The position numbers were made by a program, and so were the translations under genes. Source: Fusobacterium naviforme (GTDB lineage Bacteria > Bacillota > Clostridia > Lachnospirales > Lachnospiraceae). Taken from it: a stretch of 64,000 nt of DNA. Positions 1 through 64,000 of the stretch are shown here, one piece after another. The notes under the pieces are model-generated. The model was given only the letters and a program-made list of their open reading frames with translations, was not told the DNA's origin and did not search any database. The DNA lies in contig PYGH01000002.1 in NCBI GenBank assembly GCA_003014445.1, positions 186,001 through 250,000 on the forward strand, given 5' to 3'. Each line of letters starts with the position of its first letter. The first letter of the stretch is position 1.

Positions 1-36
1 ATGTTCATGCGCGCCAACGAATGGGGGGTGAAATAA
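1..36 (+). CDS. C-terminal end of an upstream gene (partial)
   Basis: An open frame runs from the window edge and ends with TAA at 34-36. The last residues are MFMRANEWGVK. The stop overlaps the ATG of the next gene (TAATG), which points to translational coupling. Exporters of the type encoded next are usually made by two adjacent half-transporter genes, so this could be the tail of the partner half. That is inference; eleven residues do not identify a family. Confidence 0.5.
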   Translation: MFMRANEWGVK

Positions 37-1757
37 TGAAACGCTTTCTGAAAGAAAAGTTCGGCCTCACGGAACAGGGCGCCGGAGCGGTGCAGCAGGC
101 CGCAGTGCTGTCTTTTTTCGTAAACGTCGGCTATATGGCGCTGATGATGATTGCCATGTACTACGGAGACAATGTGCTTCGGGACATTCAAAAGCCTGCC
201 CTGCACTATCTGCTCATCATCATCGCTGCGCTTGCCGTCCTCTTTCTGATTATTGACCGGGAGTACGTAAAAACCTTTAACGCGACCTATCAGGAGGCCC
301 GGGAACTCCGGCTGGAAATTGCCGAACGTATTCAGGAGCTTCCGCTCTCCTACTTTTCGCGGCATGATCTGAGCGACCTCGCGCAGACTATTATGCAGGA
401 TGTAACCGATATTGAACATGCCATGAGCCACGCCATGCCGCGCTGCATCGCCTACGGCGCTTTTCTGCTCGTGATCGGCATACTCCTTCTGATTTCCGAG
501 CCACGTCTTGGCCTCGCCGTCATATTAGCTCCAATCCTGGCCCTTCTTCTGCTTCTACTCTCCAAAAACATGCAGAAAAACTGGACTGCCAGATACTTCT
601 GGCGAAGCAGAGAGACCACAGAGGCCTTTCAGGAGACCATAGAACTGCACAGAGAGATACGAAGCTGCGGCATTGAGGAAGAAAATTTCCGTCAGCTCTC
701 TGACGCGCTGGACGACTCTGAGAAGCTGCGGCTCCGCGCTGAGATGGTACAGGCCATACCAATTCTGCTCTCCACTGCGGTAATGAAGCTGAATCTCGGA
801 GTTGTCGCACTTGTTTCTGCCTGCCTGCTACACCAGAATGCAGTGCAGCTGATCTACGTCATCGGTTTTCTTCTCGCCTCTGTGCGTCTTGTGGATGCAG
901 TCAGTGCCATGGAGGAGACCTTCGCGGAGCTTCTCTACCTGGATGCAAGAGTAAAGCGCATCAATGAGCTGAGAAATACAGAGACACAGCAGGGCGAGGA
1001 CGTTGCGCTGGAGCACTTTGATATTGAGCTCCGGGATGTTGAATTTTCCTATGAGAACAGCGGGAAAGTTGTAGACCGAGCCTGCTTCACTGCAAGACAG
1101 GGCGAGGTCACCGCAATTGTCGGGCCCTCCGGCTGCGGAAAATCCACGCTGCTGAGGCTCGTTTCCCGGCTCCTGGACTACCAAAGTGGAAAAATCCTGA
1201 TCGACGGAAAGGACATCCGTCACATCTCCACGACCTCCCTCTTTGAGAATGTCTCCTTCGTATTTCAGGATGTGATTCTGTTTAACGGCTCTGTCATGGA
1301 CAATATCCGCATGGGACGCGCCGATGCGGATGATGAGGAGGTGCGGGAGGCCGCACGCCTCGCCAACTGCGAGGAATTTATCCTGAAGCTGCCGCAGGGC
1401 TATGACACGGAAATCGGAGAAAATGGCAGCAGACTCTCCGGCGGGGAGCGTCAGAGGATCTCCATCGCACGGGCTCTCTTAAAGAATGCGCCCATCCTTC
1501 TGCTGGACGAGATCAGCGCAAGCCTTGATGTAGAAAATGAGATGCAGATTCAGAGCGCGCTGAACCGCCTGATAGCCGGAAAAACCGTGATCATCGTCTC
1601 TCACCGGATGAAGTCCATCGAAAAAGCAGATCAGATCGTCGTGATGGATGCCGGAAAAGTGGAGGCCACCGGCACGCATGAAACGCTGCTCGCTTCGTCG
1701 GCGCTCTACCGCAGGCTCATTGAAAAATCAAACCTCACGGAGAGCTTCAGCTACTGA
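36..1757 (+). CDS. ABC transporter half: fused permease and ATP-binding protein
   Basis: A 573-residue exporter-type half-transporter. The N-terminal half carries hydrophobic segments (about residues 23-45, 58-75, 140-180 and 240-285), as expected for a type I ABC membrane domain. The C-terminal half is a nucleotide-binding domain: Walker A GPSGCGKST near 363, Q-loop FVFQD near 404, signature LSGGERQ near 467, Walker B ILLLDE near 487 and the switch histidine in IIVSHR near 520. An ATG 15 bases further upstream is in frame, but the start at 36 has GGGGGGTGA in front of it and overlaps the preceding stop. The overall look resembles the IrtAB/YbtPQ-like family of heterodimeric transporters. The substrate cannot be read from the sequence. 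It probably pairs with the product of the gene cut by the window start. Confidence 0.9.
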   Translation: MKRFLKEKFGLTEQGAGAVQQAAVLSFFVNVGYMALMMIAMYYGDNVLRDIQKPALHYLLIIIAALAVLFLIIDREYVKTFNATYQEARELRLEIAERIQELPLSYFSRHDLSDLAQTIMQDVTDIEHAMSHAMPRCIAYGAFLLVIGILLLISEPRLGLAVILAPILALLLLLLSKNMQKNWTARYFWRSRETTEAFQETIELHREIRSCGIEEENFRQLSDALDDSEKLRLRAEMVQAIPILLSTAVMKLNLGVVALVSACLLHQNAVQLIYVIGFLLASVRLVDAVSAMEETFAELLYLDARVKRINELRNTETQQGEDVALEHFDIELRDVEFSYENSGKVVDRACFTARQGEVTAIVGPSGCGKSTLLRLVSRLLDYQSGKILIDGKDIRHISTTSLFENVSFVFQDVILFNGSVMDNIRMGRADADDEEVREAARLANCEEFILKLPQGYDTEIGENGSRLSGGERQRISIARALLKNAPILLLDEISASLDVENEMQIQSALNRLIAGKTVIIVSHRMKSIEKADQIVVMDAGKVEATGTHETLLASSALYRRLIEKSNLTESFSY

Positions 1758-2628
1758 AAAGAGTCTTGTCATGCGGTAAATCCTGAGAAGTATCCTGTAT
1801 GGCAAGAAAGGCTGCGTTCAGCCCTCGCTTCACACCGGCTGCGCGGTGAGAAAAGAAGAGCTCACTCCTGCAGCAGGTACAGAGCTTCGTCACATGGATG
1901 CGCGCCGCCTGTACACCGCAGCGCATCAGGCGCCGGCGGTTTGCCTCCTTCAGGTTGAGCTGCCAGTGCCTCGTTCCTCCCACCTTTGTATGAGGCGCGG
2001 AGAGAATATGCTCCGTATCCCCGCCAAAGCAGGAGATAAACTCCTCTGCAACCTCCTCTCCAACCTCGTAGCAGTCTTTGCAGATTCCGGGACCGATGCC
2101 AACAATAAGATCCGCCGCTGCGGTTCCGTAATGTTCCCCCATAAGCTCCACTGCGCGCTGCTGTATGCCTTCAACCGTTCCTCTCCAACCCGCATGCACC
2201 AGAGCGATCGCGCGGTGGACCGGGTCCACAAAGTACACGGGAATACAGTCTGCGTGATAGGTGACAAGCGTAATTCCCGGAACATCTGTCATCAGACCGT
2301 CTATATCATGGTAGGGTCTCTCCCGGAGAACTCCGGCGCCCCTGTCCTCCGCCGTTACGATGCGGATATTAGTCGTGTGAGTCTGTCTCGCCACGACAAA
2401 GGAATCCGGCTCCACAGCGATCGCCGCCGCCATCCTGCGATAGTTCTCCCGCACATACTCCGGGCGGTCTCCGCGGTCAAAGGAAAAATTCATGCTTTTA
2501 AGATACCCCTCGCTCACCCCTCCCTCCCGCGTGGAAAAGCCGTGGCGCACGAATCCCAGCTCCTCATACGCGGAAAAGCTGAAGTAGCGAAGTGCTCCTG
2601 TTCTGTATTCCTTCATTGCCTGCTCCAC
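1747..2628 (-). CDS. pgeF: YfiH/PgeF-type multicopper-oxidase-like (DUF152) protein
   Basis: A 293-residue member of the family once called laccase-like and now known for purine nucleoside phosphorylase/adenosine deaminase activity and a link to peptidoglycan maturation. The family's metal-ligand motifs are present: RQTHTT with His84, TYHADC with Cys128, and VHAGWRGT with His145. GGVSEG near the N-terminus and IGPGIC near 178 are further family marks. A C-terminal CTCC cluster is followed by ELFFSHR. The start is GTG with GGAGG six bases upstream. It is the last gene of the rplS-lepB-rbgA-rnhB-yraN run, and its 3' end overlaps the convergent ABC gene by 11 bases. Membership in the family is clear. 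Which reaction dominates in this organism is not. Confidence 0.9.
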   Translation of the reverse strand: MEQAMKEYRTGALRYFSFSAYEELGFVRHGFSTREGGVSEGYLKSMNFSFDRGDRPEYVRENYRRMAAAIAVEPDSFVVARQTHTTNIRIVTAEDRGAGVLRERPYHDIDGLMTDVPGITLVTYHADCIPVYFVDPVHRAIALVHAGWRGTVEGIQQRAVELMGEHYGTAAADLIVGIGPGICKDCYEVGEEVAEEFISCFGGDTEHILSAPHTKVGGTRHWQLNLKEANRRRLMRCGVQAARIHVTKLCTCCRSELFFSHRAAGVKRGLNAAFLAIQDTSQDLPHDKTLFSS

Positions 2629-2667
2629 TGCATACCTCCGATTAAATTTTCCTCCCGGCAGCTCTGC

Positions 2668-3033
2668 TTATGTACCCCAAAAAGCATTCTTTACCCAGCG
2701 TATCTCTGTTCCGCAGATTCCGATGCAGTCAAAGCGGACCGGCACATCTGCGCGGCAGCGATGTGTATAGAGATACTGCTTCGCCGTGTGGATGATCTGT
2801 CTCTGTTTGTGAAAATCTACCGCCATGAGCGGATCTCCAAAGCTCCGGTCTGCGCGGTACTTCACCTCAAAAAACACAAGGTAATCACCATCCAGTCCCA
2901 CAAGATCAATCTCTCCGCTCCGCGTGCGGTAGTTTCTCTGAATCAGACTGACTCCCTGCTGCTGAAGATATGCCGCAGCCCGCTTCTCGTACACAGCGCC
3001 GATCTCTCTTCGATTCATACCCGGGCACCCCAC
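2668..3033 (-). CDS. YraN family (UPF0102) nuclease-like protein
   Basis: About 121 residues. It carries the restriction-endonuclease-like core of UPF0102: the GEIDLVG stretch near 40-46 and the EVKYR motif near 56-60, which match the metal-binding D/ExK arrangement of Holliday-junction-resolvase-like folds. The function of the family is not settled. The frame can open with GTG directly after the rnhB stop, or with ATG at 3018 (MNRREIG), which fits better with other family members. Its place directly behind rnhB is a conserved arrangement in Firmicutes and proteobacteria. Confidence 0.88.
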   Translation of the reverse strand: MGCPGMNRREIGAVYEKRAAAYLQQQGVSLIQRNYRTRSGEIDLVGLDGDYLVFFEVKYRADRSFGDPLMAVDFHKQRQIIHTAKQYLYTHRCRADVPVRFDCIGICGTEIRWVKNAFWGT

Positions 3034-3672
3034 TCACACAAAATGAGAGATAAAGCTTAGTCTGTGAATCGGGCATGGCCCGTATTTCCGGAGCGCCGCA
3101 ATATGCTGTGCGGTTCCGTAGCCCTTATGCTTCTCAAAACCGTAATCCGGATAAAGCAGCGCATACTCCTCCATCATGCGGTCCCGTGCCACCTTTGCGA
3201 GTATGGAGGCCGCGGCGATGCTTACGCTCTTTGCATCTCCCTTTATGATCGGAAGCTGCGGGATGTCCACCCCCGGAATTGTGACCGCATCGTTTAACAG
3301 CAGCTCTGGCCGCACAGACAGCCCCTCAATCGCCTTCCGCATCGCCTCATAGGTCGCCTGAAGAATATTGATCTCGTCAATGCGTTCCGGCAAAACCATT
3401 CCAATTTCGAACGCGACCGCCTTCTCCCGGATCTCATCAAAGAGGAGAGAGCGCCTTGCAGGAGAGAGCCTTTTTGAGTCATTGAGATACAAAATCTCAC
3501 ACTCTCGCGGCAGAATCACAGCTGCGGCAGCCACAGGACCTGCGAGCGGCCCCCTTCCTGCCTCATCAATACCGCAGACCGCAGCAAGCTCTCCGTGCGC
3601 TCTCTCATATTCCCGCATGGCAAAAAGACGCGCCCTCTCTTTTTCCAGTTTTTCTCCGCCGAGCTCTCTCAT
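3034..3672 (-). CDS. rnhB: Ribonuclease HII
   Basis: A 212-residue enzyme that removes RNA from RNA-DNA hybrids, including single ribonucleotides in DNA. The signature GIDEAGRGPLAGPV holds the first two acidic catalytic residues (Asp36, Glu37). LNDSKRLS near 63-70, the NDAVT region near 126 and KGDAKSVSIAAASILAKV near 143-160 complete the active site. The C-terminal PDYGFEKHKGYGT motif is typical. The start codon overlaps the stop of rbgA in an ATGA junction, so the two genes are translationally coupled. Confidence 0.97.
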   Translation of the reverse strand: MRELGGEKLEKERARLFAMREYERAHGELAAVCGIDEAGRGPLAGPVAAAAVILPRECEILYLNDSKRLSPARRSLLFDEIREKAVAFEIGMVLPERIDEINILQATYEAMRKAIEGLSVRPELLLNDAVTIPGVDIPQLPIIKGDAKSVSIAAASILAKVARDRMMEEYALLYPDYGFEKHKGYGTAQHIAALRKYGPCPIHRLSFISHFV

Positions 3673-4598
3673 GCCCCTCTCTCCGAATTTTCAGATGTTG
3701 ACGCAGCTTCCTTCGCGCTTATCCCGCAGTCTGCATTTTCCGCGCCATAGTCTTCCGGTTCCTCCAGGGAGATGCGCCCCAGAAGTCCTGCGCGATATTC
3801 ATTCATAATGATGCCGGAGGCCTTGGCATAGTCCGGCTCTCCCCCGGCAAGAAGACAGCCCCGTTTTATGGCGATCGCTGCAATCAGCCCGGACTCTGTG
3901 ACCGTCTCATCGCACAGCTCGTAGCGCCGATACAGCCCCTCCGCCTTATCTCTGCCTCTTAAGAAGCGTATAAACTCCGCCGCGAGCTCCGTCGGTTCCA
4001 CAATCATTTCATTGATCGATCCCAGAAATGCAATCATGGCGCCCACATTCTGATCCTCGAATTTTGGCCAGAGTATGCCCGGTGTGTCCAGAAGCTCCAC
4101 TGACTGGTTCAGGCGTATCCACTGATTGCCGCGCGTCACTCCCGGCCTGTTGCCGGTCTTTGCCGAGCTCTTTCCCGCAATGGTATTGATCAGCGTAGAT
4201 TTACCGACATTCGGAATGCCCGCAACCATCGCGCGGACTGGGCGGTTTAATATGCCGCGCCTTCTGTCTCTCTCCCGCTTTGCCACACAGGCTCGCTCAA
4301 TCAGTGCAAAAAGCTTTTTCAGGTTCTTTCTGCTGCGTGCGTCCATCATAAAGCACTCTACTCCCTCACGCCTGAATGCCGCAGACCAAGCGGCAGTCAC
4401 CTTATCCTCCGCAAGGTCCGCCTTATTCATAACGATGATGCGCTCTTTTCCTCTGCCCAGAGCACCGATATCCGGGTTTCTGGTCGCCATGGGAGCCCGC
4501 GCATCCACCAGCTCAATAATCATATCGACCGCCCGTACATCCGCCTCCATGGCGCGTCTCGCCTTTGTCATGTGTCCGGGATACCACTGTATATTCAT
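3669..4598 (-). CDS. rbgA: Ribosome biogenesis GTPase RbgA (YlqF)
   Basis: A 309-residue circularly permuted GTPase. The G motifs appear in the order G4 (NKAD, 58-61), G1 (GIPNVGKST, 127-135), a PGVT G2 threonine near 155, and G3 (DTPG, 171-174), which is diagnostic of the YlqF/YawG family. The N-terminal WYPGHM is the RbgA hallmark. RbgA acts late in 50S subunit assembly. A position just downstream of rplS and lepB fits that role. The last 25 or so residues are acidic and variable. Confidence 0.96.
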   Translation of the reverse strand: MNIQWYPGHMTKARRAMEADVRAVDMIIELVDARAPMATRNPDIGALGRGKERIIVMNKADLAEDKVTAAWSAAFRREGVECFMMDARSRKNLKKLFALIERACVAKRERDRRRGILNRPVRAMVAGIPNVGKSTLINTIAGKSSAKTGNRPGVTRGNQWIRLNQSVELLDTPGILWPKFEDQNVGAMIAFLGSINEMIVEPTELAAEFIRFLRGRDKAEGLYRRYELCDETVTESGLIAAIAIKRGCLLAGGEPDYAKASGIIMNEYRAGLLGRISLEEPEDYGAENADCGISAKEAASTSENSERGA

Positions 4599-4605
4599 CT
4601 CATCC

Positions 4606-5151
4606 TCACTTTATCAGTCCGATTTTGCCAAGCGGGGCAATCCTGAACCACACCCTTCCTGTAATTGCCTCGATGGGAACGCTGCCTACACTTCCAAAGC
4701 GTGAATCCTCTCCAGCCTCTCTGTTGTCACTCAGCACAAAGTATTCGTCCTCACCGAGGAGCACCGGCTCCTCCGCCTCCCCCGCGATGGACACAGCTGC
4801 ATCAAGCCCCTCCGGCAGCTGAAGCGGTTCCCCGTTGATCAGGAGAGCTCCATGCTGTATCTGCACTGCCTCTCCCGGAAGACCCACGATGCGCTTAATA
4901 CTGACTGCGCTTCCGGAGGGACTCTGAAACAGCACCACATCAAAACGCCCCGGTCCAAACAGCTTCGGCGTCACTCTGTCAAGCAGCAGCCTATCTCCGT
5001 CCTCCAGTGTAGTTCGCATACTCTGCCCTGCGTTGACGGTCTGCGTGCCAAAAGCATAGACACAGACCCAGGCCAGCGCAATAACAGTAGCAATTTCCAC
5101 GATCCAGCGCACAATATGCTGTATCAGGCTATCCTGATAATGCTCTCCCAC
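4606..5151 (-). CDS. lepB: Signal peptidase I
   Basis: A 181-residue membrane-anchored serine protease that removes signal peptides outside the membrane. It has one N-terminal transmembrane helix (about 13-34), the catalytic serine in GQSM (Ser44), and the general-base lysine in IKRIVGLPGE (Lys86). The DNREAGEDSRFG box near 140 is the conserved box E. Length and single helix fit the Gram-positive type. The start is GTG, with AAGGGAG six bases upstream. It lies between rplS and rbgA in the same direction. Confidence 0.95.
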   Translation of the reverse strand: MGEHYQDSLIQHIVRWIVEIATVIALAWVCVYAFGTQTVNAGQSMRTTLEDGDRLLLDRVTPKLFGPGRFDVVLFQSPSGSAVSIKRIVGLPGEAVQIQHGALLINGEPLQLPEGLDAAVSIAGEAEEPVLLGEDEYFVLSDNREAGEDSRFGSVGSVPIEAITGRVWFRIAPLGKIGLIK

Positions 5152-5192
5152 CAGGCTCTCCCTTCCAAACCAAGCTTAATTTCCTGTTAAGC

Positions 5193-5229
5193 AAAAACAG
5201 GAGGACAGCATCCAACGCCTGTCCCCCTG
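5193..5229 (-). terminator. Intrinsic terminator after rplS
   Basis: Read on the minus strand, an 11-bp stem (CAGGGGGACAG with CTGTCCTCCTG, one G-T wobble) closes a 10-base loop and is followed by TTTTT. It sits just downstream of the rplS stop and upstream of lepB, so part of the transcription probably ends here. Confidence 0.8.
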
Positions 5230-5252
5230 ATATTTCACTGCCTTAAAACAGA

Positions 5253-5603
5253 TTACTGAATGACTTCCTTAACCTTCGCGGCCTTACCGGTGCGCTGTCT
5301 CAGATAGTTCAGCTTTGCTCTTCTTACCTTACCCTTGCGGACCACCTCAACCTTATCTACAAAGGGAGAGCTCATCGGCCAGGTCTTCTCTACGCCGATA
5401 CCGTTGGAGAGCTTTCTGACGGTAAAAGTCTTTCTCAGACCACCGTTCTGAAACTTCATGACAGTTCCCTCAAAAATCTGGATTCTCTCACGATTGCCCT
5501 CTTTGATCTTATTGTAAACTCTGACGGTGTCACCTACATTGAACTCGCCCGGGTTTTTGATCTGCTCGGCTTCAATCTTCTCTAAAATCGGATTCTGCTT
5601 CAT
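5253..5603 (-). CDS. rplS: 50S ribosomal protein L19
   Basis: A 116-residue ribosomal protein at the 30S-50S interface. The sequence shows the family features [39 protein letters not shown] and the basic tail [18 protein letters not shown]. The start is preceded by AGGAGG. It follows trmD in the same direction, with a 342-base gap in between that may hold a leader element. The gene order rpsP-khpA-rimM-trmD-rplS is the normal one in Firmicutes. Confidence 0.98.
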
Positions 5604-5945
5604 TTTGATTTCCTCCTGAATTCATTCGACGTTCTTAAGTCGACCTGGACTCAGCGGAACATCTCTTTTTAACAGCTTGAATATGTTACCATTTTTCCGA
5701 GAAGAATACAAGGCTTTTTCAAAAAATTCGCAGACCTCCGGTAGAAATGAAGAAAACAGACAGAGCAGATGATGATTAATACCAGTAGGCTGCGTAAAAT
5801 TTTCCGGATGCGCAGGCTCCCTAGCTTGCATAGGAATTGCCGTGACAGTCTCCTTCCAAGGAAACAACCAGCGGAACAGACATCCCACTTCAAAATATAC
5901 CACAAAAGTTTGACGACGCAACACACAAGCAGATTTCATCTCTGT
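5604..5945 (-). promoter_or_regulatory. Gap between trmD and rplS; possible L19 leader
   Basis: No convincing gene is seen in these 342 bases. Directly upstream of the rplS ribosome site the minus strand can form a short hairpin (TCGAC with GTCGA around an eight-base loop, about 5627-5645), preceded by a GTTCCGCTGAG stretch. Ribosomal protein L19 leaders are known in Firmicutes at this place, so this is a candidate autoregulatory element. I cannot confirm the consensus by eye. The rest is AT-rich and may hold an internal promoter. Confidence 0.3.
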
Positions 5946-6689
5946 CTATATCTCTCCATCCAGCTCCTCCAGACTGCGAAGGAACTTTTTGTCCTGCTTT
6001 GTGAGCTCTACCCTCCGAAAGAGATCAGGCCTCCGCTCTCTGGTCCGGAGAAGGGCCTGCTCCCGGCGCCAGCGATCCACTCTGCCGTGATCCCCTGAGA
6101 GCAGTACCGGCGGCACACGAAGGCCCTCATAGACCTCCGGTCTCGTGTACTGCGGATACTCGAGAAGCGAACCCTCAAGGGACTCTGTCTCCCCGCTCTC
6201 CCTGTTTGATAGAACTCCCGGAACCATACGGCTTATGGCATCCACCATGACCATAGCGGGAAGCTCTCCTCCGGTCAGAACATAATCTCCGATCGAGTAG
6301 CAGTCCGCATGAAGAAGCGCAAGCGCCCGCTCATCTACTCCCTCATAATGCCCGCAGAGTATCACAAGCTCCTCTTCCCTCGCGAGCTCCTTCGCCGCAC
6401 CCTGATCGAAGAGCTTTCCCTGCGGCGTCGTATAAATGACTCTCGGGCTGCACTGGAGCTCCTCCGACAGAGCGCGGTAGCAGCGAAGGATCGGATCTGC
6501 CTGCATCAGCATACCGGCTCCTCCGCCATAGGGATAATCGTCTACATGACCGTGTTTTTCCGTGGTGTAGTCTCGGATATTTCTGGCCTCGACAGAGAGC
6601 AGCCCGTCGCGCTGCGCCCTTCCTATAATGCTGGTTCCCATCCCCGAAAGTATCATCTCGGGAAAGAGAGTCAGGATATGAAAGCGCAT
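5946..6689 (-). CDS. trmD: tRNA (guanine-37-N1)-methyltransferase
   Basis: A 247-residue SPOUT-class enzyme that methylates G37 next to the anticodon and prevents frameshifting. Visible motifs are LTLFPEM at the N-terminus, DDYPYGGGAGM near 50-60, CGHYEGVDER near 112-121, and the trefoil-knot stretch SIGDYVLTGGELPAM near 132-146. Its ATG overlaps the rimM stop by one base (TGATG). Confidence 0.97.
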   Translation of the reverse strand: MRFHILTLFPEMILSGMGTSIIGRAQRDGLLSVEARNIRDYTTEKHGHVDDYPYGGGAGMLMQADPILRCYRALSEELQCSPRVIYTTPQGKLFDQGAAKELAREEELVILCGHYEGVDERALALLHADCYSIGDYVLTGGELPAMVMVDAISRMVPGVLSNRESGETESLEGSLLEYPQYTRPEVYEGLRVPPVLLSGDHGRVDRWRREQALLRTRERRPDLFRRVELTKQDKKFLRSLEELDGEI

Positions 6690-7231
6690 CAGATCAGTCC
6701 CTCCATGAGATGGACACGGATCAGTCCCTCCTCCGGTAGTATTTCCTTCACACAGTCGCGAATGTAGGGAAGCAGCAGCTCCTCTCCATTTTTTCTGCGG
6801 ACTGTGATGACATGATTGGCTCCTGTCGGCCAGATTTCCGCCACGGTCCCGAGGAGCTCATCCTCCTCGGTCACAACAGAAAGGCCGATCAGATCTGCAA
6901 TATAAAACTCGCCTTCCGAGAGCGGAATCGCCTCGCTGCGGGAGATCCAGAGCTCCATCCCCTGATACTTCCTCATCTCCTCAGGCGTATCAATGCCCCG
7001 AAATTTACAGATTGCCATCTGCTTGAAAAAACGAACAGAAGAGAGCTCAAGGAGCTCTCCCTCCGCATCTGTTTTGGTTGACGGGAGCAGCACTGCTCCC
7101 TCCGGGCGCCTGGCCCGCACTGTCTTCAGACTCTTAAAGCGTTCCGGACTGTCAGAGGTCACAAAGACCTTTGCCTCGCCGTGAATGCCATGCACAGAGC
7201 TGATGACGCCGATTCTGAAGCTTTCTGTCAT
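6689..7231 (-). CDS. rimM: Ribosome maturation factor RimM
   Basis: A 180-residue 16S rRNA processing factor that binds S19 and helps mature the 30S head. The N-terminal RimM domain (GVISSVHGIHGEAKV, about 8-22) is followed by a PRC-barrel domain (EGEFYIADLIGLSVV, then LLPYIRDCVKEI). It is coupled to trmD by a TGATG junction. Confidence 0.95.
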   Translation of the reverse strand: MTESFRIGVISSVHGIHGEAKVFVTSDSPERFKSLKTVRARRPEGAVLLPSTKTDAEGELLELSSVRFFKQMAICKFRGIDTPEEMRKYQGMELWISRSEAIPLSEGEFYIADLIGLSVVTEEDELLGTVAEIWPTGANHVITVRRKNGEELLLPYIRDCVKEILPEEGLIRVHLMEGLI

Positions 7232-7241
7232 ATTCTGCCTC

Positions 7242-7469
7242 TCAGTCTATCTCCACAATTACTTTCTTGTCGGACTGAACAGAGGCAGCCTTGACTACAG
7301 AACGAATTGCCTTTGCGATCTTACCGGACTTGCCGATAACCTTTCCCATATCGGTCGGAGCTACAGAGAGCTCCACCAGAACAGAGTCCTCCCGTTCCGT
7401 CTCGGTGACGGCCACCTGATCCGGATGATCAACCAGGGCTTTCGCGATGACCTCCACAAGCTCCTTCAT
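7242..7469 (-). CDS. khpA: KH-domain RNA-binding protein KhpA
   Basis: A 75-residue protein consisting of one KH domain with the GKVIGKSGK loop (about 42-50). KhpA partners with KhpB/Jag in Gram-positive bacteria and binds a range of RNAs; it affects cell division in streptococci. It lies between rpsP and rimM, the conserved position of ylqC. Confidence 0.93.
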   Translation of the reverse strand: MKELVEVIAKALVDHPDQVAVTETEREDSVLVELSVAPTDMGKVIGKSGKIAKAIRSVVKAASVQSDKKVIVEID

Positions 7470-7484
7470 AAGCCTGTGCCCCGA

Positions 7485-7730
7485 TTACTCTGTGATTCCG
7501 GCAAGCTTCAGAAGCTTCGCAACACGGGGAGTCGGCTGTACACCGTTCTTCAGCCACTTCTTCGCTTCCTCTTCCTCAAACTTGATTACACTCGGCTCTC
7601 TGGTCGGATCGTAGGAACCGATCTCAGCGATAAATCTGCCATCGCGGGGAGATCTCTCATCTGCCACTACGATTCTGTAAAAGGGTGCCTTCTTCATTCC
7701 CATTCTTCTGAGTCTCATCTTAACTGCCAT
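7485..7730 (-). CDS. rpsP: 30S ribosomal protein S16
   Basis: An 81-residue ribosomal protein beginning [11 protein letters not shown], with [25 protein letters not shown] as family core and [13 protein letters not shown] at the end. A strong GGAGG lies upstream of the ATG. It follows ffh in the same direction after a 90-base gap. Confidence 0.98.
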
Positions 7731-7820
7731 TTGTTTTTCCTCCTGAACTTTCTTCCGTATTTCGGATTTGTTTTTATATTCAACGCAGAGAACTGCGCGG
7801 AACTCTTATTTATATATTTC

Positions 7821-9188
7821 TCAGAACTTCATCTTGCCAAGAAGTCCGGACAGGCCTCCCATACCGCCCATGCCACGTCTCCCCTTCATCATACCCGGAA
7901 GCTGCTTCATCATCTTTCGCATCTCGTTAAACTGCTTCACGATACGATTCACCTCTGCCACCTCGACGCCCGCTCCTCTTGCAATGCGATTCTTTCGCGA
8001 GGGGTTCAGGATTGCCGGGTTTGCGCGCTCCTCCGACGTCATGGAGAGTATGATCGCCTCCACGCGATCCATCTGCCTCTCATCGATCTCCGGCATCGCG
8101 CCCTTTGTCCCCTGACCGAGTGTCGGCATCATGCTCATGATACCGGCAAGCCCGCCCATCTTTTTGAGCTGCTTCATCTGCTCCAGGAAATCATTGAAAT
8201 CAAACTCCGCCTTTCTGAGCTTTTCACTCATTCTGCGGGCCTGTTCCTCATCGACCTCCGCCTGTGCCTTCTCGATGAGGGAGAGTATGTCTCCCATACC
8301 GAGTATTCTCGAGGCCATGCGATCCGGATAGAATTGCTCAAGATCCGAGAGCTTCTCTCCCATTCCCGCATAGAGTATGGGCTTTCCTGTCACCGCCTTG
8401 ATGGAGAGTGCCGCACCGCCCCGGGTATCTCCGTCGAGCTTTGTGACAATCACTCCGTCGATGCCAACCTTTTCTTCAAAGCTCGCAGCGACATTGACCG
8501 CTTCCTGACCGGTCATAGCGTCGACCACCAGTATGGTCCAGTCTACGGAGAGCGCTGCCTTGATGCTGGCAAGCTCATCCATCATATTCTCATCAATTTG
8601 CAGGCGGCCCGCGGTATCGACGATCAGGATATCGTTCCTATTCTCTCTCGCATGAGAAAGCGCCGCTCTTGCAATATCCACCGGGCTCAGTGCCGTCCCC
8701 ATGGAGAAAACCGGTACAGCGACCTTCTCGCCGTTCACCCTGAGCTGTTCCACCGCAGCCGGCCTGTAGACATCACAGGCTGCCAGCAGCGGATGATGCC
8801 CCTTCGCCTTCAGCTTTCCGGCGAGCTTCGCCGCAGTTGTCGTCTTTCCTGCGCCCTGCAGCCCCGCCATCATAATGACCGTGACCTCGGCATTCGAATT
8901 CAGGCTGATGGCTGTCATCTCAGAGCCCATCAGCCGGACCAGCTCCTCATTTACGATCTTTACGACCTGCTGCCCTGGAGTCAGGGACTCCATGACCTCA
9001 GCTCCAACCGCTCTCTCCTGTATGCCGGCTATCAGCTTTTTCACAACCTTAAAGCTCACATCCGCCTCGAGAAGCGCCATGCGCACTTCCTTCAGTGCGG
9101 CCTTCGTATCTGCCTCAGTGAGCTTTCCCTTACCGCGGAGATCCCGGAATACCTTCTGTAATTTTTCAGTCAGGCTCTCAAACGCCAT
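7821..9188 (-). CDS. ffh: Signal recognition particle protein Ffh
   Basis: A 455-residue SRP54 GTPase. The N domain (1-90) is followed by the G domain with GLQGAGKTT (109-117), DTAGR near 190 and TKLDGDTRGGAAL near 249. The C-terminal M domain is rich in methionine (MRKMMKQLPGMMKGRRGMGG), which binds signal sequences and SRP RNA. It partners FtsY, encoded nearby, and follows the small regulator ylxM. Confidence 0.98.
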   Translation of the reverse strand: MAFESLTEKLQKVFRDLRGKGKLTEADTKAALKEVRMALLEADVSFKVVKKLIAGIQERAVGAEVMESLTPGQQVVKIVNEELVRLMGSEMTAISLNSNAEVTVIMMAGLQGAGKTTTAAKLAGKLKAKGHHPLLAACDVYRPAAVEQLRVNGEKVAVPVFSMGTALSPVDIARAALSHARENRNDILIVDTAGRLQIDENMMDELASIKAALSVDWTILVVDAMTGQEAVNVAASFEEKVGIDGVIVTKLDGDTRGGAALSIKAVTGKPILYAGMGEKLSDLEQFYPDRMASRILGMGDILSLIEKAQAEVDEEQARRMSEKLRKAEFDFNDFLEQMKQLKKMGGLAGIMSMMPTLGQGTKGAMPEIDERQMDRVEAIILSMTSEERANPAILNPSRKNRIARGAGVEVAEVNRIVKQFNEMRKMMKQLPGMMKGRRGMGGMGGLSGLLGKMKF

Positions 9189-9201
9189 TCATTCACCTCA
9201 G

Positions 9202-9585
9202 CTATACTTCCTCGGACAACTTGCCGGAAAGCTCTATAATCCTGTCAATGCGCTCTGTCCGCTCATCCTCCCGAAAGGCCTCCGCCTGCGCCGTGATCTC
9301 CCGCGCGAGACGACGCTGCTTTCTGAACTTTCCGACCAGTCCGAGCTTTGTTTCATAACTCTCCAGCTGCTCCTGCGTCCTCCGGATCAGATCGGACACG
9401 CCCTGACGGCTGATGCCCTCATCCCGCGCAACCTCACTGATTGAATAATCGTCAAAAACGACCTCCGTAAAAATGCGCTTCTGATGCTCTGTCAGGAGCT
9501 CTCCATAAAAATCAAAGAGCAGATCTCTGTTTACAATGAGATCCAGTTCCTCTCTTCCCATCTCCGCCCGCTGTCTCTCCTTCAC
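9202..9585 (-). CDS. ylxM: YlxM family (UPF0122) HTH protein
   Basis: About 127 residues. A sigma-70 region-4-like helix-turn-helix (LTEHQKRIFTEVVFDDYSISEVA followed by GISRQGVSD) covers residues 32-68. YlxM is a conserved partner gene of ffh in Firmicutes and has been linked to SRP function in streptococci. The frame can open at GTG 9585 or ATG 9561; neither has an ideal ribosome site. A consensus promoter lies about 95 bases upstream. Confidence 0.92.
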   Translation of the reverse strand: MKERQRAEMGREELDLIVNRDLLFDFYGELLTEHQKRIFTEVVFDDYSISEVARDEGISRQGVSDLIRRTQEQLESYETKLGLVGKFRKQRRLAREITAQAEAFREDERTERIDRIIELSGKLSEEV

Positions 9586-9678
9586 AAAATACGGCTCTCA
9601 CGCGAAGCACTCCGGATATCATGATACATGAGCCAAAAATCAACCATGCTTTGCACACTATTCTAGCACTGCAAGCGC

Positions 9679-9707
9679 ATTATATAAAAAGAGAGAAATG
9701 CTGTCAA
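9679..9707 (-). promoter_or_regulatory. Consensus promoter for ylxM-ffh-rpsP operon
   Basis: On the minus strand, TTGACA and TATAAT stand exactly 17 bases apart. An inverted repeat (GTCAAGT and ACTTGAC, 9703-9722) overlaps the -35 box and could be an operator or the end of the clc transcript. Confidence 0.85.
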
Positions 9708-9742
9708 GTGTTTTTACTTGACAGAACCGGATATAACAGAGC

Positions 9743-11017
9743 TCACTGCTTCTCCTCCCAGAATTTCCGGGGACCCTTGCGATTAATAAAGGTAGTCCGT
9801 GTTTTGGAATAGGGGAATTTCTGGCTTGTATAGAGTCCATAGTACCCCGAGAGCGTAAAGCTCACCGCAATCACCATGGCATAATAGGGCATTCCGGCAT
9901 AGCCAAACATCTCAAAGGCCATAAAAAGAGAGCTGAATGGGCAGTTCGTCATCCCCACAAAGAGTCCCGCCACGCCGCAGGCTGCATAGAGCGCGGGATC
10001 CAGTCCCAAAAGCTTTGCGAATGCGCAGCCGACACACGCGCCGATACAAAGCGTCGGGACGATCTCTCCCCCCTTAAAACCACTCCAGATACAGCCACAG
10101 GTAAAGATGAGCTTAAACAAAAAAGCGTACCAGGGAGCCTCTCCGACAAACGCCTTCTCCATCAGCTGAAAGCCGCCGCCGTTGAACTCAAATTCATGAC
10201 TCAGGAAGCGATAATTAAGATAGCTCAGCACAATGAGCAGCAGACTCCCCAGCATACCGCGAAGCCAGGGATTTGGCACCAGCTTCTTTGCATGGCGAAA
10301 GCCGCGGTACAGGACGATACTGAACAGGATGGCAACTGCCGCACAGACCATACCGCAGAGCACTGCCGACGCAGTCGCGCGAAGGTCAAAGACAGGAACC
10401 TCGTGCACAGGAAATATCTCTCCCCTGTTTCCGAAGTACTCCGAGACTCCTGCGCCGAAAAAAGCGGCAAAAATACAGGGAATGAGCGCTGCGTAATACA
10501 TGATACCTATGCTGATCATCTCCATGGGGAAGATAGTCGCGGCCAGCGGGGTACCAAAGACAGCCGCAAAGCAGGCACTCATGCCGCACATGATGGCGAT
10601 CTTTTTGTCCTTCTCATCAAAATGAAACAGCTTCGACGAGAGCTCCCCCAGACTTCCGCCGACCATGAGCGCAGCCCCCTCCTTGCCGATGGAGGCACCG
10701 ACCATGTGCGAGACGATGGTAGCGCAGAAAATAAGCGGCGCAGTGCGCACTGTGATATGCTTCCCCTCCGTGATGGAATCAATCACCGTATTCGTGCCGC
10801 CATTTTTCTCCTCGTGCAGCAGCTTTGTCAGCCCCACGATAAAAACTGCGCCAAGAGGAGCAAAGAGAATAAGCCACGGGTGCATGCTCCGGTTTACTGT
10901 TGCAAAATCAACGCCTTTTCGAAAAAAAGTTCCCACTGAGCCTATCACAAGTCCGGTGAAAATAGAATAAATCGTCCACTTCAGAAAATAGCGTATGTTA
11001 TTCTGCAGTGCTTCCAT
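9743..11017 (-). CDS. CLC-family anion transporter, possibly the fluoride (CLC-F) type
   Basis: A 424-residue polytopic membrane protein. The gating-glutamate region reads GASIGKEGAALMVGG (Glu113), and the later selectivity region reads GFKGGEIVP. The first selectivity motif, GSGIP in chloride-type CLC proteins, is replaced by GGTNT (73-77). It is followed by VIDSI, a proline-leucine helix start and the SHMVGASIGKEG stretch. This layout reminds me of the CLC-F fluoride/proton antiporters rather than chloride-type proteins. That comparison is from memory and needs an alignment. The ATG overlaps the ftsY stop (TGATG), so it is translated with ftsY. No fluoride riboswitch is possible here because there is no gap upstream. 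Confidence 0.85.
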   Translation of the reverse strand: MEALQNNIRYFLKWTIYSIFTGLVIGSVGTFFRKGVDFATVNRSMHPWLILFAPLGAVFIVGLTKLLHEEKNGGTNTVIDSITEGKHITVRTAPLIFCATIVSHMVGASIGKEGAALMVGGSLGELSSKLFHFDEKDKKIAIMCGMSACFAAVFGTPLAATIFPMEMISIGIMYYAALIPCIFAAFFGAGVSEYFGNRGEIFPVHEVPVFDLRATASAVLCGMVCAAVAILFSIVLYRGFRHAKKLVPNPWLRGMLGSLLLIVLSYLNYRFLSHEFEFNGGGFQLMEKAFVGEAPWYAFLFKLIFTCGCIWSGFKGGEIVPTLCIGACVGCAFAKLLGLDPALYAACGVAGLFVGMTNCPFSSLFMAFEMFGYAGMPYYAMVIAVSFTLSGYYGLYTSQKFPYSKTRTTFINRKGPRKFWEEKQ

Positions 11018-11967
11018 CAGTTCTGCTCTTCCTCCTGTTTCTCCCGTGTAAACAAGGCATCCACAAACTCGCCGGAATCAAACTTTCTGAGATCCTCTAT
11101 CTGCTCGCCGACACCAATATACTTCACCGGTAGCCTGAGCTCTGCCTGAATCGCAACTGCAATCCCGCCCTTCGCGCTCCCGTCAAGCTTTGTCAGAATA
11201 ATACCTGAGATATCGCAGACATCCTTGAATTCCCGCGCCTGCTCCAGCGCATTCTGTCCCGTCGTTCCGTCCAGAACGATGAGGGTCTCCCGGCAGTATC
11301 CCGGAAGCTCCCTGTCGATCACGCGGTTGATCTTTCTGAGCTCTTCCATGAGATTTTTCTTATTGTGCAGTCTCCCCGCAGTGTCGCAGATCAGCACATC
11401 TGTCTTTCTGGCCCGCGCCGCTGTGCAGGCGTCAAAGACAACTGCCGCAGGATCTGATCCCGCCCGGGAGGAGACCAGTTCCACTGCCGCGCGGTCCGAC
11501 CACTCCTTCAGCTGCTCAATGGCCGCTGCGCGGAAGGTGTCTGCTCCTGCCAGCAGCACACGCTTTCCCGCTGTTTTCAGCTGTGCAGCCATCTTGCCCG
11601 CAGTGGTGGTCTTTCCGACGCCGTTCACTCCCACCAGCAGCAGAACTGACTGCTGCTCCTCAAAGGCATAGGCATTATCCCCCAGATCCATGCGCTCTTT
11701 GATCGTATCAATGAGCAGCTTCCTGCATGCCGCCCGCTCCCGGATATGCTCTGTCTTAACCTGCTCTCTGAGCTCCTCAAGTATATCCTCCGTCGCACGC
11801 ACACCGAGATCTCCGGTGATCAGTATCTCCTCAAGCTCATCATAAAAATCGTCGTCCACCTCGCCCGGACCGTTAAAAATATCGTCCAGACCATTGACGA
11901 CTGCACTTCTGGTCTTTGAAAGTCCCGCGACCAGTCTGCTGAAAAAGCCCCTCTTTTCCTCCGCCAA
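11017..11967 (-). CDS. ftsY: SRP receptor FtsY
   Basis: A 316-residue SRP GTPase that docks Ffh-ribosome complexes at the membrane. It has a short N domain and a G domain with GVNGVGKTT (113-121), DTAGRLHNK near 195 and TKLDGSAKGG near 255. The acidic A domain of the E. coli protein is absent, as is usual in Firmicutes. The start appears to be TTG with GGAGG about nine bases upstream. It follows smc with 30 bases between. Confidence 0.97.
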   Translation of the reverse strand: MAEEKRGFFSRLVAGLSKTRSAVVNGLDDIFNGPGEVDDDFYDELEEILITGDLGVRATEDILEELREQVKTEHIRERAACRKLLIDTIKERMDLGDNAYAFEEQQSVLLLVGVNGVGKTTTAGKMAAQLKTAGKRVLLAGADTFRAAAIEQLKEWSDRAAVELVSSRAGSDPAAVVFDACTAARARKTDVLICDTAGRLHNKKNLMEELRKINRVIDRELPGYCRETLIVLDGTTGQNALEQAREFKDVCDISGIILTKLDGSAKGGIAVAIQAELRLPVKYIGVGEQIEDLRKFDSGEFVDALFTREKQEEEQN

Positions 11968-11997
11968 AGCTGCCGTCCTCCCTCTGTTTAAGACTGA

Positions 11998-14900
11998 TCA
12001 GGAATCCAGCTGGTCCTCGATGAGATTCACTGAGACCAGCGTTGAGATTCCCTTCTCCTGCATGGTAATGCCGTACAGCCGGTCTGCGGCAACCATGGTG
12101 CCGCGCCGGTGTGTGATGACAATAAACTGTGTGTGCTCCGTGAGTTTTCTCAGATACTGCGCATAGCGATCCACATTCGACTCATCGAGTGCTGCTTCGA
12201 TCTCATCGAGCAGTGCAAATGGGGACGGCTTCAGATTCTGAATTGCAAAGAGGAGCGAAATCGCTGTGAGAGCCTTCTCGCCTCCGGAGAGCTGCATCAT
12301 ATTCTGAAGCTTCTTCCCCGGTGGTTCCGCGATAATCGCAATTGAGGCCTCCAGAATGTCCGCCTCCTCATCGAGCTTCAGCTCTCCCCGACCGCCGCCA
12401 AAGAGCTCGCGAAAGACCTTATTGAACTCCTTCCGTATCCGGTCAAACTGCTCACTGAACTGCTTTCTCATGCCGCGGTCCAGCTCTGTAATAACCTTTT
12501 GGAGCGCTGCCTCCGCCTTTTTCAGATCCTCGTGCTGAGTCCTCATAAACTCATAGCGCTCGGAAAGCACCCTGTAATCCTCTATAGCATTGACATTAAC
12601 ACTGCCGAGTGCGCGGATACCGGATTTTCTCTGCTCTATCTCCTTTCTGACTGTTGCCGCCTGATTGAGGCTCTCATCCCGGAACTGCCGTGCCCCCTCC
12701 TCAGTCAGATTGTACTCCCCTAGTATATAGCTCTCACGTGCTGTGAGCTTCTCGCCTGCCTTTTCCTTCTGAGCCCGGACACGGAACAGATCGCGATCCA
12801 GCGCCGCAGCCCGTTCAGAGAGCTCATTTCGTCTGTCAAAGTAGCGCTTCTGCTCCGCCGCGCGCGCCTCCTTCTTCTCTCTGCCGCTCTGTATCTCGAG
12901 CTGAAGCGCGGTCTTTTTCTCAGCGAGTGCAGCCAGCGCATGACTCTCAGTGACTATCTCCGCCTCTCGCTCAGCAATGCGTCTCTCACTGTCTCCGCTT
13001 CCTCCGCAGAGCATCTCCCGCTCATAGGAGAGCTTTTTCAGCTCCTCCGAGACACGCAGAATATTCTCCTCGAGAAAGCCGTCCTTCTGGGCCGCGGTTC
13101 CGGAGCGAAGCTGTGCCTCTGAGAGCGCGGAGGCAAGCTGCTCACGCTGGGCCCGTTTCGCCTCCAGCTCTGTCTGGAGTTCCGCAATGCGTGTCTCCAT
13201 CTCTTCCCGCCGCTCCTCCAGCGCCGCGATATCCGCATGGGCACCTGCCCGGCTCTCATTGATCTCCTCTGTTCTCAGTCCGAGCATTCCCCGCTCGTCC
13301 CCCAGATCACGCAGCTGTCCGGAGACCTCGCCCTTCTTTTCCGCCAGTCTCCGAATGAGCATCTCCTGCGTATTCCAGGCTATCATCGCACTCTGATCCT
13401 CACTGCGCAGCGCCTCGATGGCCTCGCGCGACGCACGCAGCGATTCCCGCGCGTTTTCAAGCTCCTTCTCATCCCGCTCCGCCTGATGAAAGAGCTTCTC
13501 GATCCGTCCCTCAAGCTCCTCGATCTCCCGCTTTCGTCCCAGAAGATTCGAGCTGTTTTTAAAGGCGCCGCCGGACATGGAGCCGCCCGGATTCAGGAGC
13601 TCCCCCTCCGGCGTCACAATCCTGTAGGCATAGTGATACTTTCTCTCAATCGCAATTGCGCAGTCAATATCACGCACGACAATATCCCGCCCGAGCAGAC
13701 TCTGAACGAGAGCCTCATACTGGGGCTCCGTGCGCACGAGAGAGGCGGCAATCCCTATGACCCCCTCCTCCCTCAGCACTTCTCCCGGCTCCCAGCGCCG
13801 CACGGCTCTGCTGCTGGTCAGCGGAAGAAAGGTCGCTCTGCCGTAACGGTTGCGCTTCAGATGCTCAATGAGATGCTTTGCCGTCTCCTCGGAATCCGTC
13901 ACTACGTTCTGGATGCGTCCGCCGAGCGCCGTCTCAATCGCGGTCTCATACTTCCTGTCCACTGTGATGAGATCCGCCACAACGCCGTGTATACCCCTGA
14001 TCCGGTCCCGTGTCTCCATCACGCGGCGTATGCTGTTTCCGTAGCCGTCATAGCGCTCCGCAAGATTTCTGAGAGACTCGAGCCGCACGCTGTCTGCCTG
14101 ATAGCGGGACTGGGCCTCCCTAAGGCGTCCGGCAATGCGGCTCACCTCGCTCTCCCAGTTCTCAGTCTCCGCTTCCTTCTCTTCCCGCGCTGCCTTAAGC
14201 TCCGCTCTGCGTATCCGGAGCGCTTCCTTTTTCCGGTTCTCCGCACCGAGCTCCTCACTCAGAGCTGCATCCTCGCTCTTCAGCTTCAGGAGTCTCTGCG
14301 CCGCCTCAGACGAACGAAGCTGCACCTGCTCAAGCAAGGTCTCATAGCGCTGATTCCGCGCGGAGATCTCCGCCCGCTCATTCAGCGCATCCAGTACAGC
14401 GTCCTTCAGCTCCCGGATCCTCTGATCCAGCAGCATGATCTCCTCCTCTGAGGAGATGAGCGCCCGCTCCGCCTCCTCTGCATTCCGCCCGGCTGAAAGT
14501 TTCTCTGCAGCCGTCTGCTCCCGCTTCTCCTGAAAGCCCCGGAGAGCCTCCTGCCGCTCCGTCTCATCAGCCTGAATCGCGCCAAGCCGCGCCGCGATGT
14601 GCTCTGCATTGGCTCTCTCGGTATTGATCTGCTCCCGGAGCACACGTATCCTGCCGCTGCGCTCCCCCTCATCCGCCGCAAGACGGGACAGCGCATCCTG
14701 TGCAGCCTGGAGCTTCTCCTCCAGGGCACTCAGCACTGCCTCCAGTTCCTCGTGCTCCGCCCGCAGCGCCTCCTCTGCTCTGCGGGTCTCCGCCTCATCT
14801 CCCGAGAGTATTTCCTCACGGCCGGAGAGCGCCTGAAGCTCCTCTCGGAGACTCCCGCTCTCCATCAGGAAGAGATTCAGATCCAGCAGCTTCAGCTCCT

Positions 14901-15558
14901 CCTTCAATCGGAGATACTCTCTGGCTGTCTCTGACTGACGCCTCAGCGGTCCCACCTGCTTCTCCAGCTCAGAGAGAATGTCGCTCACACGGAGCATGTT
15001 GGCCTGCTCGTTCTCAAGCTTTCGCTCCGCGAGGGCCTTCCTCTTCCGAAACTTCGTGATGCCCGCCGCTTCGTCAAAGAGCTCTCTCCTCTCCTCTGCC
15101 TTTCCGCTCAGGATCTGCTCCACCTGTCCCTGGCCGATGATCGAATACCCCTCCTGGCCGATACCCGTGTCAAAGAAGAGCTCGTTGATATCCTTCAGAC
15201 GGCACAAGCTCCCATTCAGCATATATTCGCTCTCGCCGGAACGGTACAGCCTGCGCGACACCTTGACCTCGTCGTAATCGAGCTGCAGCGCGCGGTCGGC
15301 ATTGTCCAGTGTGATCGCAACATAGGCGAAGCCCTGCGGCTTCCTGAGCTCTGTCCCGGCAAAAATGACGTCCTGCATATTGCCGCCGCGAAGGCTCTTT
15401 GCACTCTGCTCTCCCAGAACCCAGCGGACTGCGTCTCCGACATTGGACTTTCCGGAACCGTTCGGCCCGACAATTCCCGTGATGCCGTGCTGAAAATCAA
15501 AGCGTATTTTATTTGCAAAGGATTTGAAGCCCTGTACCTCGATACTCTTTAAATACAT
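11998..15558 (-). CDS. smc: Chromosome segregation protein SMC
   Basis: A 1186-residue condensin subunit. Walker A GPNGSGKSN lies near 32-40. Long coiled coils follow (about 170-500 and 680-1030), with the hinge in between (IRGIHGVVADLI near 520, GGSMSGG near 660). The C-terminal head has the ABC signature LSGGEKAL and Walker B LLDEIEAALD. The N-terminal MYLKSIEVQGFKSFANK is typical. Length matches the family. It lies between rnc and ftsY, the conserved Firmicutes order. Confidence 0.98.
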   Translation of the reverse strand: MYLKSIEVQGFKSFANKIRFDFQHGITGIVGPNGSGKSNVGDAVRWVLGEQSAKSLRGGNMQDVIFAGTELRKPQGFAYVAITLDNADRALQLDYDEVKVSRRLYRSGESEYMLNGSLCRLKDINELFFDTGIGQEGYSIIGQGQVEQILSGKAEERRELFDEAAGITKFRKRKALAERKLENEQANMLRVSDILSELEKQVGPLRRQSETAREYLRLKEELKLLDLNLFLMESGSLREELQALSGREEILSGDEAETRRAEEALRAEHEELEAVLSALEEKLQAAQDALSRLAADEGERSGRIRVLREQINTERANAEHIAARLGAIQADETERQEALRGFQEKREQTAAEKLSAGRNAEEAERALISSEEEIMLLDQRIRELKDAVLDALNERAEISARNQRYETLLEQVQLRSSEAAQRLLKLKSEDAALSEELGAENRKKEALRIRRAELKAAREEKEAETENWESEVSRIAGRLREAQSRYQADSVRLESLRNLAERYDGYGNSIRRVMETRDRIRGIHGVVADLITVDRKYETAIETALGGRIQNVVTDSEETAKHLIEHLKRNRYGRATFLPLTSSRAVRRWEPGEVLREEGVIGIAASLVRTEPQYEALVQSLLGRDIVVRDIDCAIAIERKYHYAYRIVTPEGELLNPGGSMSGGAFKNSSNLLGRKREIEELEGRIEKLFHQAERDEKELENARESLRASREAIEALRSEDQSAMIAWNTQEMLIRRLAEKKGEVSGQLRDLGDERGMLGLRTEEINESRAGAHADIAALEERREEMETRIAELQTELEAKRAQREQLASALSEAQLRSGTAAQKDGFLEENILRVSEELKKLSYEREMLCGGSGDSERRIAEREAEIVTESHALAALAEKKTALQLEIQSGREKKEARAAEQKRYFDRRNELSERAAALDRDLFRVRAQKEKAGEKLTARESYILGEYNLTEEGARQFRDESLNQAATVRKEIEQRKSGIRALGSVNVNAIEDYRVLSERYEFMRTQHEDLKKAEAALQKVITELDRGMRKQFSEQFDRIRKEFNKVFRELFGGGRGELKLDEEADILEASIAIIAEPPGKKLQNMMQLSGGEKALTAISLLFAIQNLKPSPFALLDEIEAALDESNVDRYAQYLRKLTEHTQFIVITHRRGTMVAADRLYGITMQEKGISTLVSVNLIEDQLDS

Positions 15559-15565
15559 ACGTTCA

Positions 15566-16312
15566 TTATCCTTCCGTCACTGCGCCAAGTGCCTTCAGTG
15601 CCGCATATGCGGCCTTCTGCTCCGCCTGCTTCTTGCTGCCGCCTGTGCCCCTCGCGAGCTCTTTTCCATCCAGACAGACTGCTGAAGTAAAGAGCTTCCG
15701 GTGATCCGGCCCCTCCTCCGACAGAAGGACATAGCAGAGCGCCGCATCTCCGTCCCGCTGCAGCTCCTCCTGCAAGATTGTCTTTGCATCGTAAAAGCAG
15801 CGTTTTCCCTCAATATCATTCAGAATAAAGCGGTTGATGCAGCTGCGGGCCGCATCATATCCGCCATCCAGATAAATTGCGCCGATCACAGCCTCCATTG
15901 CATCGGACACGATGCTGGGACGCTGACGTCCGCCGGTCTGTTCCTCGCCTTTTCCGAGCAGCAGATACTCATTTAAAGAAATCTGCTCCGCGCAGTAGGC
16001 GAGAGCCGGCTCACAGACAAAGCTCGCTCGGAGCTTAGTCAGATCACCCTCCGGAAGCTTCGGCTCTGTGCGGAAGAAATATTCCGAGCTCACAAGCTCC
16101 AGCACCGCGTCCCCCAGAAATTCCAGCCGCTCATTCGAGCCCTCATGCCCCTCGTGCAGCTCATTTGCAAGCGAGCTGTGTGTCAGGGCGTGCCTCAAGA
16201 GGCTGATGTCCCGAAAGCTGTATCCCAGTCTCTCCTCCAGCTCCTGAAGCTGTTCACGCTCCGCGCCGCCGAGCGCTCTCTCCTTAAAGCTCCTTCCGGA
16301 TTTATTTTCCAT
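15566..16312 (-). CDS. rnc: Ribonuclease III
   Basis: A 248-residue double-strand-specific RNase that processes rRNA and other structured RNAs. The catalytic signature NERLEFLGDAVLELV lies near 60-74. A second acidic site lies in SDAMEAVIGAIYLDGG near 136-151. A C-terminal double-stranded RNA-binding domain (DPHRKLF-like region to KKQAEQKAAYAAL) ends the protein. The ATG lies 11 bases inside the end of acpP, preceded by GGGAGGGGAT. Confidence 0.97.
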   Translation of the reverse strand: MENKSGRSFKERALGGAEREQLQELEERLGYSFRDISLLRHALTHSSLANELHEGHEGSNERLEFLGDAVLELVSSEYFFRTEPKLPEGDLTKLRASFVCEPALAYCAEQISLNEYLLLGKGEEQTGGRQRPSIVSDAMEAVIGAIYLDGGYDAARSCINRFILNDIEGKRCFYDAKTILQEELQRDGDAALCYVLLSEEGPDHRKLFTSAVCLDGKELARGTGGSKKQAEQKAAYAALKALGAVTEG

Positions 16313-16556
16313 ATCCCCTCCCTGTGGAATTCTTAAGAGAACGCAGTACCTTCACCGCGTCCTGAACAGAACGAATCTGCTCCGCCTTTTCTGTCGGAAG
16401 CTCCACTGCAAATGCCTCCTCAATCTCCATCACAATGCGGAAGAGCTCCAGTGAATCCGCCCCGAGCTCCTCCATAAAATCTGTCTCATCCGCGATGAGC
16501 TCTGTCTGAAGCCCCAGAACTCCCGCTGCAATCTCCCTGATCTTCTCCAGCTCCAA
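16302..16556 (-). CDS. acpP: Acyl carrier protein
   Basis: An 84-residue carrier with the phosphopantetheine attachment motif GADSLE (Ser35) at the start of an acidic helix. It carries growing fatty acyl chains and, with PlsX, supplies acyl-phosphate for phospholipids. The best start is a TTG at 16556 with AAAGGAGC eight bases upstream. This places the first 71 bases inside the 3' end of plsX. Confidence 0.93.
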   Translation of the reverse strand: MELEKIREIAAGVLGLQTELIADETDFMEELGADSLELFRIVMEIEEAFAVELPTEKAEQIRSVQDAVKVLRSLKNSTGRGYGK

Positions 16557-17550
16557 GATTCAGCTCCTTTGAAATATAGTGATTGATCCCAGCTTCATGG
16601 AAGGTACGGCACTGCAAAATGGCATTGCATATCTCTCCTTCCCCTGCATTTCCGTGCACTTTTACGACCAAACCGCGAAGGCCCAGCATCGGAGCACCGC
16701 CGTGTCTCGTCGCATCAAATTTCTGCAGCGTCTCCTTCAGTGCCGGCTTTAAGAGCAGCGCCCCGAGCTTGCTGCGGGTACTGGACATACACGCGTTCTT
16801 CATCATGTGAAGAAGCGCAGAGGCTGTTCCCTCTATGGTTTTCAGCACCATGTTTCCGGTAAACGCCTCGCAGACACAGACATCCGCCGCACCGTGAACG
16901 ACCTCCCGGGCCTCAATGCTCCCTGTAAAATTGATTCCCTCTGCGGCCTTAAGAAGCGGAAAGGTCTCCTTGACGAGTGCATTTCCCTTCTCCTCCTCTA
17001 CACCGATATTTAAAATCGCCACCCGCGGCGCAGGAATGCCCATAACATGCTCCATATAGATAGAACCCATCTTTGCAAACTGTAAGAGCTGCTTCGGTCT
17101 GGCATCGACATTGGCCCCCGCATCCAGCAGCAGCGTCACGCCCCCCCTGTCTGTAGGCACCAGCGGTGCAAAGGGTGCGCGCTCCACACCCGAAATCCTT
17201 CCTACGATCAGCTGTCCTCCGACAAGAATCGCACCCGAGCTTCCCGCGGAGACGAAGGCATCTGCCTCCTGCTCCCGGACGAGCCTCATGCCTCTCACAA
17301 TAGAGGAGTCCTTCTTCTTCCTGATCGAGAGCACCGGTGCCTCTCCGGTCTCGATCACCTCTGTCGCATTCACAATATGCAGACGCACAGCGTCATAGCT
17401 CTCTCCCTCAAGCTCCCGCTGTATGGCCTCCTCCCGCCCCACAAGAAACAGCTGTATCTCCGCGCTCTCCCTCAGAGCCTTCAGGCATCCCTTTATGATT
17501 TCTCCCGGCGCATTGTCGCCGCCCATAACGTCAACCGCTACTCTGACCAT
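16486..17550 (-). CDS. plsX: Phosphate acyltransferase PlsX
   Basis: A 354-residue enzyme that makes acyl-phosphate from acyl-ACP in phospholipid synthesis. It begins VRVAVDVMGGDNAPGEIIKG. ILVGG, LLDAGANVDARP and CEAFTGNMVLKT are further family stretches. After the normal end (INHYISKELNLG) the frame continues for about 25 residues of glycine/serine/aspartate-rich sequence that overlap acpP. This tail may be a by-product of the overlap. Confidence 0.96.
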   Translation of the reverse strand: MVRVAVDVMGGDNAPGEIIKGCLKALRESAEIQLFLVGREEAIQRELEGESYDAVRLHIVNATEVIETGEAPVLSIRKKKDSSIVRGMRLVREQEADAFVSAGSSGAILVGGQLIVGRISGVERAPFAPLVPTDRGGVTLLLDAGANVDARPKQLLQFAKMGSIYMEHVMGIPAPRVAILNIGVEEEKGNALVKETFPLLKAAEGINFTGSIEAREVVHGAADVCVCEAFTGNMVLKTIEGTASALLHMMKNACMSSTRSKLGALLLKPALKETLQKFDATRHGGAPMLGLRGLVVKVHGNAGEGEICNAILQCRTFHEAGINHYISKELNLGAGEDQGDCSGSSGASDRAHRG

Positions 17551-17583
17551 CTTGTCTGCCTCCTTATTTTAACACAGCCGAAG

Positions 17584-17607
17584 CGGGCAAACGACTACGT
17601 TTGCCCG
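17584..17607 (-). other. Perfect 10-bp inverted repeat in the plsX leader
   Basis: CGGGCAAACG and CGTTTGCCCG flank a four-base spacer, 34 bases upstream of plsX. No T-run follows in either direction, so it is more likely an operator or leader hairpin than a terminator. It does not match the FapR box I know from Bacillus. Confidence 0.6.
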
Positions 17608-17694
17608 TATACATCCACTTTTTCTAATCCGTTTCCTGATAATCCCGCTTTCCGGGAATCCAGTTCTCAGAGATCCTATCCGCTGATTCGATAA

Positions 17695-17720
17695 GACCCC
17701 GGAGCAAACGCTCCGGGGTC
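17695..17720 (-). terminator. Hairpin behind rpmF
   Basis: An 11-bp perfect stem (GACCCCGGAGC with its complement) around AAAC lies 27 bases after the rpmF stop. The following bases on the minus strand, TTATCG, give only a weak T-tract, so termination may be partial and plsX may be reached by read-through. Confidence 0.6.
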
Positions 17721-17746
17721 TGAAAATCTCATTCGGAAGGTCTGTC

Positions 17747-17929
17747 TCAGTCACCGACTTTAACGATCTCCTTTTTGTTGTACGTTCCGCAGTTCTTGCA
17801 GACACGATGCGGCATCATGAGCTCGCCGCACTTCGGGCACTTTACGAGGTTCATTGCGCCCATCTTCCAGTTGGCTCTTCTCTTATCTCTGTGAGCCTTG
17901 GAAGATTTATTCTTCGGACAAATCGACAT
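17747..17929 (-). CDS. rpmF: 50S ribosomal protein L32
   Basis: A 60-residue zinc-ribbon type L32. The cysteines lie as CPKC (31-34) and CKNC (44-47), so this is the zinc-binding form. The N-terminus MSICPKNKSSKAHRDKRRANW is typical. An AGGAGG precedes the ATG. Linkage to plsX and acpP is conserved across many bacteria. Confidence 0.97.
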   Translation of the reverse strand: MSICPKNKSSKAHRDKRRANWKMGAMNLVKCPKCGELMMPHRVCKNCGTYNKKEIVKVGD

Positions 17930-17965
17930 CCTGAAACACCTCCTTACTTCATTACGTCTAACGGC

Positions 17966-17980
17966 ATTACACCGTGTAAT
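17966..17980 (-). promoter_or_regulatory. 15-bp palindrome in the rpmF leader
   Basis: ATTACAC-C-GTGTAAT is a perfect inverted repeat between the promoter and the ribosome site of rpmF. The spacing suits a dimeric repressor that could control the ribosomal protein/phospholipid operon. The regulator is unknown. Confidence 0.45.
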
Positions 17981-18004
17981 TTCTGAATCGGCATAACAGT
18001 AGGT

Positions 18005-18033
18005 ATTATAAAAGGGCAGCTATTATTTGTCAA
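18005..18033 (-). promoter_or_regulatory. Consensus promoter of rpmF
   Basis: On the minus strand TTGACA and TATAAT stand 17 bases apart, about 75 bases upstream of the rpmF start. Confidence 0.85.
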
Positions 18034-18108
18034 CCATTTTATTACTGATTGCAGCGTAATCCCGCTCGCGCGCCGGAGCTTCACGGGCGAAGTTCTTTTT
18101 GGCGGCGT

Positions 18109-19092
18109 TTATGCCAGCGCTGCAGTGATGATCGCCATGGAGTAGACCTCCAGTGCATTGCAGCCACGTGACAAATCATTGATCTGGGCATTCAGTCCGA
18201 GCAGAATCGGGCCGTAGGCCTCAAAGCCTCCCATTCTCTGGGCGATCTTGTAGCCGATATTTCCCGCATTGATGTCCGGGAAGATGAAGGTGTTTGCGTA
18301 ACCCGCAACCGGAGAATCCGGGCACTTGGTACGCGCAACTGTCGGGGACACAGCCGCATCAAACTGAAGCTCTCCGTCGATCGGAATATCCTTGTAGCGC
18401 TCCTTTGCCTTCGCACAGGCGTTGTGCATCTTATCGACGTCCTCTCCGCTTCCGGAACCAAAGGTGGAATAGCTCAGGAATGCAACCTTGGGATCGACGC
18501 CGAAGACCTTTGCGCAGGCCACAGTCTCACCGCAGATCTCAACCAGCTCATCCTCCGTCGGCTTGATATTGATCGCGCAGTCCGCCATGGCAAGCACTTC
18601 ATTGTCACCCGTTGCAGAGGGACGAACCAGAATAAAGCAGGAAGACACGATCTTGTTGTCCGGCTTGGTCTTGATGATCTGCAGGGCAGGACGCACGGTA
18701 TCTGCTGTAGAATAGGTCGCGCCTCCCAGCAGGCAGTCTCCGATTCCCATCTTCACGAGCATCGTACCGAAGTAGTTTCCGCTCTTTAAGATCTTTCTGG
18801 CCTGCTCCGGGGTCATGCCCTTGCTCTTTCTGATCTCACAGAAGAGCTCCACCATCTCTTCAAAGCGATCGAACTTCTCCGGATCTATGATCTGTGCCCC
18901 CCGGATGTTGTATCCCTCTGTCTCCGCCGCCTCTTCCACGGCCTCCTTGCTGCCGAGTAAAATGGGAGTCAGAAAATTACCTGCAAGCAGACGGGAAGCC
19001 GCCTCAAGTATTCTTGCATCGGTGCCCTCTGTAAAAACAATGGTCTTCGGGTTCTCCTTCAGCTGGTGAATCATAGTTCCAAATGTATACAT
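18109..19092 (-). CDS. pta: Phosphate acetyltransferase
   Basis: A 327-residue enzyme that converts acetyl-CoA and phosphate to acetyl-phosphate. Family stretches include IVFTEGTDARILEAASRL (17-34), GATYSTADTVRPALQ near 134 and SYSTFGSGSG near 210. The length is that of the short, single-domain Pta of Firmicutes, without the N-terminal regulatory domains of the enteric enzyme. It follows ackA with an 87-base gap and completes the acetate-forming ATP pathway fed by PFOR, also in this window. Confidence 0.97.
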   Translation of the reverse strand: MYTFGTMIHQLKENPKTIVFTEGTDARILEAASRLLAGNFLTPILLGSKEAVEEAAETEGYNIRGAQIIDPEKFDRFEEMVELFCEIRKSKGMTPEQARKILKSGNYFGTMLVKMGIGDCLLGGATYSTADTVRPALQIIKTKPDNKIVSSCFILVRPSATGDNEVLAMADCAINIKPTEDELVEICGETVACAKVFGVDPKVAFLSYSTFGSGSGEDVDKMHNACAKAKERYKDIPIDGELQFDAAVSPTVARTKCPDSPVAGYANTFIFPDINAGNIGYKIAQRMGGFEAYGPILLGLNAQINDLSRGCNALEVYSMAIITAALA

Positions 19093-19179
19093 ATCTCATC
19101 CTCGTCTTTCTGTGTCGGCAGAATGCCGGTCTCTTTGGCCTCTGAGCCTGTTTTAAATTTTTTCCGTCCTGAAAACAGT

Positions 19180-20379
19180 TTATTTCCCTGCGAGACGAAG
19201 CGTATCTCTGGCAATTGCAAGTTCCTCATTGGTCGGAAGCAGGAACACCTTGACCTTTGAGCTGTCTGCGGAAATAAGTCTCAGCTCTCCACGCACATGA
19301 TTCCTTTCGTCATCAATCTCAACGCCGAGATAACCCAGATAGGAGCAGATATTCTTCCTCATGGTCGCATCGTTTTCACCGACACCTGCAGTAAAGGCAA
19401 TCGCATCCACACCATTCATCGCCGCCACATAGGCGCCGATGTATTTCGCAACGCGATAGGTATACGCCTGCAATGCGACAGCCGCCCGCTGGTTGCCTGC
19501 ATTTGCCGCATCATCAATATCACGGAAGTCACTGGACACGCCGCCGGACAGACCAAGCACGCCGGACTTCTTATTCAGCACATTCAGCATCTCATCAATG
19601 CTCAGGTTCTCATGCTTGCAGATAAACTGAAGGATGGCCGGATCCAGATCTCCGGAGCGGGTTCCCATGATCAGTCCCTCGAGCGGAGTGAGTCCCATCG
19701 AAGTATCGACGCACTTTCCGCCGATGGAGGCAGAGACTGAAGCGCCGTTTCCGAGATGGCACACGATCACTTTTGCGTTCTTCGGGTCCAGTCCGCCGAA
19801 CTTGATGGCCTCACTGGATACAAAACCGTGACTGGTTCCGTGGAAGCCGTAGCGGCGCAGCTTATATTTCTCATAGTATTCATAGGGAAGCGCATAGAGA
19901 TAGACCTTTTCCGCCATACTCATACCAAAGGCTGTATCAAACACTGCGACATTCGGCTTGCCCGGCATCGCAGCCTCGCAGGCCTCGATCCCCATGAGAT
20001 TTGCCGGGTTATGAAGCGGCGCGAGGTCGAAGCAGTCGCGAATCGCCTGCTTCACGCTCTCATCGATCAGAACCGACTCACTGTAGTAGGTTCCGCCATG
20101 CACCACGCGATGACCAATCGCAGAGATCTCCTCCGCACTTTTGATTACGCCGTGGTTCGGATTGATCAGAGCATCCAGAACCATCCGGATGGCTTCCTTA
20201 TGACTTGGCATCGGAGCCGGAAATTTCATCTTCTCGCCGCCTGCGGGTGTGTGGGTCAGCAGGGATCCCTCGATTCCGATTCTCTCGCAGAGGCCCTTTG
20301 CAAGCACACGCTCATTCTCCATATCGATCAGCTGATACTTCAGAGAAGAACTTCCGCAGTTCATCACCAGAATATTCAT
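19180..20379 (-). CDS. ackA: Acetate kinase
   Basis: A 399-residue ASKHA-fold kinase that makes ATP and acetate from acetyl-phosphate. MNILVMNCGSSSLKYQLI opens the protein. HRVVHGG near 92, the catalytic region VFDTAFG near 146, GFHGTSHG near 178, HLGNGASVSA near 208 and AFTAGVGEN near 325 complete the family pattern. It is divergent from tmcAL and upstream of pta. Confidence 0.98.
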   Translation of the reverse strand: MNILVMNCGSSSLKYQLIDMENERVLAKGLCERIGIEGSLLTHTPAGGEKMKFPAPMPSHKEAIRMVLDALINPNHGVIKSAEEISAIGHRVVHGGTYYSESVLIDESVKQAIRDCFDLAPLHNPANLMGIEACEAAMPGKPNVAVFDTAFGMSMAEKVYLYALPYEYYEKYKLRRYGFHGTSHGFVSSEAIKFGGLDPKNAKVIVCHLGNGASVSASIGGKCVDTSMGLTPLEGLIMGTRSGDLDPAILQFICKHENLSIDEMLNVLNKKSGVLGLSGGVSSDFRDIDDAANAGNQRAAVALQAYTYRVAKYIGAYVAAMNGVDAIAFTAGVGENDATMRKNICSYLGYLGVEIDDERNHVRGELRLISADSSKVKVFLLPTNEELAIARDTLRLAGK

Positions 20380-20433
20380 TGTCTGTTTCCCCTTTCAATT
20401 ATATAATCGCCATTGAAATGCCTGTTGATTCCG

Positions 20434-20463
20434 ATTATAGTCCACAAGCGCAAACATATACAA
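20434..20463 (-). promoter_or_regulatory. Likely ackA promoter
   Basis: On the minus strand TTGTAT and TATAAT are separated by 18 bases. A second TATAAT-like box lies nearer the start (about 20399-20404). The tmcAL promoter must lie in the same 122-base gap. Confidence 0.5.
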
Positions 20464-20501
20464 GCTGTATATCTGTATTTTTGACAGTACAGGAGGTTTT
20501 T

Positions 20502-21764
20502 ATGATGAATCTTGCTGAAATTGTGGGTATTATTGCCGAGTATCATCCTTTCCATAACGGACACCTCTACCAGATGCGCAATGCACGCGCCATGACAGGT
20601 GCTTCCTACTGCGTTGTAGTGCTGAGCGGGCACTTTGTGCAGCGGGGCATGCCGGCCATCTACAGCAGCAGACTGCGCGCCGAGGCGGCGCTGCGCTGCG
20701 GTGCAGATGCTGTATTTGAGCTTCCCTCCCCCTTTTCCTCCGCCTCTGCCCGGGATTATGCTCGCTTCGCGGTCTCGCTCCTCTCTTCTCTCGGCATTCA
20801 GCAGCTCTCCTGCGGCACAGAGGATGCTTCTTCGGCAGAGCTCTCTCTGCTCACCGACTGTATCAGCGAGGAGTCTCCCATCTTTCAGCACAGCCTTCAG
20901 TGCAGCTTGAAGGACGGTCTCAGCTTCCCGGAGGCGCGTCTCGCAGCAATCCTCGACGATCTCCGCTCTGCCGGTGCAGCTCCTGAGCTGCTGCTCCGCA
21001 CAAAGGAGCTGCTCATGCAGCCAAACAATATACTGGCTCTCGAGTACGCCCATGCGATCCGCACCCTCTCATCGGAGCTTCAGCTCTGCTGCGTGGAGCG
21101 AAAAGGCTCCGGCTATCATGATCCTGTTCTCCACGGAGATTTTGCCTCCGCCACAGCGCTGCGAGGACAGCTCCTTCAAGGCAGCTCCGTTTCCGCTCTC
21201 AGCGACTATATGCCGCAGGAGGCCTGTGAGCTCTTCTCCACAGTCCCCCCGCTTTCTCCCGACAGACTCTGCGCCGCTCTGGAGCGCCGTATTCTGAATC
21301 TGCTCTATGAAGGCCGCGCGCTCTCCGACTTTGCAGATGTCTCTGGAGAACTGGCCGCCCGCATTGCCAAGAGCAGATTACAGTATGAGAGCTACGAGAC
21401 GCTGGTCAATGCTCTGAAGACGCGCCAATATACGCACACACGCATTGCGCGGGCTCTGACCCATATTTTTCTTGGCATAACAAAGGAGCAGATGCAGCTC
21501 TGGAAAAGCTGCAGTTCTGCCCCCTATGCCCGTCTTCTCGGTTTTCGCAGAGATTCCGCCGAACTGCTCTCCGCACTGAAAGAGCACTCCTCCATTCCTA
21601 TCATAAGTAAGGCGGCAGATGCGCCACAGCTCCTTAGCACACCCGCCGCACTCTCTCTCCTTCAGGCGGAGGCACACGCCGCCGCACTCTGGAATTCACT
21701 TTTATTTGAGCAGAGCAGAATCAGCTCTCCCAGGCTCTATGAACAGCAGATTGTGATTGTGTGA
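20502..21764 (+). CDS. tmcAL: tRNA(Met) cytidine acetate ligase TmcAL
   Basis: A 420-residue nucleotidyltransferase-fold enzyme (formerly YlbM) that activates acetate with ATP and makes N4-acetylcytidine at C34 of elongator tRNA-Met. The N-terminal GIIAEYHPFHNGHLYQM contains the HxGH nucleotide-binding motif. VVLSGHFVQRGMPAIYSS and RCGADAVFELP follow. An in-frame frame reaches further upstream, but the ATG at 20502 has AGGAGG five bases before it. The last 50 or so codons are repeated, with changes, at 27114-27243. Its neighbours pta and ackA make its substrate acetate. Confidence 0.93.
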   Translation: MMNLAEIVGIIAEYHPFHNGHLYQMRNARAMTGASYCVVVLSGHFVQRGMPAIYSSRLRAEAALRCGADAVFELPSPFSSASARDYARFAVSLLSSLGIQQLSCGTEDASSAELSLLTDCISEESPIFQHSLQCSLKDGLSFPEARLAAILDDLRSAGAAPELLLRTKELLMQPNNILALEYAHAIRTLSSELQLCCVERKGSGYHDPVLHGDFASATALRGQLLQGSSVSALSDYMPQEACELFSTVPPLSPDRLCAALERRILNLLYEGRALSDFADVSGELAARIAKSRLQYESYETLVNALKTRQYTHTRIARALTHIFLGITKEQMQLWKSCSSAPYARLLGFRRDSAELLSALKEHSSIPIISKAADAPQLLSTPAALSLLQAEAHAAALWNSLLFEQSRISSPRLYEQQIVIV

Positions 21765-21791
21765 AGACTCAGCCTATATCTGCTGTTGCGG
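21602..21791. repeat. Copy A of a duplicated junction (tmcAL 3' end)
   Basis: This stretch covers the last tmcAL codons and about 27 bases beyond. It recurs at 27116-27270 with about 90% identity by eye. Copy A has 36 extra bases lying between two CCGCCGCACT direct repeats, so copy B probably lost them by slippage. On the minus strand the end of copy A can still encode ATADIG and a stop, matching the end of the DUF1667 gene (ATADIS and stop) at copy B. Confidence 0.85.
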
Positions 21792-21800
21792 TACCTGCGC

Positions 21801-23108
21801 TTAAATCAGAGTATAAAGATAAAACAGCATGCAGACACCAACCGCATACATCGGAGCCGGAATATCCTTTGATTTTCCTGCCGCAAGCTTCATAATCAGG
21901 TATGAAACAATAGAAAGCGCCATACCATTTGCGATATTATAGGTCAGTATGGTCATGGCAACTGCAATAAACGCCGGAAGGCACTCTGTCTTATCACTGT
22001 AATCCACGCTTCTCATAGAGCTCAACATCTGAAAACCGATAATAGTGAGTACCGGACCGGTTGCCACTCCCGGAACCATGAGTGCCAGAGGTGTAAAAAG
22101 AATCATCAGTGCAAACAGGATACTGCTTGTAATCGCAGTGAGTCCTGTACGTCCACCATCCTCTACGCCGCTCGCAGACTCAAGATAAGTAGTCATAACC
22201 GGCATGCAGAAGAAGCTTCCCAGTACAGTTGAGAGAGAATCCACCTTAAAGCACTTCTCAATACCCGGCATGTCTCCATTCTCATCGAGCCAGCCAGCCT
22301 GATTGGCAACGCCAAGTATGATTCCCATCGTTCCAAAGAAATCCGGAACAAAGAAAGTAAGCAGCCACGGAAAATACTGTGGTTTTAAGGCACTCAGCAC
22401 ATCAATACGAAAACTGACCGGCCCGATACCGGACGGCGGGTTCAGTAAACTGGTTGGAAGCTTGGTGACTCCCAGTGGGATCCCGATTAATGTCACAATA
22501 ATAATAGACAGGATCATACTGCCCTTGATTTTTTTTGCTTCAAAGATCAGAACCAGCAGAAATCCAATTCCGAACATCAGGGCCTTCGCTGTACTGAGAT
22601 CACCAAAAATCAGCGTGTTCTTCTCACTTGACACAACAATTCCACCTGACTTCAATCCGATCAGGGCAATATAAAGTCCAATCCCACCACTTAAAGCGAT
22701 CTTAATACTTGCAGGAATCGCAGTTGCAATAATATTCCGGAGTCCGGCAAATGAAATAATAACGAAGATCACACCTTCAATAAAGATCAATCCGAATGCT
22801 GTCTCTACCGGCATTCCGATCGAATCAATTGAGCTCAGTATTGCAACCGAGCTCATACCGGGTGCCAGGCAAAACGGACGGTTCGTATAAAGCGCCATCA
22901 CCACGCTGCATACAACGATTGCCAGTATGAGTGCTGTAAGCACTGCACCGCGCATGAGTCCGGCCTTCTCCAGCATATTGGGAATGGTCGCCAATACGTA
23001 AGACATAGTGGCAAAGGTCGTGATACCAGCCAGTATTTCCGTACGAATATTCGTATTATTCTGACTCAATTGAAATCTTTGTTCAAGACTGCTGCTGAAT
23101 GAACTCAT
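21801..23108 (-). CDS. NCS2-family purine permease (AzgA/GhxP type), copy 1
   Basis: A 435-residue membrane transporter with about 12 hydrophobic helices. The N-terminus NIRTEILAGITTFATMSYVLATIPNML is the entry signature of the COG2252 adenine/hypoxanthine/guanine branch. PGMSSVAI, VPDFFGTMGIILGVANQAG and ESASGVEDGGRTGLT carry the substrate-binding helices. It is a close paralogue of the next gene. The TIPN at the position usually reading VNP is a small departure. Substrate within the nucleobase range is not decided by sequence. Both permeases lie downstream of a two-component pair. Confidence 0.9.
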   Translation of the reverse strand: MSSFSSSLEQRFQLSQNNTNIRTEILAGITTFATMSYVLATIPNMLEKAGLMRGAVLTALILAIVVCSVVMALYTNRPFCLAPGMSSVAILSSIDSIGMPVETAFGLIFIEGVIFVIISFAGLRNIIATAIPASIKIALSGGIGLYIALIGLKSGGIVVSSEKNTLIFGDLSTAKALMFGIGFLLVLIFEAKKIKGSMILSIIIVTLIGIPLGVTKLPTSLLNPPSGIGPVSFRIDVLSALKPQYFPWLLTFFVPDFFGTMGIILGVANQAGWLDENGDMPGIEKCFKVDSLSTVLGSFFCMPVMTTYLESASGVEDGGRTGLTAITSSILFALMILFTPLALMVPGVATGPVLTIIGFQMLSSMRSVDYSDKTECLPAFIAVAMTILTYNIANGMALSIVSYLIMKLAAGKSKDIPAPMYAVGVCMLFYLYTLI

Positions 23109-23205
23109 AAATTCCCCTTCCTTTTCTATTTCTATATCATATTACAACAATCCTATCTTCTCTGCGCGCTATGAGAACACAGGAAAACTGCCATCTTTAT
23201 CCCTG

Positions 23206-24519
23206 CTACAACAGAGTTGAAAGATAATAGACAAGAAATGCAGCCAGACTGTACATCGCAGGGTGCAGCTCCCTTCGCTTTCCCGACGCCAGCTTCAATA
23301 TCACATAAGACAATACAGAAAGCGAGAGACCATTGGCTATATTATTAGTAAATATTGTCATTGCAACTGCGATAAATGCCGGAACCGCTTCTGAAATATC
23401 CTCATAATTTATATTTTTCATTGACCCCAGCATCTGAAGGCCGATAAAGGTCAGGACAGGTCCTGTCGCCACTGCGGGAATCATAAGCGCCAATGGCGTA
23501 AAGAGTAGCATCAACACAAAGAGGATGCTGGTCGTAAGCGATGTAAGACCGGTTCTGCCTCCATCCTCCACGCCGCTTGCGGACTCCAAATAAGTCGTCA
23601 TAACCGGCATACAGCAGAAGCTTCCAGTCACAGTGGATACTGAATCCACTTTAAAGCAGCGCTCGATTCCCGGCATATTTCCCTGTTCATCCAGCCAGCC
23701 TCCCCGATTGGCGACGCCAAGAATGATGCCCATCGTTCCGAAAAAATCCGGGACAAAGAAAGTGATAAGCCAGGGGAAATACTCCGGCTTCAATGCCCCA
23801 AGAATATTGATACGAAACAAGATAGGAGCCGGGCTCACAGGCAACTGAAACATGCTGTCCGGAACCACGGTCTGATTCAACGGAATGGCCAACAATGTGA
23901 CAACCAGTATGGAGACAATCATGCTTCCGCGAAAACGTCTTGCCTCCAATATCAGCAGTACTACAAAGCCGATCGCAAAAAGAAAACATTTAGGAGAATT
24001 CAGATCTCCAAAACTCAGAGATCCGTTTCCTCCCGTCACAACAACATCTCCTGCCTTCAGACCGATCAAAGCAATGAAGAGCCCTATACCCGCGCTGATT
24101 GAGATCTTGACATTTGCCGGAATGGCATTCACTACCAACTCTCTGAGGCCTATAAAGGTGATAAAACAGAAGATCATTCCACTCAGGAAAACCAGACCAA
24201 AAGCAACATCAACCGGAATTCCAACCTCTCTGATGGTAGATCCTATCACTGCAACAGAACTCATTCCTGGCGCCAACGCAAAAGGGCGATTTGTGTACAG
24301 TGCCATCGCTATGCTGCAGGCTGCAATCATTAGAATGAGCATGGTCAGGATGGCCCCCTTCGGAAGTCCTGCACCACTGAGCATATTGGGAACCGCTGCC
24401 AGTACATAGGACATGGTAGCAAAGGTTGTAATACCTGCCAGCACCTCCGTTCGCACTGAGCTGTTATTTTTCTTCAGCGAGAACAAGCGCTCACAAGCCT
24501 GTTCAAAATGTAACATCAA
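23206..24519 (-). CDS. NCS2-family purine permease (AzgA/GhxP type), copy 2
   Basis: A 437-residue transporter with the same architecture as the neighbouring permease and clear similarity along the whole length (SVRTEVLAGITTFATMSYVLAAVPNML, VPDFFGTMGIILGVANRGG, ESASGVEDGGRTGLT). Differences concentrate in loops and in the middle helices, which suggests an older duplication and perhaps different nucleobase preference. A 97-base gap separates the pair. No purine-riboswitch core was recognised upstream of either copy. Confidence 0.9.
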   Translation of the reverse strand: MMLHFEQACERLFSLKKNNSSVRTEVLAGITTFATMSYVLAAVPNMLSGAGLPKGAILTMLILMIAACSIAMALYTNRPFALAPGMSSVAVIGSTIREVGIPVDVAFGLVFLSGMIFCFITFIGLRELVVNAIPANVKISISAGIGLFIALIGLKAGDVVVTGGNGSLSFGDLNSPKCFLFAIGFVVLLILEARRFRGSMIVSILVVTLLAIPLNQTVVPDSMFQLPVSPAPILFRINILGALKPEYFPWLITFFVPDFFGTMGIILGVANRGGWLDEQGNMPGIERCFKVDSVSTVTGSFCCMPVMTTYLESASGVEDGGRTGLTSLTTSILFVLMLLFTPLALMIPAVATGPVLTFIGLQMLGSMKNINYEDISEAVPAFIAVAMTIFTNNIANGLSLSVLSYVILKLASGKRRELHPAMYSLAAFLVYYLSTLL

Positions 24520-24624
24520 AAGCTCCCTTCTGTTTACTGGAGCAGCCCATCTCCGTCTGTCAGTATAGCTGCTGTTGTGCCTTCCTTCTGCTTTTGTAAA
24601 TAAAGAGTGAATTATGTAAATAAT

Positions 24625-25356
24625 TTAAGCGGGATCCAGTGCCTTAATCTGTGTCAGACGCCGCAGTTCAGCAGGCTCTCTTATGACTCTGTACTCATTC
24701 AGCGGCCGCCCGACACTTCCATAAATGTAAGTCTTCTTAAGAATCTTTTCTTTTGTAAGAAAATCCAGATACTTCTTCACGGAAACTCTGGAAAATTCCA
24801 TCCGCTCTGCCAATTCCTGTACACAGAATGCCTCTGTTCTGCCGATCAGCTCCTCTGCAATCCGCTGCAATGTATTCCTGTCAATCCCCTTTGGAAGAGA
24901 TAGCTCCACCATATCCGTTTCGCCCCGGTTCTGCCCGGACAAACGATCCACCTCACTCTGCTCAAGAGACAGCTTTCCCAGCAGCTCACAGCGCTCCTTA
25001 AATTTATAGAGCGCTTCCGTGAGTCTCGTGTAAGTAAAGGGCTTTATAATATAATCGACACAGCCCATACTGAAGGCCTCGCGTATCCTCTCCCCATCTT
25101 TTGCCGCGGAAATTATAATCGCCTCAATTTTAGCCTGTTCCGTGCGGAGCTTCCTCAGTACCTCAAGCCCGGAAGCCCCCGGAAGATAGATATCCAACAA
25201 CACAAGCTGAACCTTATTCTGTCTGAGACAACTGAGCGCTTCCTCTGTATTTCCCGCAATTCCGGCAATACCATAGCCGCTCTGTCTCAGAAATTCCTCT
25301 GTGATACGCGCCACCTGAGGATCGTCCTCTACAATCAGTACCTGATACATTCCCAT
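24625..25356 (-). CDS. CitB/DcuR-type response regulator
   Basis: A 243-residue response regulator. The receiver domain has the acidic pocket EDD (10-12), the phosphorylation site Asp55 in LLDIYLPG, and the lysine in IIKPFT near 105. After a linker, a C-terminal helix-turn-helix (CVQELAERMEFSRVSVKKYLDFLTKEKILKK) covers about 178-210. This layout is that of the CitT/DcuR/MalR branch, usually regulating transporters. It is encoded 21 bases behind its kinase and 105 bases before the permeases. Confidence 0.92.
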   Translation of the reverse strand: MGMYQVLIVEDDPQVARITEEFLRQSGYGIAGIAGNTEEALSCLRQNKVQLVLLDIYLPGASGLEVLRKLRTEQAKIEAIIISAAKDGERIREAFSMGCVDYIIKPFTYTRLTEALYKFKERCELLGKLSLEQSEVDRLSGQNRGETDMVELSLPKGIDRNTLQRIAEELIGRTEAFCVQELAERMEFSRVSVKKYLDFLTKEKILKKTYIYGSVGRPLNEYRVIREPAELRRLTQIKALDPA

Positions 25357-25377
25357 CCTCCTGTCTTTCTGCTTCTG

Positions 25378-27003
25378 CTACACATCCTTTGAAATATGTG
25401 CTACAAATTCTGTACCGGACTGTGGGTCGCTGGATACCGTCACATAGCCGCTGTGCCGCGCACAGGCCTTCTGCACAAGATACAGGCCAATCCCATTTCC
25501 ATTTACTTTATTGCTTACACCATACTCAAAAATGTGCTCTATCAGTCCCTCATCAATCGGATTTCCGGAGTTCCACACCGAAATCATGATATCATTCTGC
25601 CGCTCAATAAGTTCCATTGTCACTGTCCGCATGGCACAGCCCTGTGTCGCATCAAAGGCATTTTCCAGGAGATTCCCACTTATCACAACGATATCCTGCA
25701 CAAGCGCGTCGTTTTCTATCCTTCCGCAGCCAGAGCGTCCCGTCAGAATAAGATCCACCTTCTGCTCTGCTGCCCGATCAAATTTACTGAGCAGAAAAGC
25801 TGAAAGGATAGGATCCTTGATTCTGCCGTTGATACACTCCTTTTCTCGCTGCTTCAGATGAATCAGACCATCTATATATTCCTTAAGTTCCTCATATTGC
25901 TGTTCATGCACCAAACCGGAGACCACCTGTAGCTTGTTATTAAATTCATGCATCTGTGCACGCAATGCCTCTACATAGCTGCGCACTCCGGTGATATCCT
26001 CCGCAAAGCGCAGCAGCTCCTGCTTGGGGCGGCAGGTGATGAGAAGACTCCTCTGCGGCGAACCATCCACCTCAATCGGAATAAAATTCACATAACAGCT
26101 ATCTCCCCCAACTTTGCACTCGTAGTCAAAGAGCGCCTCCTTACGAAGGAGCATATTCTCAAAAGAAATATCCCGAAAGAGGTCAGAAAACTTTGCCAGC
26201 TCGCTATGTTGCTCTGCGGCAGCACTGCCATCAGATATATGATTCTCTGTCATATCGGCCCTGTGGTAGCTGCCGCGAAAAAACATCTGATGCGCTCTCC
26301 TATTTGCATGGACAATGTTTCCGCTCTCATCCACAGTCAGTATTCCGTCACGAACTGCATCGAGCAGAGCAGTTCGCTCTACAAGGAGCTTGGCAATCTC
26401 AGCAGGCTCCAGATTAAGCAGCGTCCCCTTGATACGATCCGTGAGATCCCAGACAAAAAGCAGCGCAATCAGCATAACCAGTATCGTCATAGCATTCAGC
26501 TCTCTCTGCGCCTTTTGAAGTCCCTCCTGATTATGACTATATTTCAGCTTTGAAATGACAATTCCGACACTCCCTCCGACTCCATCCGAAATAACACTTT
26601 CCGCATAGAGCGCAGCGTTCTTTTTGTCGGAATTCAGCAGACAATACCCCCGCGCCTCCGAAATTATTTTTCTCTCCTGGAGAATTTCCGTTTCAATACC
26701 GTCCTGCTGTGAATTATACAAAAGGCCGCCATCTTCAGACAAGACAGCGAGCCCGGAGCAGTTTGTGCAGGATTCCAGGCGTGCTGCGAGCTGGGCAAGT
26801 CGTGCTCTGTCAGCGCTTTGTATCGCCAGCCTCAGCTCCTCTGAGTCCGCAAACTGCTGTGTCAGATCCAGGAGGGCCGAGCCACTCGTCTGCGCCACAG
26901 TCTGCCTCAGATTCATGGAAACCGGATAATGATTCAGTAATAAAATAGCTGCAACCACACTGCACACCAGCATTGCAATTTTTGTGCGAAGCTTCAGCAT
27001 CAC
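25378..27003 (-). CDS. DcuS/CitA-type sensor histidine kinase
   Basis: A 541-residue membrane kinase. A first transmembrane helix (about 8-26) and a second (about 172-190) flank an extracytoplasmic sensor domain. That domain looks Cache-like by position only. A cytoplasmic PAS region (VRDGILTVDESGNIVHANRRA) follows. The phosphoacceptor box reads AQMHEFNNKLQVVSGL (His near 350), the SPOB-type box of the CitA/DcuS family. The ATPase domain has NLLENAFDA (N box), then GNGIGLYLV. The ligand is not evident; linkage to NCS2 permeases suggests a purine-related signal. Start ATG follows GGGGGTAGGGGTG. Confidence 0.92.
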   Translation of the reverse strand: MMLKLRTKIAMLVCSVVAAILLLNHYPVSMNLRQTVAQTSGSALLDLTQQFADSEELRLAIQSADRARLAQLAARLESCTNCSGLAVLSEDGGLLYNSQQDGIETEILQERKIISEARGYCLLNSDKKNAALYAESVISDGVGGSVGIVISKLKYSHNQEGLQKAQRELNAMTILVMLIALLFVWDLTDRIKGTLLNLEPAEIAKLLVERTALLDAVRDGILTVDESGNIVHANRRAHQMFFRGSYHRADMTENHISDGSAAAEQHSELAKFSDLFRDISFENMLLRKEALFDYECKVGGDSCYVNFIPIEVDGSPQRSLLITCRPKQELLRFAEDITGVRSYVEALRAQMHEFNNKLQVVSGLVHEQQYEELKEYIDGLIHLKQREKECINGRIKDPILSAFLLSKFDRAAEQKVDLILTGRSGCGRIENDALVQDIVVISGNLLENAFDATQGCAMRTVTMELIERQNDIMISVWNSGNPIDEGLIEHIFEYGVSNKVNGNGIGLYLVQKACARHSGYVTVSSDPQSGTEFVAHISKDV

Positions 27004-27051
27004 CCCTACCCCCTGACCTCAATATTCGAGCAACAGATGAAATCTCTCGCC

Positions 27052-27081
27052 ATTATATAAAAGGAAATGTGAAATCTGCAA
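27052..27081 (-). promoter_or_regulatory. Possible promoter of the kinase-regulator-permease block
   Basis: TTGCAG and TATAAT on the minus strand, 18 bases apart, about 50 bases upstream of the kinase start and between it and the truncated tmcAL copy. Confidence 0.5.
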
Positions 27082-27113
27082 GTTTATCGATTAAAGGATC
27101 CCAGCTCCCTTCC

Positions 27114-27243
27114 CACCATAAGTAAGGCGGCAGATGCGCCACAGCTTCTGGGCACACCCGCCGCACTACAGAATTTGCTTTTATTTGAGCAGAGCAGAAT
27201 CAGCTCTCCCAACCTCTATGAACAGCAGATTGTGATTGTGTAA
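27114..27243 (+). pseudogene. Truncated second copy of the tmcAL 3' end
   Basis: An open stretch reading SKAADAPQLLGTPAAL, then LLLFEQSRISSP and YEQQIVIV with a TAA stop matches the last residues of TmcAL encoded at 21606-21764. There is no start or upstream part. A 12-codon in-frame deletion and about 15 substitutions separate it from the intact gene. It is a fragment, not an expressed gene. See the duplicated-junction finding. Confidence 0.9.
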
Positions 27244-27270
27244 AGGTTTAGCTTATATCTGCTGTTGCTA
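27116..27270. repeat. Copy B of the duplicated junction
   Basis: Direct repeat of 21602-21791, about 5.5 kb apart. It covers the tmcAL fragment and continues into the last codons of the convergent DUF1667 gene. The two copies flank exactly the two-component system and two permeases. Confidence 0.85.
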
Positions 27271-27604
27271 TTATATCAATACCCGTATTACAAATATCTG
27301 AAATTAATATCTCATGGCTACGAATCGGCAAATGCACTCTGCACTTACGAATCTCCACCATACAATTCATCAACATTTCTTTTGGTAGTGGCTCTGAACT
27401 TCTTACAGGAATCAACGGAATTCTATCACTGTCAGTCCGAATTGTGGAAGTCAGTATGCGCACCGGATGAGAAAATTCTGTCGTTGCATACTGCTTCCCT
27501 CTGGCACAGCCATACCCTTCCATTGATATAATCTTTTCTCCCTCTCCTTCCACTGCAATATGACAACCCAGTGGACATACTGTACAGATAATATCTTTTT
27601 TCAT
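27248..27604 (-). CDS. DUF1667 protein of the glycerol-3-phosphate oxidoreductase operon
   Basis: A 118-residue protein with a cysteine pattern CTVCPLGC (Cys7, 10, 14) and a further GCARG cysteine at 33, suited to an iron-sulfur cluster or zinc. DUF1667 genes typically stand at the end of operons encoding a GlpA-like dehydrogenase and an FAD oxidoreductase, as here. It may be an electron-transfer subunit; that is inference. A GGAGG in the last codons of the preceding gene serves as its ribosome site. Its final codons lie in the duplicated junction. Confidence 0.9.
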   Translation of the reverse strand: MKKDIICTVCPLGCHIAVEGEGEKIISMEGYGCARGKQYATTEFSHPVRILTSTIRTDSDRIPLIPVRSSEPLPKEMLMNCMVEIRKCRVHLPIRSHEILISDICNTGIDIIATADIS

Positions 27605-27606
27605 GC

Positions 27607-28872
27607 TTATCCAGCCTCCCTGACGATACTTATTTTGACAGTATCGTTTTCAATTTCGCTCAAGTTCAGCTCAAGATGTTCCATCTCCCCCGGATTCACT
27701 CTCTGGCGTTTTTTAGAAGCCAAAAGCTTTGCTCCGGAATGCGCAACAATCTTCACTCCAAACTCCGGCTCCCGCACCCGGAAGTACAGGCTGACCTTTT
27801 CATTCTCTCCGCTTGCACTGAGACTCTGAGGACAAATATAGCGAACATTTTCACCCGTTTCGCAGCGAATCTTTTTTTCCTCTTTTGGCAGTCTCCCCTG
27901 TACATAGCGTGCTGCATATTGCCCGGCTCTGATACTCTCCTCACTTACATTATCTGCCAGATCATTGACATGCACTACATTACCGCAGGCAAAGACCCGC
28001 TCTGCCGAGGTCTGCATATACTGATTCACTTCGGGTCCATTTGTAACTGGATTGATCTGGATTCCTGCGGTTCTGGTCAGCTCATTCTCCGGAATCAATC
28101 CTACAGAAAGTAGCAAAGTATCGCAGGCAATATATTTTTCCGTCTCCGGAATCGGCTTCTTATCCTCCCCCACTGCGGCATAATATATCCCTTCCACTCT
28201 CTGATAACCTTCAATCTTTGTGATTGTATGAGATAAATAGAGCGGAATACCAAAATCATCCAGACACTGCACCTTATTGCGCGTAAGTCCCGCCAAATAA
28301 TCCATTAACTCAATGACCGCCAGTACCTCTGCCCCCTCGAGCGTCATACGGCGAGCCATAATCATTCCGATATCCCCTGAACCAAGTATCACAATCTTCC
28401 TGCCTACCATCTCATTCTGGCGGTTTATCAACCTCTGGGCAGTTCCCGCTGTATAAATGCCTGCGGGACGGGAGCCGGGGATCTGAATCATCGCTCTGGT
28501 TCTCTCCCGACAACCCATAGCAAGAACAATACTCCCCGCCTGCACCGTTGTTATACCGTGCTCACGGCTTGTACACAGCACACAGCCGCTCTTTTCATTC
28601 ACCTCGAGCACCATGGAATTCATCAGAAACTCTACACCGAGTTCCATGGCCTCTTTTGCAAATCTTCCGGCATACTCCGGTCCCGTCAGCTCTTCCTTGA
28701 AATATGTAAGTCCGAAGCCCGGGTGAATACACTGCTGCAAAATTCCACCTATACTTTCATCGCGCTCTATGATTAATACGCTTTTTGCGCCTTCTTTTTT
28801 GGCGGCGGCGGCAGCGGCGAGACCAGCAGGTCCAGCTCCGATTACCGCAACATCGCATTTCAAATTATACAT
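27607..28872 (-). CDS. NAD(P)/FAD-dependent oxidoreductase of the glp operon
   Basis: A 421-residue flavoprotein. The N-terminal dinucleotide-binding fold is VAVIGAGPAGLAAAAAA (about 9-25), a second Rossmann motif IVILGSGDIGMIMARR lies near 154-169, and VFACGNVVHVND near 289 is the C-terminal FAD-binding stretch. It begins like the small subunit of opine/proline dehydrogenases and GlpB-like partners. Together with the GlpA-like protein and DUF1667 it probably passes electrons from glycerol-3-phosphate onward. The ATG has GGAGG upstream. Confidence 0.9.
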   Translation of the reverse strand: MYNLKCDVAVIGAGPAGLAAAAAAKKEGAKSVLIIERDESIGGILQQCIHPGFGLTYFKEELTGPEYAGRFAKEAMELGVEFLMNSMVLEVNEKSGCVLCTSREHGITTVQAGSIVLAMGCRERTRAMIQIPGSRPAGIYTAGTAQRLINRQNEMVGRKIVILGSGDIGMIMARRMTLEGAEVLAVIELMDYLAGLTRNKVQCLDDFGIPLYLSHTITKIEGYQRVEGIYYAAVGEDKKPIPETEKYIACDTLLLSVGLIPENELTRTAGIQINPVTNGPEVNQYMQTSAERVFACGNVVHVNDLADNVSEESIRAGQYAARYVQGRLPKEEKKIRCETGENVRYICPQSLSASGENEKVSLYFRVREPEFGVKIVAHSGAKLLASKKRQRVNPGEMEHLELNLSEIENDTVKISIVREAG

Positions 28873-28902
28873 CTGCTTCCTCCGTTCAAGCTGCTTACGA
28901 CC

Positions 28903-30339
28903 TTATTTGTTTTTGCCGACCACCATATTGGACCCCTTCAGGTTCTTATTGACTTCCTCCACGGGAATCTTCCACTCCCGCGCGAGTATCTCTATCACCT
29001 TTGGGCCACAGAATCCGCCCTGACAGCGTCCCATTCCGGCTCTGACTCTGCGTTTTACCGCATCCACAGTTTTTGCCCCCAGCGGCCTGTGTATCGCATC
29101 TAGGATCTCTCCCTCCGTGATCGTCTCGCAGCGACAGATGACATTGCCGTATAACGGATTTTCAAGAATCAGGGCTTCTTTCTGTTCTGTATTCAGCTCG
29201 TGAAAACGCGGGATCCCTCTTCTCGTCTTTTTAAAGTTATCTTTAAGTCTCAGTTCACATCCGATTTCCTTAAGCTTTTCTGTTGCATATTTCCCCATAG
29301 CGACACTAAGCGTAAGCCCGGTAGAACGCACACCGGAGAGATTCAAATAGCCCTTCAGATCATTGTAAACATCCACCTGCAAACCCTCGGGATTACGATT
29401 TGGACGAAGTCCGCTGTACTGTGTGACTGTATCACGCACATTGACCCGCGGAATCATCTTTCTCACATCTTCATAAATACTCTCAAGCCCTTCTGTCGTT
29501 GTGGAGGCATCCAGCTTGTCCTGCAGATCCTCTGCAGTCGGTCCAACCAGCATATTGCCATGTATTGTCGGTGTCATAAGCTTGCCTTTGGTTATCTTTG
29601 TCGGAATGGGAAGAACAATGTGATTTACCTTACAGCTGGTATTCTTATCAAGAATATAAAACTGTCCTCTTCGCGCGACAACTTTATAATCCGCCTTGCC
29701 AACCATGGCAGCAATCTCATCGCAGTACAACGCCGCTGCATTCACTATAAAGTCTGTCTCTATCACTCCGCCGCTCGTGACAACTTCCCGGACCGCCCCA
29801 TCTCTGACCCGTATATCTGTAACTTTGGTATTTAGAAGAAAATTCACTCCATTTTCATAGGCATTTTCTGCCAATGCCTGAACTAAGATAAATGGGTCAA
29901 TGATACTCTCTCTCGGTATATACAACCCGCCGAGCACCTCCGGATTTAATTCCGGCTCACGTTCGAGCAGCTCCTCTCGAGACAGATATTCTACATCATA
30001 CACGCGATTCAGAAAAGCCTTCTCCTTGATCGCCGGCAGCTGTGCAAACTGTTCTTCATTAAAAGCCGGAAGTATAGCACCAATACGCTTGAAAGGAACA
30101 TCCAGATCCTTTGTCAGCTGATCATACATGGGATTTGCCGCGACCACCAGCTGAGACTCCAGCGTCCCGGGCTTTGCATCATAACCAGTATGAATAATTG
30201 CACTGTTCGACTTCGAAGCATTTCCTCCGATATCATCTCTCATATCTACGACAGTGACTTTGACCCGATACTTGGAAAGCTCCCTGGCAATGGCGCACCC
30301 CACTGCTCCGGCGCCTATGATCACGACATCTGTCTTCAT
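28903..30339 (-). CDS. glpA: FAD-dependent glycerol-3-phosphate dehydrogenase (GlpA-like)
   Basis: A 478-residue DAO-family flavoenzyme with DVVIIGAGAVGCAIARELSKY at the N-terminus, and NSAIIHTGYDA near 44. It ends in a BFD-like [2Fe-2S] domain: CRCE near 404, then GRCQGGFCGPK near 438. The C-terminal iron-sulfur domain marks the anaerobic branch rather than the aerobic GlpD. It oxidises glycerol-3-phosphate to dihydroxyacetone phosphate. Its start overlaps the glpK stop (TAATG). Confidence 0.88.
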   Translation of the reverse strand: MKTDVVIIGAGAVGCAIARELSKYRVKVTVVDMRDDIGGNASKSNSAIIHTGYDAKPGTLESQLVVAANPMYDQLTKDLDVPFKRIGAILPAFNEEQFAQLPAIKEKAFLNRVYDVEYLSREELLEREPELNPEVLGGLYIPRESIIDPFILVQALAENAYENGVNFLLNTKVTDIRVRDGAVREVVTSGGVIETDFIVNAAALYCDEIAAMVGKADYKVVARRGQFYILDKNTSCKVNHIVLPIPTKITKGKLMTPTIHGNMLVGPTAEDLQDKLDASTTTEGLESIYEDVRKMIPRVNVRDTVTQYSGLRPNRNPEGLQVDVYNDLKGYLNLSGVRSTGLTLSVAMGKYATEKLKEIGCELRLKDNFKKTRRGIPRFHELNTEQKEALILENPLYGNVICRCETITEGEILDAIHRPLGAKTVDAVKRRVRAGMGRCQGGFCGPKVIEILAREWKIPVEEVNKNLKGSNMVVGKNK

Positions 30340-31850
30340 TATACTTCCTCCTTATCAGTCTCCGCCCAAGCCAAAGCTCTCTTTACTGCTCTGTGCCACT
30401 GGCGCATCAGCTCCTGACGTCTCTCCTCACTCATGTTTGGTTCAAAGCGCTTATGCAGCTTCCATTTTCCAGACAGCTCATCAAAGCTGGAGAACTCATT
30501 GATTCCATAAGCAGCAAGGTACGCCGCTCCGAGTGCCGTCGTATCCGTAATCTCTGGAACCTCGACCGGAATCCCCAGTATATCTGCCTGGAACTGCATC
30601 AGAAAATCATTTGCCGTCGCCCCGCCATCGACACGCATTACTTCAACTTTAATTCCTGAATCCTTTTCCATGACATCAAGATTGTCTTTCACCTGATAGG
30701 CAATGCTCTCAAGTGTGGCTCGCACGAGCTGCTCCCTTGTCGTTCCACCTGTTATTCCAACGATCGTTCCCCGTGCATACTGATCCCAGTGAGGAGCCGC
30801 AAGTCCTGCAAATGCCGGCACAAAATATACACCTCCGGTATCTGGAACAGATTTTGCGATTTCTTCCGTCTCCGCAGCGTGAGCAATAATCTTAAGTTTA
30901 TCCCTGAGCCACTGTACAGCTGCACCTGCAATATAAATATCTGCATCCAGGGCATAATCGAGCTTTCCTCCGTTCAGCCCCCACGCAATTGCTGTATTCA
31001 GTCCATTCTTTGAATAGACCAGCTGATCCCCCGTATTCATATACATAAAACTTCCTGTTCCGTACGTAGTCTTGATCATGCCTTTTTGAAAACAGGCCTG
31101 TCCAAACAATGCCGCCTGCTGATCTACTACAGATCCGGAAATTGGAATGGAGGCTCCAAAGAAATCCAATGGATCAGTATATCCATAAATATAAGCGCTG
31201 TCCTTTACCTCCGGAAGTATCTCTCTTGGAATTCCAGCCGCATCCAAAATCTCCTGATCCCACTCTCCGGTATGGATGTTAAACAGCATCGTCCTGGACG
31301 CTGTTGTCTGATCAGTTACAAAAACTTTTCCATGCGTAAGCTTCCATATCATCCATGTATCCAGAGTTCCGGCCACCAGACGCCCCTGCGCCAACTTTTC
31401 TTGGACACCTGGCACGTGATCCAGAATCCACTTGATCTTTGTGGCACTGAAATAGGCATCTATAACCAGCCCCGTCTTCTCACGTATCATGTCCTGATGC
31501 TTTTCAGCAAGCTTATCTGCTTCTGATGCAGTGCGACGATCCTGCCACACAATTGCATTATACACCGGTATTCCGGAAATTTTATCCCAGAGCATCACTG
31601 TCTCACCCTGATTGTCAAGACCCATGCAGCTCAGCTCTTCGGCATGAATTCCGGCCTGCTGAACAGCCTGATCAATTGTATCCAGACAGCTCTTCCATAT
31701 TTCCATGGGATCGTGCTCAACCCAGCCGGGTTGAGGATAGTACTGTGTATGTTCTTTATAACCACGCGCAACAGGATTCCAGCTCTCATCAAAAATCATT
31801 GCAGTCGTACCAGTAGTCCCCTGATCCAGGCCCAGATAATATTTTCCCAT
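30339..31850 (-). CDS. glpK: Glycerol kinase
   Basis: A 503-residue FGGY-family kinase. GLDQGTTGTTAMIFDE lies at the N-terminus, WVEHDPMEIW near 45, IVWQDRRTA near 98, and GLAAPHWDQYARGTIVGITGGT near 316-337, all specific to glycerol kinase within the family. It phosphorylates glycerol to trap it in the cell. Its ribosome site lies in the last codons of the eutH-like gene. Confidence 0.96.
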   Translation of the reverse strand: MGKYYLGLDQGTTGTTAMIFDESWNPVARGYKEHTQYYPQPGWVEHDPMEIWKSCLDTIDQAVQQAGIHAEELSCMGLDNQGETVMLWDKISGIPVYNAIVWQDRRTASEADKLAEKHQDMIREKTGLVIDAYFSATKIKWILDHVPGVQEKLAQGRLVAGTLDTWMIWKLTHGKVFVTDQTTASRTMLFNIHTGEWDQEILDAAGIPREILPEVKDSAYIYGYTDPLDFFGASIPISGSVVDQQAALFGQACFQKGMIKTTYGTGSFMYMNTGDQLVYSKNGLNTAIAWGLNGGKLDYALDADIYIAGAAVQWLRDKLKIIAHAAETEEIAKSVPDTGGVYFVPAFAGLAAPHWDQYARGTIVGITGGTTREQLVRATLESIAYQVKDNLDVMEKDSGIKVEVMRVDGGATANDFLMQFQADILGIPVEVPEITDTTALGAAYLAAYGINEFSSFDELSGKWKLHKRFEPNMSEERRQELMRQWHRAVKRALAWAETDKEEV

Positions 31851-31853
31851 AGT

Positions 31854-32933
31854 TCATGCCTCCTTCATATTTTTTGTCATAATAAATCCCAGAGCTATCG
31901 CTGCGACACCCGCAGATAACTTGCCTGCCACAACAGGTGTGATCATGCCAGGCTGAACGCCCGCCGTAAATCCAAGGTGATCGCCCAGCGCTGCCGTTGC
32001 AGGAACCAACCATGCAGTATTAATAATAATCCCTCGTTTTTTCATATCTTTCATCATAGTATATACGGGAACTGAATTTGCCAGAGTAAACACAAGACCA
32101 GCTGCACTCGTCGCATCCATTCCCAATTTCTGCCCAATGGCATTTAAAGGTTTATCCAAAACCTTTGTGAGAATTGTAAGCACAGGAAAAGTTCCGAGCA
32201 GAACAATTCCAATTCCAGCCACAATCTCCATTCCTTCCATAATCGGCGCCATCCCCGGAATGATTACCATTCCAGTTATAAACTCAAAGGCAGCACAGGC
32301 TAAACCCACATAAATTACAATCGTAATCAGTTGGCCAAAAATTGTACATCCCTTGATCATTTTTTCTGGAATCAGCTTTAATCCGAGTGCAAGCAGTGCA
32401 GAAAGAACAAGTACTGGAAGCGTATTCATAATAAGCATATGTAATTGAAATCCAGCAATCAAACCACCGATCAGACACCCAATCGGAATGGTTATAAGAC
32501 CAATCAGCAGTCCATTGGAAAAGTATTCCCTGTCTTCCTTTTCAATCAGTCCCAAACCAACCGGAATAGAAAAAACCAATGTGCACCCCAGCATTGAAGC
32601 AACAATATTTCCGGCAAAGAGACCCGCCTCCTCACTCTGGGCAAGTTCCATTGCCAATGTATACCCTCCCATATCGTTCGCCAGTATTGATCCAAACAAA
32701 GCCGGATCGGCACCAAATGTGCGAAACAGCGGAACAATGACGGGACCTAAAGCAGAAGAAATTACAGGTGCAAGACATACAATTCCGACCATCCCCAGTG
32801 CTAAAGATCCAATTGCCTGAAAGCCTTCATCAAATTTATCTCCGAGTTTCAGGTGATTACCGCTGATTTTATCTGCGGCTCCGATTAGTATTCCAATCGC
32901 CATTACCCACATCAAAATTCGATCAAAAGACAT
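31854..32933 (-). CDS. EutH-family transporter in the glycerol operon
   Basis: A 359-residue membrane protein from the ATG at 32933 (MSFDRILMWVMAIGILIGAADKI), which has AAAGGAG eight bases upstream. A longer frame begins at 33002 but has no such site. About ten hydrophobic helices are seen. FGSILANDMGGYTLAMELAQ, the FDEGFQAIGSLALGMVGI region and SVPVYTMMKDM are EutH-like. EutH is the ethanolamine transporter of the eut operons, but no other eut gene is present here. Instead the gene is first in a glpK-glpA operon that lacks GlpF. Glycerol or a glycerol-containing head group is a reasonable substrate guess. Confidence 0.85.
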   Translation of the reverse strand: MSFDRILMWVMAIGILIGAADKISGNHLKLGDKFDEGFQAIGSLALGMVGIVCLAPVISSALGPVIVPLFRTFGADPALFGSILANDMGGYTLAMELAQSEEAGLFAGNIVASMLGCTLVFSIPVGLGLIEKEDREYFSNGLLIGLITIPIGCLIGGLIAGFQLHMLIMNTLPVLVLSALLALGLKLIPEKMIKGCTIFGQLITIVIYVGLACAAFEFITGMVIIPGMAPIMEGMEIVAGIGIVLLGTFPVLTILTKVLDKPLNAIGQKLGMDATSAAGLVFTLANSVPVYTMMKDMKKRGIIINTAWLVPATAALGDHLGFTAGVQPGMITPVVAGKLSAGVAAIALGFIMTKNMKEA

Positions 32934-32992
32934 GCCTCTTCTCCTTTCTGTCACTCTTAAGGTATTTTTAAACTGTATTATCTGTATACGTA

Positions 32993-33021
32993 TCATTATC
33001 ACACATTTGTTTTTTGTGCAA
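32993..33021 (-). promoter_or_regulatory. Probable promoter of the eutH-glpK-glpA operon
   Basis: On the minus strand TTGCAC is followed 15 bases later by GATAAT, or 17 bases later by TAATGA. A partly symmetric GATACGTATAC just downstream could be part of an operator for the neighbouring DeoR-type protein. Confidence 0.5.
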
Positions 33022-33066
33022 ATCCACTATCCCGGATTTTTTTAGGCATTTTTACTATTTTTTTGC

Positions 33067-33111
33067 AAATAAAAATGTGGGTATAAATATTATTCACAAT
33101 TTATCCCACAT
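33067..33111 (-). terminator. Terminator of the deoR-type gene
   Basis: A 13-bp stem with one bulged base (ATGTGGG.TAAAT with its complement) and a 10-base loop is followed on the minus strand by TTTTTATTT. It separates the regulator from the transporter operon. Confidence 0.7.
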
Positions 33112-33174
33112 CCATATTTTTGAATTTATATAAAATCCTATATTTTATACTATCCTTAAGCCTTCAAAAAGCAC

Positions 33175-33930
33175 TCAGGCAATGACCGTTTCCACTCCAC
33201 GCTCCCTGAGACGCTTTAATATCTGCTTGTCTGCCCGCTCGTCCGTAATCAATATATCTATCTTTTCAGGAAGGCAAACCTGATTCAGCGCACGCTGTCC
33301 CACCTTAGAATAATCTGCAAGTGCTATGATCTCCTTGCTGTGGCTTACACAGTGCCGTCTTAAATTGCACTCCTCAATATGAAAATCCATCACTCCCATA
33401 CGCTCATCAAGTCCCGCCACACCCAAAAACAATTTATCTGCCAACAGGAGATCCACATGATCCTCTGCCATAAATCCAGAGGTCGACCCCTCCCCTCTTC
33501 TCACCTTGCCTCCCAGCAGATAAAGCTGAACCTTCTCCTCATCCATGAGCTCCTGAGCGAATTTGATCGAGTTTGTAAATACTGTAATGCTTTTCCCCCT
33601 CAAAAACTTCGCCATCTGCAAGGTTGTAGTGCCAATATCAATGATGATCGTATCCCCATCTTTTACCAGCTCTGCCGCCTTTTTTCCTATCATAATTTTC
33701 TGTTCATAGTTTTTAATTTCTCGATAAGAATAGTCCGGTTCTATCCCGCTCGCTACATTTAAGACTGCACCGCCATGTACCCTGCGCACAATCTGTTCCT
33801 TCTCCAGCTGCTCCAGATCTCTGCGTATCGTCTCCATGGAGACCTGAAACTTTTCCGCAAGCTCATTTGCCTTTACGATTCTGTTTTCTGTCACTAAATG
33901 TATAATCTGATCCTTACGTGCAATCTTCAT
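33175..33930 (-). CDS. DeoR/GlpR-family transcriptional regulator
   Basis: A 251-residue repressor. The N-terminal DeoR helix-turn-helix reads RKDQIIHLVTENRIVKANELA then VSMETIRRDLEQLE (5-45). RRVHGGAV follows, as in the family. The C-terminal DeoRC sugar-phosphate domain has IIDIGTTTLQMAKFL near 97, and FLGVAGLDERMGVMDF near 168. GlpR-type members respond to glycerol-3-phosphate; standing directly upstream of the glycerol operon supports that role here. Confidence 0.92.
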   Translation of the reverse strand: MKIARKDQIIHLVTENRIVKANELAEKFQVSMETIRRDLEQLEKEQIVRRVHGGAVLNVASGIEPDYSYREIKNYEQKIMIGKKAAELVKDGDTIIIDIGTTTLQMAKFLRGKSITVFTNSIKFAQELMDEEKVQLYLLGGKVRRGEGSTSGFMAEDHVDLLLADKLFLGVAGLDERMGVMDFHIEECNLRRHCVSHSKEIIALADYSKVGQRALNQVCLPEKIDILITDERADKQILKRLRERGVETVIA

Positions 33931-34124
33931 TATGATCTTCCCATCAGTTAGTAGCCTTTAATCATCTTTTTCAACTCACTCTCCACATATATTTTTATAT
34001 ATTTTTAACGAAAATTGCAAGTATATATATAAATTTATAGAATTAATTGCATTCGGAACAATAGCCCACATCTTACAATCAGGCATATATAAATAAATAT
34101 TCAAAACACACAGCCTCTGCTCCC

Positions 34125-34153
34125 TTGAAGCTCCTGCCCTCAGATGATATACT
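34125..34153 (+). promoter_or_regulatory. Promoter of the ABC efflux operon
   Basis: TTGAAG and TATACT are separated by 17 bases, 36 bases before the start of the ATPase gene. The 33931-34124 stretch upstream is AT-rich and otherwise featureless. Confidence 0.75.
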
Positions 34154-34189
34154 CATAATAGCTATGGCTAACCACTATCTGGAGGTGCT

Positions 34190-34894
34190 ATGAACACAGT
34201 ACTCTGTGCGGAGAATATCACCAAGGACTATATGCTCGGCGAGCTGTGCGTCCATGCGCTGCGCGGAGTCTCCTTCACAGTGGAAGAAAAGGAGCTCATC
34301 GTCATACTGGGCCCCTCCGGCTCCGGCAAGAGCACCATGATGAATATACTCGGAGGCATCGAGACTGCCAGCTCCGGTACACTCCGCTATCAGGGAAGGC
34401 CTGTAGACTGGAGCGACCAGCCATCGCTCTCCCACTACCGCAGAAAGCATATCGGCTTTGTCTTTCAGTTCTATAACCTGCTCCCCGGACTCACGGCACT
34501 GGAGAATATCGAACTCGCGGCCGAGCTCAGTGAGACGCCGCTGAGCCCCGCCGAGCTGCTTTCCGAGGTCGGACTCGCAGACCGCGCACACCACTTCCCC
34601 AGTCGCCTATCCGGCGGAGAGCAGCAGCGAATCGCCATCGCAAGGGCCCTCTGCAAGAACCCTGATCTCCTGCTCTGTGACGAGCCGACCGGCGCACTCG
34701 ACTCCAAAACCGGCGTTCAGGTGCTGCGGCTGATTCACAGCTTCTGCAGAAAATACGGAAAGCCGGTTGTACTGATCACACACAATGCAAATATCGCTAA
34801 AATCGCAGATCGCATCTTCTACTTCAAGGACGGAATGCTGGAGCGCATCGAAAAAAATGAGACGCCGCTCTCCCCGGATGCGGTCGACTGGTAG
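34190..34894 (+). CDS. ABC transporter ATP-binding protein (LolD/MacB type)
   Basis: A 234-residue ATPase. Walker [10 protein letters not shown] lies at 41-49, the Q-loop [21 protein letters not shown] near 86-106, the signature LSGGEQQR near 142, Walker [13 protein letters not shown] near 161 and the switch His in LITHN near 200. The Q-loop and EPTGALDS are typical of the MacB/LolD/SalX branch, which powers FtsX-type permeases. GGAGG precedes the ATG. It works with the next two genes. Confidence 0.93.
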
Positions 34895-34899
34895 ATGCT

Positions 34900-37260
34900 A
34901 TGAAGCAATTTCAGAAAAATGTGCTGCGGCTTGCAGTCAAAAACAGAGGCTCTTTGCTCGGTGCTGTGCTGATCATCGCGCTGGGCATCTTTGTCATGGT
35001 CGCGATGGAGGACACTCTTCTGAACCTTAAGAACCAGATCTCCGCCTACTACGCCGCGCAGCAGCTCTCCGATCTCTTCGCAGAGGTAAGCGGCATCAGT
35101 GAGGCGGAGCTTCAGCGCCTCTTAGAAATCCCCGGCATCTCTGCTGCCTCCGGAAGGATGTCCGCCGAGCTCAGGATCATTGAGGGAGAGGCCCCTGCAT
35201 CCGAAACTCTGAACGATATCGTAACGGTACATCTCCTCTCCTCTGAGGAAGGAGCCACTCTGAACCGACCGCGGCTCTCTGCGCCGATGCAGAGCTCCGA
35301 CGATATCTTTCTCGGCCCCCGCATGTCCGCGGTCTATCGCTTTCCCATCGGAACTGAGCTGCGCCTGCTCTGCGGCGGAGAGAGCTTCCGCTTCCGCTAC
35401 GCCGGAACGGTCTCCCAGCCGGACTACATCTACTCCGTGCCGCCCGGCGGCTCCATGATTCCCGACGGCTCCATCTACGATATCGCCATGATCTCCCCCG
35501 AAAAAATGAGCGCCATGCTGCACAGCTCCGCGCGCACGGAGCTTGCCTTCTCTCTCGCTCCCGGTGTGCGCTTTGAAGATATTCGCCACGAGCTTCAGGA
35601 ACATCTGACCCCCTACGGTCTGAAATCGCTCTGCGACCGTCCGAAGCAGACGAGTTACGCGATGGTTGACGACGAGTTCCATGAGCTCCGCGCCACGGGC
35701 ACCATGCTTCCCATGCTCTTTCTCTCGGTCTCCGTCTTCATGCTCTATATTGTTCTCAAAAAAATGATAGACCAGGAGCGCGTACTCATCGGTACCATGA
35801 AGGCCTTCGGACTCAGCAGCCACGAACTCATCTCCGGTTATCTCATGCTCGGTCTTCTCATCGGTGTCTGCGGCGCTCTGCTCGGCGGACTGCTCGCAGG
35901 TTTTTTCGGCCGCTTCATGTTCCGGCTCTACTGTGATTACTTCAATCTCCCTGATCCCCGGTACCACGACTACCTGACTCCCCGTCTTTATGGGCTCCTG
36001 CTCGCTGCATTCAGCTCCACCGCCGCAGTTCTCAGCGGCACACACGGGATACTTTCCATCGCTCCTGCAGCAGCCATGCGTCAGCAGAGTCCTGCCAAGG
36101 CGGGTAATGCTCTCCTCCCGCCACACCTGCTCCGGCGACTGCCTCTCTTAAGCCGCATGGCGCTGCGCTCTCTGCAGCGCAATCCCCTGCGCAGCTTTCT
36201 CATCGTCCTTGCCGTCGCCTTTCCATTTTCCATGGCCTCCGTGCTCTTTTCCTATCCCGCAGTCGTTGATCATATGCTGAGAGAACAGTTTCAGCATATC
36301 GAGTGCTACGATCTTCAGCTTCATCTGGACTCTCCGGTGAGCCCGGAGCGGGCAGCAGACGCAGCCCTGACGCTCAAAGACTGCGCAGAGGCCGAAACGG
36401 TTCTGCAGCTGCCCGCTGCCTTCCGGCGAGATGCGCTGACAGAATATGCACTGCTCACCGCACTACCGGAGAAAAGCCGCCTCTGGCACATCATTGATGC
36501 AGAAGGCAAAGAACATGCGCCGCCCCGCTGCGGCATCATCCTGAACCAGCGCACTGCAGACAAGCTGAGGCTCTCAGCGGGAGACCGTGTACGCATTCTG
36601 ATCCCCGGTCTTCTCCCCGAGGCCCGCGAGCTCCCTGTGCTGCAGGTAATACAGGAGACCTTCGGGAGCGGAGCCTATCTCGCGCTCGATTCCCTTCCGG
36701 ATCAGCTCGGTACAGACCGCCTCTGCAATAAGCTGATATTGAGAGCAAAGCCCGGAGCCTTTGCTTCACTCAAATCCGATATACGCTCAGCCGGCAGAAT
36801 CAGCTGGATCGTGGATATGCCAAAGTCTGTAAAGACCTATCAGGATATGATGGGTTCCATGTTCATCATGGTCAACAGCTTCGCAGTCATGTCTCTCATC
36901 GCAGGAGGGATACTCATCTATAATATCTCTCTCATCACTCTGAGAGAGCGCATCTCCGAGCTCACGACGCTTCGCGTGCTGGGATGTTCGGAGATGGAGC
37001 TCGGACAGATGCTGTTGATAGAGCAGGGGGTACTCCTGTTTCTCGGTATTCTTCTGGGTATGCCCGGAAACTATCTTGTCCGCGGACTGCTGGAGCGCTT
37101 TATGACCTCGGACAATTATCACATTCAACTAAACCTCCACCCTACCTCCTGTGTTCTGGCATTCTTCTGCTGCATTTTCATTGTTCTCTTCTCCCTTCAC
37201 CGGGAGATATCTGTCATCTCTGCCGCCCGCCTGACGGACGCGCTGAAAGAACGGGAGTGA
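34900..37260 (+). CDS. FtsX-like ABC transporter permease
   Basis: A 786-residue permease with duplicated MacB/FtsX organisation. A first helix (about 17-38) is followed by a large extracytoplasmic domain (40-260). Three helices follow (about 267-290, 315-340, 365-390), and then a second helix with another external domain (about 430-640) and three C-terminal helices (about 655-680, 705-730, 755-775). Such permeases export peptides or lipids or act mechanically. The gene starts five bases after the ATPase stop without a clear ribosome site, so coupling is likely. Confidence 0.9.
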   Translation: MKQFQKNVLRLAVKNRGSLLGAVLIIALGIFVMVAMEDTLLNLKNQISAYYAAQQLSDLFAEVSGISEAELQRLLEIPGISAASGRMSAELRIIEGEAPASETLNDIVTVHLLSSEEGATLNRPRLSAPMQSSDDIFLGPRMSAVYRFPIGTELRLLCGGESFRFRYAGTVSQPDYIYSVPPGGSMIPDGSIYDIAMISPEKMSAMLHSSARTELAFSLAPGVRFEDIRHELQEHLTPYGLKSLCDRPKQTSYAMVDDEFHELRATGTMLPMLFLSVSVFMLYIVLKKMIDQERVLIGTMKAFGLSSHELISGYLMLGLLIGVCGALLGGLLAGFFGRFMFRLYCDYFNLPDPRYHDYLTPRLYGLLLAAFSSTAAVLSGTHGILSIAPAAAMRQQSPAKAGNALLPPHLLRRLPLLSRMALRSLQRNPLRSFLIVLAVAFPFSMASVLFSYPAVVDHMLREQFQHIECYDLQLHLDSPVSPERAADAALTLKDCAEAETVLQLPAAFRRDALTEYALLTALPEKSRLWHIIDAEGKEHAPPRCGIILNQRTADKLRLSAGDRVRILIPGLLPEARELPVLQVIQETFGSGAYLALDSLPDQLGTDRLCNKLILRAKPGAFASLKSDIRSAGRISWIVDMPKSVKTYQDMMGSMFIMVNSFAVMSLIAGGILIYNISLITLRERISELTTLRVLGCSEMELGQMLLIEQGVLLFLGILLGMPGNYLVRGLLERFMTSDNYHIQLNLHPTSCVLAFFCCIFIVLFSLHREISVISAARLTDALKERE

Positions 37261-37264
37261 TACC

Positions 37265-38608
37265 ATGCCGTCAAAAAAACTTCTATACCTGCATCAGCAC
37301 AAAAAACTGTTTCTTGCCCTTGCAGTACTTACACTGCTATCGCTGTTCTTCCTGCGCCGACACCAGGCCCGCGCCGTACCGGTACGAACAGGCACAGTGA
37401 CCAGAAAGTCTGTACAGGACAGCTATACGGAAGAGGGGGTACTGTCCGGCGGAAGGCAATACACGCTGTTCTCTGAGGTCTCCGGTCCGGTGCAGAGGAT
37501 CGCAGTCAGAGAGAATCAGACCGTCACGCCGGGCACTCTGCTCTATATCATTGACAGTCAGGATTATCTCTATCAGAAGGAGCAGCTTGAGAGTGAGCGC
37601 TCGGGACTGGAGGCGCAAAAAAACAAGGCGGAGATCAGCCGCGTCATGACCCTGTCCCCAGAAGAATATATTCACTCGCTCGCACAGCAGGCAGACTCCG
37701 CCGAGGCGGCACTGACAGCGGCGCAGACCAGATACGCTGCCGCCGGAGAGCTCCTCTCATCAGGCGCCATTTCCCGCAACGAATACGAGGAGCTGCACGC
37801 GGACTTTGAGATGAAAAAGACAGCCGCTGCCGCTGCACGGGAACGCCACAGCGAGAGCCGGAAGAGTTTGCTCAGTCTGAAATCCTCCGGTATGGATGAT
37901 GCAGCTCTGAATGAGCAGTTTTACAGCTCTGATACCAGAGCACTCGCCGCGCAGATTGAAGCCATGGATATCAGACTGCGTCAGCTCGGGGAAAGCATCG
38001 AAAAATGTGTTGTCCGGGCAGACCGCGCCGGAATTGTCAGCTCACTCCCGCTCAGCGGGAGCTCCTATCTCTCCGCCGGAAGCCCCGCTCTGACACTTGA
38101 TGTCACAGATACACTCTGCGCAGAGGCAGATGTCCTGACCGCAGTTGCACCCTTTCTCAGCAAGGGAACTCCGGTCACAATTCGACTCGTACTTCGCGGC
38201 AGTGAGGAAATATACAGCGGAGAAATCGCTGAAATCTATGATTACGCGACATGCGGACGCTCTGCACTCGGAACCGCAGAGTACAGAGTACATATCAAGG
38301 TTGCACTCCCGGAGGAGACCCAGCTCGCACTGAAGAATAAAAGCGGTTATGGCGTACTCTTAAGCTTCTGCCCCTACAGTGCGGAAAATGTCCTGACTGT
38401 GCCCGGCAGTGCTGTCTTTTCAGAGGCGCAGCAAAGCTATGTCTACACAATTTCCAATGGCCGCGCTGTAAAAACGCCAGTGGAGCTCAGCTACAGGACA
38501 GTCAGTGACGCAGTGATTCTTTCCGGACTGAATGAGGGGGATACCGTTATCTCATACGCCGACAACGAGGGACTCTGCGAGGGAGCGAGAGTACGCAGAA
38601 TGCGCTGA
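37265..38608 (+). CDS. HlyD/MacA-type efflux adaptor
   Basis: A 447-residue membrane-fusion protein. One N-terminal helix (about 14-31) anchors it. A biotinyl-lipoyl half-motif follows (SEVSGPVQRIAVRENQTVTPGTLLYIID, 69-98), then an alpha-helical hairpin of about 130 residues with coiled-coil character, the second lipoyl half (VVRADRAGIVSSL near 247), and beta-barrel segments. With the preceding ATPase and permease it makes a three-part efflux system; Gram-positive versions often handle antimicrobial peptides or lipids. The ATG lies four bases behind the permease stop, with GGGAG upstream. Confidence 0.88.
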   Translation: MPSKKLLYLHQHKKLFLALAVLTLLSLFFLRRHQARAVPVRTGTVTRKSVQDSYTEEGVLSGGRQYTLFSEVSGPVQRIAVRENQTVTPGTLLYIIDSQDYLYQKEQLESERSGLEAQKNKAEISRVMTLSPEEYIHSLAQQADSAEAALTAAQTRYAAAGELLSSGAISRNEYEELHADFEMKKTAAAAARERHSESRKSLLSLKSSGMDDAALNEQFYSSDTRALAAQIEAMDIRLRQLGESIEKCVVRADRAGIVSSLPLSGSSYLSAGSPALTLDVTDTLCAEADVLTAVAPFLSKGTPVTIRLVLRGSEEIYSGEIAEIYDYATCGRSALGTAEYRVHIKVALPEETQLALKNKSGYGVLLSFCPYSAENVLTVPGSAVFSEAQQSYVYTISNGRAVKTPVELSYRTVSDAVILSGLNEGDTVISYADNEGLCEGARVRRMR

Positions 38609-38684
38609 CAGCGTGATGCTACGGATGAAGTAATTCCCTTATACCGCTCTTTCGCAGATAAATTATCCGTCAATTCAGCCCCCT

Positions 38685-38712
38685 TACACCTCTTCTCGAT
38701 TTGTGTTATACT
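38685..38712 (+). promoter_or_regulatory. Possible promoter of the carD-family gene
   Basis: TTACAC and TATACT stand 16 bases apart, with the -10 box 20 bases before the ATG. The resulting leader would be very short. Confidence 0.5.
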
Positions 38713-38732
38713 AATAAGCATGGAGGTGTATT

Positions 38733-39245
38733 ATGTTCAGTAAAAATGATCTTGTCGTTTACGAGGATTCCGGCGTCTGCGAGATCAGTGATATATGTGA
38801 GCTCTCCTTCACGGAGGAAGATCCCAGAACCTACTATATTCTGCGTCCCATTTTTTTTAAGGATGACCGCATATATACTCCTGTCAACAATCCAAAGGTG
38901 ACGCTGCGGCCGGTCATCTCCCGCGAGGAGGCGCTCTCCATCCTTCACAGCATCTCCCAGGCGGAGGTCCATTCCTTTGAGGGATTGCGCACGACGGAGC
39001 TCGAGGGGCGTTACCGCGCCGCTTCAAAAAGTCACCGCTGCGCAGATCTGGTAAAGCTGGCCATGTCCATTTACAGTAAGACACGAAAGGCGCGCCGCTC
39101 CGGAAGGAGAGTGAGCGAGATCGATGATCGCTACCTGAAACGTCTGAATCTTCTGATCAACGGAGAGCTCTCTGTCGCTCTGGATATTCCGGCAGAAGAG
39201 GTTCCAAAACTGATTCACGCAGAAATCGAGAAGCGGAAGAGCTGA
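38733..39245 (+). CDS. CarD-family transcription regulator
   Basis: A 170-residue protein. The N-terminal RNA-polymerase-interacting Tudor-like domain (FSKNDLVVYEDSGVCEISDI, about 2-60) resembles the TRCF/CarD RID module. A basic, helical C-terminal half (about 75-165) fits the DNA-binding part of CdnL/CarD. Members bind RNA polymerase beta and tune promoter opening. The gene stands alone. Its last codons form one arm of a 16-bp hairpin that continues past the stop. Confidence 0.9.
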   Translation: MFSKNDLVVYEDSGVCEISDICELSFTEEDPRTYYILRPIFFKDDRIYTPVNNPKVTLRPVISREEALSILHSISQAEVHSFEGLRTTELEGRYRAASKSHRCADLVKLAMSIYSKTRKARRSGRRVSEIDDRYLKRLNLLINGELSVALDIPAEEVPKLIHAEIEKRKS

Positions 39246-39276
39246 GGCGCTGTGCGCCCGGCTCTTCCGCTTCTCG
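39227..39276 (+). terminator. Long hairpin across the carD stop codon
   Basis: A perfect 16-bp inverted repeat (CGAGAAGCGGAAGAGC with its complement at 39261-39276) closes an 18-base loop containing the stop codon. No T-run follows. It could protect the 3' end, pause polymerase, or be a repeat remnant. Confidence 0.55.
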
Positions 39277-39291
39277 CAATGAATAAAGTAA

Positions 39292-39590
39292 GAGCGCTCA
39301 GCGCAATCAATTCCTGCTACGCTTCTCGCCCCGCGTCCTTCGCGCTCTCTGAGCGCTCAGCGCAATCAATTCCTGCTACGCTTCTCGCCCCGCGTCCTTC
39401 GCGCTCAGAGAGCGCTCAGCGCGATTCCTACTACGCTCCTCGCCTCGCGTCCTTCGCGCTCAGAGAGCGCTCAGCGCGATTCCTACTACGCTCCTCGCCT
39501 CGCGTCCTTCGCGCTCAGAGAGCGCTCAGCGCGATTCCTACTACGCTCCTCGCCTCGCGTCCTTCGCGCTCAGAGAGCGCTCAGGTCACG
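39292..39590. repeat. Tandem palindromic repeats, five units of 59, 59, 55, 55, 55 bp
   Basis: Units begin at 39292, 39351, 39410, 39465 and 39520, each with GAGCGCTCAG; a sixth, partial unit begins at 39575. The first two are 59 bp and nearly identical, the last three 55 bp and identical by eye. Each junction forms GCGCTC-AGA-GAGCGC, a perfect small stem-loop, and each unit also contains the palindrome GAGCGCTC. There are no spacers as in CRISPR, and the period is not a multiple of three, so the array is not coding. Confidence 0.95.
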
Positions 39591-39604
39591 GCTTTCGCCG
39601 TTTC

Positions 39605-39667
39605 AAGCTGAAAAATGCCGTCCCGCTTTCCGAGCAAGCTCGGACGCAGTACGGCGTTTTTCAGCTT
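39605..39667. terminator. Nested hairpin, probable two-way terminator
   Basis: 17-base arms (AAGCTGAAAAATGCCGT with its complement, one wobble) enclose an inner CCGAGC-AA-GCTCGG stem. The arms contain AAAAA and TTTTT, so both transcripts, carD from the left and the PFL gene from the right, could end here. Confidence 0.7.
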
Positions 39668-39689
39668 CGCGTGGCTCAATGCTAACGCG

Positions 39690-41054
39690 TCAGTTTTTAA
39701 ACGAGTGAATTGGAGCTGGGATTCTTCCGGCGCGGTTTATGAAGTCTGCGCAGCCGAAGCAATTCACAGGAATCACAGGCGCATAACCGAGCAGTCCGCC
39801 GAACTCGACAACATCCCCCACCTTCTTTCCATACGCGGGAATGAGACGCACTGCAGTCGTCTTCTGATTCACCATGCCGATCGCCGCCTCATCCGCAATG
39901 ATGCCGGAAATCGTCGCAGCCGGCGTATCGCCGGGAATCGCAATCATATCCAGTCCGACAGAGCACACACAGGTCATCGCCTCCAGCTTTTCTATCGTGA
40001 GGGCTCCGCGTGTCACCGCGTCTATCATCCCCTGATCCTCACTGACCGGAATAAATGCGCCCGAGAGGCCGCCGACATAGGAGGAGGCCATCACTCCGCC
40101 CTTCTTTACCTGGTCGTTCAGCATCGCAAGTGCGGCGGTCGTCCCCGGTGCTCCCACACTCTCCAGCCCGATCTCCTCCAGAATCTCCGCGACAGAGTCT
40201 CCCACTGCCGGTGTCGGCGCGAGAGAGAGGTCTATGATGCCGAAGGGAACGTCGAGGCGTCTGCTCGCTTCCTGTGCCACCAGCTGACCGACGCGGGTTA
40301 TCTTGAATGCCGTCTTCTTGATCGTCTCACAGAGTGTTTCGAAGCTTTCTCCGCGCACCTTTGCGATTGCAGCCCGGACCACACCGGGCCCGCTGACGCC
40401 GACGTTGATGATCGCCTCTGCCTCCGTCACACCGTGAAAAGCACCTGCCATAAAGGGGTTGTCGTCCGGCGCATTACAGAAAACCACCAGCTTGGCACAG
40501 CCGAGCGATCCCCTGTCCTTTGTCTCCTCCGCGGTTTTCTTCACGATCTCTCCCATGAGGCGCACCGCGTCCATGTTGAGTCCGGTCTTTGTGGAGCCAA
40601 GATTCACGGAGCTGCACACCCGCTCCGTGCGGGCGAGCGCCATGGGAATGGAGTCGATCAGCAGTCTGTCGGACGCAGTCATTCCCTTGCTCACCAGCGC
40701 AGAGTAGCCACCGATAAAATTGACCCCTATCTTCTTGGCCGCGCGGTCCAGCGTCTCCGCGATCGTCACATAGTCCTCCGGCGTTCTGCACGCCGCTGCA
40801 CCGACCAGCGCAATCGGAGTCACGGAAACACGCTTATTTACGATGGGGACGCCAAAATCCCGGGCGATCGCATCTCCCGTCCCGACCAGCTCTCCCGCAT
40901 AACTCAGAATCTTATTGTAGATCTTTTCATTCACACGGGACAGCTCTCTGTCTGCGCAGTCCAGAAGACTGATCCCCATCGTGATGGTGCGAACGTCCAG
41001 GAGATCATGATCGATCATGTTATTGGTTTCCATTACCTCAACTAGATTGAGCAT
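39690..41054 (-). CDS. PFL-family protein (UPF0210/DUF711)
   Basis: A 454-residue protein of the UPF0210 family, recognisable by [73 protein letters not shown] and the C-terminal [15 protein letters not shown]. The fold resembles pyruvate formate-lyase, but the glycyl-radical loop is not seen, and no activity is established. It is paired with an ACT-domain gene 13 bases upstream, a conserved arrangement that suggests amino-acid control. Confidence 0.95.
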
Positions 41055-41067
41055 TCCTTCACCTCAC

Positions 41068-41340
41068 TCAGATTCTGTGCATGCCAGTAAATATTTCTTC
41101 TTTCTGCACTCTGATCTTCACCCCGATCTCCTCGCCGACCTGATCGAGCTCAGACATCACAGTCTCCAGGGGCTTTTCCGAACGGCTCATATCCGCAATC
41201 ATCATCATGTGAAAATAATCCTGCACGATCGTCTGATTGATATCAAGAATATTGATCCGGGCCCCCGCGAGATAAGTACAGACCTTCGCAATGATACCGA
41301 CTGTATCCTTGCCGAGCACTGTAATGATGATCTTTCCCAT
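41068..41340 (-). CDS. ACT-domain protein (UPF0237)
   Basis: A 90-residue protein consisting of one ACT domain: IITVLGKDTVGIIAKVCTYLAG, then INILDINQTIVQDYFHMMMIAD. ACT domains bind amino acids or nucleotides. UPF0237 genes nearly always stand before a UPF0210 gene, as here. The pair is likely to act together; the ligand is not known. Confidence 0.94.
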   Translation of the reverse strand: MGKIIITVLGKDTVGIIAKVCTYLAGARINILDINQTIVQDYFHMMMIADMSRSEKPLETVMSELDQVGEEIGVKIRVQKEEIFTGMHRI

Positions 41341-41415
41341 AATTTCTCTCCTTCGCTTTTTTCATGCAGTTAGAGGATCATGCTTCCATCTGCGCACAGC
41401 GCCGCTGTGACAGAT

Positions 41416-42213
41416 TTAAAACTCATAAATTTCTGATCTGCAGTCTCGCTGCGCCACTGCAATCGGAAAATCATTTGCGCCGTAGGGGCAGTCTCCCGCG
41501 CCGATCTCACAGCGCACCGTCTCATAGGCGAGCTCTGGAATGTTGTTCTCCTTGCTGAGATGCCCCAGCAGGATCTGCTTCAATCCGTCATGCAGAATCT
41601 CCGTGAGCAGCTTCCCGGCGCTCTCATTTGAGAGATGCCCGAAATTCCCCAATATTCTGCGCTTTAAGCTGTAGGGATAAGGCCCCGCCTCCAGCATACG
41701 AACGTCGTGATTGCTCTCAAGGAGCAGTGCATCCAGCCGCTCTAGCCGCGCAACCGTCTGCTCTGTGTAGTGTCCCATATCTGTCGCGACTGCAACTGCC
41801 CTGCCACCGGATTCAATCCGGTATGCTACCGGCTCCGCTGCGTCGTGATCTATGGAAAAAGGAAGAAGCTCCATATCTCCAACGGAGAAGCGCTCCTCCG
41901 CGCGCACAATATGAATCAGCTCCTCATCACAGCCCTCAAAGCAGCAGCTTCGCTTCAGCGCTGCGACCGTTCCCGCAGTCGCAAAGAGCGGCACATGATG
42001 CTTCTTCATCAACACTGTGAGCCCCTTTACATGATCGGAGTGCTCATGTGTCACAACCAGCGCGCTCAGCTCATCTGCCTTCACGCCAAGCTCTCCGAGC
42101 CCCCGCTCGATTCTCCGGTTGCTGATTCCTGCATCCACCAGTATATGCGTGTCTGAGGTGCCCACATAAATTGAATTTCCGCTGCTGCCGCTTGCAATGC
42201 TGACAAACCTCAT
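41416..42213 (-). CDS. MBL-fold metallohydrolase (YycJ/WalJ type)
   Basis: A 265-residue metallo-beta-lactamase-fold protein. The metal motif THEHSDHVKG lies at 55-64, and MRFVSIASGSSGNSIYVGTSDTHILVDAGIS at the N-terminus is the YycJ mark. ATDMGHYTE and ESNHD further on supply more ligands. YycJ/WalJ has 5'-3' exonuclease activity linked to mismatch repair in Bacillus. It overlaps coaE by four bases (ATGA) and lies in a DNA-replication context with polA. Confidence 0.9.
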   Translation of the reverse strand: MRFVSIASGSSGNSIYVGTSDTHILVDAGISNRRIERGLGELGVKADELSALVVTHEHSDHVKGLTVLMKKHHVPLFATAGTVAALKRSCCFEGCDEELIHIVRAEERFSVGDMELLPFSIDHDAAEPVAYRIESGGRAVAVATDMGHYTEQTVARLERLDALLLESNHDVRMLEAGPYPYSLKRRILGNFGHLSNESAGKLLTEILHDGLKQILLGHLSKENNIPELAYETVRCEIGAGDCPYGANDFPIAVAQRDCRSEIYEF

Positions 42214-42788
42214 CTGTGCTCCTTCAGTCGCTGATCTATGCGGGAAAACAGCTCCTCCCGGGATCCGCTGTTTACCAGCACCCAGTCCGAGAGCGCTCTG
42301 TACGCTGCCTCTGTCGGCTGCCTCTCCATGATCTCGCGTATTCTCTCCTCCGAATATCCCCGGCTCTCCTTAAGGCGCGCCGCGCGGATATCCTTCGGTG
42401 TATAAACATACCATATTTCATCAAAGCTGTCACTCCTCACGGCGGCCGGAAGCGCGGTTTCCACCACGACAAGCGCCGCCGCAGAGGCACGGATTCTGCG
42501 ATGCACCTCTCTGTATACCAGCGGATGAATCCTCCGGTTCAGCTCCGTGAAGAGCTCAGGATCTGCATACAGAATATCTGCCATTTTACCGCGATCCAGC
42601 TTCTGCTCCGAATCGAGCACAGATGTCCCCAGCAGCTCAAGCACCGCGCAGTAGCCCTCTTTCCCGGGCTCATACAGCGCATGCGCGGTCTCGTCCATTC
42701 CTATGACTTCCGCGCCGTAGCGTTCTCTGAGATAGCGTAGCACCTCGCTCTTTCCGGAACCGACGCCGCCGTACAGCTCTATGACCAT
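42210..42788 (-). CDS. coaE: Dephospho-CoA kinase
   Basis: A 192-residue P-loop kinase that performs the last step of coenzyme A synthesis. Walker A GGVGSGKS lies at 7-14. ETALP near 107 and DEIWYVYTP near 120 fit the family. A longer frame starts inside polA, but the ATG at 42788 follows the polA stop by one base and gives the usual length. It links the polA-coaE-yycJ operon. Confidence 0.92.
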   Translation of the reverse strand: MVIELYGGVGSGKSEVLRYLRERYGAEVIGMDETAHALYEPGKEGYCAVLELLGTSVLDSEQKLDRGKMADILYADPELFTELNRRIHPLVYREVHRRIRASAAALVVVETALPAAVRSDSFDEIWYVYTPKDIRAARLKESRGYSEERIREIMERQPTEAAYRALSDWVLVNSGSREELFSRIDQRLKEHR

Positions 42789-42789
42789 C

Positions 42790-45420
42790 TCAGTGTGCCT
42801 CCAGCCAGGAATGCCCCTGATGCGCATCCACCTCAAGCGCAACCTTCAGCTCTGCCGCACTCTTCATAGTCTCCCTGAGGAGCTCCAGTACGCGGGCCGC
42901 ATCCTTCTCTGCGCTCTCGACCAGCAGCTCATCGTGAATCTGGAGCACGATGCGTGCGTCCAGCTGCTCCGCGAGCAGTCTGCGCCTGACCTTCACCATC
43001 GCAATTTTTATGATATCTGCCGCCGTTCCCTGAATTGGCGCGTTCATCGCGACGCGCTCTCCGAAGGCCCTCTGCATGAAGTTGGAGCTCTTCAGCTCCG
43101 GCACGGGACGTATTCTTCCGAAGAGTGTCGTCGTGTAGCCCTTCTCCTTCGCATCCTTGATCTGTCTGTCCAGAAACTGCTTGACCTTCGGATAAGTGTG
43201 AAAGTAATGATTAATATAATCCTTTGCTTCTGCGCGGGAGATGCTGAGCCCCTCCGAGAGTCCGAAGGCAGAGATGCCGTACACGACACCGAAATTCACC
43301 GCCTTGGCATTCCGCCGAAGCTCCGGAGTCACCTCCTCCAGCGGCACATGGAAGACCTGCGACGCTGTGACCGCATGAATATCCACCGCGTGACTGTACG
43401 CTCCGATCAGAGTCTCATCTCCGGAGAGCGAGGCCAGAACACGCAGCTCAATCTGAGAGTAGTCCGCGTCCACAAAGACCCTGCCCTCCGCCGGCACAAA
43501 GACATCGCGGATGCGGCTTCCCATCTCTGTACGAATCGGAATATTCTGAAGATTTGGCTCTGTCGAGGAGAGCCGTCCCGTCGCCGTAATGGTCTGATTG
43601 AAGCGCCCGTGGATGCGCCCGTCCTCCGCAATGTAAGCACCGAGTCCGGTCGCATAGGTGGAATTCAGCTTCGTGAGCATGCGATACTCCAGCACCTTCT
43701 TCACGACAGGGTAATCCGGCGCAAGCTTATCCAGAATGTCCGCTGCCGTGGAATAACCGCTCTTTGTCTTCTTGCCATACGGAAGCCCCAGCTTCTCAAA
43801 GAGCACCTCTCCCAGCTGCTTTGGCGAGTTGATATTGAACTCTGTTCCTGTCTCGGAGAAGATCTCCTGCTCTGTCCTTTCGATTCCCCTCTGAAGCTCC
43901 CCTGCAAAGCTTTTAAGCCGCGCTCCGTCCACCCGGATTCCTGCCAGCTCCATATCTGCCAGCGCATAGGTCAGAGGGAGCTCCGTCTCAAGATAGAGCG
44001 GCTCCATCCCCGCCTCACGAAGCTTACGCATCAGCACAGGCCCCGCTGAAAATGCCGCAAAGCCAGTCCAGTAATCCGCAAGACGCGCATCCTCCTTCTC
44101 CCCCGGAATCAGAAGCTCCAGATAGTCGCGGGCGATATCCTCCGCCCGGTAGGCATCCTTCATCGGATTCAGGAGATAGGCCGCAACGGAGCAGTCCCGG
44201 AGATTCTGCCTCTCCTCCGTTCCGACACGATGCAGCATGGACTTAAGCTCCGTCACATAGACAGTCGCAGCGCTGTCAAAGAGCTGCCGCAGCAGCTCAT
44301 CCAGATAGGCTTCTGTCACGCTGTCCTCCGCCGGAACCATCGTCGCCTCGCCAAAGGGCGTCTCTACCCTCCTCTCCTCTGCCGGCGCTACAATATAGAC
44401 CTGCTCCTCTGAGGCGCAGACCGAGAGCCCGTGCGCAGTGAGCTGAAGTCCCAGTACAGGCTGCTGTACGAGCTCCTTTTTGAGCCTCTCTGCCTCCGCC
44501 TTCTCCGTGACACAGATAAATTCCGGCTCCTTTCTCCCGTCTCCCTGACGCGCGGCCTCATCGAAGCGCTTCAGCATGGAGCGAAATTCCAGACGCTTGA
44601 TCTCCTCATAGGCCTCCGGCGTATAGAGATTCCCGAGCTTCATATCCGGGAGCGCGAGCTCCACCGGCACATCCAGCCTGATCGTCGCAAGCCACTTTGA
44701 AAACTGCGCGAGCTCATAGTGCTCCCGCAGCGCCTTCTGCGCGCGCGGAGGCCTCAGTTCATCAATATGAGCCCAGGCATTCTCTATGGAGTGATACTGT
44801 GCGATCAGCGCTGTCGCGGTCTTCTCCCCGATGGACGGAACCCCGGGAATATTGTCGGAGCTGTCTCCCATCAGACCCTTGACGTCGATGAATTCCTCCG
44901 GCGTCACCTGATACTGCTCCTTCACATCCGCCGGACGATAATCATGAACCTGGGTCTGCCCCCGTGAGGTCTTCGGGATGCGGATCAGGATATGCTCATC
45001 CGAGAGCTGCAGGAGATCCCTGTCCCCGGACACCACGGAAACCTCGAGCCCCTCCTGCTGGAAGCGCTTTGCCAGCGTGCCGATCACATCGTCCGCCTCG
45101 TATCCTGCTACAGACACGGTCGGAATCTGCATCGCGCCGAGCACCTCCTTCAGCAGCGGAACCTGCTCCCTCAGTTCATCCGGCATCGGCTTCCGCGTCC
45201 CCTTGTACTCCGGAAATTTCTCGTGACGAAAGGTCGGCGCAGGGAGATCGAAGGCCACCGCGAGGTAGTCTGCCTGCTCTTCATCCAGAATCTTAAACAG
45301 TATATTCAGAAAACCGTAGACCGCATTGGTGTGCAGTCCCGCCGAGTTTGTGAGCTCCGGAACGCCATAAAAGGCGCGGTTAATGATACTGTGTCCATCT
45401 ACTAATACAAGCTTTTCCAA
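42790..45420 (-). CDS. polA: DNA polymerase I
   Basis: An 876-residue repair and lagging-strand polymerase. The 5' nuclease domain (1-290) has VDGHSIINRAFYG, GYEADDVIGTLA, VSGDRDLLQL and KGLMGDSSDNIPGVPSIGEKTA. The middle 3'-5' exonuclease region has lost the acidic DxE motif, as in Bacillus stearothermophilus, so proofreading is unlikely. The polymerase domain has motif A DADYSQIELRVLA, motif B RRNAKAVNFGVVYGISAFGL and motif C QIHDELL. The start is TTG with GGGAGG six bases upstream. Confidence 0.97.
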   Translation of the reverse strand: MEKLVLVDGHSIINRAFYGVPELTNSAGLHTNAVYGFLNILFKILDEEQADYLAVAFDLPAPTFRHEKFPEYKGTRKPMPDELREQVPLLKEVLGAMQIPTVSVAGYEADDVIGTLAKRFQQEGLEVSVVSGDRDLLQLSDEHILIRIPKTSRGQTQVHDYRPADVKEQYQVTPEEFIDVKGLMGDSSDNIPGVPSIGEKTATALIAQYHSIENAWAHIDELRPPRAQKALREHYELAQFSKWLATIRLDVPVELALPDMKLGNLYTPEAYEEIKRLEFRSMLKRFDEAARQGDGRKEPEFICVTEKAEAERLKKELVQQPVLGLQLTAHGLSVCASEEQVYIVAPAEERRVETPFGEATMVPAEDSVTEAYLDELLRQLFDSAATVYVTELKSMLHRVGTEERQNLRDCSVAAYLLNPMKDAYRAEDIARDYLELLIPGEKEDARLADYWTGFAAFSAGPVLMRKLREAGMEPLYLETELPLTYALADMELAGIRVDGARLKSFAGELQRGIERTEQEIFSETGTEFNINSPKQLGEVLFEKLGLPYGKKTKSGYSTAADILDKLAPDYPVVKKVLEYRMLTKLNSTYATGLGAYIAEDGRIHGRFNQTITATGRLSSTEPNLQNIPIRTEMGSRIRDVFVPAEGRVFVDADYSQIELRVLASLSGDETLIGAYSHAVDIHAVTASQVFHVPLEEVTPELRRNAKAVNFGVVYGISAFGLSEGLSISRAEAKDYINHYFHTYPKVKQFLDRQIKDAKEKGYTTTLFGRIRPVPELKSSNFMQRAFGERVAMNAPIQGTAADIIKIAMVKVRRRLLAEQLDARIVLQIHDELLVESAEKDAARVLELLRETMKSAAELKVALEVDAHQGHSWLEAH

Positions 45421-45445
45421 GATATCCTCCCGTGTGCCTTACTCT

Positions 45446-45781
45446 CTAAAAGAAACAGATACGCAGCTCCAGCAGCAGTGTGACAATGACGCTCATCGCG
45501 ACCATGGTACTCACGGCATACTCTGCGATCTTCCGCCCCCGTCCCCACCGTAGACGCTGATAGGCTGCGCGGATCGCCTGTTCCATGGTTCCCTGCACAT
45601 CAAAATCATCGCTGTCCGAGTCCAGGAGCCGCAGCCCCTCCACAATAAAATAATTTGTCTCCAGCTCATGGCGGCACAGAGCACAGTCCCGGATATGGGC
45701 CAGAAAATCCTCTTCCTCCTCATCCGAGAGCTCGTTCTGTATAAAGCGGGTGATCTCCCACTCGGCTGTTCTGCAATCCAC
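45446..45781 (-). CDS. Zinc-finger (zf-HC2) single-pass membrane protein, anti-sigma-like
   Basis: A 111-residue protein. The N-terminal zinc-finger pattern HIRDCALC (about 29-36) is that of anti-sigma factors of the RsrA/ChrR type. A C-terminal transmembrane helix (about 91-108) follows. The start is GTG with AGGAGG seven bases before it. No sigma-factor gene lies next to it, so the partner is unknown. The upstream neighbour is a DUF3298 lipoprotein, the domain found in the extracellular part of RsiV. Confidence 0.75.
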   Translation of the reverse strand: MDCRTAEWEITRFIQNELSDEEEEDFLAHIRDCALCRHELETNYFIVEGLRLLDSDSDDFDVQGTMEQAIRAAYQRLRWGRGRKIAEYAVSTMVAMSVIVTLLLELRICFF

Positions 45782-45911
45782 CGCGCACCTCCTCTGTGCA
45801 GAAAAACATTATGTCCAGTATATCACGGAAGACAGCAAAAGCGGAATAAAAAGAGACGGCACACAGTCCACGCTGCACACCGCCTCATGTATTCCCGACT
45901 TTTCCACATTC

Positions 45912-46787
45912 CTACTTTGTACTGATATCATACTCCACAATCACATAATCTCCCATGGCATGCGGGACGGGAACAGAGAAATAGAGCGCGCCATCCGCCG
46001 CATAGCTGAAGGAATCCGGCCAGGTGACGGTAGTTCCATCTGCCCCCTTCTTCAGCGGGAAATCTCCCCGCTCGAGACAGGTCTGATACTGCTCCACAGA
46101 CATCGTCTTCTGCTGTTCGCGGTACGCCCTCAGAGTCTCCTCATCCGCGCCCTTCAGCTGCACGTCCTCCGCCAGCGCATAGGCCGCCATGGTGTAGGGA
46201 TCCGCCGCGTCGCGAAGTGAGACATCCGAGATGGTTTTGACATCTACTGTATTTGTGTAGAAAAGCCTGCTCGGATGAGCTGCTCCGTCCATCATATACT
46301 CGCCTGTGTATACCGCAATCACGCGAGAGGCATCCGCAGAGATCAGCTCACAGCTGATCTTCAGGCTGTCCTTCTCCTGATTGACCGCCTCCCTGGAATC
46401 CGGGTAATTACTCAGCACCGCGAGTGCATTCTCCTTCAGATGTGCATTCAGCTTCTCCTGCTGCGCGCTGTCCTTCATTCCTGAGATCACGGGATACGCA
46501 ATGGATATCTGATTCTTCTCATATTTCTGAAGCTCTGAGCTTAACTTTTTCACTCCCGCAGAGCTCTTATCGCTTCCCGCACTCTCCTCTGCCCCGGAGC
46601 TCTCTCCCGGTGCCGGGCTGAGCTTTGCATCGCTGCTCTTCTGCTCCGCTGCGCTCTGCTGCGTCTCCGCCGCTGCATTCGTGACCTTCACGGTCTCCTT
46701 CTTGTTGCCGCAGGCCACAAAAAGAACTGCCATCGCCGCTGCCAGTCCCGCCGTCACAGTACGAAACACCCTTCTGGAATCCCGCAT
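45912..46787 (-). CDS. Lipoprotein with a DUF3298/PdaC-like domain
   Basis: A 291-residue lipoprotein. The signal peptide (1-26) ends in a lipobox LFVAC, with Cys26 lipidated. A serine/alanine-rich linker (35-80) is followed by a domain like DUF4163-DUF3298 (IAYPVISGM to VVEYDIS), found in RsiV and PdaC. It sits at the outer membrane face. Binding of a cell-wall ligand is plausible, since RsiV senses lysozyme, but is inference. The upstream 250 bases hold a GGCTCCG hairpin in the 5' leader (46884-46904). Confidence 0.75.
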   Translation of the reverse strand: MRDSRRVFRTVTAGLAAAMAVLFVACGNKKETVKVTNAAAETQQSAAEQKSSDAKLSPAPGESSGAEESAGSDKSSAGVKKLSSELQKYEKNQISIAYPVISGMKDSAQQEKLNAHLKENALAVLSNYPDSREAVNQEKDSLKISCELISADASRVIAVYTGEYMMDGAAHPSRLFYTNTVDVKTISDVSLRDAADPYTMAAYALAEDVQLKGADEETLRAYREQQKTMSVEQYQTCLERGDFPLKKGADGTTVTWPDSFSYAADGALYFSVPVPHAMGDYVIVEYDISTK

Positions 46788-46995
46788 CTTACACCTCCAT
46801 CTTCACTCTGCTGTATACCGGATATCTCTGAATCCGAGACAAAGCACCCGACACACACACGCTGGTTCTCGGCTGAAATCATCGGCTCCGCTCATGACGG
46901 AGCCAATTCTTTGATGTGTCTTAGTATACTATGAATTAAAGGCCGAGTTATGAACACAAAGTAAATTTTGATTTATATTTAGATGAATCCTCCGC

Positions 46996-47024
46996 TTGAA
47001 GCGCCGCTTTTTTTCTGCTATACT
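46996..47024 (+). promoter_or_regulatory. tRNA-Leu promoter
   Basis: TTGAAG and TATACT with exactly 17 bases between, ending 11 bases before the tRNA. Confidence 0.8.
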
Positions 47025-47035
47025 GCTCTTCGTCA

Positions 47036-47118
47036 GCCGGCGTGTCGGAATGGCAGACGATGCAGACTCAAAATCTGTTGTCCGTAAGGACGTGCGGGTT
47101 CAAGTCCCGCCGCCGGCA
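47036..47118 (+). tRNA. tRNA-Leu (anticodon CAA)
   Basis: The acceptor stem GCCGGCG pairs with CGCCGGC, and A follows as discriminator. The anticodon loop CTCAAAA gives CAA. The long variable arm (TGTCCGTAAGGACG) and the T-loop GGTTCAAGTCC are typical of leucine tRNAs. The CCA end is not encoded. Confidence 0.96.
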
Positions 47119-47147
47119 GTATTTGAATCACACAGATACATCAATCT

Positions 47148-47198
47148 GAAGAGCCAGGATGCAGGAATTTTGTATAATAACCTGCACCCCGGCTCTTC
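47148..47198 (+). terminator. tRNA-Leu terminator
   Basis: A two-part stem (GAAGAGCC with GGCTCTTC outside, TGCAGG with CCTGCA inside) lies 30 bases after the tRNA and is followed by TTGCTTCTGTTT. Confidence 0.7.
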
Positions 47199-47263
47199 TT
47201 GCTTCTGTTTATCTGCTGAATGAACGTTTATCCAATGCCGGGCAGCATTCCAAGCGTCCGTGC

Positions 47264-47446
47264 TCAGATTGCCGCTGCGTACCCATCCGCCCTTGGCTCA
47301 GAGGCTCCGCAGAGTACCCCCTCTGTATTTCTGAGTATCAGCTGCCCCCGCCCCAGATTATAAAAATCTGCCGCGATTTCCAGCTCATGTCCCCGCTCAG
47401 CCAGCCCCGCTGCGGGCGTCCCGCTCAGTCCATGCTCCAGAGTGAT
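47264..47446 (-). pseudogene. C-terminal remnant of gamma-glutamyltranspeptidase
   Basis: About 60 codons read ITLEHGLS, then AERGHELEIAADFYNLGRGQ and LILRNTEGVLCGASEPRADGYAAAI before a stop. This is the recognisable end of the GGT small subunit (rGHxv..., then vLyGasDPRrdG.A). Nothing of the catalytic threonine region remains. Upstream lies the pyruvate:ferredoxin oxidoreductase terminator. An ATG at 47506 opens the frame by chance. The gene was probably lost by deletion. Confidence 0.7.
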
Positions 47447-47491
47447 CTTCTTTTCTCCCTTGATCAGATTCCTGTGCAGAGAAGAATCAAA

Positions 47492-47520
47492 CGCCCGCCG
47501 GCGCAATGCGTCAGCGGGCG
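47492..47520 (-). terminator. Terminator behind PFOR
   Basis: CGCCCGC and GCGGGCG enclose a smaller GC-rich stem; TTTGATTCTTC follows on the minus strand. It lies 22 bases after the PFOR stop. Confidence 0.65.
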
Positions 47521-47541
47521 TAGTTTTCCTGTCCTTAAATC

Positions 47542-50500
47542 TTACTTCTCACTGTCATCGTAAAGGGCAACCAGCTTCTGCAGATAAGCATAGCGCTCCA
47601 TTGCGTCCTTCTCGTTCTGCGTGAAGAGCTTCTCTGCTCTCTCCGGATTCTTGAGCATCAGAGAATTGTAACGAACCTCTCCCATCAGGAAGTCGCGGTA
47701 CTGTCCTTCCTTCGGTGCTCTGGAATCAAGGCTGAATTTCTTCTCGGCCGCCGGATTGAAGCGGAAGTTGTTCCAGTAACCGGACTCAACCGCGAGCTTC
47801 TCCTCGGTCATGGCCTTGCTCATGCCCTTCTTGATTCCGTGGTTGATGCAGGGCGCATAGGCGAGGATCAGGGACGGCCCCGGATATGCCTCCGCCTCAG
47901 CGATTGCCTTGACAGCCTGGTTCATGTCCGCACCCATGTTGATTTGTGCGACATATACATAGCCGTAGGTCATCGCGATACCTGCGAGATCCTTCTTCTT
48001 TACATCCTTACCGCCTGCAGCAAACTGTGCGATAGCGCCGGTCTTGGTGGCCTTGGAGGACTGACCGCCGGTATTGGAATATACCTCGGTATCAAAGACC
48101 ATGATATTGATATCCTTGCCGGAAGCAAGCACATGGTCCAGACCGCCGAAGCCAATATCATATGCCCAGCCGTCTCCGCCGAACACCCACTGGCTCTTCT
48201 TGTTCAGGAAATCCTTCTCCTCAAGGATCTCCCTTGCCTCTGCGCTGCCCTCTGCCTCAAGAGCCGCAACGAGCTTCTCCGTCGCAGCGCCGTTGGTCGC
48301 ACCGACAGAGAAGGTATCAACCCACTCTGCTGCCGCAGCCTTCACCGCCTCATCTGCGGTTGCCGCTGCAAGCGCCTCGACCTTCTGCTTCAGACCGTCA
48401 CGGATCGCTCTGTTGGCCAGCAGCATTCCGTAACCGAACTCAGCATTATCCTCAAAGAGAGAGTTATCCCATGCCGGCCCCTGTCCCTTCGCATTCACCG
48501 TGTACGGTGTGGACGGGGAGCTGTTGCCCCAGATCGAGGAGCAGCCGGTCGCATTGGAGATATACATTCTGTCACCGAAGAGCTGCGTCACAAGCTTTGC
48601 GTACGGAGTCTCGCCGCAGCCTGCGCAGGCACCGGAGAACTCAAGATACGGCATCTTGAACTGGGAGCCCTTGACGGTCAGCGGCTTGAACTTCTCAATA
48701 ACCTCCGGCTTCTCCGGAAGCGTGACCGCATAGTCGAAGAACTTCTGTCTGTCGTAATTGTCCGCGAGCTTCTCCATCTTCAGAGTGGTGTTCTTCAGAT
48801 TACCCGGGCAGACATTGGCGCAGCTTCCGCAGCCTGTGCAGTCAAGCACGGATACATTGATCGCAAACTTGTAGCCCGGCATCTGGCGGAGGTCCACCAT
48901 CGGCATGCCCTCGGGCGCATTCGCGGCCTCCTCCTCAGTCATTGCAACCGGACGGATGGCAGCGTGCGGGCATACATATGCACACTGTGTGCACTGAATG
49001 CAGGTGCTGGAATTCCACACCGGAACATCAACCGCAATACCGCGCTTCTCATAGGCAGCAGTTCCGCTCGGAGTGGTGCCGTCCGCATAATCCATGAATG
49101 CGGAAACCGGAAGAGAATTGCCCTCCTGCGCGTTGACCGCAGCCTGAACTGTATTGACGAACTTGACGCAGTCCTCTCTGCCCTCTGTCGCATGCGTGAA
49201 ATCAAGGCCCTCATCCGCTGCATTCTTCCAGCTCTCCGGAATCTCTACCTTATGCGCGCTGTTTGCGCCGGCGTCAATTGCATTCCAGTTCTTTTTAACG
49301 ACCTCCTCACCCTTGCGGCCGTAGGTCTTCTTGGCAGCATCCTTCATCAGGGTGATTGCCTTCTCCTCCGGGATAATGCCGGTGAGCTTGAAGAACGCGG
49401 ACTGAAGAATGGTGTTGATTCTGGTCGGTCCCATGCCGGTCTCGATACCGATCTTCACACCGTCAATGGTGTAGAAATTGATCTTGCGATCATAGATATA
49501 CTTCTTCACCTGTCCCGGCAAATGCTGCTCAAGCTCCGCATCGCTCCACGCGCAGTTCAGGAGGAAGGTTCCGCCGTCAACCAGATCCTGCACCATATTG
49601 TACTTGCGGATGTATGCCGGATTGTGGCAGGCGACAAAGTTCGCACGCTTGATCAGATAAGTGGACTTGATCGGCTTGTGACCGAAGCGGAGGTGGGAAA
49701 TAGTCACACCGCCGGACTTCTTGGAGTCATAGTCAAAGTAAGCCTGCGCGTACATGTCGGTGTTGTCACCGATGATCTTGATGGAGTTCTTGTTCGCGCC
49801 GACCGTTCCGTCCGCGCCGAGACCCCAGAACTTGCAGCTTGTAGTCCCCTCCGGAGTGGTGGAGAGATCTGCGCCGGTCGCGAGAGAGAGATTGGTCACA
49901 TCATCCACAATGCCGATGGTGAATCTCTTCTTCTCCGCGTTCTCAAATACAGCCACGATATCCTTCGGAGTGGTGTCCTTGGAGCCGAGGCCGTAGCGTC
50001 CGGACATCACCGGAACATCCTTGAACTCGGTATCTCTGAGCGCTGCGACAACATCGAGGTAGAGCGGCTCTCCGAGGGAACCAGCCTCCTTGGTTCTGTC
50101 GAGCACCTCGATTCTCTTCACGGTCTTCGGAAGCGCCTTTACCAGTGCATCCGCGCTGAAAGGACGATACAGGCGAACCTTGACAAGTCCGACCTTTTTG
50201 CCCTGCTTTGCGAGATAGTCGATCGTCTCCTCGATGGTCTCATTGACAGAACCCATCGCAACGATAACAACCTCTGCATCCTCCGCGCCGTAATAGTTGA
50301 AGAGCTTGTAGTCCGTACCAAGCTTCTCATTTACCTTGTCCATGTAGTCCTGAACAATGGCTGGAAGCGCATCATAGAACTTATTGCGGGACTCATTGAT
50401 CTGGAAGAATACGTCCGGGTTCTGCGCCTGTCCCTTCTCCACAGCGTGGTTCGGATTCAGCGCGTTCTTTCTGAATGCGGCAATCGCATCAAAATCTGCC

Positions 50501-51081
50501 ATATCCTTCAGATCCTCATAGTCCCAGACCTGAATTTTCTGAATCTCGTGAGAGGTTCTGAAGCCGTCGAAGAAGTTGATGAAGGGCAGTCTTCCCTTGA
50601 TCGCCGCAAGATGTGCGACTGCAGTCAGATCCATAACCTCCTGGACGGAGGACTCGCAGAGCATGGCGCAGCCCGTCTGACGACATGCATAGATATCGGA
50701 GTGATCGCCGAAGATGCTCAGTGCGTGAGTTGCAATGGCACGTGCGGAGACATTGAAGACGCCCGGAAGCATCTCACCGGCAACCTTATAGAGGTTCGGG
50801 ATCATGAGCAGCAGACCCTGAGAGGCCGTGTAGGTCGTGGTTAATGCACCTGCAACGAGAGATCCGTGAACTGCTCCTGCGGCACCTGCCTCAGACTGCA
50901 TCTCTGTGATCTGAACGGTGTGACCGAAGATATTCTTAAGCCCCTGTGTTGCCCACTCATCGGTGTGCTCAGCCATCGGTGAGGACGGTGTGATCGGATA
51001 GATTGCCGCGACGTCGGTAAATGCGTAGGACGCATGTGCCGCTGCCTGGTTACCATCCATGGTTTTCCATTTTCTTGCCAT
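47542..51081 (-). CDS. nifJ: Pyruvate:ferredoxin (flavodoxin) oxidoreductase
   Basis: An 1179-residue single-chain enzyme that oxidises pyruvate to acetyl-CoA and CO2 and reduces ferredoxin. The N-terminal domain begins MDGNQAAAHASYAFTDVAAIYPITPSSPMAEHTDEW. A double [4Fe-4S] ferredoxin insert has CIQCTQCAYVCP near 695 and CTGCGSCANVCPGN near 747. The thiamine diphosphate region has GGDGWAYDIGFGG near 966 and SNTGGQSSKAT near 1000. It is the main entry to the Pta-AckA pathway also found here. Confidence 0.98.
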   Translation of the reverse strand: MARKWKTMDGNQAAAHASYAFTDVAAIYPITPSSPMAEHTDEWATQGLKNIFGHTVQITEMQSEAGAAGAVHGSLVAGALTTTYTASQGLLLMIPNLYKVAGEMLPGVFNVSARAIATHALSIFGDHSDIYACRQTGCAMLCESSVQEVMDLTAVAHLAAIKGRLPFINFFDGFRTSHEIQKIQVWDYEDLKDMADFDAIAAFRKNALNPNHAVEKGQAQNPDVFFQINESRNKFYDALPAIVQDYMDKVNEKLGTDYKLFNYYGAEDAEVVIVAMGSVNETIEETIDYLAKQGKKVGLVKVRLYRPFSADALVKALPKTVKRIEVLDRTKEAGSLGEPLYLDVVAALRDTEFKDVPVMSGRYGLGSKDTTPKDIVAVFENAEKKRFTIGIVDDVTNLSLATGADLSTTPEGTTSCKFWGLGADGTVGANKNSIKIIGDNTDMYAQAYFDYDSKKSGGVTISHLRFGHKPIKSTYLIKRANFVACHNPAYIRKYNMVQDLVDGGTFLLNCAWSDAELEQHLPGQVKKYIYDRKINFYTIDGVKIGIETGMGPTRINTILQSAFFKLTGIIPEEKAITLMKDAAKKTYGRKGEEVVKKNWNAIDAGANSAHKVEIPESWKNAADEGLDFTHATEGREDCVKFVNTVQAAVNAQEGNSLPVSAFMDYADGTTPSGTAAYEKRGIAVDVPVWNSSTCIQCTQCAYVCPHAAIRPVAMTEEEAANAPEGMPMVDLRQMPGYKFAINVSVLDCTGCGSCANVCPGNLKNTTLKMEKLADNYDRQKFFDYAVTLPEKPEVIEKFKPLTVKGSQFKMPYLEFSGACAGCGETPYAKLVTQLFGDRMYISNATGCSSIWGNSSPSTPYTVNAKGQGPAWDNSLFEDNAEFGYGMLLANRAIRDGLKQKVEALAAATADEAVKAAAAEWVDTFSVGATNGAATEKLVAALEAEGSAEAREILEEKDFLNKKSQWVFGGDGWAYDIGFGGLDHVLASGKDINIMVFDTEVYSNTGGQSSKATKTGAIAQFAAGGKDVKKKDLAGIAMTYGYVYVAQINMGADMNQAVKAIAEAEAYPGPSLILAYAPCINHGIKKGMSKAMTEEKLAVESGYWNNFRFNPAAEKKFSLDSRAPKEGQYRDFLMGEVRYNSLMLKNPERAEKLFTQNEKDAMERYAYLQKLVALYDDSEK

Positions 51082-51186
51082 GATGATACCTCCTGAAAAG
51101 ATTGAAAGATTGATAGCTATGTAGATCGAAAGATCAAGATTTCTGAAAGCACAGAGTTCCTGTCCTCTTTCTTTCTGTCTGTCAGT

Positions 51187-51214
51187 ATTATAACAGTCTC
51201 AAATTTAAAATCAA
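51187..51214 (-). promoter_or_regulatory. PFOR promoter
   Basis: TTGATT and TATAAT on the minus strand, 16 bases apart, 106 bases upstream of the start codon. Confidence 0.7.
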
Positions 51215-51359
51215 ACGCCACGCTGCTGTTTTGTGTATCTAATTGAGTACAAGTATTAAGATTTGTTTACTTTTCATGTCAGAACGCAAAACATTGCGCT
51301 TATTGCTATTTTCCTGCACTATATCGCTGTCCCCTCTGAATTCGATCCGCCAGGAACAG

Positions 51360-51408
51360 AAAAATCCTTCGCGGCAACGGAATATTCTGCTGCTGCAAAG
51401 GATTTTTT
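51360..51408 (-). terminator. Terminator of the VanW gene
   Basis: AAAATCCTT and AAGGATTTT form the stem around a 28-base loop that can itself fold. T-runs lie on both sides, so it can work in both directions. Confidence 0.65.
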
Positions 51409-51463
51409 CTGCTTTTTATTCTATCACTGTGTGTCTCTTAAATCATTCGAGCGACAGCGACTC

Positions 51464-53269
51464 TCAGTTTCCTGGGAAGGGCGCCACAGTCTCTGAGCTG
51501 CCGCCTCCCGGCCCCCCACTGTTCTCTCCCGGGCCCGCGGGTCCCTGCGGACTCAGGGCCGCGCTTGTCTCTGCAGGAGCAGGGATTGTCTGACTTTGAG
51601 GCCTTGTTCCCTCAACACCCGGACCGGCATTGCTGCTCTTTGTCGAGGCATTGACCGCCGCTGCACTGCTTCTCACAGAGCTTCCGTCTCCGGAACCGCC
51701 CGGCGCCACTGTCTCCGCCTCTGTCGCGGAGTTGCTCGCCTGCTCCGGCACAGTTTCCGTATTCTCTACAATCGTCATCGCTTCCGCATCCGAAGGTTCC
51801 GTGACCACACCGCTGGTGTTTCGCGCAATCTTCTTCGAATGTCCCTTGTAGCCGCTGTTGTGGAAGAAGACATCGGACTGCACCTCACCGTTCTTCTTTG
51901 TGACAATATTGGTCACCCAGCGGCTGCCCATGGAGCCGCCCGTGATCTGCTTCTCTATCCCGGGCTGAAGCGTCGTGTCCTCCACGTACTCCACACCGCC
52001 GTTATCGTACTCCTCCGTCTTTACGGAATGAAGCGAAATTGTGACACCCTCCTCCAGAACCGGCAGACCGATCACCGACATGGTCACAGTCCGGTCATGG
52101 AAATTCGCCCGCAGTGCCACCGCAGAATTCGTCGTATTGACAAAGCGCATGTCCGGGCCGGAGTAACCGTCATAGCTCACCGCAGCGTCCTCTCCAGGAG
52201 TCACATAGGAGGGCTCAAAGGTATGCGCATGACGCTCCGTCGGTGTGAGCCCAGCCTTGATCACTGCGTTGTAGAGCGTCGAGGAGATCTGGCACACGCC
52301 GCCGCCCGGCTCCAGCACGACCTTGCCATTTAAATAGGCACCGGCGGGCTTATAGCCCTTCTCCAGGGTACGGTTTCCTGTCGTATGGTTGAAGGAAAAT
52401 TCCTCTCCGACCTGAAGGATGGTTCCATCTATGGCCTCACAGGCCAGCTTCAGGTTGTTGTTTCTGTCCGCATTTGCCGTTGCTTCCGTAGTAAAGGTGC
52501 CGATTACCCTGTACTGTTCCTTTGCCTGCGCTGCACTGAGTTCCGCCTTCTGTATCTCTGCAGGAATGCGCAGCTCCTCCCCATAATTTTTCTCCTGCAT
52601 GGCTGTGCGTATGGCCGCAGCGGCAGCTTCCTGGTTCACGCTGCGCCCGTCCACAGAATCCGAATAGCTGAAGCTGTTTGTCTCCTTATTATATCCGGAA
52701 ACCGCACCGTTCTTCGCCTGTACATTCCAGCGCTCCGCCATCGCGGCAGCCTCTGCTGCAATCTCTGCATCCAGCCCCTCCGCATCCAGCGCATAGCTGT
52801 CCGTCGGTGCCTTGCTGCTGTAGATTTCATCCAGTATCTTGTCCAGCTTCACGCTGAGCAGATCAGATATCGGATAGGGCTCATCGCCCTCTCCCGCCTG
52901 CTCCAGCACTGCCTTCATGCCCCACTGATACTTCTGAAGCACGGCCTTCCGAGCCTCCATCCGCGACATCCCGGTGATATCCACATCATTGATGGTCACC
53001 GCCGTCTTCAGTGCAGTTTCCTCCACTGTACTCTCGGCCGCTGCACTCTGTGCCGCAGCGCTCTGTCCCAAGCGGATGAGCTTCTTCGCTCCGATCACCG
53101 CCAGCGCAAGCACCAGTACCGCGACTGCTACGCCGACAAACATGCGCTTCCTGCGCTCCCGCTCTTTTCTTCTCTTTCTTCTATAATAACCGCTGCCGGG
53201 ATAACTGCCCCCCGCTGCGGAGCTTCTGTTTTCCGATCTTCTGTCGCCTCTGCCCGCTCTGCTGCTCAT
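51464..53269 (-). CDS. VanW-family cell-surface protein
   Basis: A 601-residue protein. A short basic N-terminus (1-43) is followed by one transmembrane helix (about 44-64). Then come peptidoglycan-binding-4-like segments (about 90-240) and a VanW domain (FSFNHTTGNRTLEKGYKPAGAYLNGKVV, then GGGVCQISSTLYNAVIKAGL near 329-348). A G5-like stretch (EKQITGGSMGSRWVTNIVTKKNGEV) lies near 445. The last 110 residues are low complexity, rich in Ser, Gly, Pro and Thr, perhaps wall-spanning. The function of VanW is unknown; the family is common in Firmicutes surface proteins. It diverges from the PHP gene. Confidence 0.88.
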   Translation of the reverse strand: MSSRAGRGDRRSENRSSAAGGSYPGSGYYRRKRRKERERRKRMFVGVAVAVLVLALAVIGAKKLIRLGQSAAAQSAAAESTVEETALKTAVTINDVDITGMSRMEARKAVLQKYQWGMKAVLEQAGEGDEPYPISDLLSVKLDKILDEIYSSKAPTDSYALDAEGLDAEIAAEAAAMAERWNVQAKNGAVSGYNKETNSFSYSDSVDGRSVNQEAAAAAIRTAMQEKNYGEELRIPAEIQKAELSAAQAKEQYRVIGTFTTEATANADRNNNLKLACEAIDGTILQVGEEFSFNHTTGNRTLEKGYKPAGAYLNGKVVLEPGGGVCQISSTLYNAVIKAGLTPTERHAHTFEPSYVTPGEDAAVSYDGYSGPDMRFVNTTNSAVALRANFHDRTVTMSVIGLPVLEEGVTISLHSVKTEEYDNGGVEYVEDTTLQPGIEKQITGGSMGSRWVTNIVTKKNGEVQSDVFFHNSGYKGHSKKIARNTSGVVTEPSDAEAMTIVENTETVPEQASNSATEAETVAPGGSGDGSSVRSSAAAVNASTKSSNAGPGVEGTRPQSQTIPAPAETSAALSPQGPAGPGENSGGPGGGSSETVAPFPGN

Positions 53270-53417
53270 TTTATCTTCTTTCTGTCCTTTACTCTGTCCG
53301 TCAAGTATACAGTATCATGAAGTATAACATAAACCATGAGAAAAAAAAGGCGTGTTTATGTTAAAATATGTTACGAAATCATTACCCTCCTGCGGCAAAA
53401 AAGAAAGGATTTCTACT

Positions 53418-54272
53418 ATGATCGACCTGCACACTCACTCAACTGCCTCCGACGGAAGCCTCTCTCCCTCTCAGCTCGTCGCGCTGGCGGCAGAACAGGG
53501 GCTCTCGGCAATTGCGCTCACAGATCACGACACGGCAGATGGCATTTCTGAGGCGCTCTCCGCTGCTGCGAAATGCCGAATAGAGCTTATTCCCGGAATC
53601 GAGATGTCCTGTGTGTGGCGGGGCACAGAGATTCATCTTCTCGGCTACTTTTTGGATGCGGATCATAGCGCAATGCGCCGGGATCTCTCCTGGTTCCGTA
53701 AAAAACGTGAGGAGCGAAATGACACCATACTCGACAACCTGGCAGAGGACGGTATCGTTCTCTCCCGGGAGGAGCTCTGCTTCGAAAGGCCGGATACGGC
53801 TGTCACACGGGCGCACTTTGCGCGTCTTCTCGCGGAGAAGGGTTATGTCAAAACACCAAAAGAAGCCTTCTCCGACTATCTGGTCTACGGCGGCCGCTAT
53901 GTCCCCACAAAGGATGAGATCACACCGGAGCTCGTCATGCGCTTTTTCCAGGCGCACGGCATATGGCCAAGTCTCGCGCATCCGGTTCAGTATCAGCTCT
54001 CTGAGGAAGCGCTCGGCGCACTGCTCTCTGAGCTCTGTCCGCTCGGATTGCGCGGACTGGAGGTCTGGCATTCTTCACAGGACAGCTATCAGAGTGCACG
54101 TCTGCTCGGCATCGCCCGGCTCCTTAAGCTTCTCCCCACCGGCGGTTCGGATTTCCATGGAGACAGCAAGCCGGATATCATGCTGGGACGCGGCTTTGGC
54201 TCTCTCCGCATACAGGAGCATGTGCTGGAAAATATGAAGACAGATCTCGCCGCAATGAGGCAGGGGATGTAG
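53418..54272 (+). CDS. PHP-domain phosphoesterase (TrpH/RNase AM type)
   Basis: A 284-residue metal-dependent phosphoesterase. MIDLHTHSTASDGSLSP (HxH motif, His5 and His7) opens the fold. LTDHDTADG near 36, PGIEMSC near 63 and the C-terminal GSDFHGD carry further ligands. Members hydrolyse 3'-phosphoadenosine 5'-phosphate-type nucleotides or short RNA ends. The longer frame from 53352 lacks a ribosome site, while AAAGGAT precedes the ATG at 53418. It stands alone, with a terminator behind it. Confidence 0.9.
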   Translation: MIDLHTHSTASDGSLSPSQLVALAAEQGLSAIALTDHDTADGISEALSAAAKCRIELIPGIEMSCVWRGTEIHLLGYFLDADHSAMRRDLSWFRKKREERNDTILDNLAEDGIVLSREELCFERPDTAVTRAHFARLLAEKGYVKTPKEAFSDYLVYGGRYVPTKDEITPELVMRFFQAHGIWPSLAHPVQYQLSEEALGALLSELCPLGLRGLEVWHSSQDSYQSARLLGIARLLKLLPTGGSDFHGDSKPDIMLGRGFGSLRIQEHVLENMKTDLAAMRQGM

Positions 54273-54312
54273 TGTTCAGGGCAGCGTACAGCCAAAAACA
54301 TCATCACAGCAC

Positions 54313-54345
54313 AAGCAGACCACAGGATAAGCTCCCGCGGTCTGC
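54313..54345 (+). terminator. Terminator behind the PHP gene
   Basis: AGCAGACC and GGTCTGCT close a 17-base loop, followed by GTATTTTAT. The 12-base sequence TGTTCAGGGCAG occurs on either side (about 54272 and 54373). Confidence 0.6.
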
Positions 54346-54387
54346 TGTATTTTATACTGTTTCAAAACTGCATGTTCAGGGCAGGAT

Positions 54388-56499
54388 TCAGTCCTCCTCG
54401 CCCTTGAGCAGAGCGGCTCTCGCCTCAACTTCCTTCTTCTGCACATCGCCCGGGCACTGCTCGTAGCGGGAGAAGACATAGGAGAACTCTCCCAATCCGC
54501 CACTCATAGAGCGCAGATCCGTCCCATAGCCATAGAGCTCAGACACCGGAATATCCGCCTGAATGACCTGCTTGCCATGGTGATCGGACTCCATGCCGAG
54601 AACGCGTCCCCTTCTCCTGTTCAGATCGCCCATGACATCGCCGGTGCAGTTGTCCGGAACCCGGACCTTCAGAGAGACGATAGGCTCAAGCAGAACGGGA
54701 TTTGCCTCCATAAAGCCTTTCTTAAATGCCAGCGTTGCCGCCATCTTGAATGCCATCTCAGAGGAATCCACCGGATGATAGGAGCCGTCCAGCAGAGTCG
54801 CCTTGACGCCGACCACAGGGTATGCCGCCAGCGGTCCCTTCACACAGCACTCCGCCACGCCCTTCTCAACTGCCGGGAAGTAGTTCTTCGGAACCGCGCC
54901 GCCGAACACCTTCTCCTCAAAGACATAAGGTACTGTCAGATCGTCTGCGGGCTCAAAGCTCATCTTGACATCTCCGAACTGACCGTGACCGCCCGACTGC
55001 TTCTTGTAGCGTCCGGGCGCCTCCACCTTTCTGCGTATGGTCTCGCGGAAGGCAAATTTCGGCTTTTCAAGCTCAATCTCCGCCTTGTAGCGGGACTGAA
55101 GCTTGCTGACTACGATATCCAGCTGCTGATCTCCGATGCCATAAAGCAGGGACTGATGATTCTCCGCATCTACCGTGGCCTTCAGAGTGAGATCTTCATC
55201 CATCAGCTTTGCGAGACCGGAAGCGATCTTATCCTCCTCGCCCTTGTTCTTTGCAATATAGGCCTTGTAGGTATACGGGGTAGAGATCTGCGGTCTGTGG
55301 TAGAGAATGGGCGCATTCTTCAGCGCGATCGTATCTCCGGTCTGTGTGACATTCAGCTTCGCCATGGCGCCGATATCTCCGGCCTTCAGCTCCGGGACCT
55401 CGATTGCTTCCTTGCCGCGCATCACATAGATCTTGCCCGACTTCTCCTCCGTCTCCTTTGCGACGTTATAGATATTGATATCCGGCTTCAGCACACCCGT
55501 GCAGACCTTCACCAGAGAGTACTTGCCGATAAAGGGATCCACAATGGTCTTGAAGACCTTTGCGGAGAGGTTCACATCCGACCTGTAATTTGCCACAAAG
55601 CGCTCCCCGCTCGTGACATCGACGCCCTCGTCCTGCTTCGCGTGGTCCGGGGACGGCAGATAGCGGACGATCGCATTCATCAGCGCGTTTGCGCCCTGTC
55701 CGCAGATCCCGGAGCCCATCATCACCGGAACCATGTCGCCGGTCGCAACCTGCTCACGCAGCGCAGAGGCGACCTCCTGCTCGGTGAAGCTGTCGCCGGA
55801 GAAGTAACGCTCCATGAACTCCTCGCTCGACTCGGCCACCGCCTCCATGAGCGCCTCTCTCGCAATCTTTAAGTTGTGCTCGGAGTAGTCCGGAATCTCT
55901 GCATCGACATATTCCGCGCTGTTCTCCTTGAAGCGGCGTCCCTTCATCTTCACGATGTTTACAAAGCCGACGAATTCCTCGTTCTCCCGGATTGGAAGCT
56001 GAAGCGGGGCCACCTTTTTGCCGAAGCGGCTCTCAAGCTTTAAGATCAGCTCTCGGTAGCTCGCCTTGTCATCGTCCATATTGGTGACAAAGATAATACG
56101 CGGCAGGCGGTACTGCTCGCAGAGCTCCCACGCCTTCACGGTTCCGGGCTCTATGCCTGCCTTGCAGTTCACGACAATGATCGCGGCATCTGCGGCGCTG
56201 ACCGCCTCCTCAACCTCGCCCACAAAGTCAAAATAACCGGGCGTATCCAGAAGATTGATCTTGATCGGCCCGTTCTCCGCATCCGTGTACTCAAGAGGAA
56301 GCATGCTCGCACTGATGGAAAAGCCCCGCTTCTGCTCCTCCTTATCGAAATCACTGATTGTATTCCCCGCTGCAACAGTTCCCATCTTGGAGACTGCACC
56401 GCTGACATATGCCATAGCTTCAGCTACCGTCGTCTTGCCGGCACCTCCGTGGCCCAGAAGAACAACGTTTCGAATTTGTGAGGTTTCGTAAACTTTCAT
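54388..56499 (-). CDS. EF-G-like translational GTPase with altered G motifs
   Basis: A 703-residue protein with all EF-G domains. G1 is normal (GHGGAGKTT, 16-24). The G3 motif is DTPGYFDF, where Tyr89 stands for the catalytic His of ordinary EF-G. G4, normally NKMD, reads TNMD (139-142), so the guanine-contacting Asn is moved or lost. The G2 region reads RGFSIS instead of RGITI. Domain IV (GHGQFGDV) and the C-terminus (YGTDLRSMSGGLGEFSY) are conserved. This fits the EF-G2-like branch; the actinobacterial version lacks ribosome-stimulated GTPase activity. It is not a housekeeping fusA, and no str operon is near. AGGAGG precedes the ATG. Confidence 0.9.
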   Translation of the reverse strand: MKVYETSQIRNVVLLGHGGAGKTTVAEAMAYVSGAVSKMGTVAAGNTISDFDKEEQKRGFSISASMLPLEYTDAENGPIKINLLDTPGYFDFVGEVEEAVSAADAAIIVVNCKAGIEPGTVKAWELCEQYRLPRIIFVTNMDDDKASYRELILKLESRFGKKVAPLQLPIRENEEFVGFVNIVKMKGRRFKENSAEYVDAEIPDYSEHNLKIAREALMEAVAESSEEFMERYFSGDSFTEQEVASALREQVATGDMVPVMMGSGICGQGANALMNAIVRYLPSPDHAKQDEGVDVTSGERFVANYRSDVNLSAKVFKTIVDPFIGKYSLVKVCTGVLKPDINIYNVAKETEEKSGKIYVMRGKEAIEVPELKAGDIGAMAKLNVTQTGDTIALKNAPILYHRPQISTPYTYKAYIAKNKGEEDKIASGLAKLMDEDLTLKATVDAENHQSLLYGIGDQQLDIVVSKLQSRYKAEIELEKPKFAFRETIRRKVEAPGRYKKQSGGHGQFGDVKMSFEPADDLTVPYVFEEKVFGGAVPKNYFPAVEKGVAECCVKGPLAAYPVVGVKATLLDGSYHPVDSSEMAFKMAATLAFKKGFMEANPVLLEPIVSLKVRVPDNCTGDVMGDLNRRRGRVLGMESDHHGKQVIQADIPVSELYGYGTDLRSMSGGLGEFSYVFSRYEQCPGDVQKKEVEARAALLKGEED

Positions 56500-56571
56500 A
56501 ATTAATGGTTCCTCCTGTCATAAAGTGTGTCCATTTCCGGGATCTGTCCCTTTCATGAGCAACTAGACAAT

Positions 56572-56600
56572 ATTTTACTAAAAAACGCCAAATAATACAA
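56572..56600 (-). promoter_or_regulatory. Promoter of the EF-G-like gene
   Basis: TTGTAT and TAAAAT stand 17 bases apart on the minus strand, about 70 bases upstream of the start. Confidence 0.55.
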
Positions 56601-56668
56601 GCCAATCGGACATTTTTAACAAATAAAGCGCTCTTTTTTCCTCTGCCGCGGACCTGCGCATGAAAGAA

Positions 56669-56697
56669 TTGACAGCGCCCGCTCCGCCTTCTAAAAT
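56669..56697 (+). promoter_or_regulatory. tyrA-aroA promoter
   Basis: TTGACA and TAAAAT with exactly 17 bases between, 46 bases before tyrA. Confidence 0.8.
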
Positions 56698-56743
56698 AAA
56701 TGAAATTACAGGAGCCGCAACGGAACTCAGAAGGGAGAGAAGC

Positions 56744-57838
56744 ATGGCGTCTACCTACGGATTCATAGGGCTGGGGCTGATCGGAGGATCTATCGCAAAA
56801 GGACTCCGGAGCGCAGAGCCTGACTGCCGCATTCTGGCCTATATGCGGACGCGCGCGCGCCTCGAGCTCGCAAGAAGCGAAGGCATAGTGGACCTCGCGC
56901 TGAGTGGCATCGACGACGCCCTCGCGGAATGCGACATCATCTTCCTCTGCACTCCGGTGGAATACAATGAGAGCTACTTGAGCCGCCTGAAGCCGCTCCT
57001 GAAGCCCGGCGCCTTCATCACTGATGTGGGCAGCACAAAGAGCTCCATTCAGCGCACTGTGGAGCAGCTCTCCATGGAGCAGCTCTTCATCGGCGGACAT
57101 CCCATGGCAGGCTCCGAAAAAAGCGGCTATGAGTACTCCGATCCCCTGCTTCTGGAAAATATTTTTTATCTGCTCTGCCCCACAGCCAATACACCTCCCG
57201 CCTTTACGGCGCGCATGGAGGCGCTCGTCCGCTCGCTCCGCGCCAATCCCTATGTCATCACCGCCGCAGAGCATGACCAGGCAGTCGCCACCATCAGCCA
57301 CCTCCCGCACCTCGTCGCAGCGGCGCTCGTCAATCTGGTACAGGATACAGACAGCGAAAGGCACACCATGAAGCAGCTTGCCGCGGGCGGTTTCAAGGAC
57401 ATCACCCGCATTGCAAGCTCCTCTCCCGTCATGTGGCAGCAGATCTTCAGCTCAAACCGCGCGGCCGTATCCGCGGTGCTGCGCCAGTATATCAGCGCCA
57501 TGGAAGCGATCGAACAGGCGCTCCTCACGGACGATATGAGCGCCATCCACGAGCTCTTCACCCGCTCGGGGAGCTTTCGGAGCCAGCTCGCGGACGAGCA
57601 CGGTCTGATGAATGCCCAGTATTCCTTCTCCGTACATGTCGCAGACCGCCCCGGCGCGATCTCCATTATCTCCGCCATCCTCGCCGCGGGAGGAGTGAGC
57701 ATAAAAAATATCGGCATCAACCACAACAGAGAGAGCGGCGACGGCGCACTGCGGATCGAGTTTTACGACGCGGACAGCTGTCTGAAGGCGGAGCATCTGG
57801 TGCAGAAATATAACTTTGTCATTGAGGCAAGAAAGTAA
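56744..57838 (+). CDS. tyrA: Prephenate dehydrogenase with ACT domain
   Basis: A 364-residue enzyme of tyrosine synthesis. The NAD-binding motif GFIGLGLIGGSIAKGL is at 6-21. FLCTPVEYN, DVGSTKSSI and GGHPMAGSEKSGYE form the prephenate-binding site. ISHLPHLVAAALVN and FKDITRIASSSPVMW are in the helical domain. A C-terminal ACT domain (FSVHVADRPGAISIISAILAAGG, about 295-360) is probably the tyrosine feedback site. The ATG at 56744 with GGGAG seven bases upstream is preferred over an earlier in-frame ATG. aroA follows after 13 bases. Confidence 0.95.
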   Translation: MASTYGFIGLGLIGGSIAKGLRSAEPDCRILAYMRTRARLELARSEGIVDLALSGIDDALAECDIIFLCTPVEYNESYLSRLKPLLKPGAFITDVGSTKSSIQRTVEQLSMEQLFIGGHPMAGSEKSGYEYSDPLLLENIFYLLCPTANTPPAFTARMEALVRSLRANPYVITAAEHDQAVATISHLPHLVAAALVNLVQDTDSERHTMKQLAAGGFKDITRIASSSPVMWQQIFSSNRAAVSAVLRQYISAMEAIEQALLTDDMSAIHELFTRSGSFRSQLADEHGLMNAQYSFSVHVADRPGAISIISAILAAGGVSIKNIGINHNRESGDGALRIEFYDADSCLKAEHLVQKYNFVIEARK

Positions 57839-57851
57839 GGAGACAGTTATC

Positions 57852-59144
57852 ATGCAGAATCACACGAGGGTAATGCTCCGCGGGGCCATGGAGCTGCCCG
57901 GCGACAAGTCCATATCGCACAGAGCCGTGATGCTCGGCTCCATCGCCAGGGGGCGCACCGAGATTCAGGGCTTTCTTCCGGGGGAGGACTGCCTCTCCAC
58001 GATACGCTGCTTCCGCGCGATGGGCACGGAGATCACGCAGGAGGGCACGCGCGTCACCGTACAGGGAAGGGGGCTGCATGGTCTTAAGGCTCCCTCCGCT
58101 CCGCTCGACTGCGGAAACAGCGGGACAACCATGCGCCTTTTGAGCGGCATACTCGCAGCTCAGAGCTTCTCCTCTGTGCTGACCGGCGACAGTTCTTTAA
58201 GGACGCGCCCCATGGGCAGAATCATGCGTCCGCTCCGTGAGATGGGCGCAGAGATTCAGAGCCTCGCGGGTTCAGACACCGCGCCCCTCCGCATCTCCGG
58301 CGGCAGACTCTCCGGCATCCATTACCTCTCCCCCGTCGCCTCCGCGCAGCTGAAATCCGCCGTGCTGCTTGCGGGACTCTACGCAGACAGTCCGAGCTCC
58401 GTCACTGAGCCAAGCCTCTCGAGGGACCACAGCGAGCGTATGCTGCGGCACTTCGGGGCCAAACTTCACAGCAGCACAGACAGCGAGGGGCGCCCTGTCA
58501 CCACCATTGAGCCCGCAGAGGCGCTCCATGCGGCGCAGATATCTGTCCCCGGAGATCTCTCCTCCGCAGCTTACTTCATCGCCGCGGCGCTCCTCCTCCC
58601 CGGCAGCGAGCTCCGCATCAACAAGGTCGGCGTGAACCCCACGCGAAGTGGAATTCTGGAGGTCGCAGAGGCGATGGGCGGCTCCATTGAAGTGCTGTCA
58701 CACACAGATCATGACGCCGAGCCCACAGCAGATCTCCTGATCCGCGCCTCCCGCCTGCACGGCACTGAGATCGGAGGCGCACTCATCCCCCGCCTCATTG
58801 ACGAGCTGCCAGTCATCGCGGCCATGGCCTGCCAAGCCGAGGGGCGTACCGTGATCCGGGACGCAGCAGAGCTGAAGCTAAAGGAATCCAACCGCATCCG
58901 CGTCATGACAGAGGAGCTTCAAAAGCTGGGCGCCGCGGTCACGGAGACCACAGACGGCATGATCATAGAGGGGGGACACCCACTGCACGGAGCGTCGATC
59001 GCTTCCCATAAGGACCACCGCATCGCAATGAGCTTTGCTGTGCTCTCGCTCATCGCGGACGGTCCGGTCCATATCTCCGATCCGGACTGCGTCAATATCT
59101 CCATGCCGGATTTTTATGAGCGGCTGCGGAGCGTATGCCGCTGA
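57852..59144 (+). CDS. aroA: 3-phosphoshikimate 1-carboxyvinyltransferase (EPSP synthase)
   Basis: A 430-residue enzyme of the shikimate pathway. PGDKSISHRAVMLGSIA is at 15-31. The glyphosate-region loop reads DCGNSGTTMRLLSGILA near 85-101. SLSRDHSERML near 193, LIDELPVIAAMA near 314, KLKESNRI and SHKDHRIAMSFAVL near 381-394 complete the active site. GNSGTTMR with an alanine-free loop gives no hint for class I or II tolerance by eye. The ATG at 57852 has AAGGAG upstream, at the tyrA stop. Confidence 0.97.
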   Translation: MQNHTRVMLRGAMELPGDKSISHRAVMLGSIARGRTEIQGFLPGEDCLSTIRCFRAMGTEITQEGTRVTVQGRGLHGLKAPSAPLDCGNSGTTMRLLSGILAAQSFSSVLTGDSSLRTRPMGRIMRPLREMGAEIQSLAGSDTAPLRISGGRLSGIHYLSPVASAQLKSAVLLAGLYADSPSSVTEPSLSRDHSERMLRHFGAKLHSSTDSEGRPVTTIEPAEALHAAQISVPGDLSSAAYFIAAALLLPGSELRINKVGVNPTRSGILEVAEAMGGSIEVLSHTDHDAEPTADLLIRASRLHGTEIGGALIPRLIDELPVIAAMACQAEGRTVIRDAAELKLKESNRIRVMTEELQKLGAAVTETTDGMIIEGGHPLHGASIASHKDHRIAMSFAVLSLIADGPVHISDPDCVNISMPDFYERLRSVCR

Positions 59145-59239
59145 CTGCAGCTCCAGGAAATGTGCCCTCTGCCTGCGCGCTGTTCTGCGGCGCACCCTCG
59201 CCTTTTGTCGGGAAATTTCCTGTAAAGTACAGAAAGTCC

Positions 59240-59267
59240 TTGCACTGCGGCAAATTTGCGCTATAAT
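59240..59267 (+). promoter_or_regulatory. tRNA-Val promoter
   Basis: TTGCAC and TATAAT 16 bases apart, 18 bases before the tRNA. Confidence 0.8.
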
Positions 59268-59285
59268 AAACAAGTATTCCTTTTC

Positions 59286-59359
59286 GGAACCGTAGCTCAG
59301 CCGGGATGAGCGTTCGCCTCACACGCGAAAGGTCACGAGTTCGATCCTCGTCGGTTCCA
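59286..59359 (+). tRNA. tRNA-Val (anticodon CAC)
   Basis: The acceptor stem GGAACCG pairs with CGGTTCC; A is the discriminator. The anticodon stem TTCGC/GCGAA closes the loop CTCACAC, giving CAC. The T-arm reads ACGAGTTCGATCCTCGT. No encoded CCA. Confidence 0.95.
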
Positions 59360-59364
59360 CTTTT

Positions 59365-59395
59365 AACCGAACCTGAAAACAGGTTCGGTTTTTTT
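59365..59395 (+). terminator. tRNA-Val terminator
   Basis: A perfect 11-bp stem (AACCGAACCTG with its complement) around four A residues is followed by TTTTT. Confidence 0.9.
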
Positions 59396-59640
59396 GTGTA
59401 TTTCCAGACAGCTGTGTGCCTTCAGACAGCCGCTAAGACCAGTTTTTGACGGAATATCCGGAGGAGTATACCCAAAGCTCCCAAAATCTCCCAAAAAGTA
59501 TACCTGGTACCATAGATTTTCCATGCCTGTCGGCTGTCGGGCTAAGCTGGTGCCAGAAAGCCTTGCAGCAACATCCACTATCACCTTCCTATCACGTCCA
59601 CTACAGCTATAGCTGACTGTGGAATACCGACAAGGAGGTT
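59396..59640. other. Non-coding gap before the tiny ORF
   Basis: No known gene or RNA family was recognised. Visible items are two GTATACC copies (59466 and 59498), two CTCCCAAAA copies between them, and the 12-base palindrome CAGCTATAGCTG near 59603. No repeat of the tRNA 3' end, which an integrated element would leave, was found. Confidence 0.5.
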
Positions 59641-59646
59641 ATGCAC

Positions 59647-59697
59647 ATGAAAAAGCTAAGCTTTCAACGCATCCTTTATCTGATTAAAAGGAAGTAA
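59647..59697 (+). CDS. Possible 16-residue peptide
   Basis: The frame MKKLSFQRILYLIKRK with a TAA stop has an AAGGAGG eight bases before its ATG and is followed within 10 bases by a strong terminator. The peptide is basic with a short hydrophobic core. The tight packing of ribosome site, ORF and terminator argues for a real small transcript. It may be a leader peptide, a small membrane-active peptide, or chance. Confidence 0.45.
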   Translation: MKKLSFQRILYLIKRK

Positions 59698-59703
59698 AGA
59701 CAG

Positions 59704-59740
59704 GAGTGCGGACAAGCTTTGATGGTCCGCACTCTTTTTT
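59704..59740 (+). terminator. Terminator behind the tiny ORF
   Basis: GAGTGCGGAC and GTCCGCACTC, perfect 10 bp, close an 11-base loop and are followed by TTTTTT. Confidence 0.9.
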
Positions 59741-59899
59741 CATCGTTCAGCCTATATCGCCCTGCACTCTTTTCTTCAAATCTGAAATCTTTGTGAACTC
59801 ATGGTATTAGGGTCCTTGCCGTGCTATAACATATATATCATTCACCGTTATGGAGCAGATTCACAGCCACACGCTTCCTTAACGTCAAGGAGGAGCAAG

Positions 59900-61813
59900 A
59901 TGAAAGAAATCAAAGACCCCAAAAAGAACTGGCTGTACTACTATCTCATCGTCATGCTGATTATGCTGGTGGTAAACGCAATCGTCGTACCTCATATTCA
60001 GTCCGCCTCGATCAAAGAGGTCTCCTACAATGTTTTTATGGATCTGACCGAGCAGAAAAAAATCAATCAGGTACAGATTGACAGCAACCAGATCCTCTTT
60101 ACGGAGTCAGGAAGCGACAGTGTCTACAAGACCGGCCTCGTCAACGATCCGGATCTGACACAGCGTCTCTACGACGCAGGAGTTGATTTCCGCACCGATA
60201 TTCAGAAGGTCAGCACGCCGCTGGAGCGCTTTCTCTGGAGCTGGGTGTTCCCCATCCTCATCTTCTACGCGCTCGGTCAGTGGATGAGCCGCAAGCTGAT
60301 GAGCCGCATGGGCGGCGGAAGTAATTCCATGATGTTTGGCATGGGGAAATCCAATGCCAAGATTTATGTTCACTCCACAGAGGGCATACGCTTTGATGAT
60401 GTGGCAGGTGAGGACGAGGCAAAGGAAAGCCTTCAGGAGATTATCCAGTACCTGAAAGACCCCGCGCAGTACACTGCGATTGGCGCTCAGATGCCGAAGG
60501 GCATACTGCTGGTCGGCCCTCCCGGAACCGGAAAGACCATGCTGGCAAAGGCCGTCGCCGGTGAGAGCAATGTCCCATTCTTCTCTATCTCCGGCTCCGA
60601 GTTTGTGGAGATGTTTGTCGGCATGGGCGCCTCAAAGGTGCGGGATCTCTTCACACAGGCGAAGGAGAAGGCTCCCTGCATAGTCTTTATTGATGAGATC
60701 GATGCGATCGGTCAGAAACGAAGCTCCGGCTCCTTCGGAGGAAATGATGAGCGCGAGCAGACGCTGAACCAGCTGCTCACCGAAATGGATGGCTTTGAAG
60801 GAAATACAGGCGTCATCATTCTCGCCGCGACCAACCGGCCGGAATCTCTGGATCCCGCACTGCTGCGTCCCGGCCGCTTCGACCGCCGCATCCCTGTGGA
60901 GCTTCCGGATCTGAAGGGCCGCGAGGAGATCCTCAAGGTTCACGCAAAGAAAATCCGCCTGAGCGACAATGTGAACCTTCACACCATCGCCCGTATGGCA
61001 AGCGGCGCCTCCGGCGCCGAGCTGGCAAATATTATCAATGAAGCTGCGCTTCGTGCGGTTCGCGCCGGAAGAAAGGTTGCAAATCAATCCGACTTAGAGG
61101 AGAGCGTTGAGACTGTCATCGCCGGGTATCAGAAGAAAAATGCGGTACTGACCGACAAGGAAAAATGCACAGTCGCCTACCACGAGATCGGTCATGCGCT
61201 GGTCGCTGCGATGCAGTCCAATTCCGCACCGGTTCAGAAGATCACCATCATCCCCCGCACCTCCGGCGCACTCGGCTACACGCTTCAGGTTGAGGAACAG
61301 GACAAATACCTGCTCTCTAAGGAAGAGATACTGAACAAGATCTGTACCCTCACAGCCGGCCGCGCAGCGGAGGAGGTCGCCTTCGGCGTCATCACCACCG
61401 GGGCCTCCAACGATATTGAGCAGGCAACCAAGCTGGCCCGCGCCATGATCACCCAGTACGGCATGGACGATGATTTCGGCATGGTGCAGCTGTCTCAGCG
61501 AAACAGCCGCTACCTGGGCGATGAGGCCAGCACCACCTGCGCATCCAAGACGCTCGAGGACATTGACCGCCGCGTCATCGCCCTCATTAAGAAACAGCAC
61601 GACCATGCAATCTCACTCCTTGAGAAAAACAGAGACAAGCTGAATGAGCTCTCTCAGTTCCTCTACGAAAAGGAGACCATCACCGGCGAGCAGTTTATGG
61701 AAATTCTGAATCGTCCCTCCGCCTACGCAAACCTCGCAGAGGGCGAGACACTCGCAGGCGCTCCCGCCTCCGCTCCGCTGGAGGTCGAGAGTGACGGCAT
61801 ACAGGGGATATAA
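59900..61813 (+). CDS. ftsH: ATP-dependent zinc metalloprotease FtsH
   Basis: A 637-residue membrane protease that degrades damaged and regulatory membrane proteins. Two transmembrane helices (about 12-31 and 110-128) flank the external domain. The AAA domain has GPPGTGKT near 207, [11 protein letters not shown] near 261 and the second region of homology with RPGRFDRRI near 323. The protease site is HEIGH near 427, an Ile variant of HEAGH, followed by the aspartate of the zinc site in [10 protein letters not shown] near 502. AAGGAGG precedes the ATG; a longer frame upstream lacks support. Confidence 0.97.
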
Positions 61814-61841
61814 GCATCATCCAGCTATACGCGCGTACCCT

Positions 61842-62555
61842 CTATTTTTGATTGAGAACCTGTTCCAGCCCTTCCATCCTCAGGTTCAGCACCAGCTCCT
61901 CCGGAAATCGTGCAGTCTCCATGAGCTCGATGCTTCGCGCAAAGTTTCCTATATAGCTGCAGTGATGCGCATCTGTTCCGCAGAGAACCGGGCAGCCGAA
62001 GCGCTCACAGAAAGACAGCATGGTGAGCAGGTTTTCACGGACTCCCGTTCGCACAGAAGCCGGATCCAATGAGGACTCGTTCAGTTCCAGCGCCACACCG
62101 TGACGCAACGCCTGCTTCACCAGCTCCTCATAATCCAGAGGATAGGCAGAATCATCCGGATGCCCGATAATCTTCACACAGGGATTCTTCATCGCCCCCA
62201 GATAGGCGCGCATATTCTGTCCGACATCTCCCGGCTTCAGGCACCAGCTGTGCAGGCTTGCAATGATGTAATCCACTCTGGACATCGTCTTTTCACCGAT
62301 ATCCAGTCTGCCCTCAAAGTCACAGATATTTGCCTCGATTCCACAGCATACCTTCATCCCCCGGTACTCTCTCGGCAGTACGCGGAAGTGCTGGAAATAC
62401 AGCTCCGATGGTCCGCCCTCGATTGCCGGGCCGTGGTCAGAAAATCCATAGGCCCTGAGCCCCAATTCATACGCATACTGAATATTCTCCTGAATGGTGC
62501 TGTATGCGTGGCCACTGGCAATGGTATGCGTGTGCAGATCAAAGAGCGGCTTCAT
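61842..62555 (-). CDS. PHP-family phosphatase (YcdX-like)
   Basis: A 237-residue protein with FDLHTHTIASGHAYSTIQEN (HxH at 8-10), FSDHGPA near 38, CGIEANI near 71, YIIASLHSW near 96, KIIGHPDDS near 128 and CGTDAHH near 192. These are the trinuclear metal ligands of the YcdX type. It overlaps the start of the next ABC gene by ATGA, so it is made together with the transporter. This suggests that the transported compound carries a phosphate to be removed, which is inference. Confidence 0.9.
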   Translation of the reverse strand: MKPLFDLHTHTIASGHAYSTIQENIQYAYELGLRAYGFSDHGPAIEGGPSELYFQHFRVLPREYRGMKVCCGIEANICDFEGRLDIGEKTMSRVDYIIASLHSWCLKPGDVGQNMRAYLGAMKNPCVKIIGHPDDSAYPLDYEELVKQALRHGVALELNESSLDPASVRTGVRENLLTMLSFCERFGCPVLCGTDAHHCSYIGNFARSIELMETARFPEELVLNLRMEGLEQVLNQK

Positions 62556-63667
62556 AGCACCTCCAGCGTCCCGATTCCGATATTTCTCCTGCTTTCCGCG
62601 TCAAAGAGCAGAATCTTATCTCCGGTAAACGAAAGCGCCACCTCCTGATCCACGCTGTAATCCACGCTTCCGAACGCGACGACAGAGATCAGCTTCTCTC
62701 CAAGCCTGAGCTTCACCGTTGTCTCCATGCCCGTGGGCAGGGTCGTGTAGACCTTTGCTCTCAGCGCTCCCTGATCGGAAATTTCTATGTGTTCCGGACG
62801 CACCCCCAGTATCACCTGCTCGCCGCAGGGCTGCAGCTCTGTCTCCGCATGAAAGCGCAGCTGCTTCCCGCAGCATTCCATGATGCCGCAGTCTGCACTC
62901 TCCCTCCGAATCGGGAGCTGAATGAGATTGATCGAAGGATTCCCCATGAAATCCGCGACAAAAATATTTTGAGGACGATTATAGATCTCAAAGGGTGGTG
63001 CGTACTGCTGCAGCACGCCGCCCTCGATCAAACAAACCTTTGTCGACAGCGTCATGGCCTCCAGCTGATCGTGCGTAACATAAATAAAAGTGGAATTGGT
63101 GTCGATATGCAGACGCTTCAGCTCTGTCCGCATGTCACCGCGAAGCTTTGCATCCAGATTGGACAGCGGCTCATCCATGAAGAGCACACGGGGTTTCGGC
63201 GCCAACGTTCGGGCGATCGCTACTCTCTGCTGCTGTCCGCCCGAGAGCTCTGCCGGATAACGGGAAGCAAACTCCTCTATTTTCAGCATGACCAGAAGCT
63301 CCCTGATGCGCTCGTCTATTCTGTCTCTGCTCCACTTCAGGTTCTCCAGTCCAAAGGCGATATTCTTATAGACTGTCATATGCGGCCACAGGGCATAGTT
63401 CTGAAATAAAAAACCGATATCGCGCTTATCCGGAGGAAGGTTGATGCCTCGCTCCGCATCAAACACCGGAACACCGTCTATCGTGATGGTTCCGGAGCTC
63501 GGCGTCTCCAGGCCGGCGATCATGCGGAGCGTCGTCGTCTTTCCGCAGCCCGATGGACCCAGCAGCGTAATAAATGCTCTGTCCTCAATCTCCATATTGA
63601 GTTCCTTCACTGCGACAAATCCGTCTCCGAATTTTTTTGTAACGTTTTTTAAGATGATCTCTGACAT
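62552..63667 (-). CDS. ABC transporter ATP-binding protein (Fe3+/spermidine/phosphonate type)
   Basis: A 371-residue import ATPase. Walker A GPSGCGKTT lies at 37-45, the Q-loop FLFQNYALWPHMTVYKNIAFGL near 86-107, the signature LSGGQQQR near 140, Walker B VLFMDEPLSNLD near 158 and the switch His in YVTHDQ near 195. A C-terminal TOBE/OB region (about 240-371, with GVRPEHI) marks the CUT1/FbpC/PotA branch. The adjacent permease resembles the FbpB/PotB type. Confidence 0.93.
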   Translation of the reverse strand: MSEIILKNVTKKFGDGFVAVKELNMEIEDRAFITLLGPSGCGKTTTLRMIAGLETPSSGTITIDGVPVFDAERGINLPPDKRDIGFLFQNYALWPHMTVYKNIAFGLENLKWSRDRIDERIRELLVMLKIEEFASRYPAELSGGQQQRVAIARTLAPKPRVLFMDEPLSNLDAKLRGDMRTELKRLHIDTNSTFIYVTHDQLEAMTLSTKVCLIEGGVLQQYAPPFEIYNRPQNIFVADFMGNPSINLIQLPIRRESADCGIMECCGKQLRFHAETELQPCGEQVILGVRPEHIEISDQGALRAKVYTTLPTGMETTVKLRLGEKLISVVAFGSVDYSVDQEVALSFTGDKILLFDAESRRNIGIGTLEVL

Positions 63668-63668
63668 A

Positions 63669-64000
63669 TCAGTTGCCCCCTATTCCTTTGTCTATCGAAG
63701 CGCCGGTGATTTTATTAACTGTAAAGTTGATGATCAGCACCAATATGATGATCAGAAGATTGATCGCATTTCCATACTGACTCGCCCCTTTCTCGCTGTA
63801 CGCCATCAGGATGGTGGTGAGTGTCTGTGTCTTCGCGCTGGCCAGCATTACAAAGAGCGAGAGCTCTCTCATGCAGGAGACAAATGGGAGGAGAAAACCG
63901 GAGATAATACTTGCCTTCTGAATCGGGATAATGATTTTCAGCATGCGCTTTGACCACGGCACCCCGTACACCATTGCTGCCTCTTCGATCTCAGGGGACA
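63669..64000 (-). CDS. ABC transporter permease (partial, C-terminal part)
   Basis: The frame enters from the right edge and ends at 63669, one base after the ATPase start region. Reading on the minus strand it shows the EAA loop of import permeases: PEIEEAAMVYGVPWSKRM, then IIIPIQKASI. This loop couples to the ATPase. At least two hydrophobic helices follow (about FLLPFVSC and AINLLIIILVLIINFTV). The rest, including the remaining helices, lies outside the window. Confidence 0.9.
   Translation of the reverse strand, partial: SPEIEEAAMVYGVPWSKRMLKIIIPIQKASIISGFLLPFVSCMRELSLFVMLASAKTQTLTTILMAYSEKGASQYGNAINLLIIILVLIINFTVNKITGASIDKGIGGN

Follow-up and report, generated by a model that had tools for sequence, protein, structure and literature searches.

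In Campbell-type insertion-duplication, the repeats that flank the added DNA come from recombination of homologous sequence. Integrative elements that occupy gene 3′ ends leave the target gene intact with a re-supplied end, and the old end is displaced. Through rhs displacement in Enterobacteriaceae, old gene ends that lack a head persist as direct repeats within a region of low G+C, and circular intermediates have been proposed for the recombination, according to the account in PMC2935791. This rhs C-terminal displacement is the closest parallel to the scar described here at the 3′ end of tmcAL. In the cases outlined in PMC2935791, as at this locus, a gene receives a new 3′ end from incoming DNA and the old end lies downstream as a headless direct repeat, with low G+C behind it. 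However, the rhs tips described there differ and are exchanged repeatedly, whereas at tmcAL the tail is the same in both copies, one event is seen and what it brought in is a convergent operon of unrelated genes. A small genomic island of E. coli resembles this locus in its small cargo, short direct repeats and lack of a recombinase of its own, but excision was detected for the island in the description given by PMC5426353, whereas mobility is here only deduced from a diverged scar. Tandem-duplication merodiploids arising after transformation also carry flanking repeats from homologous recombination; those presented in PMC3784515 are duplications of approximately 100–900 kb, unlike the 5.3-kb operon between 0.2-kb repeats found here. 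Set beside these systems, the tmcAL repeat pair is unremarkable, a scar from an insertion that duplicated its junction, and a single example at a housekeeping gene. Its value lies in recording cleanly how an operon can settle next to such a gene when no recombinase is at hand; beyond the study of genome evolution, so ordinary a trace of chromosomal gene gain or movement is of small interest. No description of a duplicated tmcAL end was found in the literature searched, which is a statement about that literature and not about the literature at large.

The window analysed is a 64,000-nt stretch (bases 186001–250000 of the 274-kb contig C4) of a 2.40-Mb draft genome in 23 contigs. Within it, tmcAL (HIGH_NTase1; 20505–21764, plus strand) is intact (Pfam PF05636, E = 4e-109) and has orthologues in all six congeners, with identities of 50–63%. 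A first-pass annotation had described the end of this gene as repeated directly about 5.5 kb away, and the repeat was recovered mechanically, with start-to-start spacings of 5479 and 5515 (D2, 111 nt, 89%; D3, 74 nt, 85%). The ungapped blocks pair 21579–21652 of copy A with 27094–27167 of copy B, and 21689–21789 with 27168–27268. Copy A (21579–21789, plus strand) consists, in the repeat alignment, of the last 61 codons of tmcAL, the stop and a further 25 nt. Copy B (27094–27268, plus strand) holds an open reading frame of 49 codons and a stop in the tmcAL frame, and runs into the last six codons of the DUF1667 gene. The same annotation had suggested counting the changes between the copies as a guide to age; they number 23 over 175 aligned columns (approximately 13%), in addition to a 36-nt deletion in B. 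When the plus strand of the contig is compared with itself, the two copies are matched at E = 2e-36; the genome as a whole contains no further copy. Eight direct pairs are listed for the contig (at least 60 nt long and less than 30 kb apart), comprising six tandem arrays with spacing below 250 nt, the permA/permB paralogues discussed below, and A/B itself. That the genome is a draft in 23 contigs could favour an assembly artefact, but copies that differ by 36 nt and at this many columns are not one sequence placed twice, and the E-value argues against a chance resemblance; the probability of either is negligible.

The repeat begins approximately 23 nt further left than the first-pass annotation had placed it, and this left edge is poorer, with 8 of 23 columns differing vs 15 of 152 elsewhere (Fisher p = 0.004, for a split picked post hoc). 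Matching beyond the two ends falls to chance level (8/40 and 11/40). Differences between A and B cluster along the alignment (permutation p = 0.01 with every column included, 0.002 with the left edge removed). At the codon level, 15 of the 50 compared (stop included) differ and 8 of these 15 alter the residue; one such change from A to B replaces I with T at a position where the congeners read (five of the six) show I, L or M. The 36-nt stretch that is present only in A (21653–21688, plus strand) falls between CCGCCGCACT at 21643 and 21679, and is one unit of this direct repeat. Because the protein segment it encodes is kept in all six congeners (G003–G006 in one comparison; G001, G002, G003 and G006 in an alignment), the loss lies on the copy B side, as had been claimed. 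Judged from its sequence, copy B is a dead, displaced tmcAL tail and not a working gene end. A terminator-like hairpin is also found inside the repeat at 21612–21649, on the minus strand (that of the convergent operons), with a shorter form at 27127–27142 in copy B.

Read on the minus strand, the repeat extends into a second gene. The last 21 of the 25 nt after the tmcAL stop in copy A encode ATADIG-stop of DUF1667 (21769–21789), and copy B encodes ATADIS-stop at 27248–27268, in agreement with the earlier reading. The DUF1667 gene itself occupies 27248–27604 (minus strand; PF07892) and its C-terminus is family-like; homologue C-termini resemble GTGVDIIATKDV, so IATADIS is DUF1667's own tail. 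As ATADIG-stop is present in copy A though no DUF1667 gene follows, copy A, or the DNA it came from, originated at a junction of tmcAL with DUF1667.

Between the two junction copies lie a two-component system and two permeases, again as had been noted. These four minus-strand genes form an operon with a predicted role in the sensing and uptake of small molecules. Next to copy A is permA (21801–23108; PF00860), an NCS2-type (Xan_ur_permease) transporter that is 86% identical to a permease of congener G006. It is preceded by its paralogue permB (23206–24519; 63% identity), recognised by profile search and self-comparison of the window. The closest PHROGs family of permA is labelled “tail protein” (phrog_27398, E = 8e-105), and is probably a mislabelled host gene. 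Further upstream are a DcuR-like response regulator (24625–25356; PF00072) and a DcuS-like sensor histidine kinase (25378–27003; SPOB_a, HATPase_c), for which the best NCBIfam models are DcuR and DcuS/MalK, respectively. The kinase scores 293 bits against a DcuS-type curated cut-off of 520, and the regulator 158.8 against 262, so the pair is a relative of DcuS/DcuR-type two-component systems but not a member by the curated cut-offs. An AT-rich upstream stretch (27004–27093, minus strand; GC 0.39), present in single copy, separates the kinase gene from copy B; it contains a TATAAT-like element, which is a by-eye call only and is missing from the output of a consensus scan.

How, then, did one junction come to stand on both sides of an operon? 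Direct repeats of the target flank the operon on either side, as in Campbell-type insertion, and this geometry of A, operon and B requires a duplication of the junction on entry of the operon. The prior adjacency of tmcAL and DUF1667 and the decay of copy B are likewise shown by the sequence. In the explanation we favour, the operon and its own upstream region would have been inserted at an existing convergent tmcAL/DUF1667 junction, duplicating approximately 210 bp. A circular (or reiterated) DNA carrying the operon and a junction fragment would have undergone one RecA-type crossover at the chromosomal junction, giving one junction copy per side, with A completing tmcAL and B a headless tail free to decay. 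Copy B may later have lost its 36 nt by slippage, and the repeats could subsequently recombine, trimming differences mid-repeat. The junction fragment on the circle would need an origin, for example by having been excised at an earlier time from a chromosome arranged in the same way. What we infer from the map is the circle, its single crossover, slippage in B and the operon's source, and insertion by a junction-duplicating event, most simply a circle with a single crossover, is held tentatively, at somewhat less than an even chance. The direct order of A, operon and B, the loss of similarity beyond both repeat ends, the DUF1667 codons in copy A, the low GC3 of the inserted genes, the operon of like gene order at another locus of G006, and a copy B that stays open in the tmcAL frame despite the loss, in whole codons, of a segment conserved in the congeners all argue for insertion. 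Against it stand the searches described below, which found no relative of the junction in phages, plasmids or viral contigs and no empty site among the sampled loci, and also the clumping of the A/B differences, which would not be expected had a single event been followed by uniform decay. Later conversion of one copy by the other, or several multi-base changes, would explain both the clumping and the diverged left edge, although the argument does not lean on this.

A circle and one crossover, as the first-pass annotation proposed, does give the observed map, but the same map results from tandem duplication with deletion, considered further below, or from the joining of a linear donor. In homology-facilitated illegitimate recombination, a linear donor with tmcAL tail, DUF1667 tail and operon would pair by the tmcAL end, and its other side would be joined at random inside the recipient tmcAL tail, which becomes copy B. 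This fits the geometry, and the process is known in competent bacteria and E. coli conjugation from the cases set out in PMC3240628. However, the donor must already hold the derived layout, and divergence between the tails peaks at the left edge, a part that in both copies would come from the recipient had the crossover occurred further right; we regard such an origin as improbable.

The extent of divergence bears on the age of the event. Strains of one species differ by approximately 5%, and the copies exceed this yardstick at approximately 13%, so the event would be old provided that they started identical; it may be younger if they began as two alleles. One bolder version of the insertion takes the operon to be, or to have been, a mobile unit free of any recombinase. 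Its portable homology arm of 0.2 kb would consist of the tmcAL and DUF1667 tails; host recombination alone would pass the unit, as a circle, from one chromosome to another, and its repeats would still convert each other. Taken as a whole this is highly improbable.

The neighbourhood of tmcAL in the congeners places the junction in a wider setting. There, tmcAL faces a UPF0210/DUF711 gene in five of the six, at a distance of approximately 30 bases in G006, 1.0 kb in G001, 1.2 kb in G003, 2.0 kb in G005 and 9.7 kb in G004; in the sixth, G002, the contig stops approximately 1 kb past tmcAL and the facing gene is not readable. In three of these five (G003, G004 and G005) carD lies in between, following tmcAL. 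At the six congener tmcAL loci, two of which are short (L034, 9.0 kb; L035, 4.3 kb), no permease, two-component or DUF1667-to-EutH genes were found at E 1e-5. In the window, the CarD-like gene (38733–39245, plus strand) stands 17 kb from tmcAL, and the first 12 kb of this distance (permA to the DeoR regulator, 21.8–33.9 kb) is low in GC3: all ten genes of the stretch have values of at most 0.533, and all 20 other ORFs picked from the window have at least 0.596. Beyond the operon and DUF1667, the low-GC3 stretch consists of an NAD/FAD oxidoreductase gene, GlpA-like, GlpK-like kinase and EutH-like genes and a DeoR-type regulator (27607–33930, minus strand). The next 4.4 kb encodes an ABC ATPase, an FtsX/MacB-type permease and an HlyD-type adaptor (34190–38608, plus strand), has native base composition, and does not occur in the tmcAL–carD interval of the congeners read. 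A tandem 55-bp unit in about five copies, rich in GAGCGCTCAGCGCG, lies between carD and the UPF0210 gene (39310–39584). In G004, the interval between carD and UPF0210 (L036, 1866–10948) contains several ABC-ATPase-like matches, 23–28% identical to the gene at 34190, which points to gene uptake at this neighbourhood more than once in the genus.

Since tmcAL faces UPF0210 in five of the six congeners and DUF1667 lies within the low-GC3 stretch, DUF1667 is, on this comparison, a newcomer beside tmcAL. The first-pass annotation was therefore right that the two genes had been neighbours, as the DUF1667 codons in copy A attest, but their adjacency is not the ancestral state. The 17-kb spacing of tmcAL and carD, together with the 12 kb of low GC3, indicates that the operon insertion is one layer of a larger change; the apparent single insertion is the more recent part of a broader gain of DNA between tmcAL and carD.

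Low GC3 is alike in the HK-RR-permB-permA operon and the DUF1667 cluster, as if they were once one stretch. This would suit a tandem duplication of a segment with the tmcAL tail at one end, the operon at the other and DUF1667-deoR in between, followed by two deletions, of DUF1667-deoR from the first unit and of the operon from the second, by which the operon jumps across the DUF1667-deoR cluster and foreign DNA or a circle is unneeded. Merodiploids formed by unequal crossing-over are documented among the cases in PMC3784515. The scheme takes three steps, however, and leaves the former position of the operon without a trace: the gap at 33931–34189 matches nothing else in the window. No third junction copy or remnant was found near 34 or 39 kb. 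The nearest relatives found for the two parts also differ: that of the operon lies in a congener, those of DUF1667 and GlpA in different genera or a different family. We consider duplication and loss unlikely, while giving it appreciable weight.

G006 has HK-RR-permB-permA in the same gene order (50, 50, 74 and 86% identity, respectively) at another locus, beside an lgt-like gene, whereas the matching locus of G000 has a different two-component pair and no such operon (lgt and its neighbours were named by reading sequence); the operon has thus been gained, lost or moved. Its GC3 in G006 is somewhat low (0.55–0.59 vs 0.61–0.66 for the mraY-to-lgt neighbours). No kinase as similar as that of G006 was found in the other five congeners, or in the other 391 genomes of a partial order sample. 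The upstream regions of the two operons show no homology above shuffles, so the original operon edges cannot be fixed by that comparison. For DUF1667 the nearest relative among 299 genomes searched is 55% identical, in another genus of the same family (G285), and for GlpA the nearest among 60 relatives is 61% identical, in another family (G045).

If tmcAL and DUF1667 were once directly convergent, an empty site might survive elsewhere, and the first-pass annotation predicted genomes in which the two genes face each other. The search covered 86 tmcAL loci (80 named genome loci and six congener loci, L108 and L038 being the same G006 contig), and 46 DUF1667/GlpA loci that include the window's own two, 30 of the loci being drawn from the 138 of 299 genomes with a DUF1667 match. 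The predicted arrangement was not seen among these loci, many of which are short: DUF1667, permA, permB, GlpA and EutH were found at none of the 86 tmcAL loci at E 1e-5, and tmcAL at none of the 44 other DUF1667/GlpA loci, the only matches being the window's own. L153 has one partial kinase match of 35%. No empty tmcAL/DUF1667 site was seen among the sampled loci, in which the closest genomes have at most 63% identity in tmcAL, so that the comparison is a weak one.

A comparable second tmcAL tail was likewise found at none of the 86 loci (a motif located 71 of them and the end of the match the other 15; several have short flanks), and recurrent integration at the tmcAL end, a candidate considered, is rejected on this result. 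Weak second-tail matches occur in 10 of the 71 motif-located loci: four to the coding part of tmcAL, of at most 42 nt (L113, the largest, L130, L142 and L033), five to the 60 nt from the tmcAL stop onward (L131, L156, L166, L169 and L186), and an opposite-strand protein match of 34% over 62 residues in L109. Among the 15 located by match end, one has a weak match (26 nt, L178). In L156 (approximately 11.3–21.0 kb), from an uncultured Clostridia bacterium, the stretch after tmcAL recurs many times within the 21-kb locus as a dispersed repeat of its own.

Could an integrative element have targeted the tmcAL 3′ end, carrying a replacement end, and since lost its recombinase? Such elements usually leave their target gene whole, with a new 3′ end supplied and the former one displaced. 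The repeat also spans DUF1667 codons, however, which are part of the flank and not of the target gene, and the tail is without a comparable copy at the other tmcAL loci. Profile searches of the 14 main ORFs between 21.8 and 39.25 kb (all 14 by Pfam, some also by NCBIfam and PHROGs) assigned none of them to a recombinase family, which bears out the earlier remark that no integrase is present. There is no tRNA target near the repeat, the tRNAs of the window lying only at 47.0 and 59.3 kb. The site occurs in no viral contig searched, either by the two exact junction patterns or by the tmcAL and HK proteins, and megablast of 20505–28900 against phages and plasmids gave no match. As proteins, HK matches 169 plasmid records and tmcAL 15, all below 60% identity; several among those listed reach the size of a chromosome (up to 5.4 Mb) and so say little on mobility. 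An integrative element as the source of the repeat is very doubtful indeed.

A further feature of the low-GC3 stretch is that a gene of the EutH family (ethanolamine permease) adjoins the glycerol-kinase-like, GlpA-like and DUF1667 set (30339–33002). From this association, EutH may here transport the substrate of the kinase. The same set of EutH, kinase, GlpA and DUF1667 is found in G045 (L075, 5938–11689), with the order of EutH and kinase swapped.
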